Shown piece by piece: positions 1 through 64,000 of a DNA stretch of 64,000 nucleotides. Both the position numbers and the translations under genes were made by a program. Every line of letters starts with the position of its first letter. Within the stretch, counting starts at the first letter, position 1. The notes under the pieces are model-generated. The model was not told the origin of the DNA. It worked only from the letters and a program-made list of their open reading frames with translations, and did not search any database. Location: positions 1 through 64,000 of the forward strand of contig QXJR01000024.1 of assembly GCA_020975725.1 (NCBI GenBank). The letters are read 5' to 3'. The stretch comes from Picocystis sp. L7 (taxonomy: Eukaryota; Chlorophyta; Picocystophyceae; Picocystales; Picocystaceae).

Positions 1-292
1 TCGGGATTGGGGAACCCTCGATCGAGTACCCTTCTGTGTTGGGGCCTCGAGGTAGGGACCGATCCCTGTATAGGGACCGGGGGTTCACCCAAAATGACCG
101 GGGGGGACTGTCTGTCTCCAATCAAGCCAGAAGGGACCACCCACGCATAAGCTAGTATAACCGAATCCTGGGGCCCTTGGTTGGGTGACCCAGGATGGAG
201 GGGAGACCGAGGCTCCTCGTAGGGGGGCCTGGGACCCAGAGTCCCTTTCACGACCCAAAGCACCTGACCACAAGTAAAGCTTCTTCAATGAA
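1..292. repeat. Interspersed repeat family A, copy 1 (cut by window start)
   Basis: This stretch aligns almost end to end with about 43,070-43,322 in the same orientation. Shared landmarks include ccctcgatcgagtaccc, a doubled tagggacc, gggggttcacccaaaatgacc and ggatggaggggaga. Similarity stops near 292. The copy at 43 kb extends further left into a run of stem-loops, so this copy is probably truncated by the window edge. No coding capacity is evident and the family is unknown to me. Confidence 0.75.
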
Positions 293-1248
293 AGGGGTGC
301 GTTTCCTTGCTTGCTGTTTGCCCCGTGTTTGCTACAGTGCATATCTTCGCGGCAATGCACCATACTTTGTCTCGGGTCTCGAACACATGATTGAGCACTT
401 TGGCTCAGTATGCAACATCGTATCATTGTGTCCAATGACAGCAGCCATTCGTGAGACTAGAACTGGAACTGCGGAAGTTGTTCAAGTGGTGGGCGGCATA
501 ACACAAATTGGCCGGGAGGTGGCTCTAGGACATCTTGTATCCCCCAAAACAATTGATGCAGCAAACATCGCATTTCGAGGAAGTCATTGTTCACCTGTGA
601 TTGATAGTCCATGGGCCTAGTAGATGCAAACCCTTATATTTCTTTTCCACCATGGTAGGTTGCATCGTATTTATTCTGCCTTTTGATTGGCCTTGATTTT
701 GGTTCGATATTAAAGTGCATGCCATCTTCATTGTTTCTCAGCGGATAGGTTGGGAAGGAAGCAAGAAGGGAAGGATCAATGTTTAAAATGAAATTTAGTA
801 TGAGAAGCTGGCCTTCATGCCTGCTGCATCAGTGCAATAAAGTTTGACTCAATAATTCGGGAGGAAGAAGGAAGCAACAACCAACGGCTTCAGCAGTGTA
901 CTGGGGACACTATTAGAGTGAGTATTCTGAGGTGGCTGCTTGTTTTAGCAGGGGTGGGAGAGTGTAGCAACACTGCATGCAGTGCACCGTACAAAATCGG
1001 GAGCCAACCATGAAGAGATCTCTGACCAAAAACAAGGCATGACTCTAGCTAGAACATCAAGCTTCATACCTCACTTTACGACAGGAAGGAACGGTAGGCA
1101 TGGCAGCGTTGTTACGGAGGCTTCAGATGGAATACACTACTTCATTAACACACATATTAAAAAAACTGCAGCTAGGGTATAGCCTGGAGGTTCACTATCT
1201 CACACGTTCAGTGCATGCGTGCTACCATCAGATTTTCCTTGACTGCAC
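293..1248. other. No supported gene
   Basis: Only short unconvincing reading frames occur here. The right end is the 3' flank of the minus-strand asparaginase-like gene. I see no RNA gene, transposase fragment or long repeat. Confidence 0.5.
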
Positions 1249-2316
1249 TCAGTACTCCTTGAAGATTTGCTGCACTTCTTCTCTATCGCTTGTAACAGTC
1301 AACGCCAACTTCAGGAGCGTGTTGGCTTTCTGTGGGGTCAAGTTGTCTGGAGAGATGTATGGCTCACCGCGGCTACCAACGCGGCCCGAACTTCCGCGGT
1401 TACCCATGACAATGAGCGTACCGTTTTCAGCCACTTCCAGGAGTGGATCAACCTGGGAAAGGCTGGGCGACGCAGTGGAATACGCTGCTATGACCAGGCC
1501 TTGGGCACCTGCATTGTTGACCGCATCATACACCATGGTGGGGCTGGCTTCCGTGTAGGAGTACAAGATTTCTGTTCCAGGGAGGTCCTCGGCTGTAATG
1601 TTGGCAATATCAAACATGCTATCCATTGTATGCAAACGCAGAGGGGCCCGGTAGAAGTAGGCCTCTCCGCCGCTGATGATCCCCAACGCTCCAGTGTCCA
1701 ATGATTCCCATGTATCCACACGGCTGACAACGTTCTTGGTCACCTCGCGTGCCGGGTGAATGAGTTCGTTCGCAACAACCATAGCACCCTTTCCACCCGC
1801 CTCCGGAGTAGCCGCTGTGATCAATGCGTCGATGAAGTTTCGGCTGGCGTCCTCGCTGAGGGTGTTACGTGCACGTTGTGCAGCAGTCACCACGATCGGC
1901 TTGCTTGTCTTCACGACCAGGTTTAAAAAGTATGCAATGTCTTCTGCAGCGTTTGATCCAATGGTCACCATGTACCCGTCGACGTCTGGTTCCTCATCAT
2001 TCGTGCGCTGAATGGCTTCCGCGGTATCGATGAAGTCTTGCCATGTTAGATGCTGACTTGCAATACGGCGGATGTCCTCAATTTCAAGGTTGGCAATATC
2101 CAGCACCTCTGGCAGCGCTTCAATGATGGCGTCCACGGAGACACGTCCATCAGGCGTGTTGGCAATGGTGCCACCAGTAGCAAAAACTTTGACCGTGGGC
2201 AAGTCTTGGCACCATGCCGGCACCGTTCCGCTCAAGGCCAAGAAGATCAGTGCTGCGAGGGCAACCCAGCTCCACATGCGGGAGCATGCTTGCTGGACTT
2301 GTGACACACCTGCCAT
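1249..2316 (-). CDS. Secreted L-asparaginase-like protein, second catalytic dyad altered
   Basis: The 355-residue product belongs to the type II (AnsB-like) asparaginase family, whose members hydrolyse asparagine to aspartate and ammonia. Residues 14-36 form a hydrophobic signal peptide ending near AWC, so it is probably secreted or periplasmic. The first catalytic motif FATGGTIAN is present, with the nucleophile at Thr50. The second motif, normally HGTDT, reads IGSNA at 119-123: the catalytic Thr is Ser121 and the Asp is Asn122. The partner lysine survives as Lys194 in EVTK. Flanking helices (AEDIAYFLNL and TAAQRARNTLS) align well, so this is a real substitution and not misalignment. It is divergent to the amidase at 3.3 kb. 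It may be weakly active, retuned to another substrate, or a binding protein. Length fits the family and no intron is needed. Confidence 0.88.
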   Translation of the reverse strand: MAGVSQVQQACSRMWSWVALAALIFLALSGTVPAWCQDLPTVKVFATGGTIANTPDGRVSVDAIIEALPEVLDIANLEIEDIRRIASQHLTWQDFIDTAEAIQRTNDEEPDVDGYMVTIGSNAAEDIAYFLNLVVKTSKPIVVTAAQRARNTLSEDASRNFIDALITAATPEAGGKGAMVVANELIHPAREVTKNVVSRVDTWESLDTGALGIISGGEAYFYRAPLRLHTMDSMFDIANITAEDLPGTEILYSYTEASPTMVYDAVNNAGAQGLVIAAYSTASPSLSQVDPLLEVAENGTLIVMGNRGSSGRVGSRGEPYISPDNLTPQKANTLLKLALTVTSDREEVQQIFKEY

Positions 2317-2451
2317 TCCTTGTGTCTTGGCTTAGTCTGTCAGCGTTCTTGTCTCTCGAAGCACGGAGTCTTGCTTGTCCTCCCGCGTCCAGAAGCTTGC
2401 TGGACGTCCGTGGCTTGAAGAGGGATTCTGAACAAGATGGTTAGCAGGCTC

Positions 2452-2493
2452 CTTTAAATACTAGGGCAGGTATCGACGGTACGGCTAGGGTTT
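2452..2493 (-). promoter_or_regulatory. Core promoter of the asparaginase-like gene
   Basis: On the minus strand a telo-box-like AAACCCTAG (2485-2493) is followed 25 bases later by the TATA-like TATTTAAAG (2452-2460), about 135 bases upstream of the ATG. Telo-boxes are known plant promoter elements. Function here is inferred from position. Confidence 0.45.
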
Positions 2494-2731
2494 CTCGCGT
2501 GCTACAGCTTGTCTTCGCATGTCCTTGCATCCCTCGTGAATTCCAATTGGACGGTTGAAAACCGTCCTGCTGAGAGGGGCACAGAGATGGACGATGAATC
2601 GAAATGCATCCAAGGATTGGTCCCTGGTATACTCCCGACTGGCAGCCCCTTTACCAAGGAAGGCAGGAGGGGGGGTTGTCGAGTGTCTGGTAAACACATG
2701 CCCCCCGTTGGGATGGGCGTTGACGCAGGCC

Positions 2732-2942
2732 CCAACCTCGGAAGGATCGAGGGTTCCACCCGGCAAATCCTCACCACGCGTCACGTGGGCCGTTCGTCGC
2801 GTCTCGACCTCCCTCGATGTCCTCACGTGAGGTCTTACGAAGACGTCTCGGTCGGAGGAGGATGGAGGGCTCGACACGTGGGGACACGTGAGCAGTCCCC
2901 CCGGGGCGAACCCTCGATTCTTCCGAGGTTTCGGGTTGGGGA
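2732..2942. repeat. Small inverted-repeat (MITE-like) element in the amidase upstream region
   Basis: The left end ccaacctcggaaggatcgag and the right end ctcgattcttccgaggttt are imperfect inverted copies of each other, with a few extra bases in the right arm. About 210 bases lie between the outer ends, including several CACGTG cores. A related end sequence occurs near 8,645. The size and terminal inverted repeats suggest a non-autonomous DNA element, but no target-site duplication was established. Confidence 0.4.
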
Positions 2943-3202
2943 GGCGTGGTCCAACGTCCCTTTTCCTCTCATTTCCTCGGCAAGGCCGGGGTCTGGCTTC
3001 AGGGACAGGCATCCCCCCACCCCACCCTCCTGGTTCCTTCCCCCACGTGGTCCGAGACGGTTGCAGGTACGAGGCCACGTAACCCACGGGGCGAGACCAA
3101 GGCTGTAGCGCACGTGATCGATGCCCCCCCCCTCACGCTCGTGGTGGTCGAAACCAACCCGGTTGTGTCGACACCAGCAACCGGTAAAGACCAGGCGAAC
3201 GA

Positions 3203-3220
3203 GGGTTAGGGTTAGGGTTT
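3203..3220 (+). promoter_or_regulatory. Telomere-like / telo-box motif upstream of amidase 1
   Basis: The motif reads GGGTTAGGGTTAGGGTTT, which contains the reverse complement of the plant telo-box AAACCCTAA. It lies about 110 bases before the chosen ATG and is repeated exactly at 12719-12736 before amidase 2. Two and a half units is too short for a telomere, so a promoter or 5'UTR element is more likely. Confidence 0.4.
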
Positions 3221-3329
3221 CGAACCGTCACAAGGAAACCCCTTGCGACCCATCGTGGCGATATGTCCTGTCAACCGATGCAGAGCATGGACGTTCAGAA
3301 TTGCAAACGGACCTGGCACACGCGCCACC

Positions 3330-4949
3330 ATGGCGAAGTCCAACCCATCCATCGGAATGCTCGGCTCCACCATGCTCCGAGCCGCGTTGGTGCTGCTCGG
3401 CTTGCTGGCCTTGGCCAGTGGAGACATCGATGTCGTCGAGCTCACAGCCACACAAGTGCAAGAAGCCTACGAACAAGGAGAATACACCGCAGAAGAACTC
3501 ACCCTGGCCTTCCTCGAAAGGATCGAGAAATATGAACCCGTGTACAACGCCTTCGTCTACCTCAACCCAGATGCTGTGGTTACCGCCAGGGCATTGGATG
3601 AGGAATATGCAGCCAGTGGACCTCGCGGTCCGCTGCACGGTGTACCCGTGGTCATCAAGGACAACATGAACCTTGCCGGCGTTCCTACGAGCAACGGCTA
3701 CTGGGGGTTCCGTCGTTCCACGGGAGGATTGGACATGATCCCCTCCAGAGATGCCAGCGTGGTGGCTCGCCTGCAGGAGGCGGGCGCCATCATCATGGGC
3801 AAGACCAACCTTCCGGACTTTGCAAGGAGTGGGACACTCACAGACAGCTCAGCCATCAACCGGACATACAACTCCTATGGTTTGAACCTTGTGCCCGGCG
3901 GTTCCAGTGGTGGTACAGCCACGGCGGTATCTGGAAGCTTTGCCGTTCTTGGTTTGGGAACGGAAACCGGAGGGTCCATTCAGAACCCATCGGCTTCCCA
4001 GAGCCTGGTGGGAATCAAGCCGTCCATTGGCTTGGTTCCCATTGATGGCATTGCACCGCTTGTTGCGGAACGCGATGTTGCAGGTCCAATGGCCAAGACA
4101 GTGGAAGATGCAGCAGCCACATTGGATGTCCTTGCTGGACCAACCATTCAAGATGTGAGAACATACAATGGCTTGGCAGGCATTCCTGAGGAGGGCTACG
4201 TTGCCTTTCTGGATTCGGAAGGACTACAGGGAAAGCGATTGGGCGTCTATGATGGTATGTGGGGGAACCCGCTTGCACCTGAAGTAGAGGCAGCATACAC
4301 AGAGATGCTGGACGTTATCACGGGGCTCGGAGCGGAGCTTGTTACAAACGTGTTCAATGAAACAGGTTGGACCGAGGTCTGGGATGGTATGCCCTCCAAC
4401 ATATCTACATTATATCACGGTTTGAAGCTCTACTTCCAGGATCTTGGAGACACATCCGACTTCAACTCGGTGGAAGAATGGGAGGAGAAGACGAACCGCA
4501 CCATGGGAGACGGGTCTGCTATCAGGTCTTTCTCTGTGTTGGAAAGTGGGACAGGTGGTGATCCACTCACCGATCCAGCATATTGGGAATATGTTAGCTG
4601 GCGAAGTGGTGTGCACCAGAAATATCTCGAGGTCATGGAAGAAGAGCAGCTAGATGGCCTGGTTTATCCTTTCTCTGCCATCCCTCTGCCCACGTTTGAT
4701 TCTGAGAATGTTGGCGCCATCAGCGTGTCTGAAATTAACCATATTGGACTGCCGCAGATCAGCCTTCCAGCAGGGTACCTTGATGGCGGGGAACCATTTT
4801 CGATCAGTTTGATTGGAAAAGACCTGTACACCGAAGGTGAGCTTATATCCATGGGTTATGCATTCGAGCAAGCGACAATGCTACGCATGGCTCCAGAAGG
4901 TCCCGGTGAGCAGGCATCCCTCGGCAGTTGCGAGTGCATGACGTTTTAG
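3330..4949 (+). CDS. Secreted amidase-signature-family hydrolase, copy 1
   Basis: The start at 3330 has a perfect Kozak context (gccaccATGg). An in-frame ATG at 3243 has a poorer one. The 539-residue product has a signal peptide (about residues 15-31, ending ALASG) and a full amidase-signature fold. The Ser-cisSer-Lys triad is intact: Lys110 in VVIKDN, Ser192 in GGSSGG and Ser216 in TETGGSI. The Ser192-Ser216 spacing of 24 matches fatty acid amide hydrolase. It should hydrolyse a carboxamide outside the cell or in the endomembrane system; the substrate cannot be told from sequence. The 5' part (with about 360 bases upstream) is nearly identical to amidase 2, while the 3' part has diverged. 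It is divergent to the asparaginase-like gene, suggesting shared use in amide-nitrogen scavenging. Confidence 0.93.
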   Translation: MAKSNPSIGMLGSTMLRAALVLLGLLALASGDIDVVELTATQVQEAYEQGEYTAEELTLAFLERIEKYEPVYNAFVYLNPDAVVTARALDEEYAASGPRGPLHGVPVVIKDNMNLAGVPTSNGYWGFRRSTGGLDMIPSRDASVVARLQEAGAIIMGKTNLPDFARSGTLTDSSAINRTYNSYGLNLVPGGSSGGTATAVSGSFAVLGLGTETGGSIQNPSASQSLVGIKPSIGLVPIDGIAPLVAERDVAGPMAKTVEDAAATLDVLAGPTIQDVRTYNGLAGIPEEGYVAFLDSEGLQGKRLGVYDGMWGNPLAPEVEAAYTEMLDVITGLGAELVTNVFNETGWTEVWDGMPSNISTLYHGLKLYFQDLGDTSDFNSVEEWEEKTNRTMGDGSAIRSFSVLESGTGGDPLTDPAYWEYVSWRSGVHQKYLEVMEEEQLDGLVYPFSAIPLPTFDSENVGAISVSEINHIGLPQISLPAGYLDGGEPFSISLIGKDLYTEGELISMGYAFEQATMLRMAPEGPGEQASLGSCECMTF

Positions 4950-7900
4950 ATCTTTCTGTTTTTGTAAATTAGCTAAGATTGCATGAGATTCTCTTTCACA
5001 ACCCACCTGTGTTTGCGTGCTCCTCTGTATGAGACTATGTAGACGTGTACATGCTCTAGGTGGGAGTAACCCAACTTAATGCGAGCAAGAGGAGCTGCAT
5101 ATGCTTACTAGTGCTCTGTCCATCCGTGAGACACAACAATTGCAATGCCTATGCAATGCATCACTCCATCTTATGAGGAGTTCCTTCAGGGAACTCCCCA
5201 AGACTTGGGTCCAAAATCTAGAGTGGACGTCGTTTATGTTCGTGTCAACTCCATGGCGCCTTCGAAAAACAAGTGTATGGCACGTTGGTTTGTCTTTTAC
5301 GCCATTTTTTGGTTCATTTGCTTATTGTCCTCGAAGCATCGAGGGGACTCTTTTCCGATTGGAATGATGGGGGTTTCATTCGGCGTGGAGGATCGGGCAT
5401 TTCTCGGCTACACTTGACAGCTGCATGATTTCCAGAAGCACGCAGGACCAAAATGCATGTAGTATGTCACAACCACAAGACTGGCCTTTTAAAGTTCGTG
5501 GGTGAAGATGAAGTCTGCTTGCCGGAAGCGAGCACATCGTTTCTTGAGCTCCACTGGTGTGTACGTTCTAGGCGCCGAAAGCTTCGATGCAACCTATGGG
5601 AATCGTGGTAAGGGACAAAGAGACCACTTGTAAACACGGGGTCGAGGTAAATACTCCTTGTTATGTCCGCGTAGTGGCCGGTCTCAAATGGGGTGTGCGA
5701 CCAATGCAACCATGGTGCTCGCGGTGGAAGATACTACCAAGTGCCCTTGGGACAATGTTTGAGCGGCAATGGCAAGTAGTCATTTTGCTTGCAAGAGGTA
5801 CACCGAGATGCTGCTTTGGCGCGGTGTAGTCTAAAGTGATTAAAATTGATGAAGACTCATCCAACACTACTTGGGTCTCGTGTTGTTGCGATCCCGTCAA
5901 AGATTAGAGGAAGCCACACTCGCACCTTACTCCAAGATCGTTCCTCGTTTCCATGGATTGGCACTCGGCTTTGCTACCTTGTGCAGGCCCTACGGCATGA
6001 CATTGGGACATTGTAGAATTCACAATCTGGTCTATGATTGGGTGGAGAGTCGAGGCCATCCGGAAGCATGGCCCCAAGATTTGCCAACCCTCGCCGTCCA
6101 CCCACACACACTGGTGCAAGCGACCCGATGGAATGCTTCTCATTTCTCGCACTTTTAGGCGCAAATGCTTCCGTACATGAACGAAGCGTGGACCATTCAC
6201 AAGTGTAACCTGTATCGACTTGGACGCTCGTGGTAGGTTAAAGTGCACCATTGAACACCTTTGGACCCACGCTATTCGATGGAATGGAAAAATACCCTAC
6301 CGTGTGCTTGCAAAGGAAAGGTGGCTTCCGCACATGCTTGCGCAAAAAAAGCCATAGGTGGCACCCCGCATATGCCCATTGGACCCCCACTTGCTTTAAA
6401 TTGAATAAAAATGCTTGGATAGTATTGAACCGGATGTCTCATTGTGAAGATCGTACATTTTATCAAGAAAGCTTTCCTAAGGTGGGGTTGTCATTCGTGT
6501 GAGGCATACTATTTCGGGATGGGGACATGCGGAGGACATGTCCTACGCAAAGCAAGCCGAACTTTTCCCCGTCTTTAAATGGGGGCATTGGGTATGGTCT
6601 TTCGATCAAGGTCGCAACATTGGCTAGGATCAAAGCCAAACCAACATCCAATAACAAGGGTGATAATGGGGGCGCCTCCACCCTCTTAGGTTCTCCAACG
6701 ATCTTCTTGAGCCCTACGGCTCTTCCGGAATGAAGCAGATTGCTCCACCCATGATGGCCAACCATTTTCATCCTCGAGCAAGGATGGGTGGAACTCCCAC
6801 GCGAATCCTTAAGTCCACACGCAAGACAAGGTCCCAATACAAACCTAAAGCAAAATCTACCACACGTGGGACAAAGCCAACCAGTGTTGTCTTGGGGTCA
6901 CCATCCCCATAGCCCATGCAAATTAAATAGAAAACCATTGAGGATTAGATTACGAAGTTGGCCCTTGCAAGCGAGACAAAGGTGGGCGGCACAAGAGATT
7001 TTGAAAAGTGGGACAAGCAAAGGATGAGGCGAACTCAAGCTTTTTTGACCTCCAACAACAACTTTGCTCCATTGAGCTTGGTTCGTGTTGTTCCAAGGCT
7101 ATGCGTGGAATTCCTACAAGTAGCAATGCCAATTCCCTCTCCTTCAACCCAAACCTCCACGATTAGAGACAGGTTTGCGTAGGTAACTCCACAAGTTACT
7201 TCCAAATGCCGGTCAAATTTGCTCACTATTCACGCTGTAGCAGCATTTTTAAATTGTTTTGTGGATGGCAGCAACTATAGGAGCATGATCTTACGATTGT
7301 CTTTCAATTTCCGGTTTGTTTGTTCGCGTACCGTAGACTCTTTGTCGTGAACCCGCTGCGTATGTGCATCCTTTTCCTACACGAAATCGACCCGTGCTTG
7401 CTTCACCAAGTGTACCTATCGAATCCTATGCACTTACCCGGATAATGGATGCCGATCTTCACAAAACTACCTTACCACTGCCGATACAACATCCTTTAGG
7501 GAAGCGAGCATGCTGTTCTCTCCTACTCCTTTCCATGACTTGGATCGGTCGATACAATGTTTGATCGCCAAGATAGCTTTTGTTCCCCTTGGCTTGCGTA
7601 TGGCTCTCGACCAGTTTACATGATTGGCAGCTCTTGGGGCTATCCTTTTGGTTCCGTTACGATTGCCCATACTCGACAAGCCCTATTCACCAAATTGCTT
7701 GGATTCCCCCAAAAAACCTTGGGCATCATCCAAGTGCGGGACAATTGGATGCTCTCTTACTTTGGAGAGTGAACCACAAAGTGTTTCGTGTCCTCAAGTC
7801 GACCTAGCGATTGTCCTTGTTTTCACTTGAAGCGATGGTGTCAGCCATCCACAGCCACCTTTGCATCTGCAGGGCACACAAGTTGGAATCCTACACCAAT

Positions 7901-8400
7901 CCAAGTGTACCGACGACGAGGATAAAGCAATGTTTAAGCGACACGAATTGCATTGTAGTGTATCCCATTCCGCGTGCTTTTTGCCTATCCCATAGAGTGC
8001 TCCGATTATAGTTGACACACCTCGCATGCTTGAAGCATCCCAAAACTTATCCAAGCCTTTTTCATGCATATGGTGGGCTGTACTTCTTTGAAGTCAAGGG
8101 ATCAGCCATTCAAGTGTTTCCTCCCGTTTTCTTATGGGTAACTGGACGAATTTTCGCCTAGACCACTCGTTTGTCATCTCGGTCTCACTTGGAAGGTTGT
8201 TTGAAGGATGACCCTACAAGTGAGATTTGCGCCCGTGAGGATGTCGTGCCCCACGTCGTTTCCTTTTCTGATGAACAAGTGGTTCACTCTAGTCCACCTT
8301 GCCCCACTACATGTTGAAACCTATGCACAACACATAAATCGGACTTGGGTTCGTTACAGCAGTTGCCCATGAAGGCAATATTAGTAATGATTACAATTCA
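4950..8400. other. Gene-poor, lower-GC stretch; nothing identified
   Basis: It begins with the 3' flank of amidase 1. No frame exceeds about 125 codons, none shows recognisable motifs, and I found no convincing chain of exons. The texture suggests decayed mobile DNA, but no family can be named. Confidence 0.45.
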
Positions 8401-9379
8401 AGATCGATATATATCCTCTACACCACGTCGAAATGTTCGGTCGGGATAGATTCCTTTTCGAACACGCCTTCCTATGCTTCTTTTCGATTGACCACATCGA
8501 AGGTGACATGTATGGAAGGAGTGTCGCATTTGTGAACGCATGGATGTGTCGCCGTTCTTGGTACCGGACATGGAGCGATCGAGGGAACTTAAAACTTTGC
8601 GAGAAACGGACCGTATCCGTACTAGGCCTTGCGGGGGCGGAGCCCTTGATTCTTCCGAGGTTGGGGGTGAGCTTCTTCAGCCCTTCCCCTCGAGATGGTT
8701 GAAATGGTACCCGATACCCAATCATTTCCACAACTCCGGGACGCTCGCCCCCCGGGCCCGGAGGGAGAGGTATCGATCCAAGGGACCGAACGGGGGATCG
8801 TCTCGATCCAAGGGCCCGAAAGATCACGGGAAGATTCAGAGGGATTGGGAGCGTCCCGGGGGTAAGTCGGGTCCACCTCGTCTAAAACGCCAACGTCCCG
8901 TCGGAGAACCATCGTTGAAGGTGGGGGCTCAAACGGCGGATTTGAGCTTTGCTTTTAACCTCGCCGGGACGGCTGCTCCGGGACGCCCGGGACGCTGGAA
9001 TTTGGATTCCACTGAATTCCAACACAAACCCCATACGATTCCAACCTACTCCTTTAGACCCGAACGAAAGGGTTCCTCTGAACCTACGTCCCGTAGGTTC
9101 AGATGGAAGAACTCGTCCCTTTCGGAACCGGTTTAGACGGGATGGGGGATGGACAGGACTCGCCACGACCAAGAGTACGAAGACGACGGACCTGGGAAGC
9201 AGCGACCGACGGGCAAGGCACGCACACGTACCCCTCCACCGCGTCGCATCGGAAGCTGTCTGCCTGCGAAAGATCGGACCTGTGTGTCAGTGAGAAAGGA
9301 TTCATGCGAACCATGCGTGGAGGAGCCACCTCGTGATGGGAAGGGAGGCGACAGGCAAAGGATTTTTTTCAAGATCGAA
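8401..9379. other. GC-rich spacer with repeat fragments and a perfect hairpin
   Basis: At 8,640-8,670 there is an end-type sequence (ccttgattcttccgaggttggggg) related to the small element at 2732-2942. At 9077-9103 TCTGAACCTACG and CGTAGGTTCAGA form a perfect 12-bp stem with a 3-base loop. Overlapping frames of up to 250 codons are open on both strands but none resembles a protein. Confidence 0.45.
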
Positions 9380-9815
9380 GAGCTGCAGATGCATTTGCAG
9401 CCACAACTGCTTTTTCCTCCTTGGACCAACGGGCTGCAGATGCATGTGCAGCCACAGCTGCTTGCGGGCATGGACCAACGGGCTGCAGATGCATGTGCAG
9501 CCACAGCTGCTTTTTCCTCCTTGGACCAACGGGCTGCAGATGCATGTGCAGCCACAGCTGCTTGCGGGCTTGGACCAACGGGCTGCAGATGCATGTGCAG
9601 CCACAGCTGCTTTTTCCTCCTTGGACCAACGGGCTGCAGATGCATGTGCAGCCACAGCTGCTTGCGGGCATGGACCAACGGGCTGCAGATGCATGTGCAG
9701 CCACATCTGCTTTTTCCTCCTTGGACCAATGGGCTGCAGATGCATGTGCAGCCACAGCTGCTTGCGGGCATGGACCAACGGGCTGCAGATGCATGTGCAG
9801 CCACAGCTGTTTTGC
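9380..9815. repeat. 100-bp dimeric tandem repeat (51 + 49 bp units)
   Basis: About nine units alternate strictly between a 51-bp type (ending ctttttcctccttggaccaac) and a 49-bp type (ending cttgcgggcatggaccaac). Unit starts fall at 9431, 9480, 9531, 9580, 9631, 9680, 9731 and 9780, giving an exact 100-bp higher-order period. Every unit holds the near-palindrome GCTGCAGATGCATGTGCAGC. The array lies about 370 bases upstream of the Crypton-like gene and may be part of that element's flank. Frames open on both strands through the array are a by-product of the repeat. Confidence 0.9.
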
Positions 9816-10181
9816 TTGTGGAAGCAAGGGCTCCAGGTGCACTTGGAGACACGGACGCCGAGATTTTTGAGGTCGGGGCAACCACACACTGCGAACGAAA
9901 GACTTGGAGGTCGCCCGAAAGGATTTCGTCTCAGCGTGGAGACGGGTCGGGGATCATGTCGCACCGCATGTCACATGACATGCGAGTCGGCCCCCCCAAG
10001 AAACTGCGGCACGGGTGATGGCGTATCTCACTCCTCACGATTTGCACGCACAAAGCAAGGTGAACGTGGGTAGTGAGATTCGCCACCTGACCGAGCCGCG
10101 CGAGTGGAAGCTGGTGTAGGTGCAGCGAGGCTGCCTTGAGCGACGAACGAACAGGGAGCGTAGCGTCGACGCGCAATTGAG

Positions 10182-12101
10182 ATGGAGTATGGCGGGCCGA
10201 GCCATCCGAGTATGGCGTCTGATCAAGCGTTTCAAGAAGCCATGGAGAACTACCTTCGTCACGTGTGTTTGGCGCCAGGAACGTTGCGCAAGTACAAAAG
10301 ACACTGGGAAGGGTTCGCCTCGTTCTTGTCCAATGCGTGTGTAGGCGGATTAGATGGAGTCGAGAGCCAAGATGCCCTCGTCCATTATATCGAGAAATAC
10401 TTGGAAAAGGTGAAGGAGGAAGGAGGGAAGCTCACTTCCTTGATGACGGGATCCTCAGCTACAGTGCATGTTGCTCATGCATTTGCACGACTGCGTGGAG
10501 AGATGTGTAGGTACGATTCAAGGGGAAAGTATACCCAACAACTAATCAAGCGGTCGAAGCGAGAACAAGCCTCAACCTCGAACATCGACGAAGACATTGT
10601 GGATGCCGATATCACGTGTTTGAAAGTGTCACAACGTCGGGCAATCATGGAAGCATTTGACCCATTGCATGGGATGGCCTTTTCGGTATGCTTTCAAAGT
10701 CTAATGAGAGGAGATACTCTGAGAAATTGCCAAATGTCACGCATGAAACTTGATGAGTACGAACATTCGAGCCCGGATAAATTGCCATTGTTGTACTTGT
10801 ATGCTCCAACAAAGAGTTCGGGTGGGCAAATACGTCGTCATGGCTTGGCTCGTCATGTGGATGTTTCCCTTTGTGCAATGGGAGCACTTTGCCGGTACTT
10901 TGTGTGGAAATATGATGTGAAGGGTGATACTTTCCCGGACCTCCGTGTGGACAGTAGGGAATGGATGAGCACAAATAATCTCTATGGAGTGACGGCGCAA
11001 GGAATGGACCTAGCGTTTCGCCGGGTATTTGCACTTCTGGGACTCACTCTCAAGAAGACGACGCACATGCGAAAATATGGAGCAGGCCATCTTCAACGAT
11101 TGCCGTTCATGCCGGATGATGAGATACAAAGCCTTGGGTATTGGAACGATATGAATAGAGCCAAACTAAGCTCGGTGATGATGGATGCATACCTTGTAGT
11201 GAATCCTAAAGCTTGCATGCATGCTGCAGAACATCCCAGCCATGAGTTTGTACTCCTACCAAGACAACGCGAAGAGCCACCAAAAGTGCTTCTAGATATG
11301 GTATTTCCTCAGCTCGACGAAATGAAAGCAATGGTTGCGGAACGTGCACGAGCACCTAGTGCCAACCACCGGGCAGCCATGAATTTTTTGGATGTGTTGG
11401 ATTTTGCAAGGAAGTGCTTCTTGCAAGATATGGCTGTGTTGCAAGAGGAAGGATTCAAAAGCGAGGCATTCTCACACCGCGTGTTTCGCCATGGGGCATG
11501 GAAAGTGTTCAAGCAAAGAGTACTGAAACGAATCGAGTTGTTCAAGGCCACGCCGCTACCCGACAGGACACAACAATCGAATGCATCGGAGGTAGTGAAA
11601 CAAGTTGCACAAATGTCGGAGAAAATTACATCCATGGGAAGCCAACTTGACTTGATGACGCAGATATTGAAAGGTTGGGAGACTTGTGACCGACCCATTA
11701 CACAACCACGCAATCCAGCGGTGGCTCAAAACTTGCAAAGGACGAGAGCGTGTCCAACGGCGCCTGTGAACACGAAGGACTTTACGTCCTTACGCCATCT
11801 GTGGGCATGTTTGGTGGACCCGGGCGACGATTCTCCTTGCATGTCCTACATGGAGGCAGAGGCCTTGTCACCCACGTGGCGGAAAGATCCGACCGGAAGC
11901 AGCAGGAGGCGCAAGTTTTGGGCGAAGCTGAAGCGTCTGCACCACTGGGTCCAATCGTCCGTGGACGATGGCTTGGTCGCGACGGTAGAAGCTGCATTAG
12001 ACCACCTGGAGGAGCACATGGAAGTCCACGAGGCAGGACTCGGCTCCCTCCTCATGCAGCTTGAGGCGCGAAAGATCCCTCTACCAGGGACTCGCTCGTG
12101 A
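10182..12101 (+). CDS. Crypton-like tyrosine recombinase (Ndc10/GCR1-type DNA-binding fold)
   Basis: This uninterrupted 639-residue frame resembles the tyrosine recombinases of Crypton DNA transposons and their domesticated relatives. An N-terminal SAM-like region (about 12-110, LAPGTLRKYKRHWEGFASFL) precedes a catalytic-like domain. SLMRGDTLRNCQMSRM supplies the first Arg. KTTHMRKYGA matches the HxxR block, with Lys where Arg is usual unless the alignment is shifted by one. YWNDMNRAKLSSVMMDAYL carries the candidate nucleophile Tyr. A following segment, FVLLPRQREEPPKVLLDMVFPQLDEM, matches the Ndc10-like LPR...PP..L...VFP pattern. The C-terminus is basic then acidic. Cryptons lack terminal inverted repeats, so element ends cannot be drawn. 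It sits between the two amidase copies. It could be an active element or a host gene derived from one. Confidence 0.78.
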   Translation: MEYGGPSHPSMASDQAFQEAMENYLRHVCLAPGTLRKYKRHWEGFASFLSNACVGGLDGVESQDALVHYIEKYLEKVKEEGGKLTSLMTGSSATVHVAHAFARLRGEMCRYDSRGKYTQQLIKRSKREQASTSNIDEDIVDADITCLKVSQRRAIMEAFDPLHGMAFSVCFQSLMRGDTLRNCQMSRMKLDEYEHSSPDKLPLLYLYAPTKSSGGQIRRHGLARHVDVSLCAMGALCRYFVWKYDVKGDTFPDLRVDSREWMSTNNLYGVTAQGMDLAFRRVFALLGLTLKKTTHMRKYGAGHLQRLPFMPDDEIQSLGYWNDMNRAKLSSVMMDAYLVVNPKACMHAAEHPSHEFVLLPRQREEPPKVLLDMVFPQLDEMKAMVAERARAPSANHRAAMNFLDVLDFARKCFLQDMAVLQEEGFKSEAFSHRVFRHGAWKVFKQRVLKRIELFKATPLPDRTQQSNASEVVKQVAQMSEKITSMGSQLDLMTQILKGWETCDRPITQPRNPAVAQNLQRTRACPTAPVNTKDFTSLRHLWACLVDPGDDSPCMSYMEAEALSPTWRKDPTGSSRRRKFWAKLKRLHHWVQSSVDDGLVATVEAALDHLEEHMEVHEAGLGSLLMQLEARKIPLPGTRS

Positions 12102-12485
12102 CTTCGCACCGGTCGTACGCCCCCTCCTTCACCTTACAATTCATTCCATCTACCAGCCATTCCACCTCGCGCGAGACGGGCGTCCAGCAGCTTCGTCTGC
12201 GCCAGGTTCGACGCACGGCTCGTCCGTCTCTTCGTCCGCCTCCATCGGTCTTCCTGTCGCCACGCGTGCTGGTCCCGCGTTTCCCCTCCCTTCCTTCCCA
12301 AGAGGGGAGGAAGCGTTCGCGAGTCCAGCACGCGCGGCGATCGACGCCCGTCCGCGGTTGTCCTGATCCGGCGTCGCGTGGTTGGTCCGTCGCGGTGCGA
12401 TCGGTCGCGGCCTCGGTCTTCCCCTCGTCCTCCCTGTCCCCCCTCCCCCGGGACGGAAAAGTCCCTCCGGGACAGGGGAATCAGA
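12102..12485. other. Spacer between recombinase and amidase 2
   Basis: C-rich sequence without a supported gene. The duplicated block begins at 12486. Confidence 0.5.
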
Positions 12486-12718
12486 CATTTCCTCGGCAAG
12501 GCCGGGGACTGGCTTCAGGGACAGGCATCCCCCCACCCCACCCTCCTGGTTCCTTCCCCCACGTGGTCCGAGACGGTTGCAGGTACGAGGCCACGTAACC
12601 CACGGGGCGAAACCAAGGCTGTAGCGCACGTGATCGATGCCCCCCCCCTCACGCTCGTGGTGGTCGAAACCAACCCGGTTGTGTCGACACCAGCAACCGG
12701 TAAAGACCAGGCGAACGA

Positions 12719-12736
12719 GGGTTAGGGTTAGGGTTT
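12719..12736 (+). promoter_or_regulatory. Telomere-like / telo-box motif upstream of amidase 2
   Basis: Identical in sequence and position to the motif at 3203-3220, about 110 bases before the ATG at 12846. It lies inside the near-identical block, so its conservation may only reflect recent conversion. Confidence 0.4.
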
Positions 12737-12845
12737 CGAACCGTCACAAGGAAACCCCTTGCGACCCATCGTGGCGATATGTCCTGTCAACCGATGCAGA
12801 GCATGGACGTTCAGAATTGCAAACGGACCTGGCACACGCGCCACC

Positions 12846-14480
12846 ATGGCGAAGTCCAACCCATCCATCGGAATGCTCGGCTCCACCATGCTCCGAGCCG
12901 CGTTGGTGCTGCTCGGCTTGCTGGCCTTGGCCAGTGGAGACATCGATGTCGTCGAGCTCACAGCCACACAAGTGCAAGAAGCCTACGAACAAGGAGAATA
13001 CACCGCAGAAGAACTCACCCTGGCCTTCCTCGAAAGGATCGAGAAATATGAACCCGTGTACAACGCCTTCGTCTACCTCAACCCAGATGCTGTGGTTACC
13101 GCCAGGGCATTGGATGAGGAATATGCAGCCAGTGGACCTCGCGGTCCGCTGCACGGTGTACCCGTGGTCATCAAGGACAACATGAACCTTGCCGGCGTTC
13201 CTACGAGCAACGGCTACTGGGGATTCCGTCGTTCCACGGGAGGATTGGACATGATCCCCTCCAGAGACGCCAGCGTGGTGGCTCGCCTGCAGGAGGCGGG
13301 CGCCATCATCATGGGCAAGACCAACCTTCCGGACTTTGCAAGGAGCGGGACCGTGTCGGACAGCTCAGCCGTCAACCGGACATACAACTCCTATGGTTTG
13401 AACCTCGTGCCCGGCGGTTCCAGCGGTGGTACAGCCACGGCGGTGTCTAGCAGCTTTGCCGTTCTTGGTTTGGGAACGGAGACTGGTAGCTCCATTCAGA
13501 GTCCATCGGCTTCCCAGAGCTTGGTGGGTATCAAGCCATCCATCGGCTTGGTTCCCATTGACGGCATTGCACCGCTTGTAGCGCAACGGGACGTCGCAGG
13601 TCCAATGGCCAAGACAGTGGAAGATGCAGCAGCCACATTGGATGTCCTTGCTGGACCAACCATTCAAGATGTGAGAACATACAATGGCTTGGCAAGCATT
13701 CCTGAGGAGGGCTACGTTGCCTCTCTGGATTCAGGAGGACTACAGGGAAAGCGATTGGGCGTTTATGATGGTGTATGGGACAATCCACTTTCGCCTGAGA
13801 TAGATGCAGCGTATAACGGGATCCTGGACATTGTCATGGAGCTCGGAGCGGAGCTTGTTACAAATGTTTTCAACGATTCAGGATGGACCGAAATCTATGA
13901 GGACTCCCCCCCCCTATACACTGGATATACAGAGACGTTGTACCATGATTTGAACCTGTACTTTCAGGACCTGGGCGACACATCCGACTTCAACTCGGTC
14001 GAAGAGTGGGAGGAGAAGACCAACCGCACCATGGGGGAGGATGCAGCTGTCAGTCCCTTTTCCGTCACTGCTGAAGGAACTGGTGGGGATCCCCTTACCG
14101 ATCCAGCGTATTGGGAATACGCAGGTTGGAGAAGCCGTGTACACAAGAAATATATTGAGATTATGAAAGAAGAGCAATTGGACGGACTCCTTTATCCCTT
14201 CTCTGCCATTCCCTGGCCAACATTTGGATCTGGCTTGGGTGTTGGCGCTATCAGTGTGCCTCAGATCAATCACATTGGGCTGCCTGGTATTACACTCCCA
14301 GCAGGCTACCTTGATGGTGGGCAACCATTTGCGATCCAGTTTATTGGAAACGATCTTTACACTGAGCCTCAATTGATAGCCATGAGCTATGCGTTTGAGA
14401 AAGCCACGATGTTCCGCATGGCACCAGAGGGTCCAAGTGAACAGGTTTCCGTTGGAAGCTGTACGTGTACAACGTTTTGA
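12846..14480 (+). CDS. Secreted amidase-signature-family hydrolase, copy 2
   Basis: The 544-residue product has the same Kozak start, signal peptide and triad as copy 1: Lys110, Ser192 and Ser216. One change falls inside the nucleophile motif: TETGGSI of copy 1 is TETGSSI here, so the residue before the catalytic serine is Ser instead of the near-invariant Gly. That glycine lines the oxyanion hole in the family, so activity or substrate range may differ. The first ~166 codons are almost identical to copy 1. From there the proteins drift apart, most strongly after residue ~310, and this copy gains five residues. The C-terminus (SVGSCTCTTF) still matches copy 1 (SLGSCECMTF). It converges on the minus-strand gene at 15-17 kb. 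Confidence 0.92.
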   Translation: MAKSNPSIGMLGSTMLRAALVLLGLLALASGDIDVVELTATQVQEAYEQGEYTAEELTLAFLERIEKYEPVYNAFVYLNPDAVVTARALDEEYAASGPRGPLHGVPVVIKDNMNLAGVPTSNGYWGFRRSTGGLDMIPSRDASVVARLQEAGAIIMGKTNLPDFARSGTVSDSSAVNRTYNSYGLNLVPGGSSGGTATAVSSSFAVLGLGTETGSSIQSPSASQSLVGIKPSIGLVPIDGIAPLVAQRDVAGPMAKTVEDAAATLDVLAGPTIQDVRTYNGLASIPEEGYVASLDSGGLQGKRLGVYDGVWDNPLSPEIDAAYNGILDIVMELGAELVTNVFNDSGWTEIYEDSPPLYTGYTETLYHDLNLYFQDLGDTSDFNSVEEWEEKTNRTMGEDAAVSPFSVTAEGTGGDPLTDPAYWEYAGWRSRVHKKYIEIMKEEQLDGLLYPFSAIPWPTFGSGLGVGAISVPQINHIGLPGITLPAGYLDGGQPFAIQFIGNDLYTEPQLIAMSYAFEKATMFRMAPEGPSEQVSVGSCTCTTF

Positions 14481-14975
14481 GTACTTTGCTTTTTGTAACG
14501 AAGTCGGTATTGTATGCGGCCTCCTTCACAAGCTGCCTGCCCTCGCCCACTTCCTTGATCCTTGAAGCCTGCGCTGCTCTTTTCCATAATTGCTAGGATT
14601 CAATGGATTGAATTTGGCGTTTATTATCTTTCCATCTTCAACACTGACTGGATAGGTTAGGCGGAGATCAAGAATACATTTTGTGTTTCCACCATGCCGG
14701 TCCACGCGGGGGTCAGATGGGACCTAGCTTCCATAGTTCTGCCGAAACAGGCAGCATACTTCCTGTGATTTCCATGCCAGTTGTTGGCTGGATTTTAAGT
14801 CGCAGCTAGAATACATCTTACTGCAGGACCTTGTCAATGCCTTCTTTCCTACAGGCTGCTTTTCTCCGGTTACCACAGATGCAGCATTCAGGAAGGGGAA
14901 TCAAATTTCTAAGGAGGGTGATGCATTTTCCCAATATCGCCACCGAGACCAATACCCACGATCACATTTCCTCAT
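14481..14975. other. Convergent intergenic region
   Basis: The 3' flanks of amidase 2 (+) and the alginate-lyase-like gene (-) meet here. No gene, repeat or RNA is seen. Confidence 0.55.
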
Positions 14976-17267
14976 CTACACAGATGCTTTCAGGCCAAGG
15001 CTCCAGTATGGCCTTAAGGCAGACTTGTCGACATCTGCTGATTGAAATGCATATTTCTCTATGCTGGTCCTTTGCCCGATGGACGTGCAGGTGTGATGGT
15101 CTAAGAGAAACCCGAGTTCCAAGATGCGAGACTCCAGGAGAGGAGTCTCGCTGCCAGAAGACAATGTGCGTGCTTTCTCTAGAAGGGTGCCCACCCCAGC
15201 AGCCACACTTGAGCCATAGAGATCGGCATAGCACCATAGGGGATTCCCGAACCTGCTTGAGAGGTATGCCAAGCTCACCCAACCTTCACATTCAAAAACT
15301 ATGTCCTCCACATCAAGCAAGACTGCGTGTTGCTGTGGCATGGCTTGTTGTGAAAAATGGGTTGATATTCTGGACTGTGCACGTGCAAGGGCCTTTATCA
15401 ACGTGAACCTCTCGTCTAGGTAGGCCGCGATGGACGCGACCACTAGATCGTAGAATACACCACGATAGCCAGGAGCTTGGAGTCCGTTTTTACCTTGTAC
15501 CGTTCCCGTCAGCCATCCTTGCAGATCGTGCAACCAAACCTTGAATCTGTCCACGTGAGGCAGTTGGAACAATCCAGAACGTTCCATCAACCTCGCTGCA
15601 TCAAGGAGGTGATGTAATCCAACGATGTCTCGAACTCCCAAGTGGGTTTCAGTGCTGCTTGGAGTTGCAAAGCGCAAATCTGGTAGCAATCGTGTCCGCT
15701 CATCCAGGAACGTGCAATAAAGATGCTTAAGGGCGTGTGTGGCAAAAGCATCGTTGCCACTGAAGAATGAGGCCAGTGCGCTTATTGTCACATCGGACAC
15801 TGCTTGAAGAAAGATCGCTCTGGAGGAGACAGAAGAGTAGCAGCCCGAGTGATGCGTGTAGATCCATGCCTCCCGGTTGCGGAGGGAAGATGCCTGGCCC
15901 TCGTCAGAATGCTGCGATGCGGAATTCGAAGTAATGGACCCAACGCACTGACCAGATCCTTCGGAACCTGGGTTGGTTTCTTCCCCTTGGACATCTGCTC
16001 TTCTGGCCAGGATGCGCTCCGCACGCGCAATCAAGCGATCCACTGTTGCCTGCAGCTGGGAATTCTGGGCCTGACGATAAAGGGTCCGCTCTGCTTCGAG
16101 GACGCCAAGGTTGTAAAATATCATGTCGTTCGTTTGTTGCTGCTGCAGTTCGAGGTCCAGGGAAAAGAGGAAATCGATGCTTCCTTGCACTCTTGCCTTG
16201 TTCCTCGCAGATGGGGTCTTCGGACCACTCTCCAGGGCACCAATGCCTGAAGGAAGCCTGGACACCCATCCTGCGGTCGTGGCCCTGCGATCAGCCTGGC
16301 CTGTCCTTGCGATCGAATTGGACTTTGGACAACGAAGGCCGAAACCCATATCCTCGCGCAACGTTGTCCACGTGCCGGAGGCACCGAGCCTTCGGAGCAG
16401 CTCTACCTTGGACAGGTGGCCATAATAGAACTGTTCATCGAATGTGAAATTGCTGCTTCGGTGGAACGCAATCTGGGGTTCTTCGTCGAGTGGGCAATCC
16501 TCGTTGGCGGGGGAATTGTGTGGAAGTTCCTTCAGGCGCCGCATGGGCACGGTCAGGTAGTGTTTGCCTCCGGAACGCATGCCTTCTAGCATCAGCTTCC
16601 ATCCCTGTTCTTCCAGGAAACAGTTCCCATCCCAAGGCAGGGTCCAGGTCCCCGACTGCTTGCCTTCTCGCAGGGCGTCGTTGCGCGCTCCGTTGTTGTT
16701 GAACACGTAGATGTTCTTGAGGCGGTAGATGGAGAACATCAGCCTGGCCTGCCTCGATTCCTTCAACCGTTGGAACTCGTCGCCCAGCAGGTACTTGGGA
16801 TGCGGCAAGCAGCCGGTGTCGTAAGGAATCTTCTTGTACTCCTTTGCCAGGAACGCGATCCGTCGGAAGGGCACGCCTCTCCTTTGGAGCAGTTCCATGA
16901 CCTGTCTTTCCAGGGTTTGGTTGACGATTCGATTGAGGAGGAATCGTTTGTGGCATCCTTCCAGCTCGGGCTCTTGGTCCAGCATGTATTGCAGGTTCTT
17001 CAGGGTCTGTCCTTTCTGGTGTCGACCAGGGATCTCGTTGCCAATGATGCGATACAACGTGGCTTGCGGTTCCGACGGGATCGAAAGGACCTTCTCCTTC
17101 CCTTCCGCCTCGGCTGCATCCGTTTCCATCCGCCGCGTTCCTGCACGTCTCTTTCCTTCGAGCCACCAGATGCTCAGGACGGCGATCAGGAACGTCCCTG
17201 AGCTTCGCATCGCTTCGTGCCACGTCCGTTTCTTCTTCCTACGTCGCCTTGTTTTCTTCCTTTCCAT
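14976..17267 (-). CDS. Type II membrane protein: [11 protein letters not shown] domain plus alginate-lyase-like domain
   Basis: The 763-residue product starts in a good context (caggATGg). It has a very basic cytosolic tail (residues 1-15) and one hydrophobic anchor (about 24-36), the topology of Golgi enzymes. Region 1 (about 70-290) carries a conserved-looking block, [13 protein letters not shown], then [19 protein letters not shown] and [11 protein letters not shown] recall this block in algal proteins of unknown or sugar-related function, but cannot name the family. Region 2 (about 445-700) resembles the alginate-lyase/chondroitin-lyase alpha-toroid, with spaced segments such as [24 protein letters not shown] and [18 protein letters not shown]. 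Key lyase His/Arg residues cannot be assigned safely. The linker (290-440) is low complexity. A role in trimming or building acidic polysaccharides in the Golgi is an inference. Confidence 0.72.
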
Positions 17268-18924
17268 CCTGGGGTCGTCTTTCCTTCTTTCCTTCCTTCC
17301 TTCCTTCCTCGCGTCAGCTTCCGAAGAGGAAACGAGCTCCCGAGGCGTCCATCCGCGCCTCCCTGCCCTCGTGCTGTGTTGTGCTGTGTCGTGTTGTGTT
17401 GTGTTGTGTCGTGTCCACCCCGGGGGGCTTTTTTGGCCCCTGACCCTGGGACGTCCACCCTTCCTTCCTCCTCACAAGGAAGGAAGGAGGAAGACCATGC
17501 ATCCAAGGATGGATAGAAGGAAAGATTGAAAGATGGACGGATGGACGGATGGATGGAAGGATGGAGGAATGATGGAAAGATGGAAGGATAGGAGGAAGGA
17601 TGGACGGATGGAAGGACGGATGGAAAGATAGAAAGATGGACGGATGGAAGGACGTCCAGACAGCATCCACGGCGTCCCATGGCAACCGATGGAAGGCGAT
17701 GGCAACGGAGCTTGGAAGGTTCCAAAAGAGCCGCAAGGATGGATCCTTGCCAGTGGTGTTCCCATGCTTGTTGGTGCTCGTTCCCCATCTCCACGGTCAT
17801 TCCGTTGAGGCAAGAAGATGCCCTGGTGTTCCCAAGGGTGCCCTTTCCGTCTTGCAGAGGGGACTCCTTCCTTCCCGCCGCTCGAGATGGAGGATTTGGA
17901 TGGATGGAACGCGGCTCGGGATGTACGGTGGGACCTCTTGTCGACGCGTGTGGTGCACTTCGCCTTTGTGCTTGGTGGACCTCTCTCCAAGCGTGGCTCC
18001 ATGCCTTCCACCACGTCGGATGGACGTTCATCCTTCCTCCACTCCTTCCCTTGTCGAGAGATGGCTTCCGAAAGGGGACCCTTGGCCACGAGGAAGGTCG
18101 TGGTGGGCTCACCACTCTACCACTTCCATTCCTTGTGATGTGCATATGCATTCCATTCCCCTTCCCTTTCCACCTTTTCCTTCCCTTCTCTCCCACCTTT
18201 CCTTTCGATCCCTTTCCTTCCATCCCTTTCGATCCCCTTCTGTCCCTTTCCCATTCCTTCCCTTCGTCTCCCCTTTCTAGTCTCCTTTCTATCCCCTTCT
18301 ATTCCCTTGTTTTCGATTCCCTTTCTATTCCCTCCCTTTCGATTCCCTTCTGTTCCTTCCCTCTTCCTTCTGTTCCCTCCCTTTCGATTCCCTTTCCCAT
18401 TCCCCTTTCCATTCCCCTTTCTAATTCTCCTTCCCTTCCCCCTTCTGTTCCTTCCCTCTTCCTTCTGTTCCCTCCCTTTCGATTCCCTTTCCCATTCCCC
18501 TTTCCATTCCCCTTTCTAATTCTCCTTCCCTTCCCCCTTCTGTTCCTTCCCTCTTCCTTCTGTTCCCTCCCTTTCGATTCCCTTTCCCATTCCCCTTTCC
18601 ATTCCCCTTTCTAATTCTCCTTCCCTTCCCCCTTCTGTTCCTTCCCTCTTCCTTCTATTCCCTCCCTTTCGATTCCCTTTCCCATTCCTTCCCTTCGTGT
18701 CCCATCGACCGCGCGTCTCCACGCGCACCGCGCGACACCTCCCTTCGCCATCGTCGCATCCTCTTCGTCGTCCCTGGCTCGCACGACTCATGGTGCGCTG
18801 GTTGGGAAGGTGCTCGGGGAACCACGGATGGGACGGCTGTCCACCTGCGCCCAGCCACCACCTTCCTCCCACGAAGAAGAGGAACAACAACAACAACAGC
18901 CACAAGCACGTCAAGACCAAGACC
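17268..18924. promoter_or_regulatory. Head-to-head intergenic region with microsatellites
   Basis: This 1.66-kb region separates two divergently transcribed genes. It contains a TTCC run (17,281-17,310), a tgttg/gtgtc run (17,380-17,412), GGATGGA-type tracts (17,505-17,660) and a long polypyrimidine tract (18,160-18,690). Long frames across it are low-complexity artefacts. Bidirectional promoter function is inferred from orientation only. Confidence 0.5.
18350..18690. repeat. 95-bp polypyrimidine tandem repeat
   Basis: Successive copies start with ctgttccttccctcttcctt at 18350, 18445, 18540 and 18635, an exact 95-bp period. The strand is almost pure C/T, so triplex or H-DNA formation is possible. 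It ends about 235 bases before the preferred start of the SET-domain gene. Confidence 0.9.
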
Positions 18925-21900
18925 ATGGCGGAACTCTTGCGAGATGGAGAGACGAACGATGGAACGAATGAACATCGAAGGGACGAGGACAAGGCGATGG
19001 TGGAGGTGGAAGAAGGGAAGGAAGAACATGCACGCCCTTCCACGTCCCAAGGTGGAAAGGAACCAGCCCTGGAAGGATCCACACACGTACCAAGCACGGA
19101 ACCAAGCGCCAAACGAACGAAAAGGAAGAGGGAACGCGTGCAGAGGAACCAAGAGGTCCAAACGAGAACCAGGAACCGCCGAAGGAAGGACGGAGACGCC
19201 AACAATGCGGGCGAAGAAGGAACGGATAGGAAGAGGACCCCCCATCCAGTGGAACGGGTGGATGGAATCCTGCTGGAGGATGGTGCAGAAGGAAGACCCA
19301 TGCCACCGTCCACGTTCGATGCAGAGACGCCAAGGACGCCAGCGATCCACGGCCAAACCACCGGCAATTCTTTGCCGGCGGAAGAAGGAAAGACGGACGC
19401 AAACGATCGCACCCAAGAGCTCCCAGAGATTGCCTCGTTCCGAAATGCACAGCAGGAAGTGCCCGAAGCATCCACTGGAATAGCAAGCGCCCCGTCCAGA
19501 TGTGGAAAGAACGGATTGCTCATCCAAGGAATGCGTGGCATTGACCTGAACATGCCTCTCCCTCTGCAGGAGCCGGATTGCGTCCCAGACACACCGTCTT
19601 GCCAGAACTTGTTGGATGCGAAAGGGAACGACGCAGACCCGATAGATCCAAGCACGCCTTGTCCCAGAATCCTCCAGGTTCACGAGCCTTCAACTGAACC
19701 GGAACCGGAGAGTGAACGCTCGTTGGCAAAGGTGGGGGACGTGCATGGCAAGCTGGCGAAAGGACGATCTAACGTAGCTGCTCCCCAGACTAGACAGAAG
19801 AGAAGGCATACACGCACGGAATCACAAGACATCAACAACACCTCCATGATACAATCCAAAACACAAGGAGAAGAAGGCCACATCCACGTCGCACTTGATA
19901 GGGCACCAGACACGAAGCAGCAAAACAACCTGCCAAACACAGAGAAAGCCAGGGATTCTGCACCTCTGCGCGATCTGCGCACCCATCGTGTTGGCAAAGA
20001 AACATCCGATTCCATCAAGGTAACCTCGAGGAAAAACAGGCGATGTGTGTCTCGTCCAACGAGAAAGAGCTCCGATGCAGTTGGGGGATCGGTTCTTGCA
20101 GCAGAACTCGTGGAAGCCTTTCGTAGATTCGACAAGGAGCGGAAATCCAGGATTGTATTGTCGGAGTGGCCACTGAAAAAATTGAATCCTTGGGCCATGG
20201 TGGGTAGGTGGATCGCATCCACCTGGGACGAAGACTTATTTTACGTTGGTCGAATTGTATGCTATGAGAGTTGGACCCGTAGCAATCTGATCGAATACTT
20301 GGACGGAGACGAAGAATTTTCCATCCCTTCGAAGAGAGTCCGTTACATTATTTTCACATATCCTGGTGAAGTTCTTCCACTCCACCCGAAACTGCAAGCA
20401 GGAGGCGGGCATGTAGCCCTGTCCACTAAGAATGGTGGATACGCACCCGGCGAAGTCATCTGGTTGCATGCTTCTGGAAGCCACCCCTGGCCAGCTCTAG
20501 TCATTAGCCCGTTGGATCTTCTCAATTCAGGTTTTGTCGATCAAGACGGGGCGGAAGAGAACCAATCTGGTGTTTGTGCGCGATGCTTTGGTTCCTACAA
20601 GTACCGTGCTCTCCGTCGTGGTGAATGCTCGTCCTTTATGGATGGTATCCCGGTGGCCTGTTCTCGATCTCCGGCAGACAGCACGTCCTTCTCTTTGGCC
20701 ATTCAAGAAACATTGGCATATCTACAGCAAGGCGATCTCCCAAAGTCAATGCTCCCGAACAATTTGGAACGCTTGGAAGAATGGCTTCCTGTGGTGACCG
20801 CAGACCCGAAGAAACTGTCAGAGTTTGTAACCGTGCGCATGACAAAAGAGGAGGTCAAGAGCAGGCTCGAGAAGCAGCGGGAAGAGAGAGTTCAAGAGCG
20901 GGAACAGAAGCAAACCCAGAAAGAAGGCACGCAAGTGGCTCTCCCGAGTCGAAAGGGCAGTGCACAGTCTAAGGAAGCGCACGCACTGAAGAAAAAAAGA
21001 ACAGACGGGTTGTCCCAGGGCATCAAGCCGCGGGGACACAAAGATTTCCCGTCCAAGGACAAGACAGACACGAAGGCCTGCCCATCGTTACCGTGTTCAA
21101 AGGCTAAAAGTTTTGCACAGGTCGAGTACAACCAGCTGCCGTGGAACTGCTACGTGTGCAATGAATGGGAAGAGTACGAGGAGAACATGCTCCTGGATTG
21201 CTCAAAATGCGGTACGCTCGTGCACATGCATTGCTATGGCGTGTCGGAAAATCCGAACGGCGGGCTGTGGTTGTGCGACCTGTGCAAGGAAGGGGTCGAA
21301 GAAACACCGCCCTGCGCCCTTTGTCCCGTAACGAACGGCAGGGCCATGAAGCGCACCTCTTGTGGAAGGTGGGTCCACAGCGCCTGTGCCATGTGGATAC
21401 CCGAAGCGTACTACAACGACCCGGAAAGGATGGATGTCGTCTCTGGGTTGGACAGGATTCCAAAGGTCAGGTTCCAGCTACAGTGCGGCGTTTGTAAGGT
21501 GCCATACGGCGCTTGCTTACAGTGCGACCGGCCCCAGTGCTACAACTCCTATCACGTGCTGTGCGCGAGACACCGAGGTTTTCGCATGGAGTTCTTGGAG
21601 ACGTTCGACGAACACACAGAAGAACTCACGAGGATCTCGATGTGCAGGCGGCACTCTCCTCTTGCCCCGCAAGAGCCCACGCCCGGCCGTGCAGGTCGAT
21701 GGGAGCAGGCAATGCATCCGGGGTCCCTTGAACGGGAAAGTCAGGGCTGGGAAGAGGGCTGCAGTCGAGCACACGCGTTCTCCGGTCGCACCGTGGGCCG
21801 TCGAGCTCAAGTAGGCGCAAGCAAGCGCACCTTCCTTTGCAGCCTGCCTTATGTGATCCACGGGGGGATGAAGCTCGGCCAACCGGCCCTCCCGCACAGG

Positions 21901-22512
21901 GTACGAAGACGAGGGACGGTTCTCTCGGGCGGCCGTTCCATGCCCCGGGACGTGGAGGTCCTCACGAACAAGGAGAAGATGGAGATGATGAGGATCACCC
22001 ACGGTCGGCGTATCACGATCGGCAAATCGGCCATTCACGGCTGGGGCGCCTTCTGCAAGGTGCCTCACAGGAAGGGGGACCTGGTGGTGGAATACGTGGG
22101 CGGAATCGCTCGCTCGGTCATCTGCGACCTTCGAGAGTCCAGGGATTACAGGAGCCTGGTGGGAGCAGGGACGTACCTGTTCAAAGTCACCCACGAGTTT
22201 GCAGTCGATGCCACCAGGTGCGGCAACATCGCCCACCTCATCAATCACTCTTGTGAGCCGAACTGCTACAGCCGCGTGCTGAAGGTGGATAGCACGGAGC
22301 ACATTGTGATCGTGGCTTCGAGAGACATAGAGGCAGGCGAAGAGTTGACGTACGACTACAGATTTTCCTCCGACGAGGATCTGCAGTGCAACTGCGGCGC
22401 CGCGGCCTGCAGGGGGACTGTCAACTTTGACGGCATGTCCAAGGATTATTTCACGGCCCCGGCTGTTGAACTGGTCCCTCTCCGCCAGGCACGCCGCGTC
22501 TCTGGGACGTGA
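18925..22512 (+). CDS. ATX/trithorax-type histone methyltransferase (PWWP, PHD, extended PHD, SET, post-SET)
   Basis: I prefer the start at 18925 (accATGg), giving 1195 residues; an in-frame ATG at 18697 would add 76 residues encoded by the polypyrimidine-flanking sequence. Residues 1-400 are charged and low complexity. A Tudor-like segment follows near 410-460 (VGRWIASTWDEDLFYVGRIV). Then comes a PWWP domain (about 500-560, with SHPWPAL), a canonical PHD finger (about 738-785, CYVCNEW...CSKCGTLVHMHCYGV) and an extended PHD (about 790-910). The SET domain spans about 1025-1150 with INHSCEPNCY and ELTYDYRF. The post-SET CxCxxxxC (CNCGAAAC) is intact. This order is that of plant ATX and animal MLL/trithorax enzymes, which methylate H3K4. 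All catalytic motifs look functional, and the gene has no intron. Confidence 0.93.
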   Translation: MAELLRDGETNDGTNEHRRDEDKAMVEVEEGKEEHARPSTSQGGKEPALEGSTHVPSTEPSAKRTKRKRERVQRNQEVQTRTRNRRRKDGDANNAGEEGTDRKRTPHPVERVDGILLEDGAEGRPMPPSTFDAETPRTPAIHGQTTGNSLPAEEGKTDANDRTQELPEIASFRNAQQEVPEASTGIASAPSRCGKNGLLIQGMRGIDLNMPLPLQEPDCVPDTPSCQNLLDAKGNDADPIDPSTPCPRILQVHEPSTEPEPESERSLAKVGDVHGKLAKGRSNVAAPQTRQKRRHTRTESQDINNTSMIQSKTQGEEGHIHVALDRAPDTKQQNNLPNTEKARDSAPLRDLRTHRVGKETSDSIKVTSRKNRRCVSRPTRKSSDAVGGSVLAAELVEAFRRFDKERKSRIVLSEWPLKKLNPWAMVGRWIASTWDEDLFYVGRIVCYESWTRSNLIEYLDGDEEFSIPSKRVRYIIFTYPGEVLPLHPKLQAGGGHVALSTKNGGYAPGEVIWLHASGSHPWPALVISPLDLLNSGFVDQDGAEENQSGVCARCFGSYKYRALRRGECSSFMDGIPVACSRSPADSTSFSLAIQETLAYLQQGDLPKSMLPNNLERLEEWLPVVTADPKKLSEFVTVRMTKEEVKSRLEKQREERVQEREQKQTQKEGTQVALPSRKGSAQSKEAHALKKKRTDGLSQGIKPRGHKDFPSKDKTDTKACPSLPCSKAKSFAQVEYNQLPWNCYVCNEWEEYEENMLLDCSKCGTLVHMHCYGVSENPNGGLWLCDLCKEGVEETPPCALCPVTNGRAMKRTSCGRWVHSACAMWIPEAYYNDPERMDVVSGLDRIPKVRFQLQCGVCKVPYGACLQCDRPQCYNSYHVLCARHRGFRMEFLETFDEHTEELTRISMCRRHSPLAPQEPTPGRAGRWEQAMHPGSLERESQGWEEGCSRAHAFSGRTVGRRAQVGASKRTFLCSLPYVIHGGMKLGQPALPHRVRRRGTVLSGGRSMPRDVEVLTNKEKMEMMRITHGRRITIGKSAIHGWGAFCKVPHRKGDLVVEYVGGIARSVICDLRESRDYRSLVGAGTYLFKVTHEFAVDATRCGNIAHLINHSCEPNCYSRVLKVDSTEHIVIVASRDIEAGEELTYDYRFSSDEDLQCNCGAAACRGTVNFDGMSKDYFTAPAVELVPLRQARRVSGT

Positions 22513-22697
22513 ACCGTCCGTGGCCGCGGCGGCTTGGTCGCATCGCTCCGCGAGCAGGGAGTGCGAGGACCGTGGGCTTGGTGCGCCGGAACTCTCCGTA
22601 CCCGGCGGACCCGGGCGGGGACGCCTCGACCCCGCCAGAAGGGCGTCTCCGGTCCCCCGCGCTTCTCAATAATGAATCTTGGGGCGGTCCCCGTCCT

Positions 22698-24248
22698 TCA
22701 TGCAGCGTTGTAGTCGTCAAAGCCAAGATCCCGAAGGGCAGCGGAACCGACGTCCTCGCACAGGTGGGGATGTCCGATTTTGGCTTTCCTCAGCATGGGC
22801 TCGATCCCGCTCTCGAGCCACAACGTTCGGGATCCTTCGTTCCTGGCCACCATGTTACGCACGGCCATGCAGCAGCTTCTCTGCACCCTGCCGTTCTTCG
22901 CGTGCAGCTCCATGATCTCGACGACGGTCCCGGCCGTGTCTTCCTTCGCGGCCATGGACGCGGTCTCTGGGTTGCGGAGGCACAGCACCGCCAGCAGTCC
23001 CACGGCGCATTCCATCAGGTTGGCGTGGGCGGCGTGCCCGGCCAACAGCGCTTGGAGCAGCTCCAGGACGTGGTTTTGGACCAGACGGGCCTTGACCAAA
23101 TCGGATCCCGCCAGCTGGCGCAGGAGCTTCAAGCAGGCGGCGACGAGTCCGACCTCGTCCGCGTTCTTCCGCAGCATCGGCAGGACGATGGCCAGGACGT
23201 CCTGTTCCTCCACGGTGGCCTTGCATATCTCTTCGTTGACGCACACGCGACGCAGGGAATCGCACAGGAGCTCCATCCTCCTGGATCCGACGTCCTCCAC
23301 GCGTTCCGAAGCCATGCATCGAAGGAGGTGGACGTGGACGTCGGCTTGGGCCAGTTCCCTCGCGAACTTGAAGGATTCGCTGGTCACGGCGCTCTCGTCG
23401 TCCGCCGAGGTGATGGCTTTCAAGGCGGCGCAGGTGGCTCGCAGGATCCCGTCTTCCGCGCACGGCCTCCGCCGCAACGCTTCTACGATCGCGTCCGCGA
23501 TCCCTCCTTCCATGAACGCGGCTTTGTTCTTCTCGTGGTGGCGGCACGCCGTGGCGACCACGTGCATGCCTTGGACCAAGCCTTCCGCATCGACGCACTC
23601 CTGTCGCAGGAACTGCAACGTCATCGCGGGTCCGTCCATCTTGCAGAACGTCTCCTTGTTGATGGCGTGGACGAGCAGGACGGAGGACAGCTCCAGGAGA
23701 GGATGGACCAACCCTTCTTCTTGGCCTCGGCACGCCTTCCAGAACGCGAGGAGCTTCGGCACGGCGTCGGCCTGGGTCAATTGCAGGACGTCCTCTTCTT
23801 TGGACGTGGAAGATCGGATCTCGTGGTGGAGCTCTCGCATCCTGTCCGCTCTCGCGTTCGCTTCCGATCCTACCTGGAGGTCGCGTTCCAGTTCGATCCA
23901 AGTCAACCAGATCGCCTTTCGGTTCCTGCGGCACGGCGCGACGCGCAGGACGTCGGTGAGGTCCACGTGCTGCGCCTGGAACTCCTCCACGGCCGATCGC
24001 ACGGCCTCGTCCACGTCCATGTCGAACTCGGCCTGGTTCTCCGCCACGGCCTGGTCGAAGGTGTCCTGCGCACGCGCGCATGCGCGTTTCACGTCCGCGA
24101 TCAGCCTTCTCTCCCTCCCTCTCCTCGCCACCTGCCTCGCTCGCTCCCCTGGCGTTCGCGTTCCCTCCCACTCGCGACCGGCCGTCGCGTCGGACGGACG
24201 GAAAAGGGAAAGGCGCACCTGGGTGATGGCGGACATGCGCATGGCCAT
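22698..24248 (-). CDS. ARMC6: ARMC6-like armadillo-repeat protein
   Basis: The 516-residue product matches ARMC6. The diagnostic N-terminal block is QDTFDQAVAENQAEF, then DEAVRSAVEEFQAQHVDLTDV (about residues 60-100). Armadillo-type helical repeats fill the rest, ending ALRDLGFDDYNAA. ARMC6 function is poorly defined. A longer frame begins at 24476, but its first codons lie inside the foldback repeat (24430 onward). I therefore start at 24248; ATGs at 24242 and 24236 are alternatives. It converges with the SET-domain gene across 185 bases. No intron is required. Confidence 0.87.
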   Translation of the reverse strand: MAMRMSAITQVRLSLFRPSDATAGREWEGTRTPGERARQVARRGRERRLIADVKRACARAQDTFDQAVAENQAEFDMDVDEAVRSAVEEFQAQHVDLTDVLRVAPCRRNRKAIWLTWIELERDLQVGSEANARADRMRELHHEIRSSTSKEEDVLQLTQADAVPKLLAFWKACRGQEEGLVHPLLELSSVLLVHAINKETFCKMDGPAMTLQFLRQECVDAEGLVQGMHVVATACRHHEKNKAAFMEGGIADAIVEALRRRPCAEDGILRATCAALKAITSADDESAVTSESFKFARELAQADVHVHLLRCMASERVEDVGSRRMELLCDSLRRVCVNEEICKATVEEQDVLAIVLPMLRKNADEVGLVAACLKLLRQLAGSDLVKARLVQNHVLELLQALLAGHAAHANLMECAVGLLAVLCLRNPETASMAAKEDTAGTVVEIMELHAKNGRVQRSCCMAVRNMVARNEGSRTLWLESGIEPMLRKAKIGHPHLCEDVGSAALRDLGFDDYNAA

Positions 24249-24429
24249 GCCTTTTGGCGTTCTCCCAGACCTCGTCCGATGGAGACACAACACACGAAAC
24301 CCAGGAGAAAAGGAAAGGAAAAGGAAAGGAGGGATGGGCCAAGGGAGGATCCATGGGAACCCCATCCCCTTTCCAAAGGGGACGTCCTGTGGGTCCATGG
24401 GCCGTGCACCTCGGGGCGATCCGGAGGAG

Positions 24430-26061
24430 GGTTCCCTCGAGTCAACCCGGTTCGGAGAAGATACTCCCAAACCCAACCGTCGGTGGTTTCGGGTCTCGGT
24501 AGGGATCGATGGGACGGGTGTTGTCCGAATCGTCTTTCTCAGTGGGTTTTGGGTGAGAGAGATCGATGATTCTCACCGGTCGTTCGCGACCTAGGATTGC
24601 AGTGCGACGCACGAGCGTGCGAATCACCAAACGCCCGGTTCCAAGGTTGACTGTACGTGGGTTCCAACGGTTCCAGTTGCCGTGCTCTTCCGGTCTACTC
24701 GCAGTCCGACGAGTCCAACACAGCAGCAAGCGTCCACGCTCTTCTCTCTGCCCGTCCCTTCTGACACTCCACTGGAGTACATCCATCAGGGTGGGAGGGC
24801 AGTGCTACAGTCCCATGCACGACAGGCTACCTACCACAGCAGTCTTCGGTGACGGGATGACGCGGTCCCTTCGATCCCTTCCGAGACGCGAAACCACCCT
24901 CTGTTGGGTTTGGAAGTACCTTCTCCCAACTGGGGGGACTCGAGTGAACCATCCTGATTGCACCGACGTACAGCCAATGGACTAAAAGTGGGAGACCTGG
25001 TTCTCGGCTGTGGGAGTTTCTTCTCGGTTGGGTGAAGAGACTCCATCGCGCAAGCCGGCAGGGACGGCGGTCCCGAACGGACCGGCTTGTGCCGGGCTCT
25101 CGATAGGTCGCACGAATGCGACCTCGGATGCTTCACATGCACGAGTGAATCGAGCGAACACGCGCTCAAAAGCCGCCACCAAGCACTCCCGCCATCAAGA
25201 CGCTCGTCCGTTGGATCCATCGGCCGAACCTCGTCGGTTCGGACCGACCCACCAGCCCAAGGGAATCCTCGCTCCATCGAGGATCAACTGTTTTTCATCG
25301 GTGTTGAGAGACCTGGGCCCAAGGATCCCTCTATGGGAGTTTCTTCTCTACCGCAGACGAGGAGGTCGTCCCCGAGAACCAAGCCGTGTCCGTGTTCGCC
25401 TCATCATGCGCGTGACTTGACTTTGACGTAAACTCCACCCACCATATGCACGGAGTGGGTTGGTACATGCACCACACTCTCTGGTATCCACGTCCAACAA
25501 CTCCTCGAGCCGCCACGCCGTTCTCCCATCCATCGACCGTCACCGACTCGTCGACCAGGCGCAGGGGATGTAGACCCCTTTCTGGAGGAAGGAAAAGATT
25601 CTCAACAGGTTCCCTCGAGCCCCCCCCCTTCGGAGAAGATACTCCCACACCCAACAGTGGGTGGTTTCGAGACTCGGCAGGGATCGAAGGGACGGGGTGA
25701 CCCTTGTGCAGCAAGGAGAGTGGAGGTAGGTGGCTTGGAGTGCATGGGACACGGTGGCACTGCCCCCCACCACCACCCTCTGATAGATGGACTCCAGTGG
25801 AGTGTTCAGAAGGGACGCGTAGAGAGAAGAGCGTGGACGCTTGCTGCCGTGTTGGACTCGTGGGCCAACGAGAGGACCGGAAGAGCACGGCGACCGGAAC
25901 CGTCGGAACACACGCGAGTCGCAAACTTGTTGAACCCGGTGTTTGGGCGGCTCGCCTGATAGCGAGTTTGGAATTGTACTCCCAGGTCGTGAATGGCTGG
26001 TGATCATCATCGATCCCTCTCACCCAAAAACCACTGGGAAGGGACGATTCGGACAACCTTC
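24430..26061. repeat. Foldback element with ~440-bp inverted arms
   Basis: The left arm (about 24515-24950) and right arm (about 25610-26061) are inverted copies. The outer ends share gttgtccgaatcgtc and ttttgggtgagag; the inner ends share gaaaccacc, gttgggt and ctcgag. A third, partial copy of the inner end lies at 24430-24515 in direct orientation to the right arm. The 660-bp centre holds family B repeat sequence. No coding region is present. It occupies the space between the 5' ends of ARMC6 and NFU. Confidence 0.8.
24960..25370. repeat. Interspersed repeat family B, copy 1, plus start of another copy
   Basis: It aligns with 46,500-46,860, sharing accaagc, gctcgtccg, ggatccat and ggccgaa blocks. 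Stem-loops at 25013-25044 and 25106-25123 match stem-loops in the other copy despite sequence change. From about 25304 (gttgagagacctgggcccaaggatccct) a second copy starts and is lost near 25370. Confidence 0.65.
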
Positions 26062-26104
26062 GAACCCCCGGTCCTTCCCGACTCGGTGGACCCGGAGAGA
26101 GGAA

Positions 26105-26240
26105 AGGGAGAGACCCGAAGACCGAAGAGGGAGGGAGTTTCTTCTCGAACGAAGACCGAAGAGGGAGGGAGTTTCTCGAACGAAGACCGAAGGGAGAGTT
26201 TCTTCTCGAACGAAGACCGAAGAGGGAGGGAGTTTCTTCT
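26105..26240. repeat. Purine-rich minisatellite, ~30-36 bp units
   Basis: About four units of the type gaccgaagagggagggagtt followed by tcttctcgaacgaa. Units differ in length by small deletions. It lies about 280 bases upstream of the NFU start. Confidence 0.8.
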
Positions 26241-26518
26241 CGGAGGGTGGGTCCAGGGGTCTTTTTTCCCCCCAAACCTCTCCCGTGAACCGAAAGTTAA
26301 CCCCACCGATCTCCCCCACCACGGTCCCTCCCTCCCGAAGTTTACGTGAAGTTAACCCTCCCGAGCCAGGGGGGAGGATCCCGGTGCTGGCGTCCGTATC
26401 CCCATCGGCACGGATGTGACCCCCACATCCGCTTCGATTCCGGTTATGGGACGGTTGTGGATGCCACAACCGTCCCTGGAGCACCACATCCGTCCAGAAC
26501 CGCAGGTGGTCGTCGACG

Positions 26519-27242
26519 ATGGCGCGCGCACTTTCGCCGCTTTCTACGACGTCTTCGCACCTCTTGCCGCGAGGATCGCTGCAGAGGAGGACGAGAAGCT
26601 CCTGGACGCCTTCCTGCCTTCGAAACGCGTCCAAACGACGCCTGGTGCGCGCCAGGAGCGGTGCAGCCGAGCTCGGACAGACCTTGGAGCTCACCGAAGA
26701 GAACGTGGAGCTGGTGCTCGACGAGGTGAGGACCGCGAGACGAGGTTCGCACCTTCTTGCCTCCGAGACGAAGGCGATGGCGAACGTGCGGAACCGAAAC
26801 TGACGCCCTGGGAACGCTGCAGCTGCGTCCGTACCTCATGTCGGACGGTGGGAACGTGGAACTGGTGGAAGTGGATGGATTGACCGTGAAGCTGAGGTTG
26901 CAAGGTGCATGTGGTTCGTGTCCCAGCTCCACCACCACCATGACCATGGGCATCAAAAGAAGGCTCATGGAAAAGATCCCAGAAATACTGGAAGTGGAAC
27001 AAGTGGAAGATGCCAACGCTGGACTGGAGCTCACACCAGAGAACGTCGACAGCGTGCTGGGAGAGATCCGACCGTATCTCTCCGGGACCGGAGGAGGGGA
27101 ATTGGAACTGGAAGAGATCGACGGACCCCTGGTGAAAGTCAGGCTGTCCGGGCCCGCAGCGGACGTGCTCACCGTGCGCGTGGCCGTGACCCAGAAGCTC
27201 AGGGAAAGGATTCCCATGATTGCGGCGGTGCAGTTGGTTTGA
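26519..27242 (+). CDS. NFU: Plastid-type NFU iron-sulfur scaffold protein (two exons)
   Basis: Exon 1 (26519-26725) and exon 2 (26823-27242) join in phase 0 to give 208 residues. The first ~53 are rich in Ser, Thr and Arg with few acidic residues, like a transit peptide. NifU domain 1 (about 56-125) starts [14 protein letters not shown], continues [19 protein letters not shown] across the junction, and holds the cluster-binding CxxC in GACGSCPS. Domain 2 (about 135-208) starts [19 protein letters not shown] and lacks CxxC. This CxxC-plus-degenerate arrangement is that of chloroplast NFU1-3, which pass Fe-S clusters to photosystem I and other plastid proteins. The junction is convincing because both domains then begin with matching LTxENVxxVLxExRPYL patterns. 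It is the clearest sign of a plastid-bearing organism here. Confidence 0.88.
26726..26822 (+). other. 97-bp spliceosomal intron in the NFU gene
   Basis: Donor GAG|GTGAGG, acceptor CTGCAG|CTG, and a CTGAC branch-like motif at 26800-26804, about 20 bases before the acceptor. Reading through it would break the first NifU domain. Confidence 0.85.
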
Positions 27243-27823
27243 ACCGTGGGACTTGAAAGCGAGGTAGGAAGGGGAGAACGTGAACGAGAAGGTTGGGAGA
27301 GGAGAGTAGCTCGAAGTCTTGCGTTTTGCGCCTGGTCATGTACATGAGATAGTAAGGGAGCAAGACAAAGTGGGATCACGTACCAAGACATTGTACCATA
27401 GAGAAATCAAAATCAAGTGGCAGAGAATGTGCCCTGATGTTACCTTCAACAGAAGGCCCGTGATGTTCAAACAGGAAGCAGTCAAAAGAACAGGAACAGG
27501 TGCAGGATCTTCCTGTAGCTTTGAATGGAGTCTGGTAGGGGGCTCGAACAATGCGCTCCATACACAGGCCTTCACAAGAGGAGGAGATCTTTGCTCAGAC
27601 AACACGTGCAAAAAGAAAAGCTGGTAATTTCAAGTGTGGAGGATAGTTGAATTTCGTCTCGCTCCTTATTCGTAGCCTTAGCTTTCTCCGTTGCACTCAT
27701 GAGGGGTGGGGATGCCTGGACGCTTTCTGTCTAGGTTCAGGTATCGCTGGATCAGGGCAGGTGGGAGGCAGTCAACAGATCACTTGCAAATTTGCAGGCA
27801 TGCCTTTTGTTGCGTGCTTTCCT
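27243..27823. other. 3' flank of NFU; no supported gene
   Basis: Only short unrecognisable frames are present. Confidence 0.5.
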
Positions 27824-28228
27824 TCATTTGAAGGCAGGCATTTTTGCGGTGGGCGCTGCAATTCCCGTGGCATCGATGAACACCCTCTGGTGACCACTCC
27901 TTGATGCTGCGTGCGAGGCAACAAGCCATGACCACTGGCTCTGTATGTGATCCATGAACCCAAGTGCCGTCCATTCCTGGTCACTCAAATCAAATGGAGG
28001 CTTTTTGGGTGCACAAGGATCAGCCAGCACATCACCTACGTAGGATGCAGACGGTCCAGTGGTTTGTTGGATTTCACTTGTTGGCGTAATGAACTGGTCC
28101 AGGCAAGGGACTCCGTCCGGCCGCTTGTTTTGCAGGGCGTTGTGCGGAAGGCGCGAGATCCAATCCTCTGCACCTGCTCCCAGCAGAGGCCCTTGCACAT
28201 GGACCTTGCCATTCACCATGGATTGCAC
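27824..28228 (-). CDS. Small hypothetical protein, divergent to the cyclase gene
   Basis: A 134-codon frame; an internal ATG at 28219 has a better start context (tccATGg). The composition is protein-like, for example PFDLSDQEWTALGFMDHIQSQW, but I recognise no family, signal peptide or membrane segment. It could be one exon of a longer minus-strand gene, since AAG|GTAGGA lies upstream, or chance. Confidence 0.25.
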   Translation of the reverse strand: MQSMVNGKVHVQGPLLGAGAEDWISRLPHNALQNKRPDGVPCLDQFITPTSEIQQTTGPSASYVGDVLADPCAPKKPPFDLSDQEWTALGFMDHIQSQWSWLVASHAASRSGHQRVFIDATGIAAPTAKMPAFK

Positions 28229-28609
28229 GCCCGATCGACTCCTACCTTCCTCTCCGGCGATCGGCGTCGAGCGGGATCACGTCCACGTCCTTCCGCTTTC
28301 CCAATACCTGCGGTTCCACCCTCCTTCTTCCACTCCTTGTGTCGTCTATGACCCTTTCTGTCTCGAGGTCGTGTAAATTCGAGGCACAGGGTCCCTTCCA
28401 TGGCGTTGGGGTCGCCCCATTTCTCGTGGTGTCCACCCACCCGACCCCAGGACACCACTCCCGCCATTTCTGCGGTGAAAAGGGACGCCTGCCGCACCAG
28501 CAGAGGCCAGCTGCGGCGTTTCCACGGCGCTGGGAACCGCGCCGAGGGAAAGGAGAGGCGCAAGGGTGAGATTCAGGCGTGTCCAAGGCGTGATGCATGC
28601 ACCGACACC

Positions 28610-31600
28610 ATGCGAGAAGATCCTGGTGACGTCGAAGCAACGGTTGGTGGCGGCAAGCAAGGGTTCATGAGACCTGGGAAGGCACCCAAGGACATGATCT
28701 TGTGCAGTTGGTGTAGGAAAGGAGGTCCAAGAGACATCAAGCGAACGAAGAAGCTCCTCTGGTGGACTTGGACGTGGATGCTACTGGCTTCTCCCATGCA
28801 TGCGAGCATGGCACCTAATTTCTTCCTGGCAGACAACGGCGTGACTGTTATGTGTCCTCATGCAGAGATAGGTGAATCTGGAATGGTCGGTGGAATTCAT
28901 TACACGAAAAGAAGCACGGAACAAATAACACCAGCAAATGCACCAACCACCTGCACGAGCAACATCACTGACATGTCGTTCATGTTTTACAACAGGAGTG
29001 ATTTCAATGCCAACATCAGCACATGGGACACCAGTGAGGTGACTTCCATGTTTGGGGCATTCTTCGGAGCGTCCGCTTTTGACCAGCCCATCGGAGGATG
29101 GGACACCAGCAAGGTAGCAGACATGACCCTCGTGTTTGCCGATGCTAGAGACTTCAATCAACCTATTGGACAATGGGACACCAGTGGGGTGACTACTGTG
29201 CATGGAATGTTTTGGGGAGCCTCCGCTTTTGACCAGCCCATCGGAGGTTGGGACACCAGCAAGGTAGTAGACATGGCGTTCATGTTTGCCGAAGCCAACG
29301 ACTTTAATCAATCTGTTGGACAATGGGACACCAGGAAGGTTACAGATATGTATGGGATGTTTTGGGGAGCCTCCGCTTTTGACCAACCCATCGGAGGATG
29401 GGACACCAGCAAGGTAGTAGACATGGCGTTCATGTTTGCCGAAGTCAACAACTTTAATCAACCTATTGGACAATGGGACACCAGTGAGGTTACAGACATG
29501 GCTTTCATGTTTGCTGAAGCCACAGCCTTCAATCAACCCATTGGACAATGGGACACGGGCCAAGTGTCTGACATGCAAGCAATGTTTCAGGACGCAACAA
29601 GTTTTAATCAGCCCATCGATGCATGGAATACAAGTCAGGTGATAGGCATGAGGAGCATGTTCTCTAGTGCAACCGCCTTCAACCAACCCATCGGCTTCTG
29701 GGACACGAGAAAGGTGGGCGATTTTAGCTTTATGTTTGAAGAGGCAATCTCATTCAATCAACCCATTGGACAATGGCATACCAATCAAGCACACACCATG
29801 GAAGCAATGTTCAAAGGAAGCATAAGCTTCGACCAGGACATCGAGGCATGGTGCACCGATCGTGTGGTGTCCTTTGAGTCTATGTTTCAATATGCTACAC
29901 AGTTCAACCGCTCCATTAAAGATTGGAATACCAGCCTGGTAGAAAGCATGGCTTTCATGTTTACAAGAGCCATAAGATTCGATCAGCCGCTGAATTCCTG
30001 GGATGTTAGCTCAGTTGTTTCCATGAGTTCTATGTTTGAGGATGCGTCGTCATTCAATCAAGCACTTCTTGACTGGGATACAAGCACGGTGAGGAATATG
30101 AATGCAATGTTCAAAGGGGCCAGGCAATTTAATGGAGAGATTGGTCAGTGGAACACTAGCCGAGTCCAAAATATGTTTTCCATGTTCCAAGATGCCAGCA
30201 GCTTTGATCAATCCGTTGGCAAATGGGATGTCAGTCAGGTGAAAGACATGAAATCCATGTTCCGGAGAGCTTGGAGTTTCAATCAAGAGCTTGGGGAGTG
30301 GAGAACTGGGAAAGTCACAGATATGAGCAGCATGTTCGCCGAGGCGTTCCGCTTTAATCAACCACTGATTGGGTGGGATGTCAACAATGTGGAAACAATG
30401 GAAAGAATGTTCGAAGATGCTAGAGAGTTCAATCATGCTCTCTTCAACTGGACCACAGTGCACGTTACGGATATGTCATCCATGTTTCTGGATGCCAGCA
30501 AATTCAACCAAAGCTTGTCAAGTTGGTGCGTACCACAAGTAAAGTCACCTCCTACAAACTTCAGTAGCGGAACAAAGATGCTGGTGGAGGATCATCCGGT
30601 CTGGGGGACCTGCCCCCATCTTCCAGGCCCTCCCACGGACACTTTTGTGCTTGGCAGCAACGGAGTGACTGTGGTATGCGATGGTGCTAGGCTCCGCTCG
30701 TACGGCATTGTGCATGGAAAGGAGTACACGAAGAGAAGTCTACCAATGATCACGCCAGAGAATGCAGCAAGCACATGCACAAGCGAAATTGCAAATATGG
30801 GAGGAATTTTTGAGGGCGACAAAGTGTTCAACGAAAATATCAGCTCCTGGGATACTTCAAAGGTAAACAACATGTCGGACCTATTTAACGGTGCACAGGC
30901 CTTCAATGGGGATTTACGGTATTGGGACACACGCCAGGTCCTTCTGATGATTGGGATGTTTCACCGTGCCACTTCGTTTGACCAGGACCTCTCCATGTGG
31001 TGTGTGCGAAACATTGGATCTACCCCAAGCAACTTTTCTGACGGGGCACTTTCGTGGAAGCTTCCCCAGCCTAGATGGGGAACATGCCCCCCTGATGAGA
31101 TTGACTCTGGTAGTCGTGATTTGGGTTTGATTCTGGCCGTGACACTACCCATGGCTTTATTAGTTTGTATGTGCGGCATTTTTACACTGTGGCAAAGGCA
31201 CAAGCGAAAAGAAGAGAGTCGAGCACTGCAGTTCAAACGCAAGCATGCCCCTGGTACAGTCCACAACCCTGCCGATAGAAAGCTTCTCCAGCTTCCCCTA
31301 GAGGGCCCGGTGGAAGTGACCCTGGCATTGACCGATGTGAAGAATAGCACGCTCCTCTGGGAATGTAACCCAGATGCGATGCTAACTGCCACAAGCATGC
31401 ATAACAGAATACTCAGGAAATTTTTGAGCAAGCACGGCGGATATGAAGTTGCCATTGAGGGTGATGGTTTCGTGTTTGCTTTCCACACTCCAATCGATGC
31501 CTTTTGCTTTTGCCTGTGTTCCCAAGAGGCTTTACTGGACTTGAGATGGCCAGGTGCGCTCACCAGCTTGCCAGAGGCGCAGGCTGTATACCAGGATGAA

Positions 31601-33046
31601 GAGCTCCTCTTCAATGGCCTGAGGGTTCGCATGGCCATTGCCACTGGCCATCCAAGGCGGTTGCAGACAAATCCTCTAACCAATGAGGTAGAGTACATTG
31701 GAGGGGTGTTTTCAATTGCCAAGATTCTGGAAGACATTTGTGATGGGGGCCAAGTTTTAATGGATGAGCAAACGTTTACGCAGGTCCACAGACAAGTGGG
31801 AAGTTTTACTGAGCAGGTCTTGCCAACCCGTGATCACAGCGGATCGCTGCGCTGCACCCAGTGCTCAGATGTGATGAGAAGTTGGGGTGGACTGTGCCAA
31901 AGCTCTGAGACTACTTTGCATCACTTGCTTGCAAAGAACCCCCCGATTTTTGTAGATTGTGGCGCCTATCGTTCTCCACATGGTCAAGCAAAAAGCAGCA
32001 ATCTCGAAGTAAACGTAAAATGTTCGAGTGTGGAAGAGGTCCGTGCGATCCAGGTGATGTCCACCAGGCTTGCACCCAGGGCCCTCTTCTTTAGTAAGCC
32101 CATGAAGTATGAGCAAGTTAGGAAGGACTTCTTTGATGCACCAGGAGCACGCGCATCTTTTAATTTTACATTTGGGAGGGTGGCTAACTCACGAAAAACT
32201 CTGCGTCGATTTGTGGGGGCAAACAACACAGAAGGGGACAACCATTCTGTGGAAGAGAAGGTTGGAAGGCCCGTCACCATTGTCTTTTGCAAGCTGATAA
32301 TGCACAGCAATATGCTAGGGACTCATTCTTCAATTCAGGAGTCAGTGAAAAAGCACTTCATTAGTTGCGTACAGCAGCTTCTTGCTTATTACAACGGATA
32401 CCAGTGTGAACTCATAGACAGCAATTATATGCTGGTATTTCCAACTGTCGCGGACGCTGTGAGATGGTCCACAAGCCTGACTTCCTGGATTTATAAGTCA
32501 CATGGAAGCATATGTTACTTGGAGCCGGGTGGGTTGAGTTCTATAATGAAAGAGAGCTCTAGCCGGAGCAACACTGTTTTAGATGTGGAATGGAACAAAA
32601 GTGTACGTGGTTTAGACTATGACGTATCCATTGGCCTTTGCGAAGGCATACCTTCTCTTATTACTCCTCACAGGAGCACTGGATTTGCGGATTATTTTGG
32701 CCCGCTTGTAAGCCGCGCAGCACGTCTGCAGGGGATAGCTCCCAGCGGAGCAATTTGCGGACCTCTGGATATCTTGCATGCAGCGTTTACCTCTGTTACA
32801 AAGAGTGCAGTATCTGGCTTGAGTGACACTTTGACAGCTGGGCTGTATGACCTAGGTGATTTTCGATTCAAAGGTGTGGAGAAGCCACTCCAGGTAGGCT
32901 GCATTGTTACGCCCCCTCTCATGGATCTTGAGCTGCTCCTACAAGAAGGAACAAAGGGTAAGCCGTGTACAGAAGGGAAAGGGTTGCTACATCAGGCGTA
33001 CATCGAGGTTATAGAAGGTTACCGCAAAATCCAGCAAAGTTCATAG
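28610..33046 (+). CDS. Receptor-like class III nucleotidyl cyclase with BspA-like (DUF285) ectodomain
   Basis: From 28610 (caccATGc) the product has 1478 residues; an ATG at 28400 would add 70. A signal sequence or anchor (about 42-66) is followed by two BspA-like modules. Each opens NGVTVxC...YTKR...TCTS and continues in ~25-residue F(N/D)QxIxxWDTSxVxxM repeats, about 20 in the first module and 2-3 in the second. A transmembrane helix (about 835-860) leads to two cytosolic cyclase domains. C1 (about 900-1060) has the metal-binding aspartates in LTDVKNST and EGDGFVF. It has no Asn/Arg pair (VEYIGGVFSIAKI). C2 (about 1215-1430) lacks the first Asp (VFCKL) but has DYFGPLVSRAARL, with the Arg intact and Ser at the Asn site. 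This division matches the C1/C2 split of animal adenylate cyclases, so one composite active site is likely. The ligand is unknown, and ATP versus GTP preference is not certain. Confidence 0.88.
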   Translation: MREDPGDVEATVGGGKQGFMRPGKAPKDMILCSWCRKGGPRDIKRTKKLLWWTWTWMLLASPMHASMAPNFFLADNGVTVMCPHAEIGESGMVGGIHYTKRSTEQITPANAPTTCTSNITDMSFMFYNRSDFNANISTWDTSEVTSMFGAFFGASAFDQPIGGWDTSKVADMTLVFADARDFNQPIGQWDTSGVTTVHGMFWGASAFDQPIGGWDTSKVVDMAFMFAEANDFNQSVGQWDTRKVTDMYGMFWGASAFDQPIGGWDTSKVVDMAFMFAEVNNFNQPIGQWDTSEVTDMAFMFAEATAFNQPIGQWDTGQVSDMQAMFQDATSFNQPIDAWNTSQVIGMRSMFSSATAFNQPIGFWDTRKVGDFSFMFEEAISFNQPIGQWHTNQAHTMEAMFKGSISFDQDIEAWCTDRVVSFESMFQYATQFNRSIKDWNTSLVESMAFMFTRAIRFDQPLNSWDVSSVVSMSSMFEDASSFNQALLDWDTSTVRNMNAMFKGARQFNGEIGQWNTSRVQNMFSMFQDASSFDQSVGKWDVSQVKDMKSMFRRAWSFNQELGEWRTGKVTDMSSMFAEAFRFNQPLIGWDVNNVETMERMFEDAREFNHALFNWTTVHVTDMSSMFLDASKFNQSLSSWCVPQVKSPPTNFSSGTKMLVEDHPVWGTCPHLPGPPTDTFVLGSNGVTVVCDGARLRSYGIVHGKEYTKRSLPMITPENAASTCTSEIANMGGIFEGDKVFNENISSWDTSKVNNMSDLFNGAQAFNGDLRYWDTRQVLLMIGMFHRATSFDQDLSMWCVRNIGSTPSNFSDGALSWKLPQPRWGTCPPDEIDSGSRDLGLILAVTLPMALLVCMCGIFTLWQRHKRKEESRALQFKRKHAPGTVHNPADRKLLQLPLEGPVEVTLALTDVKNSTLLWECNPDAMLTATSMHNRILRKFLSKHGGYEVAIEGDGFVFAFHTPIDAFCFCLCSQEALLDLRWPGALTSLPEAQAVYQDEELLFNGLRVRMAIATGHPRRLQTNPLTNEVEYIGGVFSIAKILEDICDGGQVLMDEQTFTQVHRQVGSFTEQVLPTRDHSGSLRCTQCSDVMRSWGGLCQSSETTLHHLLAKNPPIFVDCGAYRSPHGQAKSSNLEVNVKCSSVEEVRAIQVMSTRLAPRALFFSKPMKYEQVRKDFFDAPGARASFNFTFGRVANSRKTLRRFVGANNTEGDNHSVEEKVGRPVTIVFCKLIMHSNMLGTHSSIQESVKKHFISCVQQLLAYYNGYQCELIDSNYMLVFPTVADAVRWSTSLTSWIYKSHGSICYLEPGGLSSIMKESSSRSNTVLDVEWNKSVRGLDYDVSIGLCEGIPSLITPHRSTGFADYFGPLVSRAARLQGIAPSGAICGPLDILHAAFTSVTKSAVSGLSDTLTAGLYDLGDFRFKGVEKPLQVGCIVTPPLMDLELLLQEGTKGKPCTEGKGLLHQAYIEVIEGYRKIQQSS

Positions 33047-33340
33047 GCCTGAAGAACGATATACAAAAGACTTTGGCATGCACTTATACCTGAATCTCCC
33101 ATCCTCGAACAACTGCTGCTGGGCATACTCAACCGAAATTTCCTCTCCAATCACACATTGTTATCGAAAATGCAAGCTTGTGTGATGAATTGTACTGGAT
33201 ATTGCTTTTGATGCTCTTGGACGAGGATTTAAATATCAGCCCAACTTCCTTCACTCCTAGATGATATGTTTGGTTAGTGCTTGATTTTCGATTGATGGAA
33301 TGCTGTGTGTAGCCTTTGATGCTTTGGAGGTGATGTTCCA

Positions 33341-35601
33341 ATGGTTGCATCGTTTGTTGTACCAAAAAACTTGGAGGACGTATCTACCATTACAGACATT
33401 AGTGAACGTCTTGAACTTGGCTTTTCTCACTACCTTTCGGGAACTACGATGGAAACGTTTAAGCATGCCCAACAGTGGCAGGGTACCGTAAGCTGTTCAC
33501 AGCGCCTAGGCAACTAGTAAGGGCACTTTCTGCATTCTATGCTTGCCAAATTATCTCTCATATCACAAGGAGAGCGCTGCCTGACTGGCGGTGCAGAAGC
33601 AAGTTTTCCCAGACAAGTGCTGCCAGGGAAGACTGCTCTCTAAGAAGCAGACATGTGGATACCAGTGTTCTGGAATAAGAGTCTACTGTCTTCGGTGTTG
33701 AGCCAAATTGACGACTCATTGCGGAAAATTCGAGTTGAGACCCTTGCTGATCAAGAAAAACGTGAAGATACTGTGAGTTTGCACTAAAACTTTGTAGATT
33801 AGATAGTTGAAGAGAAACCAGACGAAAACTTGAGAGGGAACTGCTCAAGCTTGCTTTTCTATTATGAGAATGGACTTGATATTGCAACTAAGGTGCTGGA
33901 AGAGTTGCGCCAAGTGTCTGTGGTGCCAATGAAGGCAAAAAGCTTTCTTGGTCACCCAAAGCTCTTTCAGGTATGGGCATGCGGGCCTCCTTTTCATTGA
34001 TTCGTTGCATTTTGCCGTCCAGGAAAAAATATGACCACAGGCTACAGAATGCCAGAGGCATGGAATGCTTGAAATTGGAGAAAAATGGCCTTTAGAAATT
34101 GAATGTTGGTGTTTCTTTCAAGCAGTGGCAAGAATCGTCAAGTCAGTGTTTTGCAAAAAGTCTGGGCAGGGACTGCACTTTTGCACCAAAAAAGAACGGT
34201 GCATGTTCTCTAAAAGTTTATATACGAAATGGGGCGGGTTGTACTCCAAGCACTGATAATGCACTGCAGTATTCGTAGAAAATTGCCGTAGATTCACCCA
34301 AGTGCCAAATCCTCGTTTGAGTTCAAGGTATGCAGTCATGCATGATGCGAAAGAGATGCCGTAGAAAGGTCTGGTGCAGATTTCTAGTTTGCATGGAGTT
34401 GATGTTCCAAAGATTGAGTATGTGTCTGTACCAAAGAAGACTGCTGCTGAACACCATGAATCAAGGCATGTAGACATCGTCGTTGGTAATACTATGCCAT
34501 GTTTTGAATATTTCATACACAGCAATAGCAAACTTACGTCGTGAAGCTACTTCACTTTCAGAATCAATCAAAAGGTCATACCATGCGTAAATGCCGTTGC
34601 TTCCAGCCGGCAGCAAAGGTTTCATGAAAAGTATTAGGACAATAATCTTGGTTCAAACATGCTTCATCACCACACTTTTTTTTGCACACCTTGAGGCCAA
34701 CAGCGCTGCTAGACAGGGATGCAACCGCAAACTTGTGCGAGCAGTGGAGCCCGAGAAACAATTGTAAAACCCCATCTAGTGAAGTATTCATGCAGGATTG
34801 CCAGCACGTTGAATGTTTTCATGAGATTGAGAAACTTGCCAGCAATATGCTGCAACATCGTAGCTGTAACTCGTCAAGCATGAAAAGGGAAATATAGCAT
34901 GCACACAGGTTTTCATCCAAGCAAGAGGACTTCCGGCAAACAGTGGCGTGCTCTCTCTTCTGTAAATGTAGCAATCACCACATTAGGTCTTCCCATATCA
35001 GACATAAACCGTGTGGTGAGTTTCAATATGGGCAACTAAGAGGTATGGAATTCTAGCATGAAGCTAGCAAGACTTGTGTGCAGTAATGTGAAGGCTATCA
35101 TGACCAAGAAGTGCCTTGGTTTCCAATTGAGATAAACTGCACATCTTTTGAAGACCTCCTAGTTTGGCGATTCATTGAGGATTCATGGACAAGCTTTCGT
35201 GTGGAATGACGGTAAAAACTTTGGTAGTTCTCGTGCTGTTAGCTTTTCTACGATCAATAATAGAATTTTTAGCCAATTTGTAAGAGCTTGCAGGCTGTCC
35301 TCCAAAAAAGTCCATTCTTGTCTTGTCCTCCAGGCAGCCTATTTTCATTGTTGGCTTTGACACATGCTGGAAGAGTTGCACGCTCACTAAAATACGAACA
35401 GTTCACGGAAAACCCCTTTATTGGTGTCCTTTGTGGCTGCCAGTGACATTCACCAGTTGTGGGCTTTCTCCCAAACGCGGATGTTACAGGATGTGGTTGG
35501 TAGAGAAAAAGGAAAGGGAAGAGCCGTGCACTGCTCCTAATGAAGACATACAGTTGCCAATACAACCTAATCAAGATACTACCTCCCAACAGGAGCAATA
35601 A
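33341..35601 (+). CDS. Intron-dense gene of unknown function (provisional model)
   Basis: Three exons join cleanly. Exon 1 (33341-33482) encodes MVASFVVPKNLEDVSTI through KHAQQWQ and ends in phase 1 at G|GTACCG. Exon 2 (33648 or 33651 to 33772) continues DMWIPVFWNKSLLSSVLSQ to QEKREDT and ends in phase 0 at ACT|GTGAGT. Exon 3 (33803-33970) runs from IVEEKPDENLRGN to KSFLGHPKLFQ and ends at CAG|GTATGG. The intron between exons 2 and 3 would be only 30 bases (33773-33802) and carries in-frame stops. Further exon-like pieces follow: IHPSAKSSFEFK (34292-34327), ISSLHGVDVPKIEYVSVPKK (from 34380), LRREATSLSESIK (34523-34574), VECFHEIEKLASNMLQH (near 34,800-34,860) and RALSSVNVAITTLGLPISDI (near 34,960-35,010). 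A last exon ends at the TAA of 35601 (EDIQLPIQPNQDTTSQQEQ). I could not phase all later junctions. The protein is hydrophilic and partly coiled-coil-like; I recognise no family. Confidence 0.5.
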
Positions 35602-37455
35602 CGTATCCGAATTTACATCAATAATAAGGCGCTCACACCCGAAAGAAGGACACCGTTGTAGTGCAGCCAAGGCATTGGCAATTGGTCGATGTTTGTCCAA
35701 GGCAGTGCAAGACTGCTTATTCGACCTCATGCTGCCATCCCATGCTTGTTACTTGCCTCCTATCATTTCTAGGATTTCTTGGCACACAGCCTAGTGTTGT
35801 AGTTTACAGCGAAGCTTAGACAGTTTGGTGAAGTATTTTGATGCCACTCAAGCACGGAGTTGCACACAGTCCGGCTAGGCATAACTGCTCTTGCAGCAAA
35901 GTAGGCTTGAGGGTTTTGCAGTTTCGTGAAATCCAGGATGAAAAGTTTTACTGTAGTATTGGCTCGCGACATCATCGTTTCCACCAAGCTCAGAAATACA
36001 ATAATGGCAGCAAGGGGCCTCGTCATGTTCGAGACGTGGTTTAACTTGCTAACTTCTGTTGGATTCCAGATTGAGAAAGAAACATTGATAGCAACTTCTT
36101 CGTTCCATTAACCACTACACCCGCATGCACTTCATGATTGACGGTTTTGCGTGCAAAACCTGTGCTGTCCAGTACTCAAGCACAAACTCGCAGCAGTAAT
36201 CGCTTACAAAGACCTGCCGATTTGGGTGCTACAAGCACAATTTTTCACGGGAATGCGAAAAAAATGATAGAATCCAATCATTTTTGGGTATTGGTAGACC
36301 TTGGGTAGAGCGAGGGTATACATACTCCACTTTTCAAGCAGGAACACGCTTGCTCCGATTGTCCTTCCTGGATGTCTCTCTTGGAAGTTGCAGCCATGAG
36401 GATAGAGCCAGCCAAGCTGGAGCAAGGGCGAACAACAACGGGTATCACATCCCACAAGAGGCAGGCAGTCACAGGCAGATTTCTTCCGTTGTAAAGTATC
36501 CGACTGACGTCCATCTGCACGGAACAGCACAATGACGGTGCGCGCCGGAAGGCCATGATCTGTACCTTTGTATCAGTTTGTCTCTGATTTCAATTCAGCT
36601 GAGCCAATCTTTGCCGCGCTTCTTCAAGTGAGATCCGCATAGATGTTCCAGCCTATCAACCACGACCTACGGTTGGCGTATTGGAGAACGGAACGTCGAT
36701 CCTTCGTGGGCTGCCACGTCACAAGGGAGTTACGCGATGGGGATACAACGAGGCTCCATTCCGAGAGGTGAGGCCGTTCACATCCGCTTCACCCCTCCCC
36801 AAGCACCATGGTTTCGTCTTGGATTCAACTGGGCATGTTTAGGAGCACGAGCGTTGTTTCCTTCGGACGTTGTGTTCCCTGGAAAAGATGGAAGCCGAGG
36901 CATGTCCATCGCCATGCGAGCTTGGACCGTCCCTCGTCCACCATCGATCTGCACCATTGTGATCTTCACACCCCATATCCTCGGGGAGGGACATATTCCC
37001 CCCGATCCACAGGATTCGATCCACTGGACACGTGGGTGGACACGTGTCCCAGGGCGGGGCGCCCCATGAAATCTTCCCTCGGGTTCCACGTTTTCGCCCC
37101 ATGTGGGACGGGCTTCCACCCCAATGAAGTCTGGGGGCGCCCCCCTCCTCACAGAAGACCGATTGGTAACCCGTGCTACAGCTCCAAGATTCGCCCCGGG
37201 GGAAAGGGAGGACACGTATTGCATACGTGTTCGCTTTCCCGCGGCTCGAAGTGGCCTGGGAACTCGCCTGTGGAGACACCACAACGAGGGAGGATCGACA
37301 CAACACACGCGCCGACGTCGAATTGCCTCGTTGCACTCAGATGCGGAGGATGAAGATGCTACGAGGGAGAGACACCATGCACGAGGACAGAGGAAAAAGG
37401 TCGGAGGACGTGACACGTGTGGTGATGTGTTGGTCCCTCGTTGTATTGGCAGGAG
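35602..37455. other. Intergenic; AT-rich then GC-rich with CACGTG motifs
   Basis: On the minus strand 35769-36026 encodes 85 residues with a possible signal peptide (MTRPLAAIIVFLSLVET), too weak to call a gene. From about 36,800 the sequence turns GC-rich, with ACACGTGTCC (37,033) and TTCGCCCCGGGG (37,190), which look like upstream elements of the next gene. Confidence 0.45.
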
Positions 37456-37463
37456 TATATAAG
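37456..37463 (+). promoter_or_regulatory. TATA box of the VPPP-repeat gene
   Basis: TATATAAG lies 417 bases before the ATG, preceded by gtgacacgtgtggtg at about 37,411. CGG|GTGAGT near 37,551 and TCTAGCAG near 37,841 could mark a 5'UTR intron, which would explain the distance. Confidence 0.5.
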
Positions 37464-37879
37464 CACGTCCAGACGAACAAATCGTCACTTTCGAAAGCCC
37501 GAGGAAGAAAGATTTACTCTCGCTCCTCTGGCAAACAAGAAAAGCAACGGGTGAGTGAGCGAGCATCGTGGCATCCTGGAACACACCAAGTATGTTTGTA
37601 GAAGGGGATGCCAAGGAGCGATCATCAGAACGGCCCAACTCATCCTTGTCAATGGCATCGCAAGTGCATGCCACGTGGTCCACATCAATGTCACCGTTCC
37701 ACCACAGGGGAATCTAGACAGGCACGATGCACGAAATCGCTGGGAGAGCATGAAGAAACCATGACAGCAAAAAGCCACTTGTAGAGCTTTTCGGCTTCTC
37801 CATGGGATGACTGCTGACTCTTGCATGTTTACGTTCTAGCAGGTCTTTTGGACAGACGTCGGACAAGAGAATCTGCTCA

Positions 37880-38800
37880 ATGCCAAGCACAATGTCTGCC
37901 ACTGCCAAGGGAACCACCTGGCTGGCTGCGCTGCTCTTGCTCTGCCACCTTGACTGCCTCTGGTGTGTGGAAGAGGCTTTCCTGTTGGACCAAGACCGCT
38001 GTGATGTGAAGGGTGCAGAAGATGTCCGTGCTTGCAATTGGATTGTGGAGCAGCTGGAAGATCAAAATCCTACGCTCACCTACGATTTCTTCTGCTCCAA
38101 AGAAGAAGACTGCGACAGCCAGGTTGCAGAGGGAGAAGTGGTGGATTGGTATCCCGAGGGATGCAATGCGTATAAATTGAAAGACAAGCTCTGTGGGTGC
38201 TGTGTCTTCACGAGTGCCCCCCCGCCAGTGCCCCCGCCAGTGCCCCCGCCAGTGCCCCCGCCAGTGCCCCCGCCAGTGCCCCCGCCAGTGCCCCCGCCAG
38301 TGCCCCCGCCAGTGCCCCCGCCAGTGCCCCCGCCAGTGCCCCCGCCAGTGCCCCCGCCAGTGCCCCCGCCAGTGCCCCCGCCAGTGCCCCCGCCAGTGCC
38401 CCCGCCAGTGCCCCCGCCAGGCAGTTTTGGAATCTCGAACATACAGTGGTGCCCTCTTACTGCAGTGAATGATGGTATTACTTGCGCCAACTTTGAAGTG
38501 CAAGCCCCACCAGGTGGTATGGGTCAACAAGCGCTTGTATGCGCTGGCGGTGTACCAGCATGCAAGATTGAGGAAGAAGGTAACAATCTTGTGCCTGAAG
38601 ACCCAGACAGAGATGACTGCGGATTTGACGATTTATCTGCCGAGTGCATCGACAGCGACTGCAGGGAAGCCACAATATCGGGGCTGCCGGACAACACTGT
38701 TCTCGTCACACAAGGTGGGCCTAGAGACAGCAGAGAGGACCTTGGTTGCACCACAGTGGAAAATGGATTCGCCACCGTCTGCGTGTGTCCTCCTCCGTGA
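37880..38800 (+). CDS. Secreted Cys-rich protein with a (VPPP)n spacer
   Basis: The 306-residue product has a signal peptide (about 10-27, WLAALLLLCHLDCLWC). A Cys-rich domain (30-112) with about eight cysteines ends in KLCGCCVF. A spacer of about 17 PVPP units follows, and a second Cys-rich domain (about 182-306) ends VCVCPPP. Two folded domains joined by a stiff polyproline rod is the plan of algal and plant hydroxyproline-rich glycoproteins, in which the prolines are hydroxylated and glycosylated. I cannot match either folded domain to a named family. A second in-frame ATG (37892) is also usable. An extracellular matrix or wall role is an inference. Confidence 0.75.
   Translation: MPSTMSATAKGTTWLAALLLLCHLDCLWCVEEAFLLDQDRCDVKGAEDVRACNWIVEQLEDQNPTLTYDFFCSKEEDCDSQVAEGEVVDWYPEGCNAYKLKDKLCGCCVFTSAPPPVPPPVPPPVPPPVPPPVPPPVPPPVPPPVPPPVPPPVPPPVPPPVPPPVPPPVPPPVPPPVPPPGSFGISNIQWCPLTAVNDGITCANFEVQAPPGGMGQQALVCAGGVPACKIEEEGNNLVPEDPDRDDCGFDDLSAECIDSDCREATISGLPDNTVLVTQGGPRDSREDLGCTTVENGFATVCVCPPP
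38217..38420. repeat. 12-bp coding minisatellite (gtgcccccgcca), ~17 copies
   Basis: The units look identical at the DNA level, including silent positions, so the array was homogenised recently. It encodes the VPPP rod. Confidence 0.93.
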
Positions 38801-39580
38801 CCAGACCTGCAAGCCCTTCAGCAGTATGCATGATCTGCATGAACCAATACAAGGTAGACCCGTTTCCCCAATGCTAGCTACCTTGTAACGGAAATTTTTG
38901 TTTACCTGTCAGCTGGACAACGCTTCAGAGTCCCTGTGAATGGATAGGAGCACTCCTGCCTCGTTTTTTTGTCGATTTCTTCCCGCCGTGATTCTATGCA
39001 GCAACTTCTGTCCACGTCTTCATCGAGGAGGTATGGAGAAGACCTTTGAGCCCCGGGTCCCTCTACCATAAACCTCTCCATCCTGGATCGCCCAAGCATG
39101 GGTGCCCTTGTGTCTGCTGATGTGCAGTTTTGGTCCTATCCCAAGGGTCCATCCACACGAGGCTTGCCAGTTCCCAAGCCTGGGTTCTCGGCAAGGGGCG
39201 AATCCCCGGGGAAATTGGGGCCATCTCTCGGTAAGCAGCGGGGGAGGGACATTGTGTTCCCCTCGATTCAATCCAAGCACCCAGGTTAACAACAGAAGCG
39301 GCAGGTGTGGGGCGGACCGCCCCACACTTGTCGATTGAAGTCGACCAACATCGAGGGACGGGACGGTCGGTGTGTTTCGGGGCAACGGTTACGATGAAAA
39401 CCTGCCATTCGGCTGTGCGTCAGCTATTCGTGCGTTGAATCCTTCCATCGCTCAGAAGATGCAATCCTTGGAGAAACGTCCATCTTGCTGCATGCACTCG
39501 CTTTCGTCGTTCGCTACGCGACGTCAGTATCGCACTGAGCTCTCGGCTGCCTTGCTCGATCAAACAAGGACCCAGAGGCC
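38801..39580. other. Intergenic; no supported gene
   Basis: It contains a perfect 11-bp hairpin at 39305-39327 (GTGTGGGGCGG and CCGCCCCACAC). Nothing else is identified. Confidence 0.5.
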
Positions 39581-41179
39581 ATGGGAGGGGCTGGAAAAGC
39601 AGGAGGGCCGAAGTTGCAAGGAAAGAACGGGTGGTCCTCTGTGTGCTTTCTAATGTGGCCATGCGGCCTGCTCCTCACTTTTGGACTGCTCAGTACCCTC
39701 TTACTTACTGGCCCGCGGACAAGGCACATCCGCGAGAGATCAAAGAAAATGACAACAGTATTTCAAGCACCGAATTACCAGTCCAAAACGGTGAATTCTA
39801 CAGATCAACCTTGGGGGAAAGTAGGGACCGTAACCTGCCAGTTTAAGGAACTCAATGCGGCCTCCGATCTTTTCCATGAAGATAGGTTCGACCTCTTGAT
39901 GAAGCTTCTTTACATTCGTTTCGTACACCGCAGCCATGTGGAAGGCTTGTTGAAGGTGCCTAGTGCAGCACTGGAAGCATATCTGCAGCACGAGAAAGTA
40001 TGGAATCACTTTCGAGAAGATTGGAAGCGTACTCCTCAGGACTTTCAAACTGCGTTTGAGAAAACATACTCTTCAGTCGTACAAAATGGATTCTCGCCAG
40101 CTCATGCAATACCCATCGTTCTGCAGAAGGACAGTGGTCAAGTGTGGCTGAAGAATGGGGCTCATCGTTCTGCTATTGCAGTTACTCTCGGGCTCGATGC
40201 AATACCCGTTTATTGTGTCAACGAGTCCACTAGGAAGTGGGACTGGCGATTTTTCCATGAGCGGGGGCTTTCGCGTTCTCTGATTGACATGGCTGTGTAC
40301 CACTCTCTTACTCACACAGAGGATGTCTTTATGCTCAACGTATGGCCAAAAGGTTTGCATGCGATGAAGAAACTGGGTGTTACGCTGTCAAAGGTGCTAG
40401 GTATTCTGCGCCGCAATAGCGGAAAGGTTTTGTATTATAAGGAAGTGTCGCTCAACTTTGTTGCGCATGGCATGTACGTTCATATGGCTTATGGGGACAC
40501 TAGTTGGCTATCACAGAAGCAGAACCAGACATATGTTTCTAACAACTCAATGCTGTGTATCTTTGTTCTGTTCAGGAATCAGGAGGTGGCTCGACTTGCA
40601 AGGGACGAAGCGCGCTCTCTGCTTCACTTGGCAACTGAAAAGTGGAAAGATACTGTCCATATGACTGTTGGATCTAGAGATCTTCTTCTCCTGTCTCGTC
40701 AGATCCTTTTTTCGAATTCCCTGCACTACATGAACTTCTCTTCAGCAGAGGGAAAACTAGCTTGTCATGAAGCCTCCGTCAGCCTTGCATCTGTGCAACC
40801 CGTCAACGCAACAGAGGCTACTCCAGGAATACCCTTGCATGTTGACCACTTTTCTGTGGACGCTGGTAGTGTTTTGAGTTTCTATGGTCTAAGGCCAAGA
40901 ACCAACTATGACCTAATATATGACAACCACCTAAGAATGACGAACTGTAGGGCTTGTGGGGAAAAAGTTGGTATGCATATTGTTAGCACCAGGAGGTTTC
41001 GGTATCACAACGTGTCCGTCGAAGACATTCTGTACAATCCAGAGAATGTTGGGTACTGCTATGGGTTGAAGTATGTGGCTTTAAAGCAAGTGCTTTTCTA
41101 TAAGCAAGCAATTTATGAAGAATCCAAGGATGCACGTGATATGGAGCTTATACAAAGGTTACTTCAGAGCAGTTCATAG
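39581..41179 (+). CDS. Type II membrane protein with ParB-like and nucleotidyltransferase-like regions
   Basis: The 532-residue product starts in a good context (ggccATGg). One hydrophobic anchor (about 22-44) makes it a type II membrane protein. Residues 90-260 hold FDLLMKLLYIRF and LKNGAHRSAIAVTLGLDAIPVYCVN, a ParB-like nucleotide-binding pattern. Residues ~290-400 include GKVLYYKEVSLNFVAHGM and WKDTVHMTVGSRD. The C-terminal part has DHFSVDAGSVLSFYGLR, an echo of the nucleotidyltransferase GSxxLxxYGLR...D motif with only one acidic residue left (NYDLI), then YCYGLKYVALKQVLFYK and EESKDARDMELIQ. I recall this architecture in proteins from polysaccharide loci and algae, but not a defined reaction. 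Sugar-phosphate chemistry in the Golgi is an inference. Confidence 0.6.
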   Translation: MGGAGKAGGPKLQGKNGWSSVCFLMWPCGLLLTFGLLSTLLLTGPRTRHIRERSKKMTTVFQAPNYQSKTVNSTDQPWGKVGTVTCQFKELNAASDLFHEDRFDLLMKLLYIRFVHRSHVEGLLKVPSAALEAYLQHEKVWNHFREDWKRTPQDFQTAFEKTYSSVVQNGFSPAHAIPIVLQKDSGQVWLKNGAHRSAIAVTLGLDAIPVYCVNESTRKWDWRFFHERGLSRSLIDMAVYHSLTHTEDVFMLNVWPKGLHAMKKLGVTLSKVLGILRRNSGKVLYYKEVSLNFVAHGMYVHMAYGDTSWLSQKQNQTYVSNNSMLCIFVLFRNQEVARLARDEARSLLHLATEKWKDTVHMTVGSRDLLLLSRQILFSNSLHYMNFSSAEGKLACHEASVSLASVQPVNATEATPGIPLHVDHFSVDAGSVLSFYGLRPRTNYDLIYDNHLRMTNCRACGEKVGMHIVSTRRFRYHNVSVEDILYNPENVGYCYGLKYVALKQVLFYKQAIYEESKDARDMELIQRLLQSSS

Positions 41180-42884
41180 TGCATTCATAGAAAGCGTTCG
41201 AGGAGCATCAATTTGCACTATTCAGTGCCTGGAAATAGGATTTGGGATTGTTTAACCCCATGCTGGACAGATGCGCCTTTTCTTAAACGCCGGAACTTTC
41301 AGTTCTGAGTGCAAGTGCTACTTTTTGCGAAAAAATTCTAAGCTTGGCTTCAAATGAAAAGTCAGCAAGGAAAGTTGGCTGATGAAGCAAAGTTTAACTC
41401 AAAGTGATTGCTTGCCACGTTGAATTGATGAGCAGATTCCTTCGGGCGCAATTGCTGGTCTGGGAATGCCGAATACAGCCCTCTTCCGATTGTTTTTGCG
41501 GCTCGTTCAAAATTGTAGGCAATGCATCGACAGTTTGCACCGAGTCCAAAACAAGAAATTGAATGGACAACTTCCAGAAAGGAAACGAGTGGCAACCTAT
41601 TCTTTGCAAACGGATTGGACAAGGTTGACACACCTCCAAGGGACAGCTGAGGAACTTAGCTTCGCTAAAATACGTTGATTGTTCTTTCAACGAATGAGCG
41701 CATTCGTGAGTGATACCTTATTCCCAAAGGGAATGTTCGCGCTTTGTATAATCATACGTCTGGGGCACGTAGAGTCCATAAGAGGGCAACAATCGATTAT
41801 GCAAACGAATACCCATTCCGGTACAGCTCTTGTAGATAGCCCTCACGTAGTGGTACATTGTTTCCACGTCGCCCTAGTGATGTGCTGCCAAAGTACGTGC
41901 ACTCCTCTTCTTCATGATCAATCGTTTTGAAGACTATGAAGAATCCCGAGGAATGACTCCCAACCGTGATGGAAGCTGCCCATGTTGGCGAAAGTATGGA
42001 TGCCTCAATGGATTTGGCTGTTTCCGTCCACCCAACGTTCAAGCCACGGAATGTAGCGTCTCCTATTTGAGCTTGAACATACTGCCCAAAGTTTGGAAGC
42101 GGAGGCCTTCGACAGAGAAGGTAGCCAGGACAGAGATTTCATATACTTTCTTAACCTTTGAAAATTGTGCGCATGGTATCAACATGTTCATTGCCCCTTA
42201 CGCTTGTAGATGAATGCTTTTCCACTTCGTTGAAGCAAGTCCATCCATCTCTTTGCGAAGCTACGAAACGCTATCTACTTGTGCTTGTAGTAGGAGCAGG
42301 AGCATTTATTCCGAGGTTGCCCTTGCCCCTTTCTTGGGTACGAAGTTCCTTAATTCGTCTCTTGCCGAGGGAATTCATTTTTCGTTGTGTTCGTAGCCTC
42401 TTTTTGTGCATCGTTCTCTTCTTCCGTTGCTATGGTCCATTGGAAGTTCCGTGTAGTCGCTACAAACCTTGTCCCTCGGCCGCTTGGTGAGCCTTGCCAA
42501 CAAATCGATATCGCTCTTGATTCAACCGCATTCTTGACTCACTGTAAATGGTACCACATGTTGTTCACGTATTGTTACGAAAAGTAATGCTAAGGGACTT
42601 CTCCGGAAGGCACAAAGAAGAGAACTTGTTAGAAGAGGGGATTCGGGAATAGAGACTAAACCTTAAATCTACATGCGGCACCTTTTACGAACAAAAAACC
42701 CCCTCTTCAACACGGTGATGTGGTTGGATGGCTTGGGGCAGGTTGTGAAGCGACAGCAGGCCTAACGTAGCCCAAGTTTCTGGCATATTGCGTGTAAAGA
42801 AGGTTCCGCGTTGAGTTGGGAGGTGCGGAGAACCATTGCGTACCTGGAGCTGAGATCAGGAAGGTTCTAATTCAATTACAAGAT
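41180..42884. other. Intergenic, lower GC; nothing identified
   Basis: No frame is convincing and no conserved repeat was matched. It is probably old, decayed mobile DNA. Confidence 0.45.
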
Positions 42885-43322
42885 CCTGTGGGAAGCCCTA
42901 GGTGGCTTCTCACAGGGGGGTGGTGTTTCCAGGCCTTATCCACCATGAGATCTGCTTAGCAAAGATCTCTTGGTGGGTCTGGTGCCCTAGCCAACGGTGA
43001 AGATCCATTCTGTTGGGGATCAAGGGCTGCTGGAGCCCTTCTGGCTGTCCGATCCTCCAGGGCAGAGCCTTGGGATTTGGGAACCCTCGATCGAGTACCC
43101 TGCTGTTTTGGGGCCTCGAGGTAGGGACCGATCTCTGTATAGGGACCGGGGGTTCACCCAAAATGACCAAGGGGATTGCCCGTCCCCAATCAAGCTAGAA
43201 GGTACCAGCCGCGGATAAGTTAGTATCGTCGAGTCCAAAGGCCCGTGAGTGTGTGACCAAGGATGGAGGGGAGATTAGGGCTCCTCCCAGGGGGGGGGCT
43301 AGGACCTATAGTTCCCTTCATT
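42885..43322. repeat. Interspersed repeat family A, copy 2, with four stem-loops
   Basis: The right part (43,070-43,322) matches 1-292. To its left are four stem-loops in a row. 42885-42916 has 13-bp arms with one mismatch; 42940-42976 has 14-bp arms with one mismatch around gcttagcaa. 43002-43021 pairs GATCC with GGATC, and 43022-43040 pairs AAGGGCT with AGCCCTT. Such density suggests a structured transcript or a hairpin-rich non-autonomous element. Its link to the transposon just to the right is unproven. Confidence 0.65.
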
Positions 43323-43689
43323 CTCAAGCATCAAGTATATTCAACTAGCATGTCATGGAAGAGGTAAGCCCATGTCCTCATGCTTGGTCCACCGTGTAAA
43401 AGACACAATGAAGTGTGACAAAAAAAATGCAATTTAAGAGGTAAAGTGGAGATGGACAGCGGCTGAGCAATTGTTTGGGGTTCGCCACTTCTTAATTTTC
43501 AACGTACACGTAATCGTAGTACCAATGAGTGTGGAAGATATCAACCACTTCATCCGCAACTTGAGACCTCATTGAGGAGCACAAGTGCATAAATCTACAA
43601 TGATGGGATCTTCATAGTTCGTGTTCCCCAAAAAGTGAAAGCATAGCAAGTAAACGTGGAGAAATCGTCCGTACTAGATCAGATGGGAG

Positions 43690-45420
43690 ATTTAAACCCA
43701 CAAATATGCGAATCAAGCAAGTGTTCACGTGGGATGCATTCAAGATTTGGAGACGAGGCAACGTTCAAACAAACCTCCGGGCGCACGGTGTTAATGTGCC
43801 AAAGCCCATGGAGCTCGAGTTTTCTTTCATGAAAGCAGGGAGAACATACAATATGCACATGAACGGTTGGAGGCATTTTATCCACATTGTCGTGCTCCTC
43901 CAAAAATATGGGTCTATCGCAATTCGATTAGGGGTCAACTACCATTTGTGTCAGAGGCATTCTTACACAATGGCTCTCCGATTGCTACATCGAAGGGGAG
44001 GACGGGACAAAGATTTCTCTTTCTAAGGAAATCAAAGGAGAGGCAGTATTTGCTAGCGCGCCATGGCTCTTGGTTCTACCTTGACTCGAAAGATCAATTA
44101 AATATGTACACTTTCCCTTTGACTGTCTTAGATTGGAAAACAAACACGGGAAAAGGATTCCTAGCATGTTATTATCTATCCAATCTAGAGGATACAACAT
44201 CGCACGAAGAGGCTCTTGCTTTGGTGAAGTGGTCGTGCCCATTATGGCAACCTAACTCAACTATCACTAGTTGCGCCATGGAACTCGTGAACGCCGTGCA
44301 GTCGAACCTACCGAGTGTATCTTGTATTTGGTGTTAATTTCATGTGCAACAAGCCATTTTAAAGCACACCAAGGGAAAGCGGGCAAATTTTGCAAATAAA
44401 GGGGACTGGAGGTGTGTCCTTACATTATTGCGAGCTATAGTATACGCCAAAAGTGAACCAGCCTTCGTGAAGCCAGAACGTGAATTTATAGAGTATGTCT
44501 ACAAACACGGAGATCATGCTAGTGAACAATATCACTCCACATACGTGAAGCAACACAAAGAACGTTGGGCCACGTACTCAAGAATACGGAGACAATGTTT
44601 GGGGCATGTAGACCGTATCGACACAAACAATCTCAACGAATCCCTCAAAGGGCGAAATAAGCAAGAATTTGGTATTAGGAGGAACAAACATGTAACGAAA
44701 CTGGCTTTGCAGCTCGTTAGTTTTACCCAAAGCCTTTGGAAAGGCTACGCGTATGCCAATGCGTTGCAGAGCAATCCACATCGAACGTGGTACGTTGAAG
44801 GCAATACAAGATCCCCATGGACCTTTGCAAAGTCCCTCGCCCGGATGTCATTGTGCGAGCTTCATTCTTGAAGAAGAAGTTATCAACGAGCCGAGACTTC
44901 GTTGCCATTCGTTGGCCTCCAACAAATGAAGATAGTTGGCTAGTAACTAAACCCAGGAATTCAAAGTACCAAGTACATAGAGCCGTAGGTCAACGGAAAT
45001 GCACTTGTAAATTTCTTGCGCGTACAAGGATGCCTTGTGTGCATGTCTTTGTTGTCTTGAGGTTTGAGGGAACAACCATCAGTGAAGTGGACATGGCAGG
45101 TGCACATTACAATATTGATGATGATTGCATCCGTTGCTCTGGTATCTTGGGTCCTCCCGCAACTTTGGATATGTGCCCAAGTATCCATGAGGACCTTAAA
45201 CATTTTGTGGACGTCGATTTGCAAGGTGGGAGGGAGACTGAACAAGATAATGATGCCAAAGCCCCTTACGTTAGCGACGACGAGGAGCCAGTAGACATCC
45301 CAAGAGCCTTGCGCAACAATTTGTTTGATGTGATAGCTGCGAATTCTGATGTTGTCAAATTGGTTCATTGCACGTTGATTGCTATTGACAAGTACACGTC
45401 AAGCACAACCACACTTTAAA
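43690..45420 (+). mobile_element. Dead Mutator-like (MULE) DNA transposon, transposase remnant
   Basis: The best frame holds a MULE core at 43,867-44,337 (WFYLDSKDQLNMYTFPLTVLD, then FLACYYLSNLED). It continues past a TAA at 44,335 into FHVQQAILKH, so the usual CxWH motif is interrupted. The position of the second catalytic Asp reads ITSCAME, so that acid is lost. A frame change occurs between about 44,817 and 44,871. The last part (44,817-45,419) carries a SWIM zinc finger, CTCKFLARTRMPCVHVF, typical of MULE transposases, then an acidic tail. Terminal inverted repeats were not found. It is inactive. Confidence 0.75.
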
Positions 45421-46499
45421 AGCCTTCCTTCGCCCGATTGAAGGCCAATGCACTAGCATTTGGCAAGCAAATAAGCGATAATCATCTTCAAAACTCACAA
45501 GGAAAGGGTGCTATTAAGTTGTGCGAATGCATAGCCATCCTGCAACCTTGGATGAAATGGTGGGAAAGTCTATTGCTAGGTTACGCGCACCGCAACCCAA
45601 GAGAAGGCAGTGTGCCCAACATACATGTATCACAACACCTGTCCCGATGGAGAAGTTTGCTTGCGGTGATGCAGAAGGTACCTTCAACAAGCGTAAAAAA
45701 AACAGCCTCGATGCTCGCTGCTGAATTCCATGCCATACAACTTCAAAAACACAACTCCTTATGTGCTAATGAAGGTGCTCCAAGATGTCCACAACGCAAA
45801 TGGATCCATCCTTGACCCGCATTCGGTCCTTGCCTCCAGCATTCATCCCACCTACGGTTCCTTTGTGCATGCATGTTTGGTCAGTGGGTGTTGCTATTCC
45901 CAACAATGAGTTGAGAGCGTCAGCAGACGCGATCTTGCAGTTCGAGCTCCATTGCCGTGTATGCTTACCCAATCCATTTCTTGTGTGATGGCTCCCTATT
46001 TACGTTCCAAACGCACTTGTTGCTTCCCCCTAGCGTTCAACAATCCACTTGCCGACACAGCTACCGTTTTGGCAGGATCCCGCCCGGTCTGCAAGCGATT
46101 TGCACCCCACCACCCAGTGGTCGAGACCGCCCGTGCTTTAGAAACCTAGGTCAAGAACCCTCTTCTTGAGGAGGCTACGCTTTCTCCTCAGAGAGTTGGC
46201 CGCCGCGTCCCTAGTGGCCTTGCTTCCGCCTCACGACCTTGCTTGCCCCAAATGAAGGTTCGGTCACTACATGCGTTGCATTCTGCTTCACGTCCCGAAC
46301 GCAGAGGCATGACACAGTACACTTTTTCATTTGCACCGGTGCTAATGGAAGCACAACGTTTTACCACGTTCGGACGTCCCGTTCGCAAGTTGTCCTCCAC
46401 TGCCTCCTCTTTGTCGGTGGATCGTTCGCGACGCACGTGATATGCTTCGTCTGCTTGGCTCTCCCGAAGCATCTTTTGAAGACGTCCCGTTTTCCGAAT
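45421..46499. other. Flank of the dead MULE; no supported gene
   Basis: Probably more decayed element sequence. Frames are short and unrecognisable. Confidence 0.4.
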
Positions 46500-46860
46500 G
46501 AGGAGTCCCTCGATCGGGTTGATTTTCTATTGAGAGAGTTGGGACCAAGGTATCCACTTTGGGAGTCAATTCTCTATGGGAGAATAGACTCAATCCCCCC
46601 TCGATGCACGGCGACTCCGAAGAGATCGGTTTACACGGCGCTCAACTTGAGTCGCATTCATGCGACATCGGATACTCAATATGCATGAATTCATGCATGT
46701 ATTTACGCTCGTAACGCCCCCACCAAGCCCTAGCGCCATCAATTGGCTCGTCCGTCGGATCCATTGGCCGAATCCATCCGGTTCAGGCCGATCACCCAGT
46801 TCAAGGATATCTTCAGTAAACCGGGGATAAGCAGTTTCTATTTTCCCCTCGTACGATCGG
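46500..46860. repeat. Interspersed repeat family B, copy 2
   Basis: Matches 24,960-25,300. It has stem-loops at 46563-46591 (GAGTCaATTCTC and GAGAATaGACTC) and 46651-46666 (GTCGCAT and ATGCGAC), and the perfect 18-base palindrome ATGCATGAATTCATGCAT at 46681-46698. Confidence 0.65.
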
Positions 46861-47704
46861 ACTTGGATGGATTCCGCACGTTCGGTACTGGCCGAAAGGA
46901 TATCTTCAAAGTGGTGACGGCTCGAAATCGATACTTCTCCCACATGGTATCGAATATCCTCGAAGGGGACTGAGCCCTCGGTGGTGGAATCGACCGATGG
47001 GTTGGTTTCGATCGATCGCCCGGACTACGAGTCGCGTGGAGGGAGGACTCGCCTGGGTGAGTCGATGGAAGCGTCTCCTACGGAATCGCCCCCCCCTTTT
47101 CGCCACCTCTTTCCTCCACGACATTCCTCGTCGCACGTTGGTGGGACACCCTCCTTTTTTCCACCCTCCTCCCTCCTTCCCTCCCCCCGTACACGACCGT
47201 TGGGCACACGTGTCCACCCGTGTTCCGGATCCGACCCGTAGATTCCCCCACCCACGTGTCCACCTGGGGGGAGACACGGGTTCGATCCCCATTGGTGGAC
47301 GCCCCGGGGCACTTAAGTCCCGAGTTTACAATCGGGTGGGGGGTGGAGGTCGGTCGAGTCGAGCTGTCGTGTCTTCGTGTGCGGTCAGGAACGACACCTT
47401 CCAGGACACGTCAAACCCCAGGATATTTTCGTGCTGGCGGCGGACGTACCTGGCTCGATGATCACCAGGTGGACACATCATCCGAATCTGGAGGATTCGG
47501 ACCTGGTGGCTGCCGAGAGCGTGTGGCAGGGATGCGGCTGCAGCCGACGGTGGACACGAAGCAACACGTGTTCCCGTGGTCGAGCACCAAGCCGCCATGG
47601 AACGGGTGTGCTTGGTGAAGCGAAGGCGACACAACGATCATTTCCACGAGGTGGGAACGTGCAAGGCAACGCCCACGTCCGCCTCTTGAAGGAAGAAGAA
47701 GGAC
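46861..47704 (+). promoter_or_regulatory. Upstream region of the giant repeat-protein gene
   Basis: GC-rich, with CACACGTGTCC (47,210), CCACGTGTCC (47,253), GCCCCGGGGCA (47,301) and GGACACGTCAAA (47,401). The same motif types occur upstream of amidase 1, the VPPP gene and the gene at 63.9 kb. No clear TATA box was seen. Confidence 0.4.
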
Positions 47705-50700
47705 ATGCTCCTCGCTCGCCTGCAATGGCACGTACTCTTGATCGTATTCTTGTTGGCAGCAAGTAAATGGCCATGCGCCCAAGCGAACCAAACTTGCAGA
47801 CAATGCGAAAGCTGTCGGAATACAAGCTCAGATGAGGAAGTGCACATTGAAGGAGGCACTTACTTGAAAGAAGGATGCAAACGCAACCCGCTCTCCTGCG
47901 AAAGCCACCAGCGGTACTGCAAGTATGAGTGGTTGCATGGTAGGTTCCAACCGTCTTGCGGAAATCCTAAATACTGTGAAAGGCCCACTTGCGGTCACGT
48001 ACAAGATCAAAAGTGCAAATGGGCAAACTTTTCGGAAAAACAAAACAGTACCGTAATTGTGTATGTCAGGGGAACGGAAGCAAGTGCAGATTGCAACCAT
48101 TGCTGCTACCAATCGAATTCGATCAAAATATATGCTCCTGTTAGCAATGGAACCAATGTAACTTCCATTGCCCACATGGAATGGTGCAGCTCGGTCAGCC
48201 CTGGCTCCAGCGATTCTGATCAACTACCCTCAGATGCACAGGGACCAAGCAATCAAGAACGTCCACCAATTGGCCAGCTTCCACCAAGCGAGGCTCCAAC
48301 AAGTGGTGCCCCACCAGGAAATTCACAGCAAGACCAGCCCCCATCACAAGGGCCAGAAACAGAAGAGCCAACTCCTGAAACTCCCCCAAGCCCATCAGGT
48401 TCCCGCCCTGGAGATGGACCAGGATCCCCACCGGACGATGGACCAGGATCCCCACCGGACGATGGACCAGGATCCCCACCGGACGATGGACCAGGATCCC
48501 CACCGGACGATGGACCAGGATCCCCACCGGACGATGGACCAGGATCCCCACCGGACGATGGACCAGGATCGCCACCAGGGAGCTCCTCTGAACCTCCAGC
48601 CGGCAACGGATCGCCACCAGGAAGCAGTTCACCAGGAAGCGGTTCATCACCAGGGAGCGGCTCACCACCAGGCAGTGGTTCACCACCGGGCAGCGGTTCA
48701 CCACCGGGCAGTGGTTCACCACCGGGCAGCGGCTCACCACCAGGGAGCGGCTCACCACCGGGCAGCAGCTCACCACCAGGCAGTGGTTCACCACCGGGAA
48801 GCGGCTCACCACCAGGGAGCGGCTCACCACCAGGGAGCGGCTCACCACCAGGCAGCGGCTCACCACCAGGGAGCGGCTCACCACCGGGAAGCGGCTCACC
48901 ACCGGGAAGCGGCTCACCACCAGGGAGCGGCTCACCACCGGGCAGCGGTTCACCACCAGGGAGCGGCTCACCACCAGGCAGCGGCTCACCACCGGGGAGC
49001 GGCTCACCACCAGGGAGCGGCTCACCACCAGGGAGCGGCTCACCACCAGGGAGCGGCTCACCACCGGGAAGCGGCTCACCACCGGGAAGCGGCTCACCAC
49101 CGGGAAGCGGCTCACCACCGGGGAGCGGCTCACCACCGGGGAGCGGCTCACCACCGGGTAGTGGTGCACCACCAGGGAGCGGCTCACCACCGGGAAGCGG
49201 TTCACCACCGGGAAGCGGCTCACCACCGGGAAGCGGCTCACCTCCAAGCAGTGGTTCACCACCGGGAAGCGGTTCACCACCAGGGAGCGGCTCACCACCG
49301 GGCAGTGGTTCACCACCGGGCAGCAGCTCACCACCGGGCACCAGCTCACCACCAGGGAGCGGCTCACCACCAGGCAGTGGTTCACCACCAGGCAGCGGCT
49401 CACCACCGGGCAGTGGTTCACCACCAGGCAGCGGCTCACCACCAGGCAGCGGCTCACCACCGGGAAGCGGCTCACCACCAGGGAGCGGCTCACCACCGGG
49501 GAGCGGCTCTCCACCGGGGAGCAGCTCACCACCAGGCAGTGGTTCACCACCGGGAAGCGGCTCACCACCGGGCAGCGGCTCACCACCGGGTAGTGGTGCA
49601 CCACCAGGGAGCGGCTCACCACCAGGGAGCGGCTCACCACCGGGAAGCGGCTCACCACCGGGAAGCGGCTCACCACCGGGAAGCGGCTCACCACCGGGGA
49701 GCGGCTCACCACCGGGGAGCGGCTCACCACCAGGGAGCGGCTCACCACCGGGCAGTGGTTCACCACCGGGCAGCGGCTCACCACCAGGGAGCGGCTCACC
49801 ACCAGGGAGCGGCTCACCACCGGGGAGCGGCTCACCACCGGGCAGTGGTTCACCACCGGGCAGCGGCTCACCACCAGGGAGCGGCTCACCACCGGGAAGC
49901 GGCTCACCACCGGGGAGCGGCTCACCACCAGGGAGCGGCTCACCACCGGGGAGCGGCTCACCACCGGGAAGCGGCTCACCACCAGGGAGCGGCTCACCAC
50001 CGGGGAGCGGCTCACCACCGGGGAGCGGCTCACCACCGGGGAGCGGCTCACCACCGGGTAGTGGTGCACCACCAGGGAGCGGCTCACCACCGGGAAGCGG
50101 TTCACCACCGGGAAGCGGCTCACCACCGGGAAGCGGCTCACCTCCAAGCAGTGGTTCACCACCGGGAAGCGGTTCACCACCAGGGAGCGGCTCACCACCG
50201 GGCAGTGGTTCACCACCGGGCAGCAGCTCACCACCGGGCACCAGCTCACCACCAGGGAGCGGCTCACCACCAGGCAGTGGTTCACCACCAGGCAGCGGCT
50301 CACCACCGGGCAGTGGTTCACCACCAGGCAGCGGCTCACCACCAGGCAGCGGCTCACCACCGGGAAGCGGCTCACCACCAGGGAGCGGCTCACCACCGGG
50401 GAGCGGCTCTCCACCGGGGAGCAGCTCACCACCAGGCAGTGGTTCACCACCGGGAAGCGGCTCACCACCGGGCAGCGGCTCACCACCGGGTAGTGGTGCA
50501 CCACCAGGGAGCGGCTCACCACCGGGAAGCGGTTCACCACCGGGAAGCGGCTCACCACCGGGAAGCGGCTCACCTCCAAGCAGTGGTTCACCACCGGGAA
50601 GCGGTTCACCACCAGGGAGCGGCTCACCACCGGGCAGTGGTTCACCACCGGGAAGCGGCTCACCTCCAGGCAGTGGTTCACCACCAGGAAGCGGCTCACC

Positions 50701-53700
50701 ACCGGGTAGTGGTGCACCACCAGGGAGCGGCTCACCACCGGGAAGCGGCTCACCACCGGGCAGCGGCTCACCACCGGGAAGCGGCTCACCACCGGGAAGC
50801 GGCTCACCACCGGGAAGCGGCTCACCACCGGGAAGCGGCTCACCACCGGGAAGCGGCTCACCACCAGGGAGCGGCTCACCACCGGGAAGCGGCTCACCAC
50901 CAGGGAGCGGCTCACCACCAGGGAGCGGCTCACCACCGGGGAGCGGCTCACCACCAGGCAGCGGCTCACCACCGGGGAGCGGCTCACCACCAGGCAGCGG
51001 CTCACCACCGGGGAGCGGCTCACCACCGGGGAGCGGCTCACCACCGGGGAGCGGCTCACCACCGGGGAGCGGCTCACCACCGGGGAGCGGCTCACCACCG
51101 GGGAGCGGCTCACCACCGGGGAGCTGCTCACCACCGGGGAGCGGCTCACCACCGGGGAGCGGCTCACCACCAGGGAGCGGCTCACCACCGGGCAGTGGTT
51201 CACCACCAGGGAGCGGTTCACCACCAGGGAGCGGCTCACCACCGGGCAGCGGCTCACCACCGGGCAGCGGCTCACCACCGGGCAGCGGCTCACCACCGGG
51301 GAGCGGCTCACCACCGGGGAGCGGCTCACCACCGGGGAGCGGCTCACCACCGGGGAGCGGCTCACCACCGGGGAGCGGCTCACCACCGGGGAGCGGCTCA
51401 CCACCGGGGAGCGGCTCACCACCGGGGAGCGGCTCACCACCGGGGAGCGGCTCACCACCAGGCAGCGGCTCACCACCAGGCAGCGGCTCACCACCAGGCA
51501 GTGGTTCACCACCGGGGAGCGGCTCACCACCGGGGAGCGGCTCACCACCGGGCAGCGGCTCACCACCGGGGAGCGGCTCACCACCGGGCAGCGGCTCACC
51601 ACCGGGGAGCGGCTCACCACCGGGGAGCGGCTCACCACCGGGGAGCGGCTCACCACCGGGGAGCGGCTCACCACCAGGGAGCGGCTCACCACCGGGGAGC
51701 GGCTCACCACCAGGGAGCGGCTCACCACCAGGCAGCGGCTCACCACCAGGCAGTGGTTCACCACCGGGCAGCGGCTCACCACCGGGCAGCGGCTCACCAC
51801 CAGGGAGCGGCTCACCACCAGGCAGCGGCTCACCACCGGGAAGCGGCTCACCACCGGGAAGCGGCTCACCACCGGGAAGCGGCTCACCACCGGGAAGCGG
51901 CTCACCACCGGGAAGCGGCTCACCACCAGGGAGCGGCTCACCACCAGGGAGCGGCTCACCACCGGGGAGCGGCTCACCACCAGGCAGCGGCTCACCACCG
52001 GGCAGCGGCTCACCACCGGGGAGCGGCTCACCACCGGGGAGCGGCTCACCACCGGGGAGCGGCTCACCACCGGGGAGCGGCTCACCACCGGGGAGCGGCT
52101 CACCACCGGGGAGCGGCTCACCACCGGGGAGCGGCTCACCACCGGGGAGCGGCTCACCACCGGGGAGCGGCTCACCACCGGGGAGCGGCTCACCACCAGG
52201 CAGCGGCTCACCACCAGGCAGCGGCTCACCACCAGGCAGTGGTTCACCACCGGGGAGCGGCTCACCACCGGGGAGCGGCTCACCACCGGGCAGCGGCTCA
52301 CCACCGGGGAGCGGCTCACCACCGGGGAGCGGCTCACCACCGGGGAGCGGCTCACCACCGGGGAGCGGCTCACCACCGGGGAGCGGCTCACCACCGGGGA
52401 GCGGCTCACCACCAGGGAGCGGCTCACCACCGGGAAGCGGCTCACCACCGGGAAGCGGCTCACCACCAGGCAGTGGTTCACCACCGGGGAGCGGCTCACC
52501 ACCGGGGAGCGGCTCTCCACCGGGGAGCGGCTCACCACCGGGGAGCGGCTCACCACCGGGCAGCGGCTCACCACCGGGAAGCGGTTCACCACCAGGGAGC
52601 GGCTCACCACCGGGCAGCGGCTCACCACCGGGCAGCGGCTCACCACCGGGCAGCGGCTCACCACCGGGCAGCGGCTCACCACCGGGCAGCGGCTCACCAC
52701 CGGGCAGCGGCTCACCACCGGGGAGCGGCTCACCACCGGGGAGCGGCTCACCACCGGGCAGCGGCTCACCACCGGGAAGCGGCTCACCACCGGGGAGCGG
52801 CTCACCACCGGGCAGCGGCTCACCACCGGGCACCGGCTCACCACCGGGAAGCGGCTCACCACCAGGGAGCGGCTCACCACCAGGGAGCGGCTCACCACCG
52901 GGCAGCGGCTCACCACCGGGAAGCGGTTCACCACCAGGGAGCGGCTCACCACCGGGCAGTGGTTCACCACCGGGCAGCGGCTCACCACCAGGGAGCGGCT
53001 CACCACCAGGCAGTGGTTCACCACCGGGAAGCGGCTCACCACCGGGGAGCAGCTCACCACCGGGGAGCGGCTCACCACCAGGCAGCGGCTCACCACCAGG
53101 CAGCGGCTCACCACCAGGCAGTGGTTCACCACCGGGGAGCGGCTCACCACCGGGGAGCGGCTCACCACCGGGCAGCGGCTCACCACCGGGGAGCGGCTCA
53201 CCACCGGGGAGCGGCTCACCACCGGGGAGCGGCTCACCACCGGGGAGCGGCTCACCACCGGGGAGCGGCTCACCACCGGGGAGCGGCTCACCACCGGGGA
53301 GCGGCTCACCACCGGGGAGCGGCTCACCACCAGGCAGCGGCTCACCACCAGGCAGCGGCTCACCACCAGGCAGTGGTTCACCACCGGGGAGCGGCTCACC
53401 ACCGGGGAGCGGCTCACCACCGGGCAGCGGCTCACCACCGGGGAGCGGCTCACCACCGGGGAGCGGCTCACCACCAGGATCCTCACCAGGCAGCGGGTCC
53501 CCTGGCAACTCGCCGGGATCCTCACCTGGCAGCGGGTCCCCTGGCAACTCTCCTGGATCCTCACCTGGCAGCGGGTCCCCTGGCAACTCGCCTGGATCCT
53601 CACCTGGCAGCGGGTCCCCTGGCAACTCGCCTGGATCGTCACCTGGCAGCGGGTCCCCTGGCAACTCTCCTGGATCGTCACCTGGCAGCGGGTCCCCTGG

Positions 53701-56311
53701 CAACTCGCCTGGATCCTCACCTGGTAGCAGTTCGCCTGGATCGTCACCAGGCAGCGGGTCCCCTGGCAACTCGCCTGGATCCTCACCTGGCAGCGGGTCC
53801 CCTGGCAACTCTCCTGGATCGTCACCTGGCAGCGGGTCCCCTGGCAACTCTCCTGGATCGTCACCTGGCAGCGGGTCCCCTGGCAACTCGCCTGGATCCT
53901 CACCTGGTAGCAGTTCGCCTGGATCGTCACCAGGCAGCGGGTCCCCTGGCAACTCGCCTGGATCGTCACCTGGCAGCGGGTCCCCTGGCAACTCTCCTGG
54001 ATCGTCACCAGGCAGTGGGTCCCCTGGCAACTCGCCTGGATCCTCACCTGGTAGCAGTTCGCCTGGATCGTCACCAGGCAGCGGGTCCCCTGGCAACTCG
54101 CCTGGATCCTCACCTGGTAGCAGTTCGCCTGGATCGTCACCAGGCAGCGGGTCCCCTGGCAACTCTCCTGGATCGTCACCAGGCAGCGGGTCCCCTGGCA
54201 ACTCGCCTGGATCCTCACCTGGTAGCAGTTCGCCTGGATCGTCACCTGGCAGCGGGTCCCCTGGCAACTCTCCTGGATCGTCACCAGGCAGCGGGTCCCC
54301 TGGCAACTCGCCTGGATCGTCACCTGGCAGCGGGTCCCCTGGCAACTCTCCTGGATCGTCACCTGGCAGCGGGTCCCCTGGCAACTCTCCTGGATCGTCA
54401 CCTGGCAGCAGTTCGCCTGGATCGTCACCAGGCAGCGGGTCCCCTGGCAACTCGCCTGGATCCTCACCTGGTAGCAGTTCGCCTGGATCGTCACCTGGCA
54501 GTGGGTCCCCTGGCAACTCGCCTGGATCCTCACCTGGTAGCAGTTCGCCTGGATCGTCACCTGGCAGCGGGTCCCCTGGCAACTCTCCTGGATCGTCACC
54601 AGGCAGCGGGTCCCCTGGCAACTCGCCTGGATCCTCACCTGGTAGCAGTTCGCCTGGATCGTCACCAGGCAGCGGGTCCCCTGGCAACTCGCCTGGATCC
54701 TCACCTGGTAGCAGTTCGCCTGGATCGTCACCTGGCAGCGGGTCCCCTGGCAACTCTCCTGGATCGTCACCAGGCAGCGGGTCCCCTGGCAACTCGCCTG
54801 GATCCTCACCTGGTAGCAGTTCGCCTGGATCGTCACCTGGCAGCGGGTCCCCTGGCAACTCTCCTGGATCGTCACCAGGCAGCGGGTCCCCTGGCAACTC
54901 GCCTGGATCGTCACCAGGCAGCGGGTCCCCTGGCAACTCGCCTGGATCCTCACCTGGTAGCAGTTCGCCTGGATCGTCACCAGGCAGCGGGTCCCCTGGC
55001 AACTCGCCTGGATCCTCACCTGGTAGCAGTTCGCCTGGATCGTCACCTGGCAGCGGGTCCCCTGGCAACTCTCCTGGATCGTCACCAGGCAGCGGGTCCC
55101 CTGGCAACTCGCCTGGATCGTCACCTGGCAGCGGGTCCCCTGGCAACTCTCCTGGATCGTCACCTGGCAGCGGGTCCCCTGGCAACTCTCCTGGATCGTC
55201 ACCTGGCAGCAGTTCGCCTGGATCGTCACCAGGCAGCGGGTCCCCTGGCAACTCGCCTGGATCCTCACCTGGTAGCAGTTCGCCTGGATCGTCACCTGGC
55301 AGTGGGTCCCCTGGCAACTCGCCTGGATCCTCACCTGGTAGCAGTTCGCCTGGATCGTCACCTGGCAGCGGGTCCCCTGGCAACTCTCCTGGATCGTCAC
55401 CAGGCAGCGGGTCCCCTGGCAACTCGCCTGGATCCTCACCTGGTAGCAGTTCGCCTGGATCGTCACCAGGCAGCGGGTCCCCTGGCAACTCGCCTGGATC
55501 CTCACCTGGTAGCAGTTCGCCTGGATCGTCACCTGGCAGCGGGTCCCCTGGCAACTCTCCTGGATCGTCACCAGGCAGCGGGTCCCCTGGCAACTCGCCT
55601 GGATCCTCACCTGGTAGCAGTTCGCCTGGATCGTCACCAGGCAGCGGGTCCCCTGGCAACTCTCCTGGATCGTCACCTGGCAGCGGGTCCCCTGGCAACT
55701 CTCCTGGATCGTCACCTGGCAGCGGGTCCCCTGGCAACTCGCCTGGATCCTCACCTGGCAGCGGGTCCCCTGGCAACTCTCCTGGATCGTCACCTGGCAG
55801 CAGTTCGCCTGGATCGTCACCAGGCAGCGGGTCCCCTGGCAACTCGCCTGGATCCTCACCTGGTAGCAGTTCGCCTGGATCGTCACCTGGCAGCGGGTCC
55901 CCTGGCAACTCTCCTGGATCGTCACCTGGCAGCGGGTCCCCTGGCAACTCGCCTGGATCCTCACCTGGCAGCGGGTCCTCTGGCAACTCGCCTGGATCCT
56001 CACCTGGTAGCAGTTCGCGGGGATCCTCACCAGGCAGATGGTCCCTTGGCAACTGGCCGTCTGCTGGCGACCGTTCTCTTAGCGTGGAAATGGTTAGACA
56101 AGAGGACAAGTCCAATCACCATATAACTGGAAACATGGCTTCTCTTTTTAGAAGGGGCTCTATCTGGCGCCGAATGGCTTTAGATAGTGTACAGTTTTTG
56201 TTGGAACGTTCCAGTTTCAGGGGGAAGCACAACCATCTGGATGGTTTGTCTGAAGAAAGTGATGTAGAATCCTTGTCAACTGGAAGTGGTAGGAGATTGC
56301 TACGGGCATGA
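47705..56311 (+). CDS. Giant secreted Ser/Pro/Gly repeat protein (hydroxyproline-rich glycoprotein-like)
   Basis: The 2868-residue product has a signal peptide (about 5-25, WHVLLIVFLLAASKWPCAQA). A Cys-rich N-terminal domain follows (about 29-160, some fourteen cysteines and several Asn-glycosylation sites). Next come seven GPGSPPDD units and roughly 270 hexapeptide SPPGSG units. About 65 units of the 13-residue SPGSSPGSGSPGN type close the repeat region. The C-terminal ~90 residues are non-repetitive and basic (FRRGSIWRRMALDSVQFLLERSSF, end GRRLLRA), without a GPI signal or membrane segment. Repetitive SP/SPP tracts are typical of O-glycosylated hydroxyproline-rich wall proteins. The Cys-rich domain matches no family I know. 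A long rod in the wall or matrix is the best guess. The frame is unbroken and its codon-level variants are mostly silent (ccg/cca, ggc/ggg/gga), consistent with selection on this frame. Confidence 0.82.
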   Translation: MLLARLQWHVLLIVFLLAASKWPCAQANQTCRQCESCRNTSSDEEVHIEGGTYLKEGCKRNPLSCESHQRYCKYEWLHGRFQPSCGNPKYCERPTCGHVQDQKCKWANFSEKQNSTVIVYVRGTEASADCNHCCYQSNSIKIYAPVSNGTNVTSIAHMEWCSSVSPGSSDSDQLPSDAQGPSNQERPPIGQLPPSEAPTSGAPPGNSQQDQPPSQGPETEEPTPETPPSPSGSRPGDGPGSPPDDGPGSPPDDGPGSPPDDGPGSPPDDGPGSPPDDGPGSPPDDGPGSPPGSSSEPPAGNGSPPGSSSPGSGSSPGSGSPPGSGSPPGSGSPPGSGSPPGSGSPPGSGSPPGSSSPPGSGSPPGSGSPPGSGSPPGSGSPPGSGSPPGSGSPPGSGSPPGSGSPPGSGSPPGSGSPPGSGSPPGSGSPPGSGSPPGSGSPPGSGSPPGSGSPPGSGSPPGSGSPPGSGSPPGSGSPPGSGSPPGSGAPPGSGSPPGSGSPPGSGSPPGSGSPPSSGSPPGSGSPPGSGSPPGSGSPPGSSSPPGTSSPPGSGSPPGSGSPPGSGSPPGSGSPPGSGSPPGSGSPPGSGSPPGSGSPPGSGSPPGSSSPPGSGSPPGSGSPPGSGSPPGSGAPPGSGSPPGSGSPPGSGSPPGSGSPPGSGSPPGSGSPPGSGSPPGSGSPPGSGSPPGSGSPPGSGSPPGSGSPPGSGSPPGSGSPPGSGSPPGSGSPPGSGSPPGSGSPPGSGSPPGSGSPPGSGSPPGSGSPPGSGSPPGSGSPPGSGSPPGSGAPPGSGSPPGSGSPPGSGSPPGSGSPPSSGSPPGSGSPPGSGSPPGSGSPPGSSSPPGTSSPPGSGSPPGSGSPPGSGSPPGSGSPPGSGSPPGSGSPPGSGSPPGSGSPPGSGSPPGSSSPPGSGSPPGSGSPPGSGSPPGSGAPPGSGSPPGSGSPPGSGSPPGSGSPPSSGSPPGSGSPPGSGSPPGSGSPPGSGSPPGSGSPPGSGSPPGSGAPPGSGSPPGSGSPPGSGSPPGSGSPPGSGSPPGSGSPPGSGSPPGSGSPPGSGSPPGSGSPPGSGSPPGSGSPPGSGSPPGSGSPPGSGSPPGSGSPPGSGSPPGSGSPPGSGSPPGSGSPPGSGSPPGSGSPPGSCSPPGSGSPPGSGSPPGSGSPPGSGSPPGSGSPPGSGSPPGSGSPPGSGSPPGSGSPPGSGSPPGSGSPPGSGSPPGSGSPPGSGSPPGSGSPPGSGSPPGSGSPPGSGSPPGSGSPPGSGSPPGSGSPPGSGSPPGSGSPPGSGSPPGSGSPPGSGSPPGSGSPPGSGSPPGSGSPPGSGSPPGSGSPPGSGSPPGSGSPPGSGSPPGSGSPPGSGSPPGSGSPPGSGSPPGSGSPPGSGSPPGSGSPPGSGSPPGSGSPPGSGSPPGSGSPPGSGSPPGSGSPPGSGSPPGSGSPPGSGSPPGSGSPPGSGSPPGSGSPPGSGSPPGSGSPPGSGSPPGSGSPPGSGSPPGSGSPPGSGSPPGSGSPPGSGSPPGSGSPPGSGSPPGSGSPPGSGSPPGSGSPPGSGSPPGSGSPPGSGSPPGSGSPPGSGSPPGSGSPPGSGSPPGSGSPPGSGSPPGSGSPPGSGSPPGSGSPPGSGSPPGSGSPPGSGSPPGSGSPPGSGSPPGSGSPPGSGSPPGSGSPPGSGSPPGSGSPPGSGSPPGSGSPPGSGSPPGSGSPPGSGSPPGTGSPPGSGSPPGSGSPPGSGSPPGSGSPPGSGSPPGSGSPPGSGSPPGSGSPPGSGSPPGSGSPPGSGSPPGSSSPPGSGSPPGSGSPPGSGSPPGSGSPPGSGSPPGSGSPPGSGSPPGSGSPPGSGSPPGSGSPPGSGSPPGSGSPPGSGSPPGSGSPPGSGSPPGSGSPPGSGSPPGSGSPPGSGSPPGSGSPPGSGSPPGSGSPPGSGSPPGSSPGSGSPGNSPGSSPGSGSPGNSPGSSPGSGSPGNSPGSSPGSGSPGNSPGSSPGSGSPGNSPGSSPGSGSPGNSPGSSPGSSSPGSSPGSGSPGNSPGSSPGSGSPGNSPGSSPGSGSPGNSPGSSPGSGSPGNSPGSSPGSSSPGSSPGSGSPGNSPGSSPGSGSPGNSPGSSPGSGSPGNSPGSSPGSSSPGSSPGSGSPGNSPGSSPGSSSPGSSPGSGSPGNSPGSSPGSGSPGNSPGSSPGSSSPGSSPGSGSPGNSPGSSPGSGSPGNSPGSSPGSGSPGNSPGSSPGSGSPGNSPGSSPGSSSPGSSPGSGSPGNSPGSSPGSSSPGSSPGSGSPGNSPGSSPGSSSPGSSPGSGSPGNSPGSSPGSGSPGNSPGSSPGSSSPGSSPGSGSPGNSPGSSPGSSSPGSSPGSGSPGNSPGSSPGSGSPGNSPGSSPGSSSPGSSPGSGSPGNSPGSSPGSGSPGNSPGSSPGSGSPGNSPGSSPGSSSPGSSPGSGSPGNSPGSSPGSSSPGSSPGSGSPGNSPGSSPGSGSPGNSPGSSPGSGSPGNSPGSSPGSGSPGNSPGSSPGSSSPGSSPGSGSPGNSPGSSPGSSSPGSSPGSGSPGNSPGSSPGSSSPGSSPGSGSPGNSPGSSPGSGSPGNSPGSSPGSSSPGSSPGSGSPGNSPGSSPGSSSPGSSPGSGSPGNSPGSSPGSGSPGNSPGSSPGSSSPGSSPGSGSPGNSPGSSPGSGSPGNSPGSSPGSGSPGNSPGSSPGSGSPGNSPGSSPGSSSPGSSPGSGSPGNSPGSSPGSSSPGSSPGSGSPGNSPGSSPGSGSPGNSPGSSPGSGSSGNSPGSSPGSSSRGSSPGRWSLGNWPSAGDRSLSVEMVRQEDKSNHHITGNMASLFRRGSIWRRMALDSVQFLLERSSFRGKHNHLDGLSEESDVESLSTGSGRRLLRA
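48409..48575. repeat. 24-bp coding repeat (GPGSPPDD), ~7 copies
   Basis: Units of the type gatggaccaggatccccacc plus ggac; nearly identical at the DNA level. Confidence 0.9.
48600..53475. repeat. 18-bp coding array (SPPGSG), ~270 copies with segmental duplications
   Basis: The 18-bp unit tcaccaccgggcagcggc varies mainly at silent sites. Larger blocks are copied: 49,141-49,620 and 50,041-50,520 are the same at a 900-bp (50-unit) offset, including rare GAPP, SPPS and GTSS variants. One unit encodes SPPGSC (51,121). Confidence 0.95.
53476..56035. repeat. 39-bp coding array (SPGSSPGSGSPGN), ~65 copies
   Basis: Units of the type tcgcctggatcctcacctgg plus cagcgggtcccctggcaac, interspersed with a longer SPGSSPGSS variant. 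A block of about 800 bp appears twice: gtgggtcc variants at 54,501 and 55,302 with matching flanks, offset 801. Confidence 0.93.
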
Positions 56312-58715
56312 TTCCCCTGAGCATTTTTTAGGAATTTTTTGACCTGTTTTGGACTGAAAGATCGGTTGTACATATTCATTGGATTTTTGTTATTGATTTA
56401 CAAGTTGACATATATAATACTAATGGATGAGGATTTTAGACATGTAGCTCTTCATCAACTGACATCACAATTTCTCTAGCATCTATGCATACATGCTCCT
56501 TTTTTCTGTACTCTACATTTGTTTGCTCCTGATCATTCACCGAATTGGTGTCACAAAGTTTCTTGGACAGATACGTTCTTTCAACACACAAAGTTTATGA
56601 TGTAGATATCTATATATCATCTACGAATTCATGGATGCCTGCGTTTGGCTACTTAACTAGCAAAGGATGTAGACAGTTTATCTTGGCCACTGACAATCAT
56701 GTTGCACTTGCACCATGGGAAGAGTGGGTTAGTCATGCTGTCCTTTATCACTTGGCCACCCCCATAGTGCTCCCTGTCCTTGGCTTTGCCAACTTAGTCG
56801 CTTCTTTTTCGTTCCTCCGTAGAGGGTGATTGGGTCGAGGCTCTATCTATACCATCTCTAACAAGAATACGTATTGTAACTGGACATAGCAGACAAGCAT
56901 GCATATTATCATTTGTGACTGCCTCATCATGAAGCAGTAATTTCATCTACATTAACAAACAACCTATACAACATGGATTAGAAAGCATGCGATGGTTCAT
57001 TCGTGTCAAATAATGCTTCGCCATAGGTCTGGACACCTCTGCATTCTGTGCAAATTAGAATTGGTCAAGTAGATGACTTTCTACATTTATGGACAAGGTT
57101 TCGTAAACAAACAAACATTTATATGAGGTGAGATCGACCAATATGTGTGAGTGCAATCGTCAACACTTACATCCAAGTTATTCGATGCACTCTTTGTCTC
57201 ATCGTACTTGTGTACATAACTAGTGCATCATATACTGCGGGCAAAAGTCTAAGAAGAAAACAAAACATTGTCGGCCACACTGGAACTTCAAGCAGCAATC
57301 AATACAAAGGAAATCCATGCTCATAAGAACTGCACTCTTCATTGTAAAATCGACGAGTCATATGCTGCAACCACACAAGGAAATGCTATGCTGGCCTGCT
57401 GCGCTGCCTCAGCAAGACTGGAAAGGAAGGAAACAAACATGGACACACTGTGTTCAGCCCAAAGCATCGAAATGTCATGAGATTGTTTCGTACTGTCTAG
57501 GTGATTCATCTTTGCTCCTTACTCGCTTGGCAATGAAGATGATTTGATGCTTTGTACAGGGTAGGTGCACTTTGGGTGCCTTGATTGCCGCCTACTCAAA
57601 TAAGCTTCTTCCCCTCTTCGTCGAGCTACTACTAACATTGCCGAGGGAACTCAATCTGAAAATACAATAACAACAGCTATGGTGAATACCATTAATCCGG
57701 AAAATGCAAGACACATGCGTGTAGACCACACAACAAAAGGTGGGCAAAGATGTCAAATGATCCTATCAAGAATGGGATGTGATACTGAGTCTTAATGCGG
57801 TTGCAAGACATGGCCCCACAAATCCCAACAAATGCGACGGTCAAACAGCACATGCTTCACTCAAACTCAATCAAACCATTGCTTGTGCACAATTCGCACA
57901 TAAAACAAATATTGTTTCATGTGCACTTAAGAGAACTTTCACTTCTTGCTGAGACAACTTGCCATCATTGTTAGCACAGTCACAGTATGCCCATGGCAGT
58001 CAAACCAAGGAACCAGACGGCTTCAAAACATTGCAATGCATGCAAACAGACTAACCAATATTTAGAAGACAAGAGCCTGCTGCCAAGGTGTCCAAGTCCA
58101 CACTAAAGTAAAGATTCTTGCGTTTCCTAGTGAATGGTCAAGACATGGGTTTTAACAGGGGTATTCACATATCGAAGCTTGCTTCTTGACGCAGCCATTT
58201 CAGTGGCTAATTCACATTTTCCATAGCGTCATATTGCCACCACCACTTTGGCCAGATTGTCAAAAATTTAAAGATACAATCACGATTTCCTCCGCCTGGA
58301 TGACCAACATCTTGGCGTCAGTGTTGGATGCCAGCATTGAACAGATTCACCCACAGAAGTAGCAACTCCTCGCACAACAAATTCGTGTGCTTCGGTGCAT
58401 TGCCATAGAACATGCATATTGGCTGCGTTCCATGTCAACAAGATATTGGGATCTAAAGTATATTTCACGCGATGCTCAACGAGACAGACAAACACTTGCG
58501 GGCCCATTGGTTTTATTCTTGGCACATGCCTGTCCACATGAATGGATTCCAATTAGCCAAGTCTGTGCCCCGTATGGTTTAAGAAGTTATAACGATAGCC
58601 AATAAGCACATGCTATGTTCGTTCAAAGACCTCTGTATGGGACTTTCTCTTCCTTGGAAACAATTACACAGGTCTGGTGAACTTGATTTTACAGAAGCAC
58701 GGGCAACACAACGAG
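56312..58715. other. AT-rich intergenic region; no supported gene
   Basis: Composition resembles the intron-dense locus at 33-36 kb, so a split gene could hide here. I could not chain exons. A minus-strand peptide near 57,900-58,000 (NNDGKLSQQEVKVLLSAHE) looks like an EF-hand loop, but no acceptor fits it. Confidence 0.4.
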
Positions 58716-61700
58716 TTACTTGGAAGTTCGACGTCTCGACAGCCGCCTATTACTTAGGTATTTGAAAACGGCTTCACGAATCACACGCTTGGCTACCTTC
58801 TCCTCTTTCTCCTTTTCTAGCTCTAGAAGTTGCTCTCTTATATCCGCTGCAGATACTGGGCTGGCAGTTGTTGCCACGCGCATGACAGAATGAGTGCTGG
58901 ACATGTCGTATGTAAGAAAACCAAAGCTGACATACTTCCAGAACTGTTGCACAGTGTATCCAAGTTCATAGAATACGACAAAGAACGCAACCAGTCGCTG
59001 AAGCGCAGCAAAACGTGTTTCATACAAAAGCATTGACATAGTCTGCGACTCAACCAGAGTTTCAGATGATGCTGTTGGATTCGCTGCCCGCAAGCCTTCA
59101 CCAAAGTATCCTTCCTGCGCCACGAATTCCTTGGGTGGATCCTGTAGGGGATTGTCTCCACAATTCTTCCTCACCTGCAGAAGACGATCTTGCTGCACAA
59201 GGTTCTCATACTCACCGAGAAGCTGACTACTGCTCATCTCAGACAAAACTTCGTCTGGCCTCAAGCCTTTTGATAACTTGAGCAGGTGCTCGCAAATGTA
59301 GTCAGGGCGATTAGAAGGAAGAAATACATTGTGTGCTGCCAAGGGAAGATTCACAGGATTATGACCAATTGTCAGACTTTCACATGTAACTCCGAAGTGC
59401 TGTATGGATGAAGCTTGGTTCACCGAAAGACAAACGGAATTTTCAAGCGCAGTCAAGCTACTTAGCCGACCATCAGGCCTACCGCATGCCACAAGTGTCC
59501 CTCTCATTACTCTGTGTGTGTAACGATGTACAAAATGGTCTGCAGGATTGCCACTGTGCACGTTGATGCAAGTGTTTGTGAAACTAGTTGCAAACAGCTT
59601 ACTGAGGAAAGCTTCCGCTGCCTGAGCAACCCATGGAGTATCTGCAATCACTATCGTGCGTGTAGAAATGCGATGAAACAGGGCTCGACCTTGAGCTATG
59701 CGAATAAAAAGAGTTGTCCACTGTGCAACGAAGACGTACAGTAGCGAATCAAAAAATAGTGGTAGAGGGGTCCATGATGAAGTTTCAGACATGCCTGCCG
59801 CAACACATATACCATATATGAGTGGATACCCTGCCGTTACTGTGCCAATTATATATGCAGCGGAGAGGATCCACGCAACAGGTAGCTCCAGTATATGCCA
59901 AGCCCACTTCCTGCCAATACCACGAAGTGCAACAGACGTACCTGTCTTAGTGTTCCTGTAGGCTAAGTCATCCCCGATAACCTCTTCCAAGTTTGACAGA
60001 CACATATCATTATTCTTTTGAAGTTCAGCCATATCTTGTGCAGTGTAGTTGGAACCAAGGCCCTCCTTCGTCTTCTTTATCTCAAAGTACTCCATTAGAT
60101 AGATGAGGACCTGTGTCAATAAATGGTGAGTGGCAGCCACTGTAATGGAACAAGGTTCGGCCGTTCTTAGACCCAGTTCAGTGCTGAATACATTTGCATG
60201 GAACAAACTGCCATCAATCTTGCGTAGTTGCTTCCCTATCTGGGTGTCCCATTCACTTGTGACAACGAAGATATCCTTAGTCAGAGGGCGCAGAAGATTG
60301 CAAACAGCCAAGGAACCAAATGTTTCTCCACTGTGGCTCAAGATGATTACAATCGTGCCCTCGATGACCCAGTGCTCGTTCAGAACAGAACCCAGGGCGT
60401 GATGAGGGAAGTTTTGTCCCTTGAGCCCTAGCAACTTGTTTGCGGAAATGGCCTTTGTTATCATGTTAGGAAATATCATGCTCAGGTCACTTGCGAATTG
60501 TTCTGCAACCCAAAGACTCACCTCACAACCAGTCAATAGTACATCCACATCGTTTGGAGAAACGGTCAGACGCTTCATACGTTGACCTATTTTGCGAGCA
60601 AGCGTCCAAGCTGTGAAGCGGTTCAGGCTATCCGAACTATGTGCAAAGCTGTTCTGAATCTTTGTTAATGCCTTGGGGATTTCCAGTATGTCGGCGCAAA
60701 CTGGATTAGATACACGGCGCGGTAGCGGCAGCACCAGTGGATTATCTTGGAGTGGGACAAGTCTCTTTTCAAAGCCTTCAAAGTGGACCAAATTCTCTTC
60801 CACGAAATACACATTCACGCCTGAGGATGGAACCGTCTCCACACGCATTGCTTTCGTCACAGAAGATGCCTGGCCCTCTCCCCAATCAAGCAGACAAAGT
60901 TCTCCGCCCAAGTCATCCAAATCAAGGCGCTGACCAACCTTTAACGCAGGATCAGATTTTTTTTCTTCTGCAATTCCAATGGCTGCTTTCACTGCTGCTT
61001 GCTGCGAACCATAGAGCACAAGTCCCATGCGAGGGTAAAAAGCAACAGACATGGACTGTCCTCGGGCTGCAACAACGATTTGTCGATGGGCACTGACTGT
61101 TGAGCTGGTGCAGAGCCCGAAGGAGCCCTTCGCATGTCTAAAGAACAAAGTTGATGCGTAAAAAAGATCATGCTCGAAAAATGCAGAAACCGTCACTTCT
61201 ATGAAGCATGTCAGAACATTGCTTTCTTCATCAAAAAGCTGGCAGTAGTCCATCAAGGCTGGTCTCATTCCTTCTCTCAAATGCAAACAGAGCTGTCCAC
61301 GGATCATTGGTGTGAATTCGCAGCAGTTAGTTCTGGCAACGAATGCACCAAAAAGATTGTCTGCCAAGAGCCCCAACTTTTGGAGGTTAGTTTTGCTAGG
61401 AGGATCTTGCGTCAAGCCATTGTACGGGCTTGCGAATAGGAAAGCATATCTTAATGAGAGAAACCAGACACCTCTTGTGTGCAACACATCCATCATTCCT
61501 GCAATGGCAGCGCTATCCACGCTGCAGGGGCGAGGAACACCTGTGGCCGCTTCTAACCATGCCTGGATCCGATCCATTCCAACCATTTGCCCTGCGATAG
61601 TGAAAAAGTCGAAATCCCCATTGTGTGTTATGTGATTTTCAATAAATTTTTGACTTTTCGAGCACGAGCCAGTAGACAGGCCTGTCCACACCGTATGTAC

Positions 61701-62396
61701 CTGCCCAGGGCACCAAATGTGGGGATGGGTTCCTGGAAGTGTAGCAATGCTGGTAGTCGCAAACCGGGTGTGACCAATGTAGACATGTGGTCCGGAAAGT
61801 AGTGCCTTGGAACGCAACGCACGGCGAACTTTCTTGTCTAGCAGCGAAGATAGATCTTGACGTTTGCCTTTGGCTACCCGACTGCGTAAGCCACGGATAC
61901 CCTTGCTTGCCTTTCTGTATGTCACCACACCACCAGCTTGTGCTCCACGAATCATTGTCACGGAGACCATAGCTTTGATGATGTCAAGAGCAATCTTCTT
62001 GTTTCGGTCAGACAAGACGATCAGGCCGAAGTTTCCACAGCGAAAGACTCCATTGCAACGTCTTCTTCCCAAAGCATCAGAGCTGAAAGCTTCTAAAGCT
62101 GTAATGCAGAAGGCCAAACGCACATGTTGGATAGTGCTTGAAAGACTGAGGGTGACCGCAGCAAGAAGGAACGACACAACCCATCCCGTGTGCCGTATGC
62201 ACAGCTCCTCCCTCTTTCTTGCGTCTTTCACACGGACTGCATCCCTGCACAACACTCCCACTGCGTTTTGCCAAGAGCACCATTTAGCAGGAGGGCACAA
62301 CAGCGACGCACACGTCAAGTGCGCTATTTCGTGCAGTGCACCAGCCACCCACCACCAGACCGCGGTCCAACACAGGGCCCTGCAGACTTCCTGCAT
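58716..62396 (-). CDS. Membrane protein with class II glutamine amidotransferase and SIS domains (GFAT-like)
   Basis: The 1226-residue product resembles glutamine:fructose-6-phosphate amidotransferase in parts but is about twice as long. Residues 1-119 include hydrophobic segments (about 70-102). The Ntn-type glutaminase region begins at Cys120 (RCGNFGLIVL). It keeps GHTRFA (Arg211, substrate-binding Arg) and HNGDF (Asn259-Gly260, oxyanion hole). A SIS sugar-phosphate isomerase domain follows (near 680, IVIILSHSGETFGS). Two or more membrane helices lie at about 840-905 (LPVAWILSAAYIIGT, LLYVFVAQWTTLF) and another near 1135-1155 (LVAFFVVFYELGY). The C-terminus is charged and coiled (LLELEKEKEEKVAKR). 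In Ntn enzymes the Cys must be N-terminal, so a 119-residue leader has to be removed, perhaps by processing in the ER. A membrane-tied amino-sugar enzyme is an inference. The family is divergent and the substrate is unknown. Confidence 0.78.
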   Translation of the reverse strand: MQEVCRALCWTAVWWWVAGALHEIAHLTCASLLCPPAKWCSWQNAVGVLCRDAVRVKDARKREELCIRHTGWVVSFLLAAVTLSLSSTIQHVRLAFCITALEAFSSDALGRRRCNGVFRCGNFGLIVLSDRNKKIALDIIKAMVSVTMIRGAQAGGVVTYRKASKGIRGLRSRVAKGKRQDLSSLLDKKVRRALRSKALLSGPHVYIGHTRFATTSIATLPGTHPHIWCPGQVHTVWTGLSTGSCSKSQKFIENHITHNGDFDFFTIAGQMVGMDRIQAWLEAATGVPRPCSVDSAAIAGMMDVLHTRGVWFLSLRYAFLFASPYNGLTQDPPSKTNLQKLGLLADNLFGAFVARTNCCEFTPMIRGQLCLHLREGMRPALMDYCQLFDEESNVLTCFIEVTVSAFFEHDLFYASTLFFRHAKGSFGLCTSSTVSAHRQIVVAARGQSMSVAFYPRMGLVLYGSQQAAVKAAIGIAEEKKSDPALKVGQRLDLDDLGGELCLLDWGEGQASSVTKAMRVETVPSSGVNVYFVEENLVHFEGFEKRLVPLQDNPLVLPLPRRVSNPVCADILEIPKALTKIQNSFAHSSDSLNRFTAWTLARKIGQRMKRLTVSPNDVDVLLTGCEVSLWVAEQFASDLSMIFPNMITKAISANKLLGLKGQNFPHHALGSVLNEHWVIEGTIVIILSHSGETFGSLAVCNLLRPLTKDIFVVTSEWDTQIGKQLRKIDGSLFHANVFSTELGLRTAEPCSITVAATHHLLTQVLIYLMEYFEIKKTKEGLGSNYTAQDMAELQKNNDMCLSNLEEVIGDDLAYRNTKTGTSVALRGIGRKWAWHILELPVAWILSAAYIIGTVTAGYPLIYGICVAAGMSETSSWTPLPLFFDSLLYVFVAQWTTLFIRIAQGRALFHRISTRTIVIADTPWVAQAAEAFLSKLFATSFTNTCINVHSGNPADHFVHRYTHRVMRGTLVACGRPDGRLSSLTALENSVCLSVNQASSIQHFGVTCESLTIGHNPVNLPLAAHNVFLPSNRPDYICEHLLKLSKGLRPDEVLSEMSSSQLLGEYENLVQQDRLLQVRKNCGDNPLQDPPKEFVAQEGYFGEGLRAANPTASSETLVESQTMSMLLYETRFAALQRLVAFFVVFYELGYTVQQFWKYVSFGFLTYDMSSTHSVMRVATTASPVSAADIREQLLELEKEKEEKVAKRVIREAVFKYLSNRRLSRRRTSK

Positions 62397-62613
62397 GTTG
62401 TCATTCGATCTTCAGCTCGTCAAGGGGCTAGTCCACTTGCACACACAATCCTACACCGGATGCTTGCGCGGTGTCTTGTTCTTCCTCCTTCCTTCAATGC
62501 GCATGCAAGTTGTGTTGTGGGTGGATCCAAGATCTTCACAGCTCCTCGCAGGAGACCTCCCCACCGCTGGAGGTCCAAGTGGCATCCACGTGCACGCCCG
62601 CCTCCGCCGATAT

Positions 62614-62677
62614 GGCGGGAACGCCGCCGCCTTCCCACCCCTCCCCGAACCTTTCCCGCCGGAATTCTGGCGGGAAA
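62614..62677. promoter_or_regulatory. Cluster of three E2F-like sites upstream of the GFAT-like gene
   Basis: TTTCCCGCC (62652-62660) and GGCGGGAAA (62669-62677) form a perfect inverted pair around GAATTC. A further GGCGGGAA lies at 62614-62621. E2F/DP factors bind TTTSSCGC and control S-phase genes in plants, algae and animals. The cluster is 218-281 bases upstream of the minus-strand ATG. Confidence 0.5.
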
Positions 62678-63826
62678 GCCCCGATCTGTCGGAGGAGGAA
62701 TCCCAGGGTGGAGAGGGAAGTAGGGGTTTGTGGTGCTGATGAAGCACACCTTGCACGAGGATGTCGGGAAGAAAAAGGCGTTTCCAACCCACTTGGATGG
62801 GTGGTGCAAGCAGAGGATGTGGTGCAATGCGTCCTGGGATCGTTGGACAAGGGGTTATCGTCGCTCCATTCATCTCACGCACCACTGGACAGGAGAGCTT
62901 CCATCCACACTTGGATCGCGTTGGACCCTTCCCATCCTGTGGATGGATTGGCCTGGTTTCACAAGACCACAGATGCAGGTGGAGGGATGCAACATGGATT
63001 GCGTGGAGATCGAACGATGCCTTGGCCCATCGGTGCAGGAGGAGTCGCTTGTATCACAACCAACCCCGGCGTCCACAGATTGAAGGATGCGTTCCATACG
63101 CCCGTAAACGGGCGCATGGTGGCCCATTGCTGGGCATCTGTGTTTCTACCTTGAACTCTTGGCTGGCATGCTTTCCGACCTGCTCCACTCGTTGCACATG
63201 GATGCTTTCGGATCCGATTTCCTTCGTTCCATCTGTCCAAGCGGACGAATGCGGTGCTGGTTCCTGGTTCCATACGTGCACTTGTCCAGCACATCCTTCT
63301 CTTGGGTCCCACCTGGAATCTTCGCCACGAAACACACCAATCGGATCTGCCATGTGCTGACGTGTCCACCCGAAGGATCCGCCAGCCTGTCCACGTGGAC
63401 GCTCGCCCGCCCCGGGGGAGGATCCGGCCACGTGTTTCGGGGCGAACCTTATCCGTTCGCCCCGGGGCGAGGGGGGGGCGCCCCTCCACCCCCCGTCCGT
63501 CCTGGACACGTGTCCGGAGGAGGGGACACGTCATCGCATCTGCGACCGATCGGAAACACGTGTCCACATCGACGGCCCTGTGCGACAGCACCAGGCAGGG
63601 GCAAACGTGAGAGGGCAGTTGCCCGGGCGAAGGTCACCTGCTGAGCTGGCATCGCAGAGGAGACGTACGGCTCGGTGGTGGACGCGGAGGGCCACGCAGC
63701 TGCTACATCAGCGTACAGATGGCTCCACAGACGTTCATGGGAGCCAACAGACACAGTCTTGCACACGTTGTGGAAGACAGAAGGTCGAAAAAACGTGCCG
63801 AGGACACGTGGCCTGCCCAATGAAGT
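62678..63826. other. GC-rich intergenic region with ACACGTGT motifs
   Basis: No supported gene. The right half contains many CACGTG-type sites: CCACGTGTTT (63,428), GGACACGTGTCC (63,504), ACACGTGTCC (63,555) and GGACACGTGG (63,802). It also has TTCGCCCCGGGGCGA (63,456). These are probably upstream elements of the gene at 63,938. Confidence 0.45.
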
Positions 63827-63834
63827 GCATAAAG
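63827..63834 (+). promoter_or_regulatory. TATA-like element of the terminal gene
   Basis: GCATAAAG lies 103 bases before the ATG and 20 bases after a GGACACGTGG site, the same order as at the VPPP gene. Confidence 0.4.
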
Positions 63835-63937
63835 ACGCCTGCCAAGATGCAGCCTGTCATTTGTGATCGGCTTGTGCTCGGAAGGCAGCTGGACCATCCG
63901 GTCCTTGACAACCGAACCGCCCGAGAGACGACCTACC

Positions 63938-64000
63938 ATGTCACTGCAATGCCCCTACGGCTTGCTGGGCATAAGCCTGCTCATCTTGGCCACCCAGCTG
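63938..64000 (+). CDS. N-terminus of a secreted protein (cut by window end)
   Basis: From taccATGt the frame reads MSLQCPYGLLGISLLILATQL and runs off the window. This is a typical signal-peptide start. Upstream motifs match those of other secreted-protein genes here. Its identity cannot be told. Confidence 0.45.
   Translation, partial: MSLQCPYGLLGISLLILATQL

Follow-up and report, generated by a model that had tools for sequence, protein, structure and literature searches.

A candidate single-pass receptor cyclase of Picocystis with DUF285/PARCEL repeats outside the membrane and catalytic residues divided between two domains of one chain

Can a receptor that crosses the membrane only once carry both halves of a nucleotidyl cyclase site in the same chain? 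This question is raised by a gene in a 64,000-nucleotide stretch of Picocystis sp. L7 DNA (the window; contig QXJR01000024.1, positions 1 to 64,000), whose single open frame of 1548 codons plus stop encodes 24 repeats of 25 residues, one membrane helix and two class III cyclase domains, C1 and C2 (Table 1). In-frame ATG codons are found at residues 1, 71, 90 and 99, and any of them may be the start; a reading of the sequence alone had placed the start at 28610, which is an in-frame ATG but only the second one, the same frame being already open from 28400. The stretch KKLLWWTWTWMLLASPMHASMA resembles a signal peptide on visual inspection, as had been proposed; however, it was not flagged by a hydropathy scan at a threshold of 1.6. 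The same kind of scan detected a single hydrophobic helix, in agreement with the one membrane helix expected earlier, and the predicted topology would place the DUF285 repeats outside and the C1-C2 tandem inside the membrane.

Table 1. Features of the receptor cyclase gene in the window
Feature	Position	Strand	Remarks
Receptor cyclase gene	28400..33046	+	candidate ATGs 28400, 28610, 28667, 28694
Putative signal segment KKLLWWTWTWMLLASPMHASMAP	28748..28816	+	by eye
Ectodomain module 1	28817..30640	+	cap NGVTV...CTS, 21 DUF285/PARCEL repeats, closing WCV...WGTCP cap
21 repeats of module 1	28970-30544	+	
Ectodomain module 2	30641..31093	+	second cap, 3 repeats, closing cap ending WGTCPP
3 repeats of module 2	30794-31018	+	
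Outer segment, start of homology to paralog C23 (residue 899)	31094..31126	+	
Single membrane helix	31127..31183	+	residues 910-928
Juxtamembrane segment with FKRKHAPGTVHNP	31184..31303	+	common to paralogs C23 and C19
Cyclase domain C1	31304..31807	+	Asp979, Asp1022 kept
Cyclase domain C2	32264..32920	+	metal positions Lys1298, Ser1341; Arg1442; Lys1491

The ectodomain matched the Pfam family DUF285 (PF03382, E 7.9e-223) and the NCBIfam model TIGR02167, "PARCEL repeat" (E 3.3e-39). The roughly two dozen repeats in two modules seen at first inspection were counted as 24 (21 + 3), spaced by 25 residues with no indel within either module, and the array has a DNA period of 75. They had been termed BspA-like; the array is real, but LRR_5, the family of the BspA-type leucine-rich repeat, gave no Pfam match in the window protein at E<=1. 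The repeat is DUF285/PARCEL, and "BspA-like" is therefore only a loose name. Trichomonas cyclases were considered as a BspA precedent and rejected, being multi-helix cyclases in a source whose consulted passages mention BspA genes only as another family (PMC2914791). DUF285 and Guanylate_cyc were the sole Pfam families in the window protein at E<=1, and a sequence search of solved structures with the ectodomain gave no match at E<=1. Dyad symmetry in the PARCEL coding DNA was looked for in the window gene and not found: by a crude count on this one gene, it has 7 inverted 8-mers within 60 nt, whereas 200 synonymous shuffles averaged 13.4. According to the consulted part of Roske et al. (2010, PMC2996958), 25-residue PARCEL repeats occur in membrane proteins of bacteria, prasinophytes and a diatom; no settled role for such arrays is given in the portions of the literature surveyed.

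The two cyclase domains were both recovered, by different routes. C1 matched Guanylate_cyc in Pfam (E 1.1e-8). The C2 of the window alone lay below Pfam detection; a profile of five C2s led to GRESAG4.1 (E 1.6e-17), and comparison of the C1 and C2 profiles gave a probability of 99.6%. Both domains are thus homologous to the class III catalytic homology domain. As the sequence-only reading had stated, C1 retains both metal-binding aspartates and lacks the Asn and Arg, which are replaced by Ser1105 and Ile1109; its base positions are Ala1018/Glu1098. For C2, the claim of a retained arginine (Arg1442, the transition-state position) was borne out, but both metal aspartates are missing and not the first alone, and the Asn position is occupied by Ser1438. 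Canonical base pairs are Lys/Asp in adenylate cyclases and Glu/Cys in guanylate cyclases, and the base positions of C2, Glu1337/Asp1431, fit neither.

The window gene is one of six receptors in the same genome that display the same residue split. Both aspartates are present in all six C1 domains and the arginine in none; conversely, all six C2-type domains carry the arginine, and none carries a metal aspartate. A lysine equivalent to Lys1491 (the KG lysine) is present in five of the six C2-type domains, with Glu in the sixth. The layout of ectodomain, helix, C1 and C2 in one chain, as first described for the window gene, recurs in the five paralogs, one of which has an extra segment between. 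The ectodomains vary among the six. The nearest paralog, C23, aligns with the window gene only from residue 899 onward, i.e., from the end of the last repeat cap, 11 residues before the helix, and it is therefore most likely, judging from these alignments, that ectodomains have been exchanged just outside the membrane. The six receptors thus look like a family of interchangeable sensors. The C1 and C2 trees agree for the window gene, C23 and C19; the branch uniting the C1s had a support of 77 (the mark set by the tool is 80), and several algal end branches of the cyclase tree are long. Close relatives of the window protein were absent from viral_contigs and genome_contigs (single-sequence search of these non-eukaryotic collections), and a C1 profile gave no match in viral_contigs. 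One weak match to the window protein was seen in a phage collection (25% identity, E 1e-4).

A wreath-like C1/C2 pair, which had been anticipated, was not supported by structure prediction in two AlphaFold runs, the first with window residues 960-1515 and 45 of 80 bacterial rows, the second with trimmed bacterial rows (39 of 80). The pTM values were 0.47 and 0.44. C1 folded confidently and C2 only partly, with a low-confidence linker of about 150 residues between them. In the first run, tail strands of C2 were packed onto C1, which we attribute to the ends of the bacterial rows being aligned there; this packing was gone in the second run, in which the pLDDT of C2 was 56-79 over the first 80 residues and then mostly <60. 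The models differed from the tandem cyclases 5iv4, 7pdd and 9u3u by an rmsd of >20 A. Of the proposal that a putative extracellular protein ligand exerts control through one composite site, the site itself has the complementary residues (six of six receptors) in its favor, whereas the two AlphaFold runs did not yield the pair.

An alternative is that the receptor is a catalytically dead pseudo-cyclase whose C1-C2 part serves as a scaffold or as a nucleotide sensor for other cyclases. The state of C2 would fit such a role, with both metal aspartates missing, Asn changed to Ser, an odd base pair and a sequence that escapes Pfam detection; moreover, C2 diverges fast, and loss of activity is therefore possible. 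However, the losses are complementary and nonrandom, each domain type keeping its own residues in six of six cases, and the KG lysine is retained in all but one C2-type domain. We therefore regard a dead receptor as unlikely. It is similarly doubtful, albeit conceivable, that the composite site forms in trans, with C1 meeting the C2 of another chain, from a second copy of the receptor or from a paralog, when the ectodomains cluster. Trypanosome receptor cyclases are described as requiring dimerization of their catalytic domains (PMC6027212, in the part consulted), six receptors with an identical split are available, and the long linker would suit this arrangement. Yet C1 and C2 stay together as a unit in all six receptors, and the agreement of the two trees for the window gene, C23 and C19 suits pairing within the chain.

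DUF285 arrays are repetitive and mostly close to contig ends, so the junction of ectodomain and cyclase could stem from an error of assembly or gene modeling. A stop-free single frame runs across repeats, helix and both cyclase domains, the homology to C23 begins at the end of the last cap, and the order of parts recurs in five paralogs; an artefact is thus highly improbable.

A composite site appears to be the best reading of the residue division, because this division recurs in all six receptors. The protein is probably a single-pass receptor nucleotidyl cyclase of a green-type alga, with DUF285 repeats outside and a C1/C2 composite site inside, i.e., a receptor cyclase of the trypanosome type acting as a C1/C2 pair. 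C1 would give the two metal-binding aspartates, while the transition-state arginine, the positions that recognize the base and, probably, a triphosphate lysine would come from C2, resulting in one catalytic site and a second, dead pseudo-site. The two domains would pair in cis or between two chains, the tandem would be catalytically active, and a ligand may act by changing C1/C2 geometry; cAMP is somewhat more likely than cGMP as the product. Such a receptor most likely goes back to a tandem duplication of a homodimeric, single-domain cyclase of the GRESAG4/myxobacterial type and to specialization of the two halves, both before the receptor family grew; exchange of ectodomains just outside the membrane would be a later step.

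The DUF285 repeats thereby gain a testable job, as the same type of ectodomain precedes a cyclase here and, in one gene elsewhere in the genome, a receptor kinase (MLKL_N-kinase module). The ectodomain alone could therefore serve to search for binding partners, and signaling could be followed via either output. In this genome, 43 of 47 DUF285 frames lie near contig ends; a literature search on subtelomeres in green algae returned nothing relevant. Tentatively, and with considerable doubt, DUF285/PARCEL arrays might be the ligand-binding modules of a fast-changing repertoire of surface receptors that a unicellular alga generates near its chromosome ends, with at least two outputs, the cyclic-nucleotide site and the MLKL_N-kinase module. 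If true, the repertoire would be suited to recognizing partners, prey, bacteria or viruses.

Metazoan receptor guanylate cyclases have a kinase homology domain and a Glu/Cys base pair, both of which are absent from the window protein (the former by Pfam at E<=1). Among bacteria, class III cyclases with a single domain, from Myxococcota and other groups, share up to 45% identity with C1, and in 74 of 79 cases the one domain carries Asp, Asp and Arg together; a second cyclase domain was not seen in any of 80 relatives within the parts retrieved, which were mostly truncated at the flank. DUF285/PARCEL proteins have 25-residue repeats in membrane proteins in common with the Picocystis receptor, but the consulted part of their description makes no mention of a catalytic output domain (PMC2996958), whereas Picocystis has the cyclase fusion and, elsewhere, the kinase fusion. 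A paper on a DUF285 receptor cyclase was not found by text searches of open-licence literature, in line with the earlier statement that no receptor of this layout has been described; however, single-pass cyclases with variable ectodomains are already known from trypanosomatids (PMC6027212, as far as consulted). These GRESAG4/ESAG4 adenylate cyclases, which by sequence profile are nearest to C1 as well as to C2 among relatives with solved structures, likewise combine a large variable ectodomain, one helix and a class III domain. They have one catalytic domain per chain and a Venus-flytrap ectodomain (PMC6027212, same part), for which the window protein gave no Pfam match at E<=1, whereas the Picocystis receptor has two specialized domains with split residues and a DUF285 ectodomain. 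In mammalian transmembrane adenylyl cyclases, C1 holds the metal ligands and C2 the substrate-side residues (PMC6027212, same part), and the likeness drawn to them by the sequence-only reading is upheld by the aspartates in C1 and the arginine in C2; these enzymes possess twelve membrane helices in two six-helix cassettes, while the Picocystis receptor has one helix and an ectodomain. Receptor cyclases have been known as dimers of single-domain chains, and the C1/C2 division from multi-helix enzymes; in Picocystis this division lies within a single-pass receptor and recurs in six receptors with differing ectodomains, and one chain could therefore hold a complete ligand-controlled site.

The receptor cyclase gene of the window was found to comprise a frame without a stop over 1548 codons, with possible start codons at residues 1, 71, 90 and 99. 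The start at 28610 proposed by the sequence-only reading is indeed an in-frame ATG, but it is the second one, and the frame reaches up to 28400. Pfam assigned the ectodomain to DUF285 (E value of 7.9e-223), and its repeat was identified as PARCEL by NCBIfam. The 24 repeats form two modules (21 and 3 repeats), each of which starts with an NGVTV...CTS cap, ends with a WCV...WGTCP cap and keeps a constant spacing of 25 residues; at the DNA level, the period was 75 bases and copies were up to 97% alike. A hydropathy scan revealed one hydrophobic helix, while the signal-like stretch at approximately residues 117 to 138 was recognized by eye only and was not flagged by the scan. The Pfam cyclase family matched C1 only (E value of 1.1e-8).

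Coordinates of the gene and of further features (window, contig QXJR01000024.1; C numbers, contigs of the same genome; L numbers, fetched loci)
Feature	Sequence	Position	Strand
Receptor cyclase gene	window	28400-33046	+
Helix of the receptor cyclase	window protein	residues 910-928	
NDC10_II frame	window	10182-12101	+
Duplication, copy 1	window	2970-4914	
Duplication, copy 2	window	~12485-14444	
2868-aa frame	window	47705-56311	+
Canonical cyclase match	C22	near 354 kb	
DUF285-kinase frame	C4, L067	1498-5244	
DUF285 protein, motif N-terminal	L069	152-2602	
DUF285 protein, motif N-terminal	L070	1285-3642	
DUF285 protein, motif N-terminal	L070	4338-5729	
cNMP-binding/phosphodiesterase frame	G000, C13	230973-232442	

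The cyclase family was detected above the cut-off at seven places in the genome. Six of these encode tandem receptors, namely, the window protein and paralogs named after their contigs (C23, C19, C16a, C16b and the contig-C1 protein); the seventh, on contig C22, strongly matches a canonical cyclase (E value of 2.4e-57). According to the hydropathy scan, a single strong helix separates the ectodomain from the cyclase part in each of the six tandem receptors. The same scan flagged N-terminal segments in C23, C19, C16a and the contig-C1 protein as well as weak hydrophobic segments in C19 (residues 674 to 692) and the contig-C1 protein (residues 684 to 702). The ectodomains vary: DUF285 in the window protein, Laminin_G_3 plus NHL in C16a and the contig-C1 protein, and an EGF-like match below its cut-off in C16b. 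A search for domain families assigned none to the ectodomains of C23 and C19, the latter having a leucine-rich look by eye.

Alignment of six C1 and six C2-type domains in common (excluding an additional cyclase-like middle segment of the contig-C1 protein) showed a division of catalytic residues. Both metal-binding Asp residues were present in all six C1 domains, none of which had the Asn or the Arg; the C2-type domains carried the Arg in 6/6 and the Asn in 4/6 cases, and neither Asp in any. The division described by the sequence-only reading was thus recovered for the two Asp residues of C1 without Asn/Arg and for the Arg of C2. Its claim that C2 lacks just the first Asp did not hold, since Lys1298 and Ser1341 occupy both positions in the window protein. 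The base positions of this C2 are Glu1337 and Asp1431, compared to Gln/Asp, Gln/Asp, Glu/Leu, Glu/Ala and Lys/Asp in the five paralogs, and a lysine that presumably functions in phosphate binding was found in five of the six C2-type domains. In the mechanism that we propose, C1 would provide the metal ligands and C2 the Arg, the base contacts and the lysine, and a change of the ectodomain would shift the C1/C2 faces, either in one chain or between two. Two fold predictions (pTM of 0.47 and 0.44) did not show a C1/C2 pair and aligned to tandem cyclases with an rmsd above 20 Å; neither input alignment contained relatives that were properly aligned to C2.

Of 194 bacterial relatives found, 80 were kept and 79 aligned (the short L124 was dropped). 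One cyclase domain per ORF part was present in 80/80 loci, most ORFs being truncated by the fetched flank. The first and second Asp were conserved in 78 and 79 of the aligned relatives, the Arg in 75 and the Asn in 72, and 74 combined both Asp residues with the Arg. The closest relative, L073 (45%), belongs to the five without this full set and lacks the Arg. L073 and L104, both Myxococcota single-domain cyclases with both Asp residues and no Arg, resemble an orphan C1. L085, L097 and L101 are MAG contigs that bear the label Klebsiella pneumoniae; this label looks doubtful, as their cyclases cluster with those from other phyla. The base positions were Lys (65/79) and Asp (76/79). As Lys was found in 29 and Asp in all of the 30 nearest bacterial rows, ATP was likely the ancestral substrate by established rules.

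Since the bacterial relatives are mostly complete with one domain each, the algal tandem seems to derive from a complete ancestor that was duplicated, with subsequent specialization of the two halves. A quick tree was built from 56 rows, 12 of them algal and the other 44 taken from the 80 bacterial ones. In it, the C1 domains lay on one side of a branch with an SH-aLRT of 77 (the tool's mark being 80), and the C2 domains grouped together (87). Window protein, C23 and C19 clustered among the C1 (96) and among the C2 domains (93). Because end branches were long (up to 3.52), support for a single duplication preceding the multiplication of the receptors is moderate. In whole-protein comparisons, homology of the window protein covered residues 899 to 1530 with C23 (33%; E value of 5.5e-87) and 913 to 1507 with C19 (29%; 1.7e-69), and the last WGTCPP cap directly precedes residue 899. 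Helix and juxtamembrane segment scored above all 500 shuffles against C23 and C19; there was no match over shuffles against the other three paralogs or against a DUF285 receptor kinase (19; shuffle mean, 20.2). The ectodomain showed no likeness to those of C23 and C19 above shuffles (38 versus a mean of 40.3 and 37 versus 37.0). Hence, helix and cyclase go together, the DUF285 part being the exchanged piece.

The genome contains at least 166 DUF285 matches. Among the matches listed, 43 of 47 DUF285 frames (grouped matches on contigs of known length, excluding seven frames on C11, C14 and C17 and one short broken frame on C7) lay no further than 60 kb from a contig end; this zone makes up 16% of the sequence of those contigs. 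Among 20 frames read, including the window gene, the eight top-scoring relatives were 46 to 54% identical to the window ectodomain over 334 to 611 residues. The C4 frame, approximately 17 kb from the contig end, combines DUF285, a proline-rich stalk, a helix, an MLKL_N-like segment (E value of 4.9e-13) and a protein kinase (2.5e-50), and is by its predicted domains a receptor kinase with the ectodomain type of the window protein. Six further DUF285 frames with a helix-like C-terminal end were examined downstream. In L008, L016 (C10), L012 (C13) and L029 (C21), an in-frame TAA was followed by DNA whose translation is 85 to 91% identical to the C4 kinase part, while no kinase was found downstream of L035 and L015 (876 and 492 available bases, respectively). 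The four loci look like interrupted copies, the alternative being that the TAA lies in an intron; further breaks past the TAA were present in three of them, and none in the 1,032 available bases of the C21 locus. The DUF285 proteins of L069 and L070 show the order N-terminal DVDQSGTLS motif (EF-hand-like by eye), helix and repeats, and are thus predicted to carry the ectodomain type of the window protein in the opposite topology.

The window covers the initial 64 kb of contig 22; the genome amounts to 20.5 Mb and is assembled into 30 contigs. Chlorophyll-binding proteins matched at 18 places; compared to solved structures, one of these hit the long chains LHCI-2 and LHCI-11 (9vfj) as its top two, followed by entries for chlorophyll a-b binding proteins, among them 6kac from Chlamydomonas. 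We regard the source as a green alga, with an alga that carries a secondary plastid of green origin as the less likely alternative. Phosphodiesterases (2 places) and cNMP-binding domains (13 places) were also detected, and therefore parts of a cyclic-nucleotide circuit are present; a 946-aa frame on C13 joins a cNMP-binding domain to a class I phosphodiesterase. Elsewhere in the window, a 639-aa frame contains an NDC10_II domain (PF16787; E value of 9.7e-25), presumably tied to tyrosine recombinases and Crypton elements, and a direct duplication of 1.97 kb (89% identical DNA) harbors two amidase frames that are 86% identical. In the 2868-aa frame, a head that is rich in cysteine and looks secreted precedes a huge Ser/Pro/Gly repeat (an 18-base unit repeated 269 times, then other units); the frame is wall-protein-like.

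Among the publications listed by text searches, with most subscription journals outside their scope, none dealt with a receptor cyclase or receptor kinase carrying DUF285. PARCEL proteins are described as membrane proteins of bacteria, prasinophytes and a diatom (PMC2996958). We filed the window protein as a receptor-type class III cyclase, a variant new to that group. Its plan is shared with the trypanosomatid receptor cyclases, which, however, have one catalytic domain and Venus-flytrap ectodomains, while the division of residues between its C1 and C2 resembles that of mammalian C1/C2 (both as described in PMC6027212).
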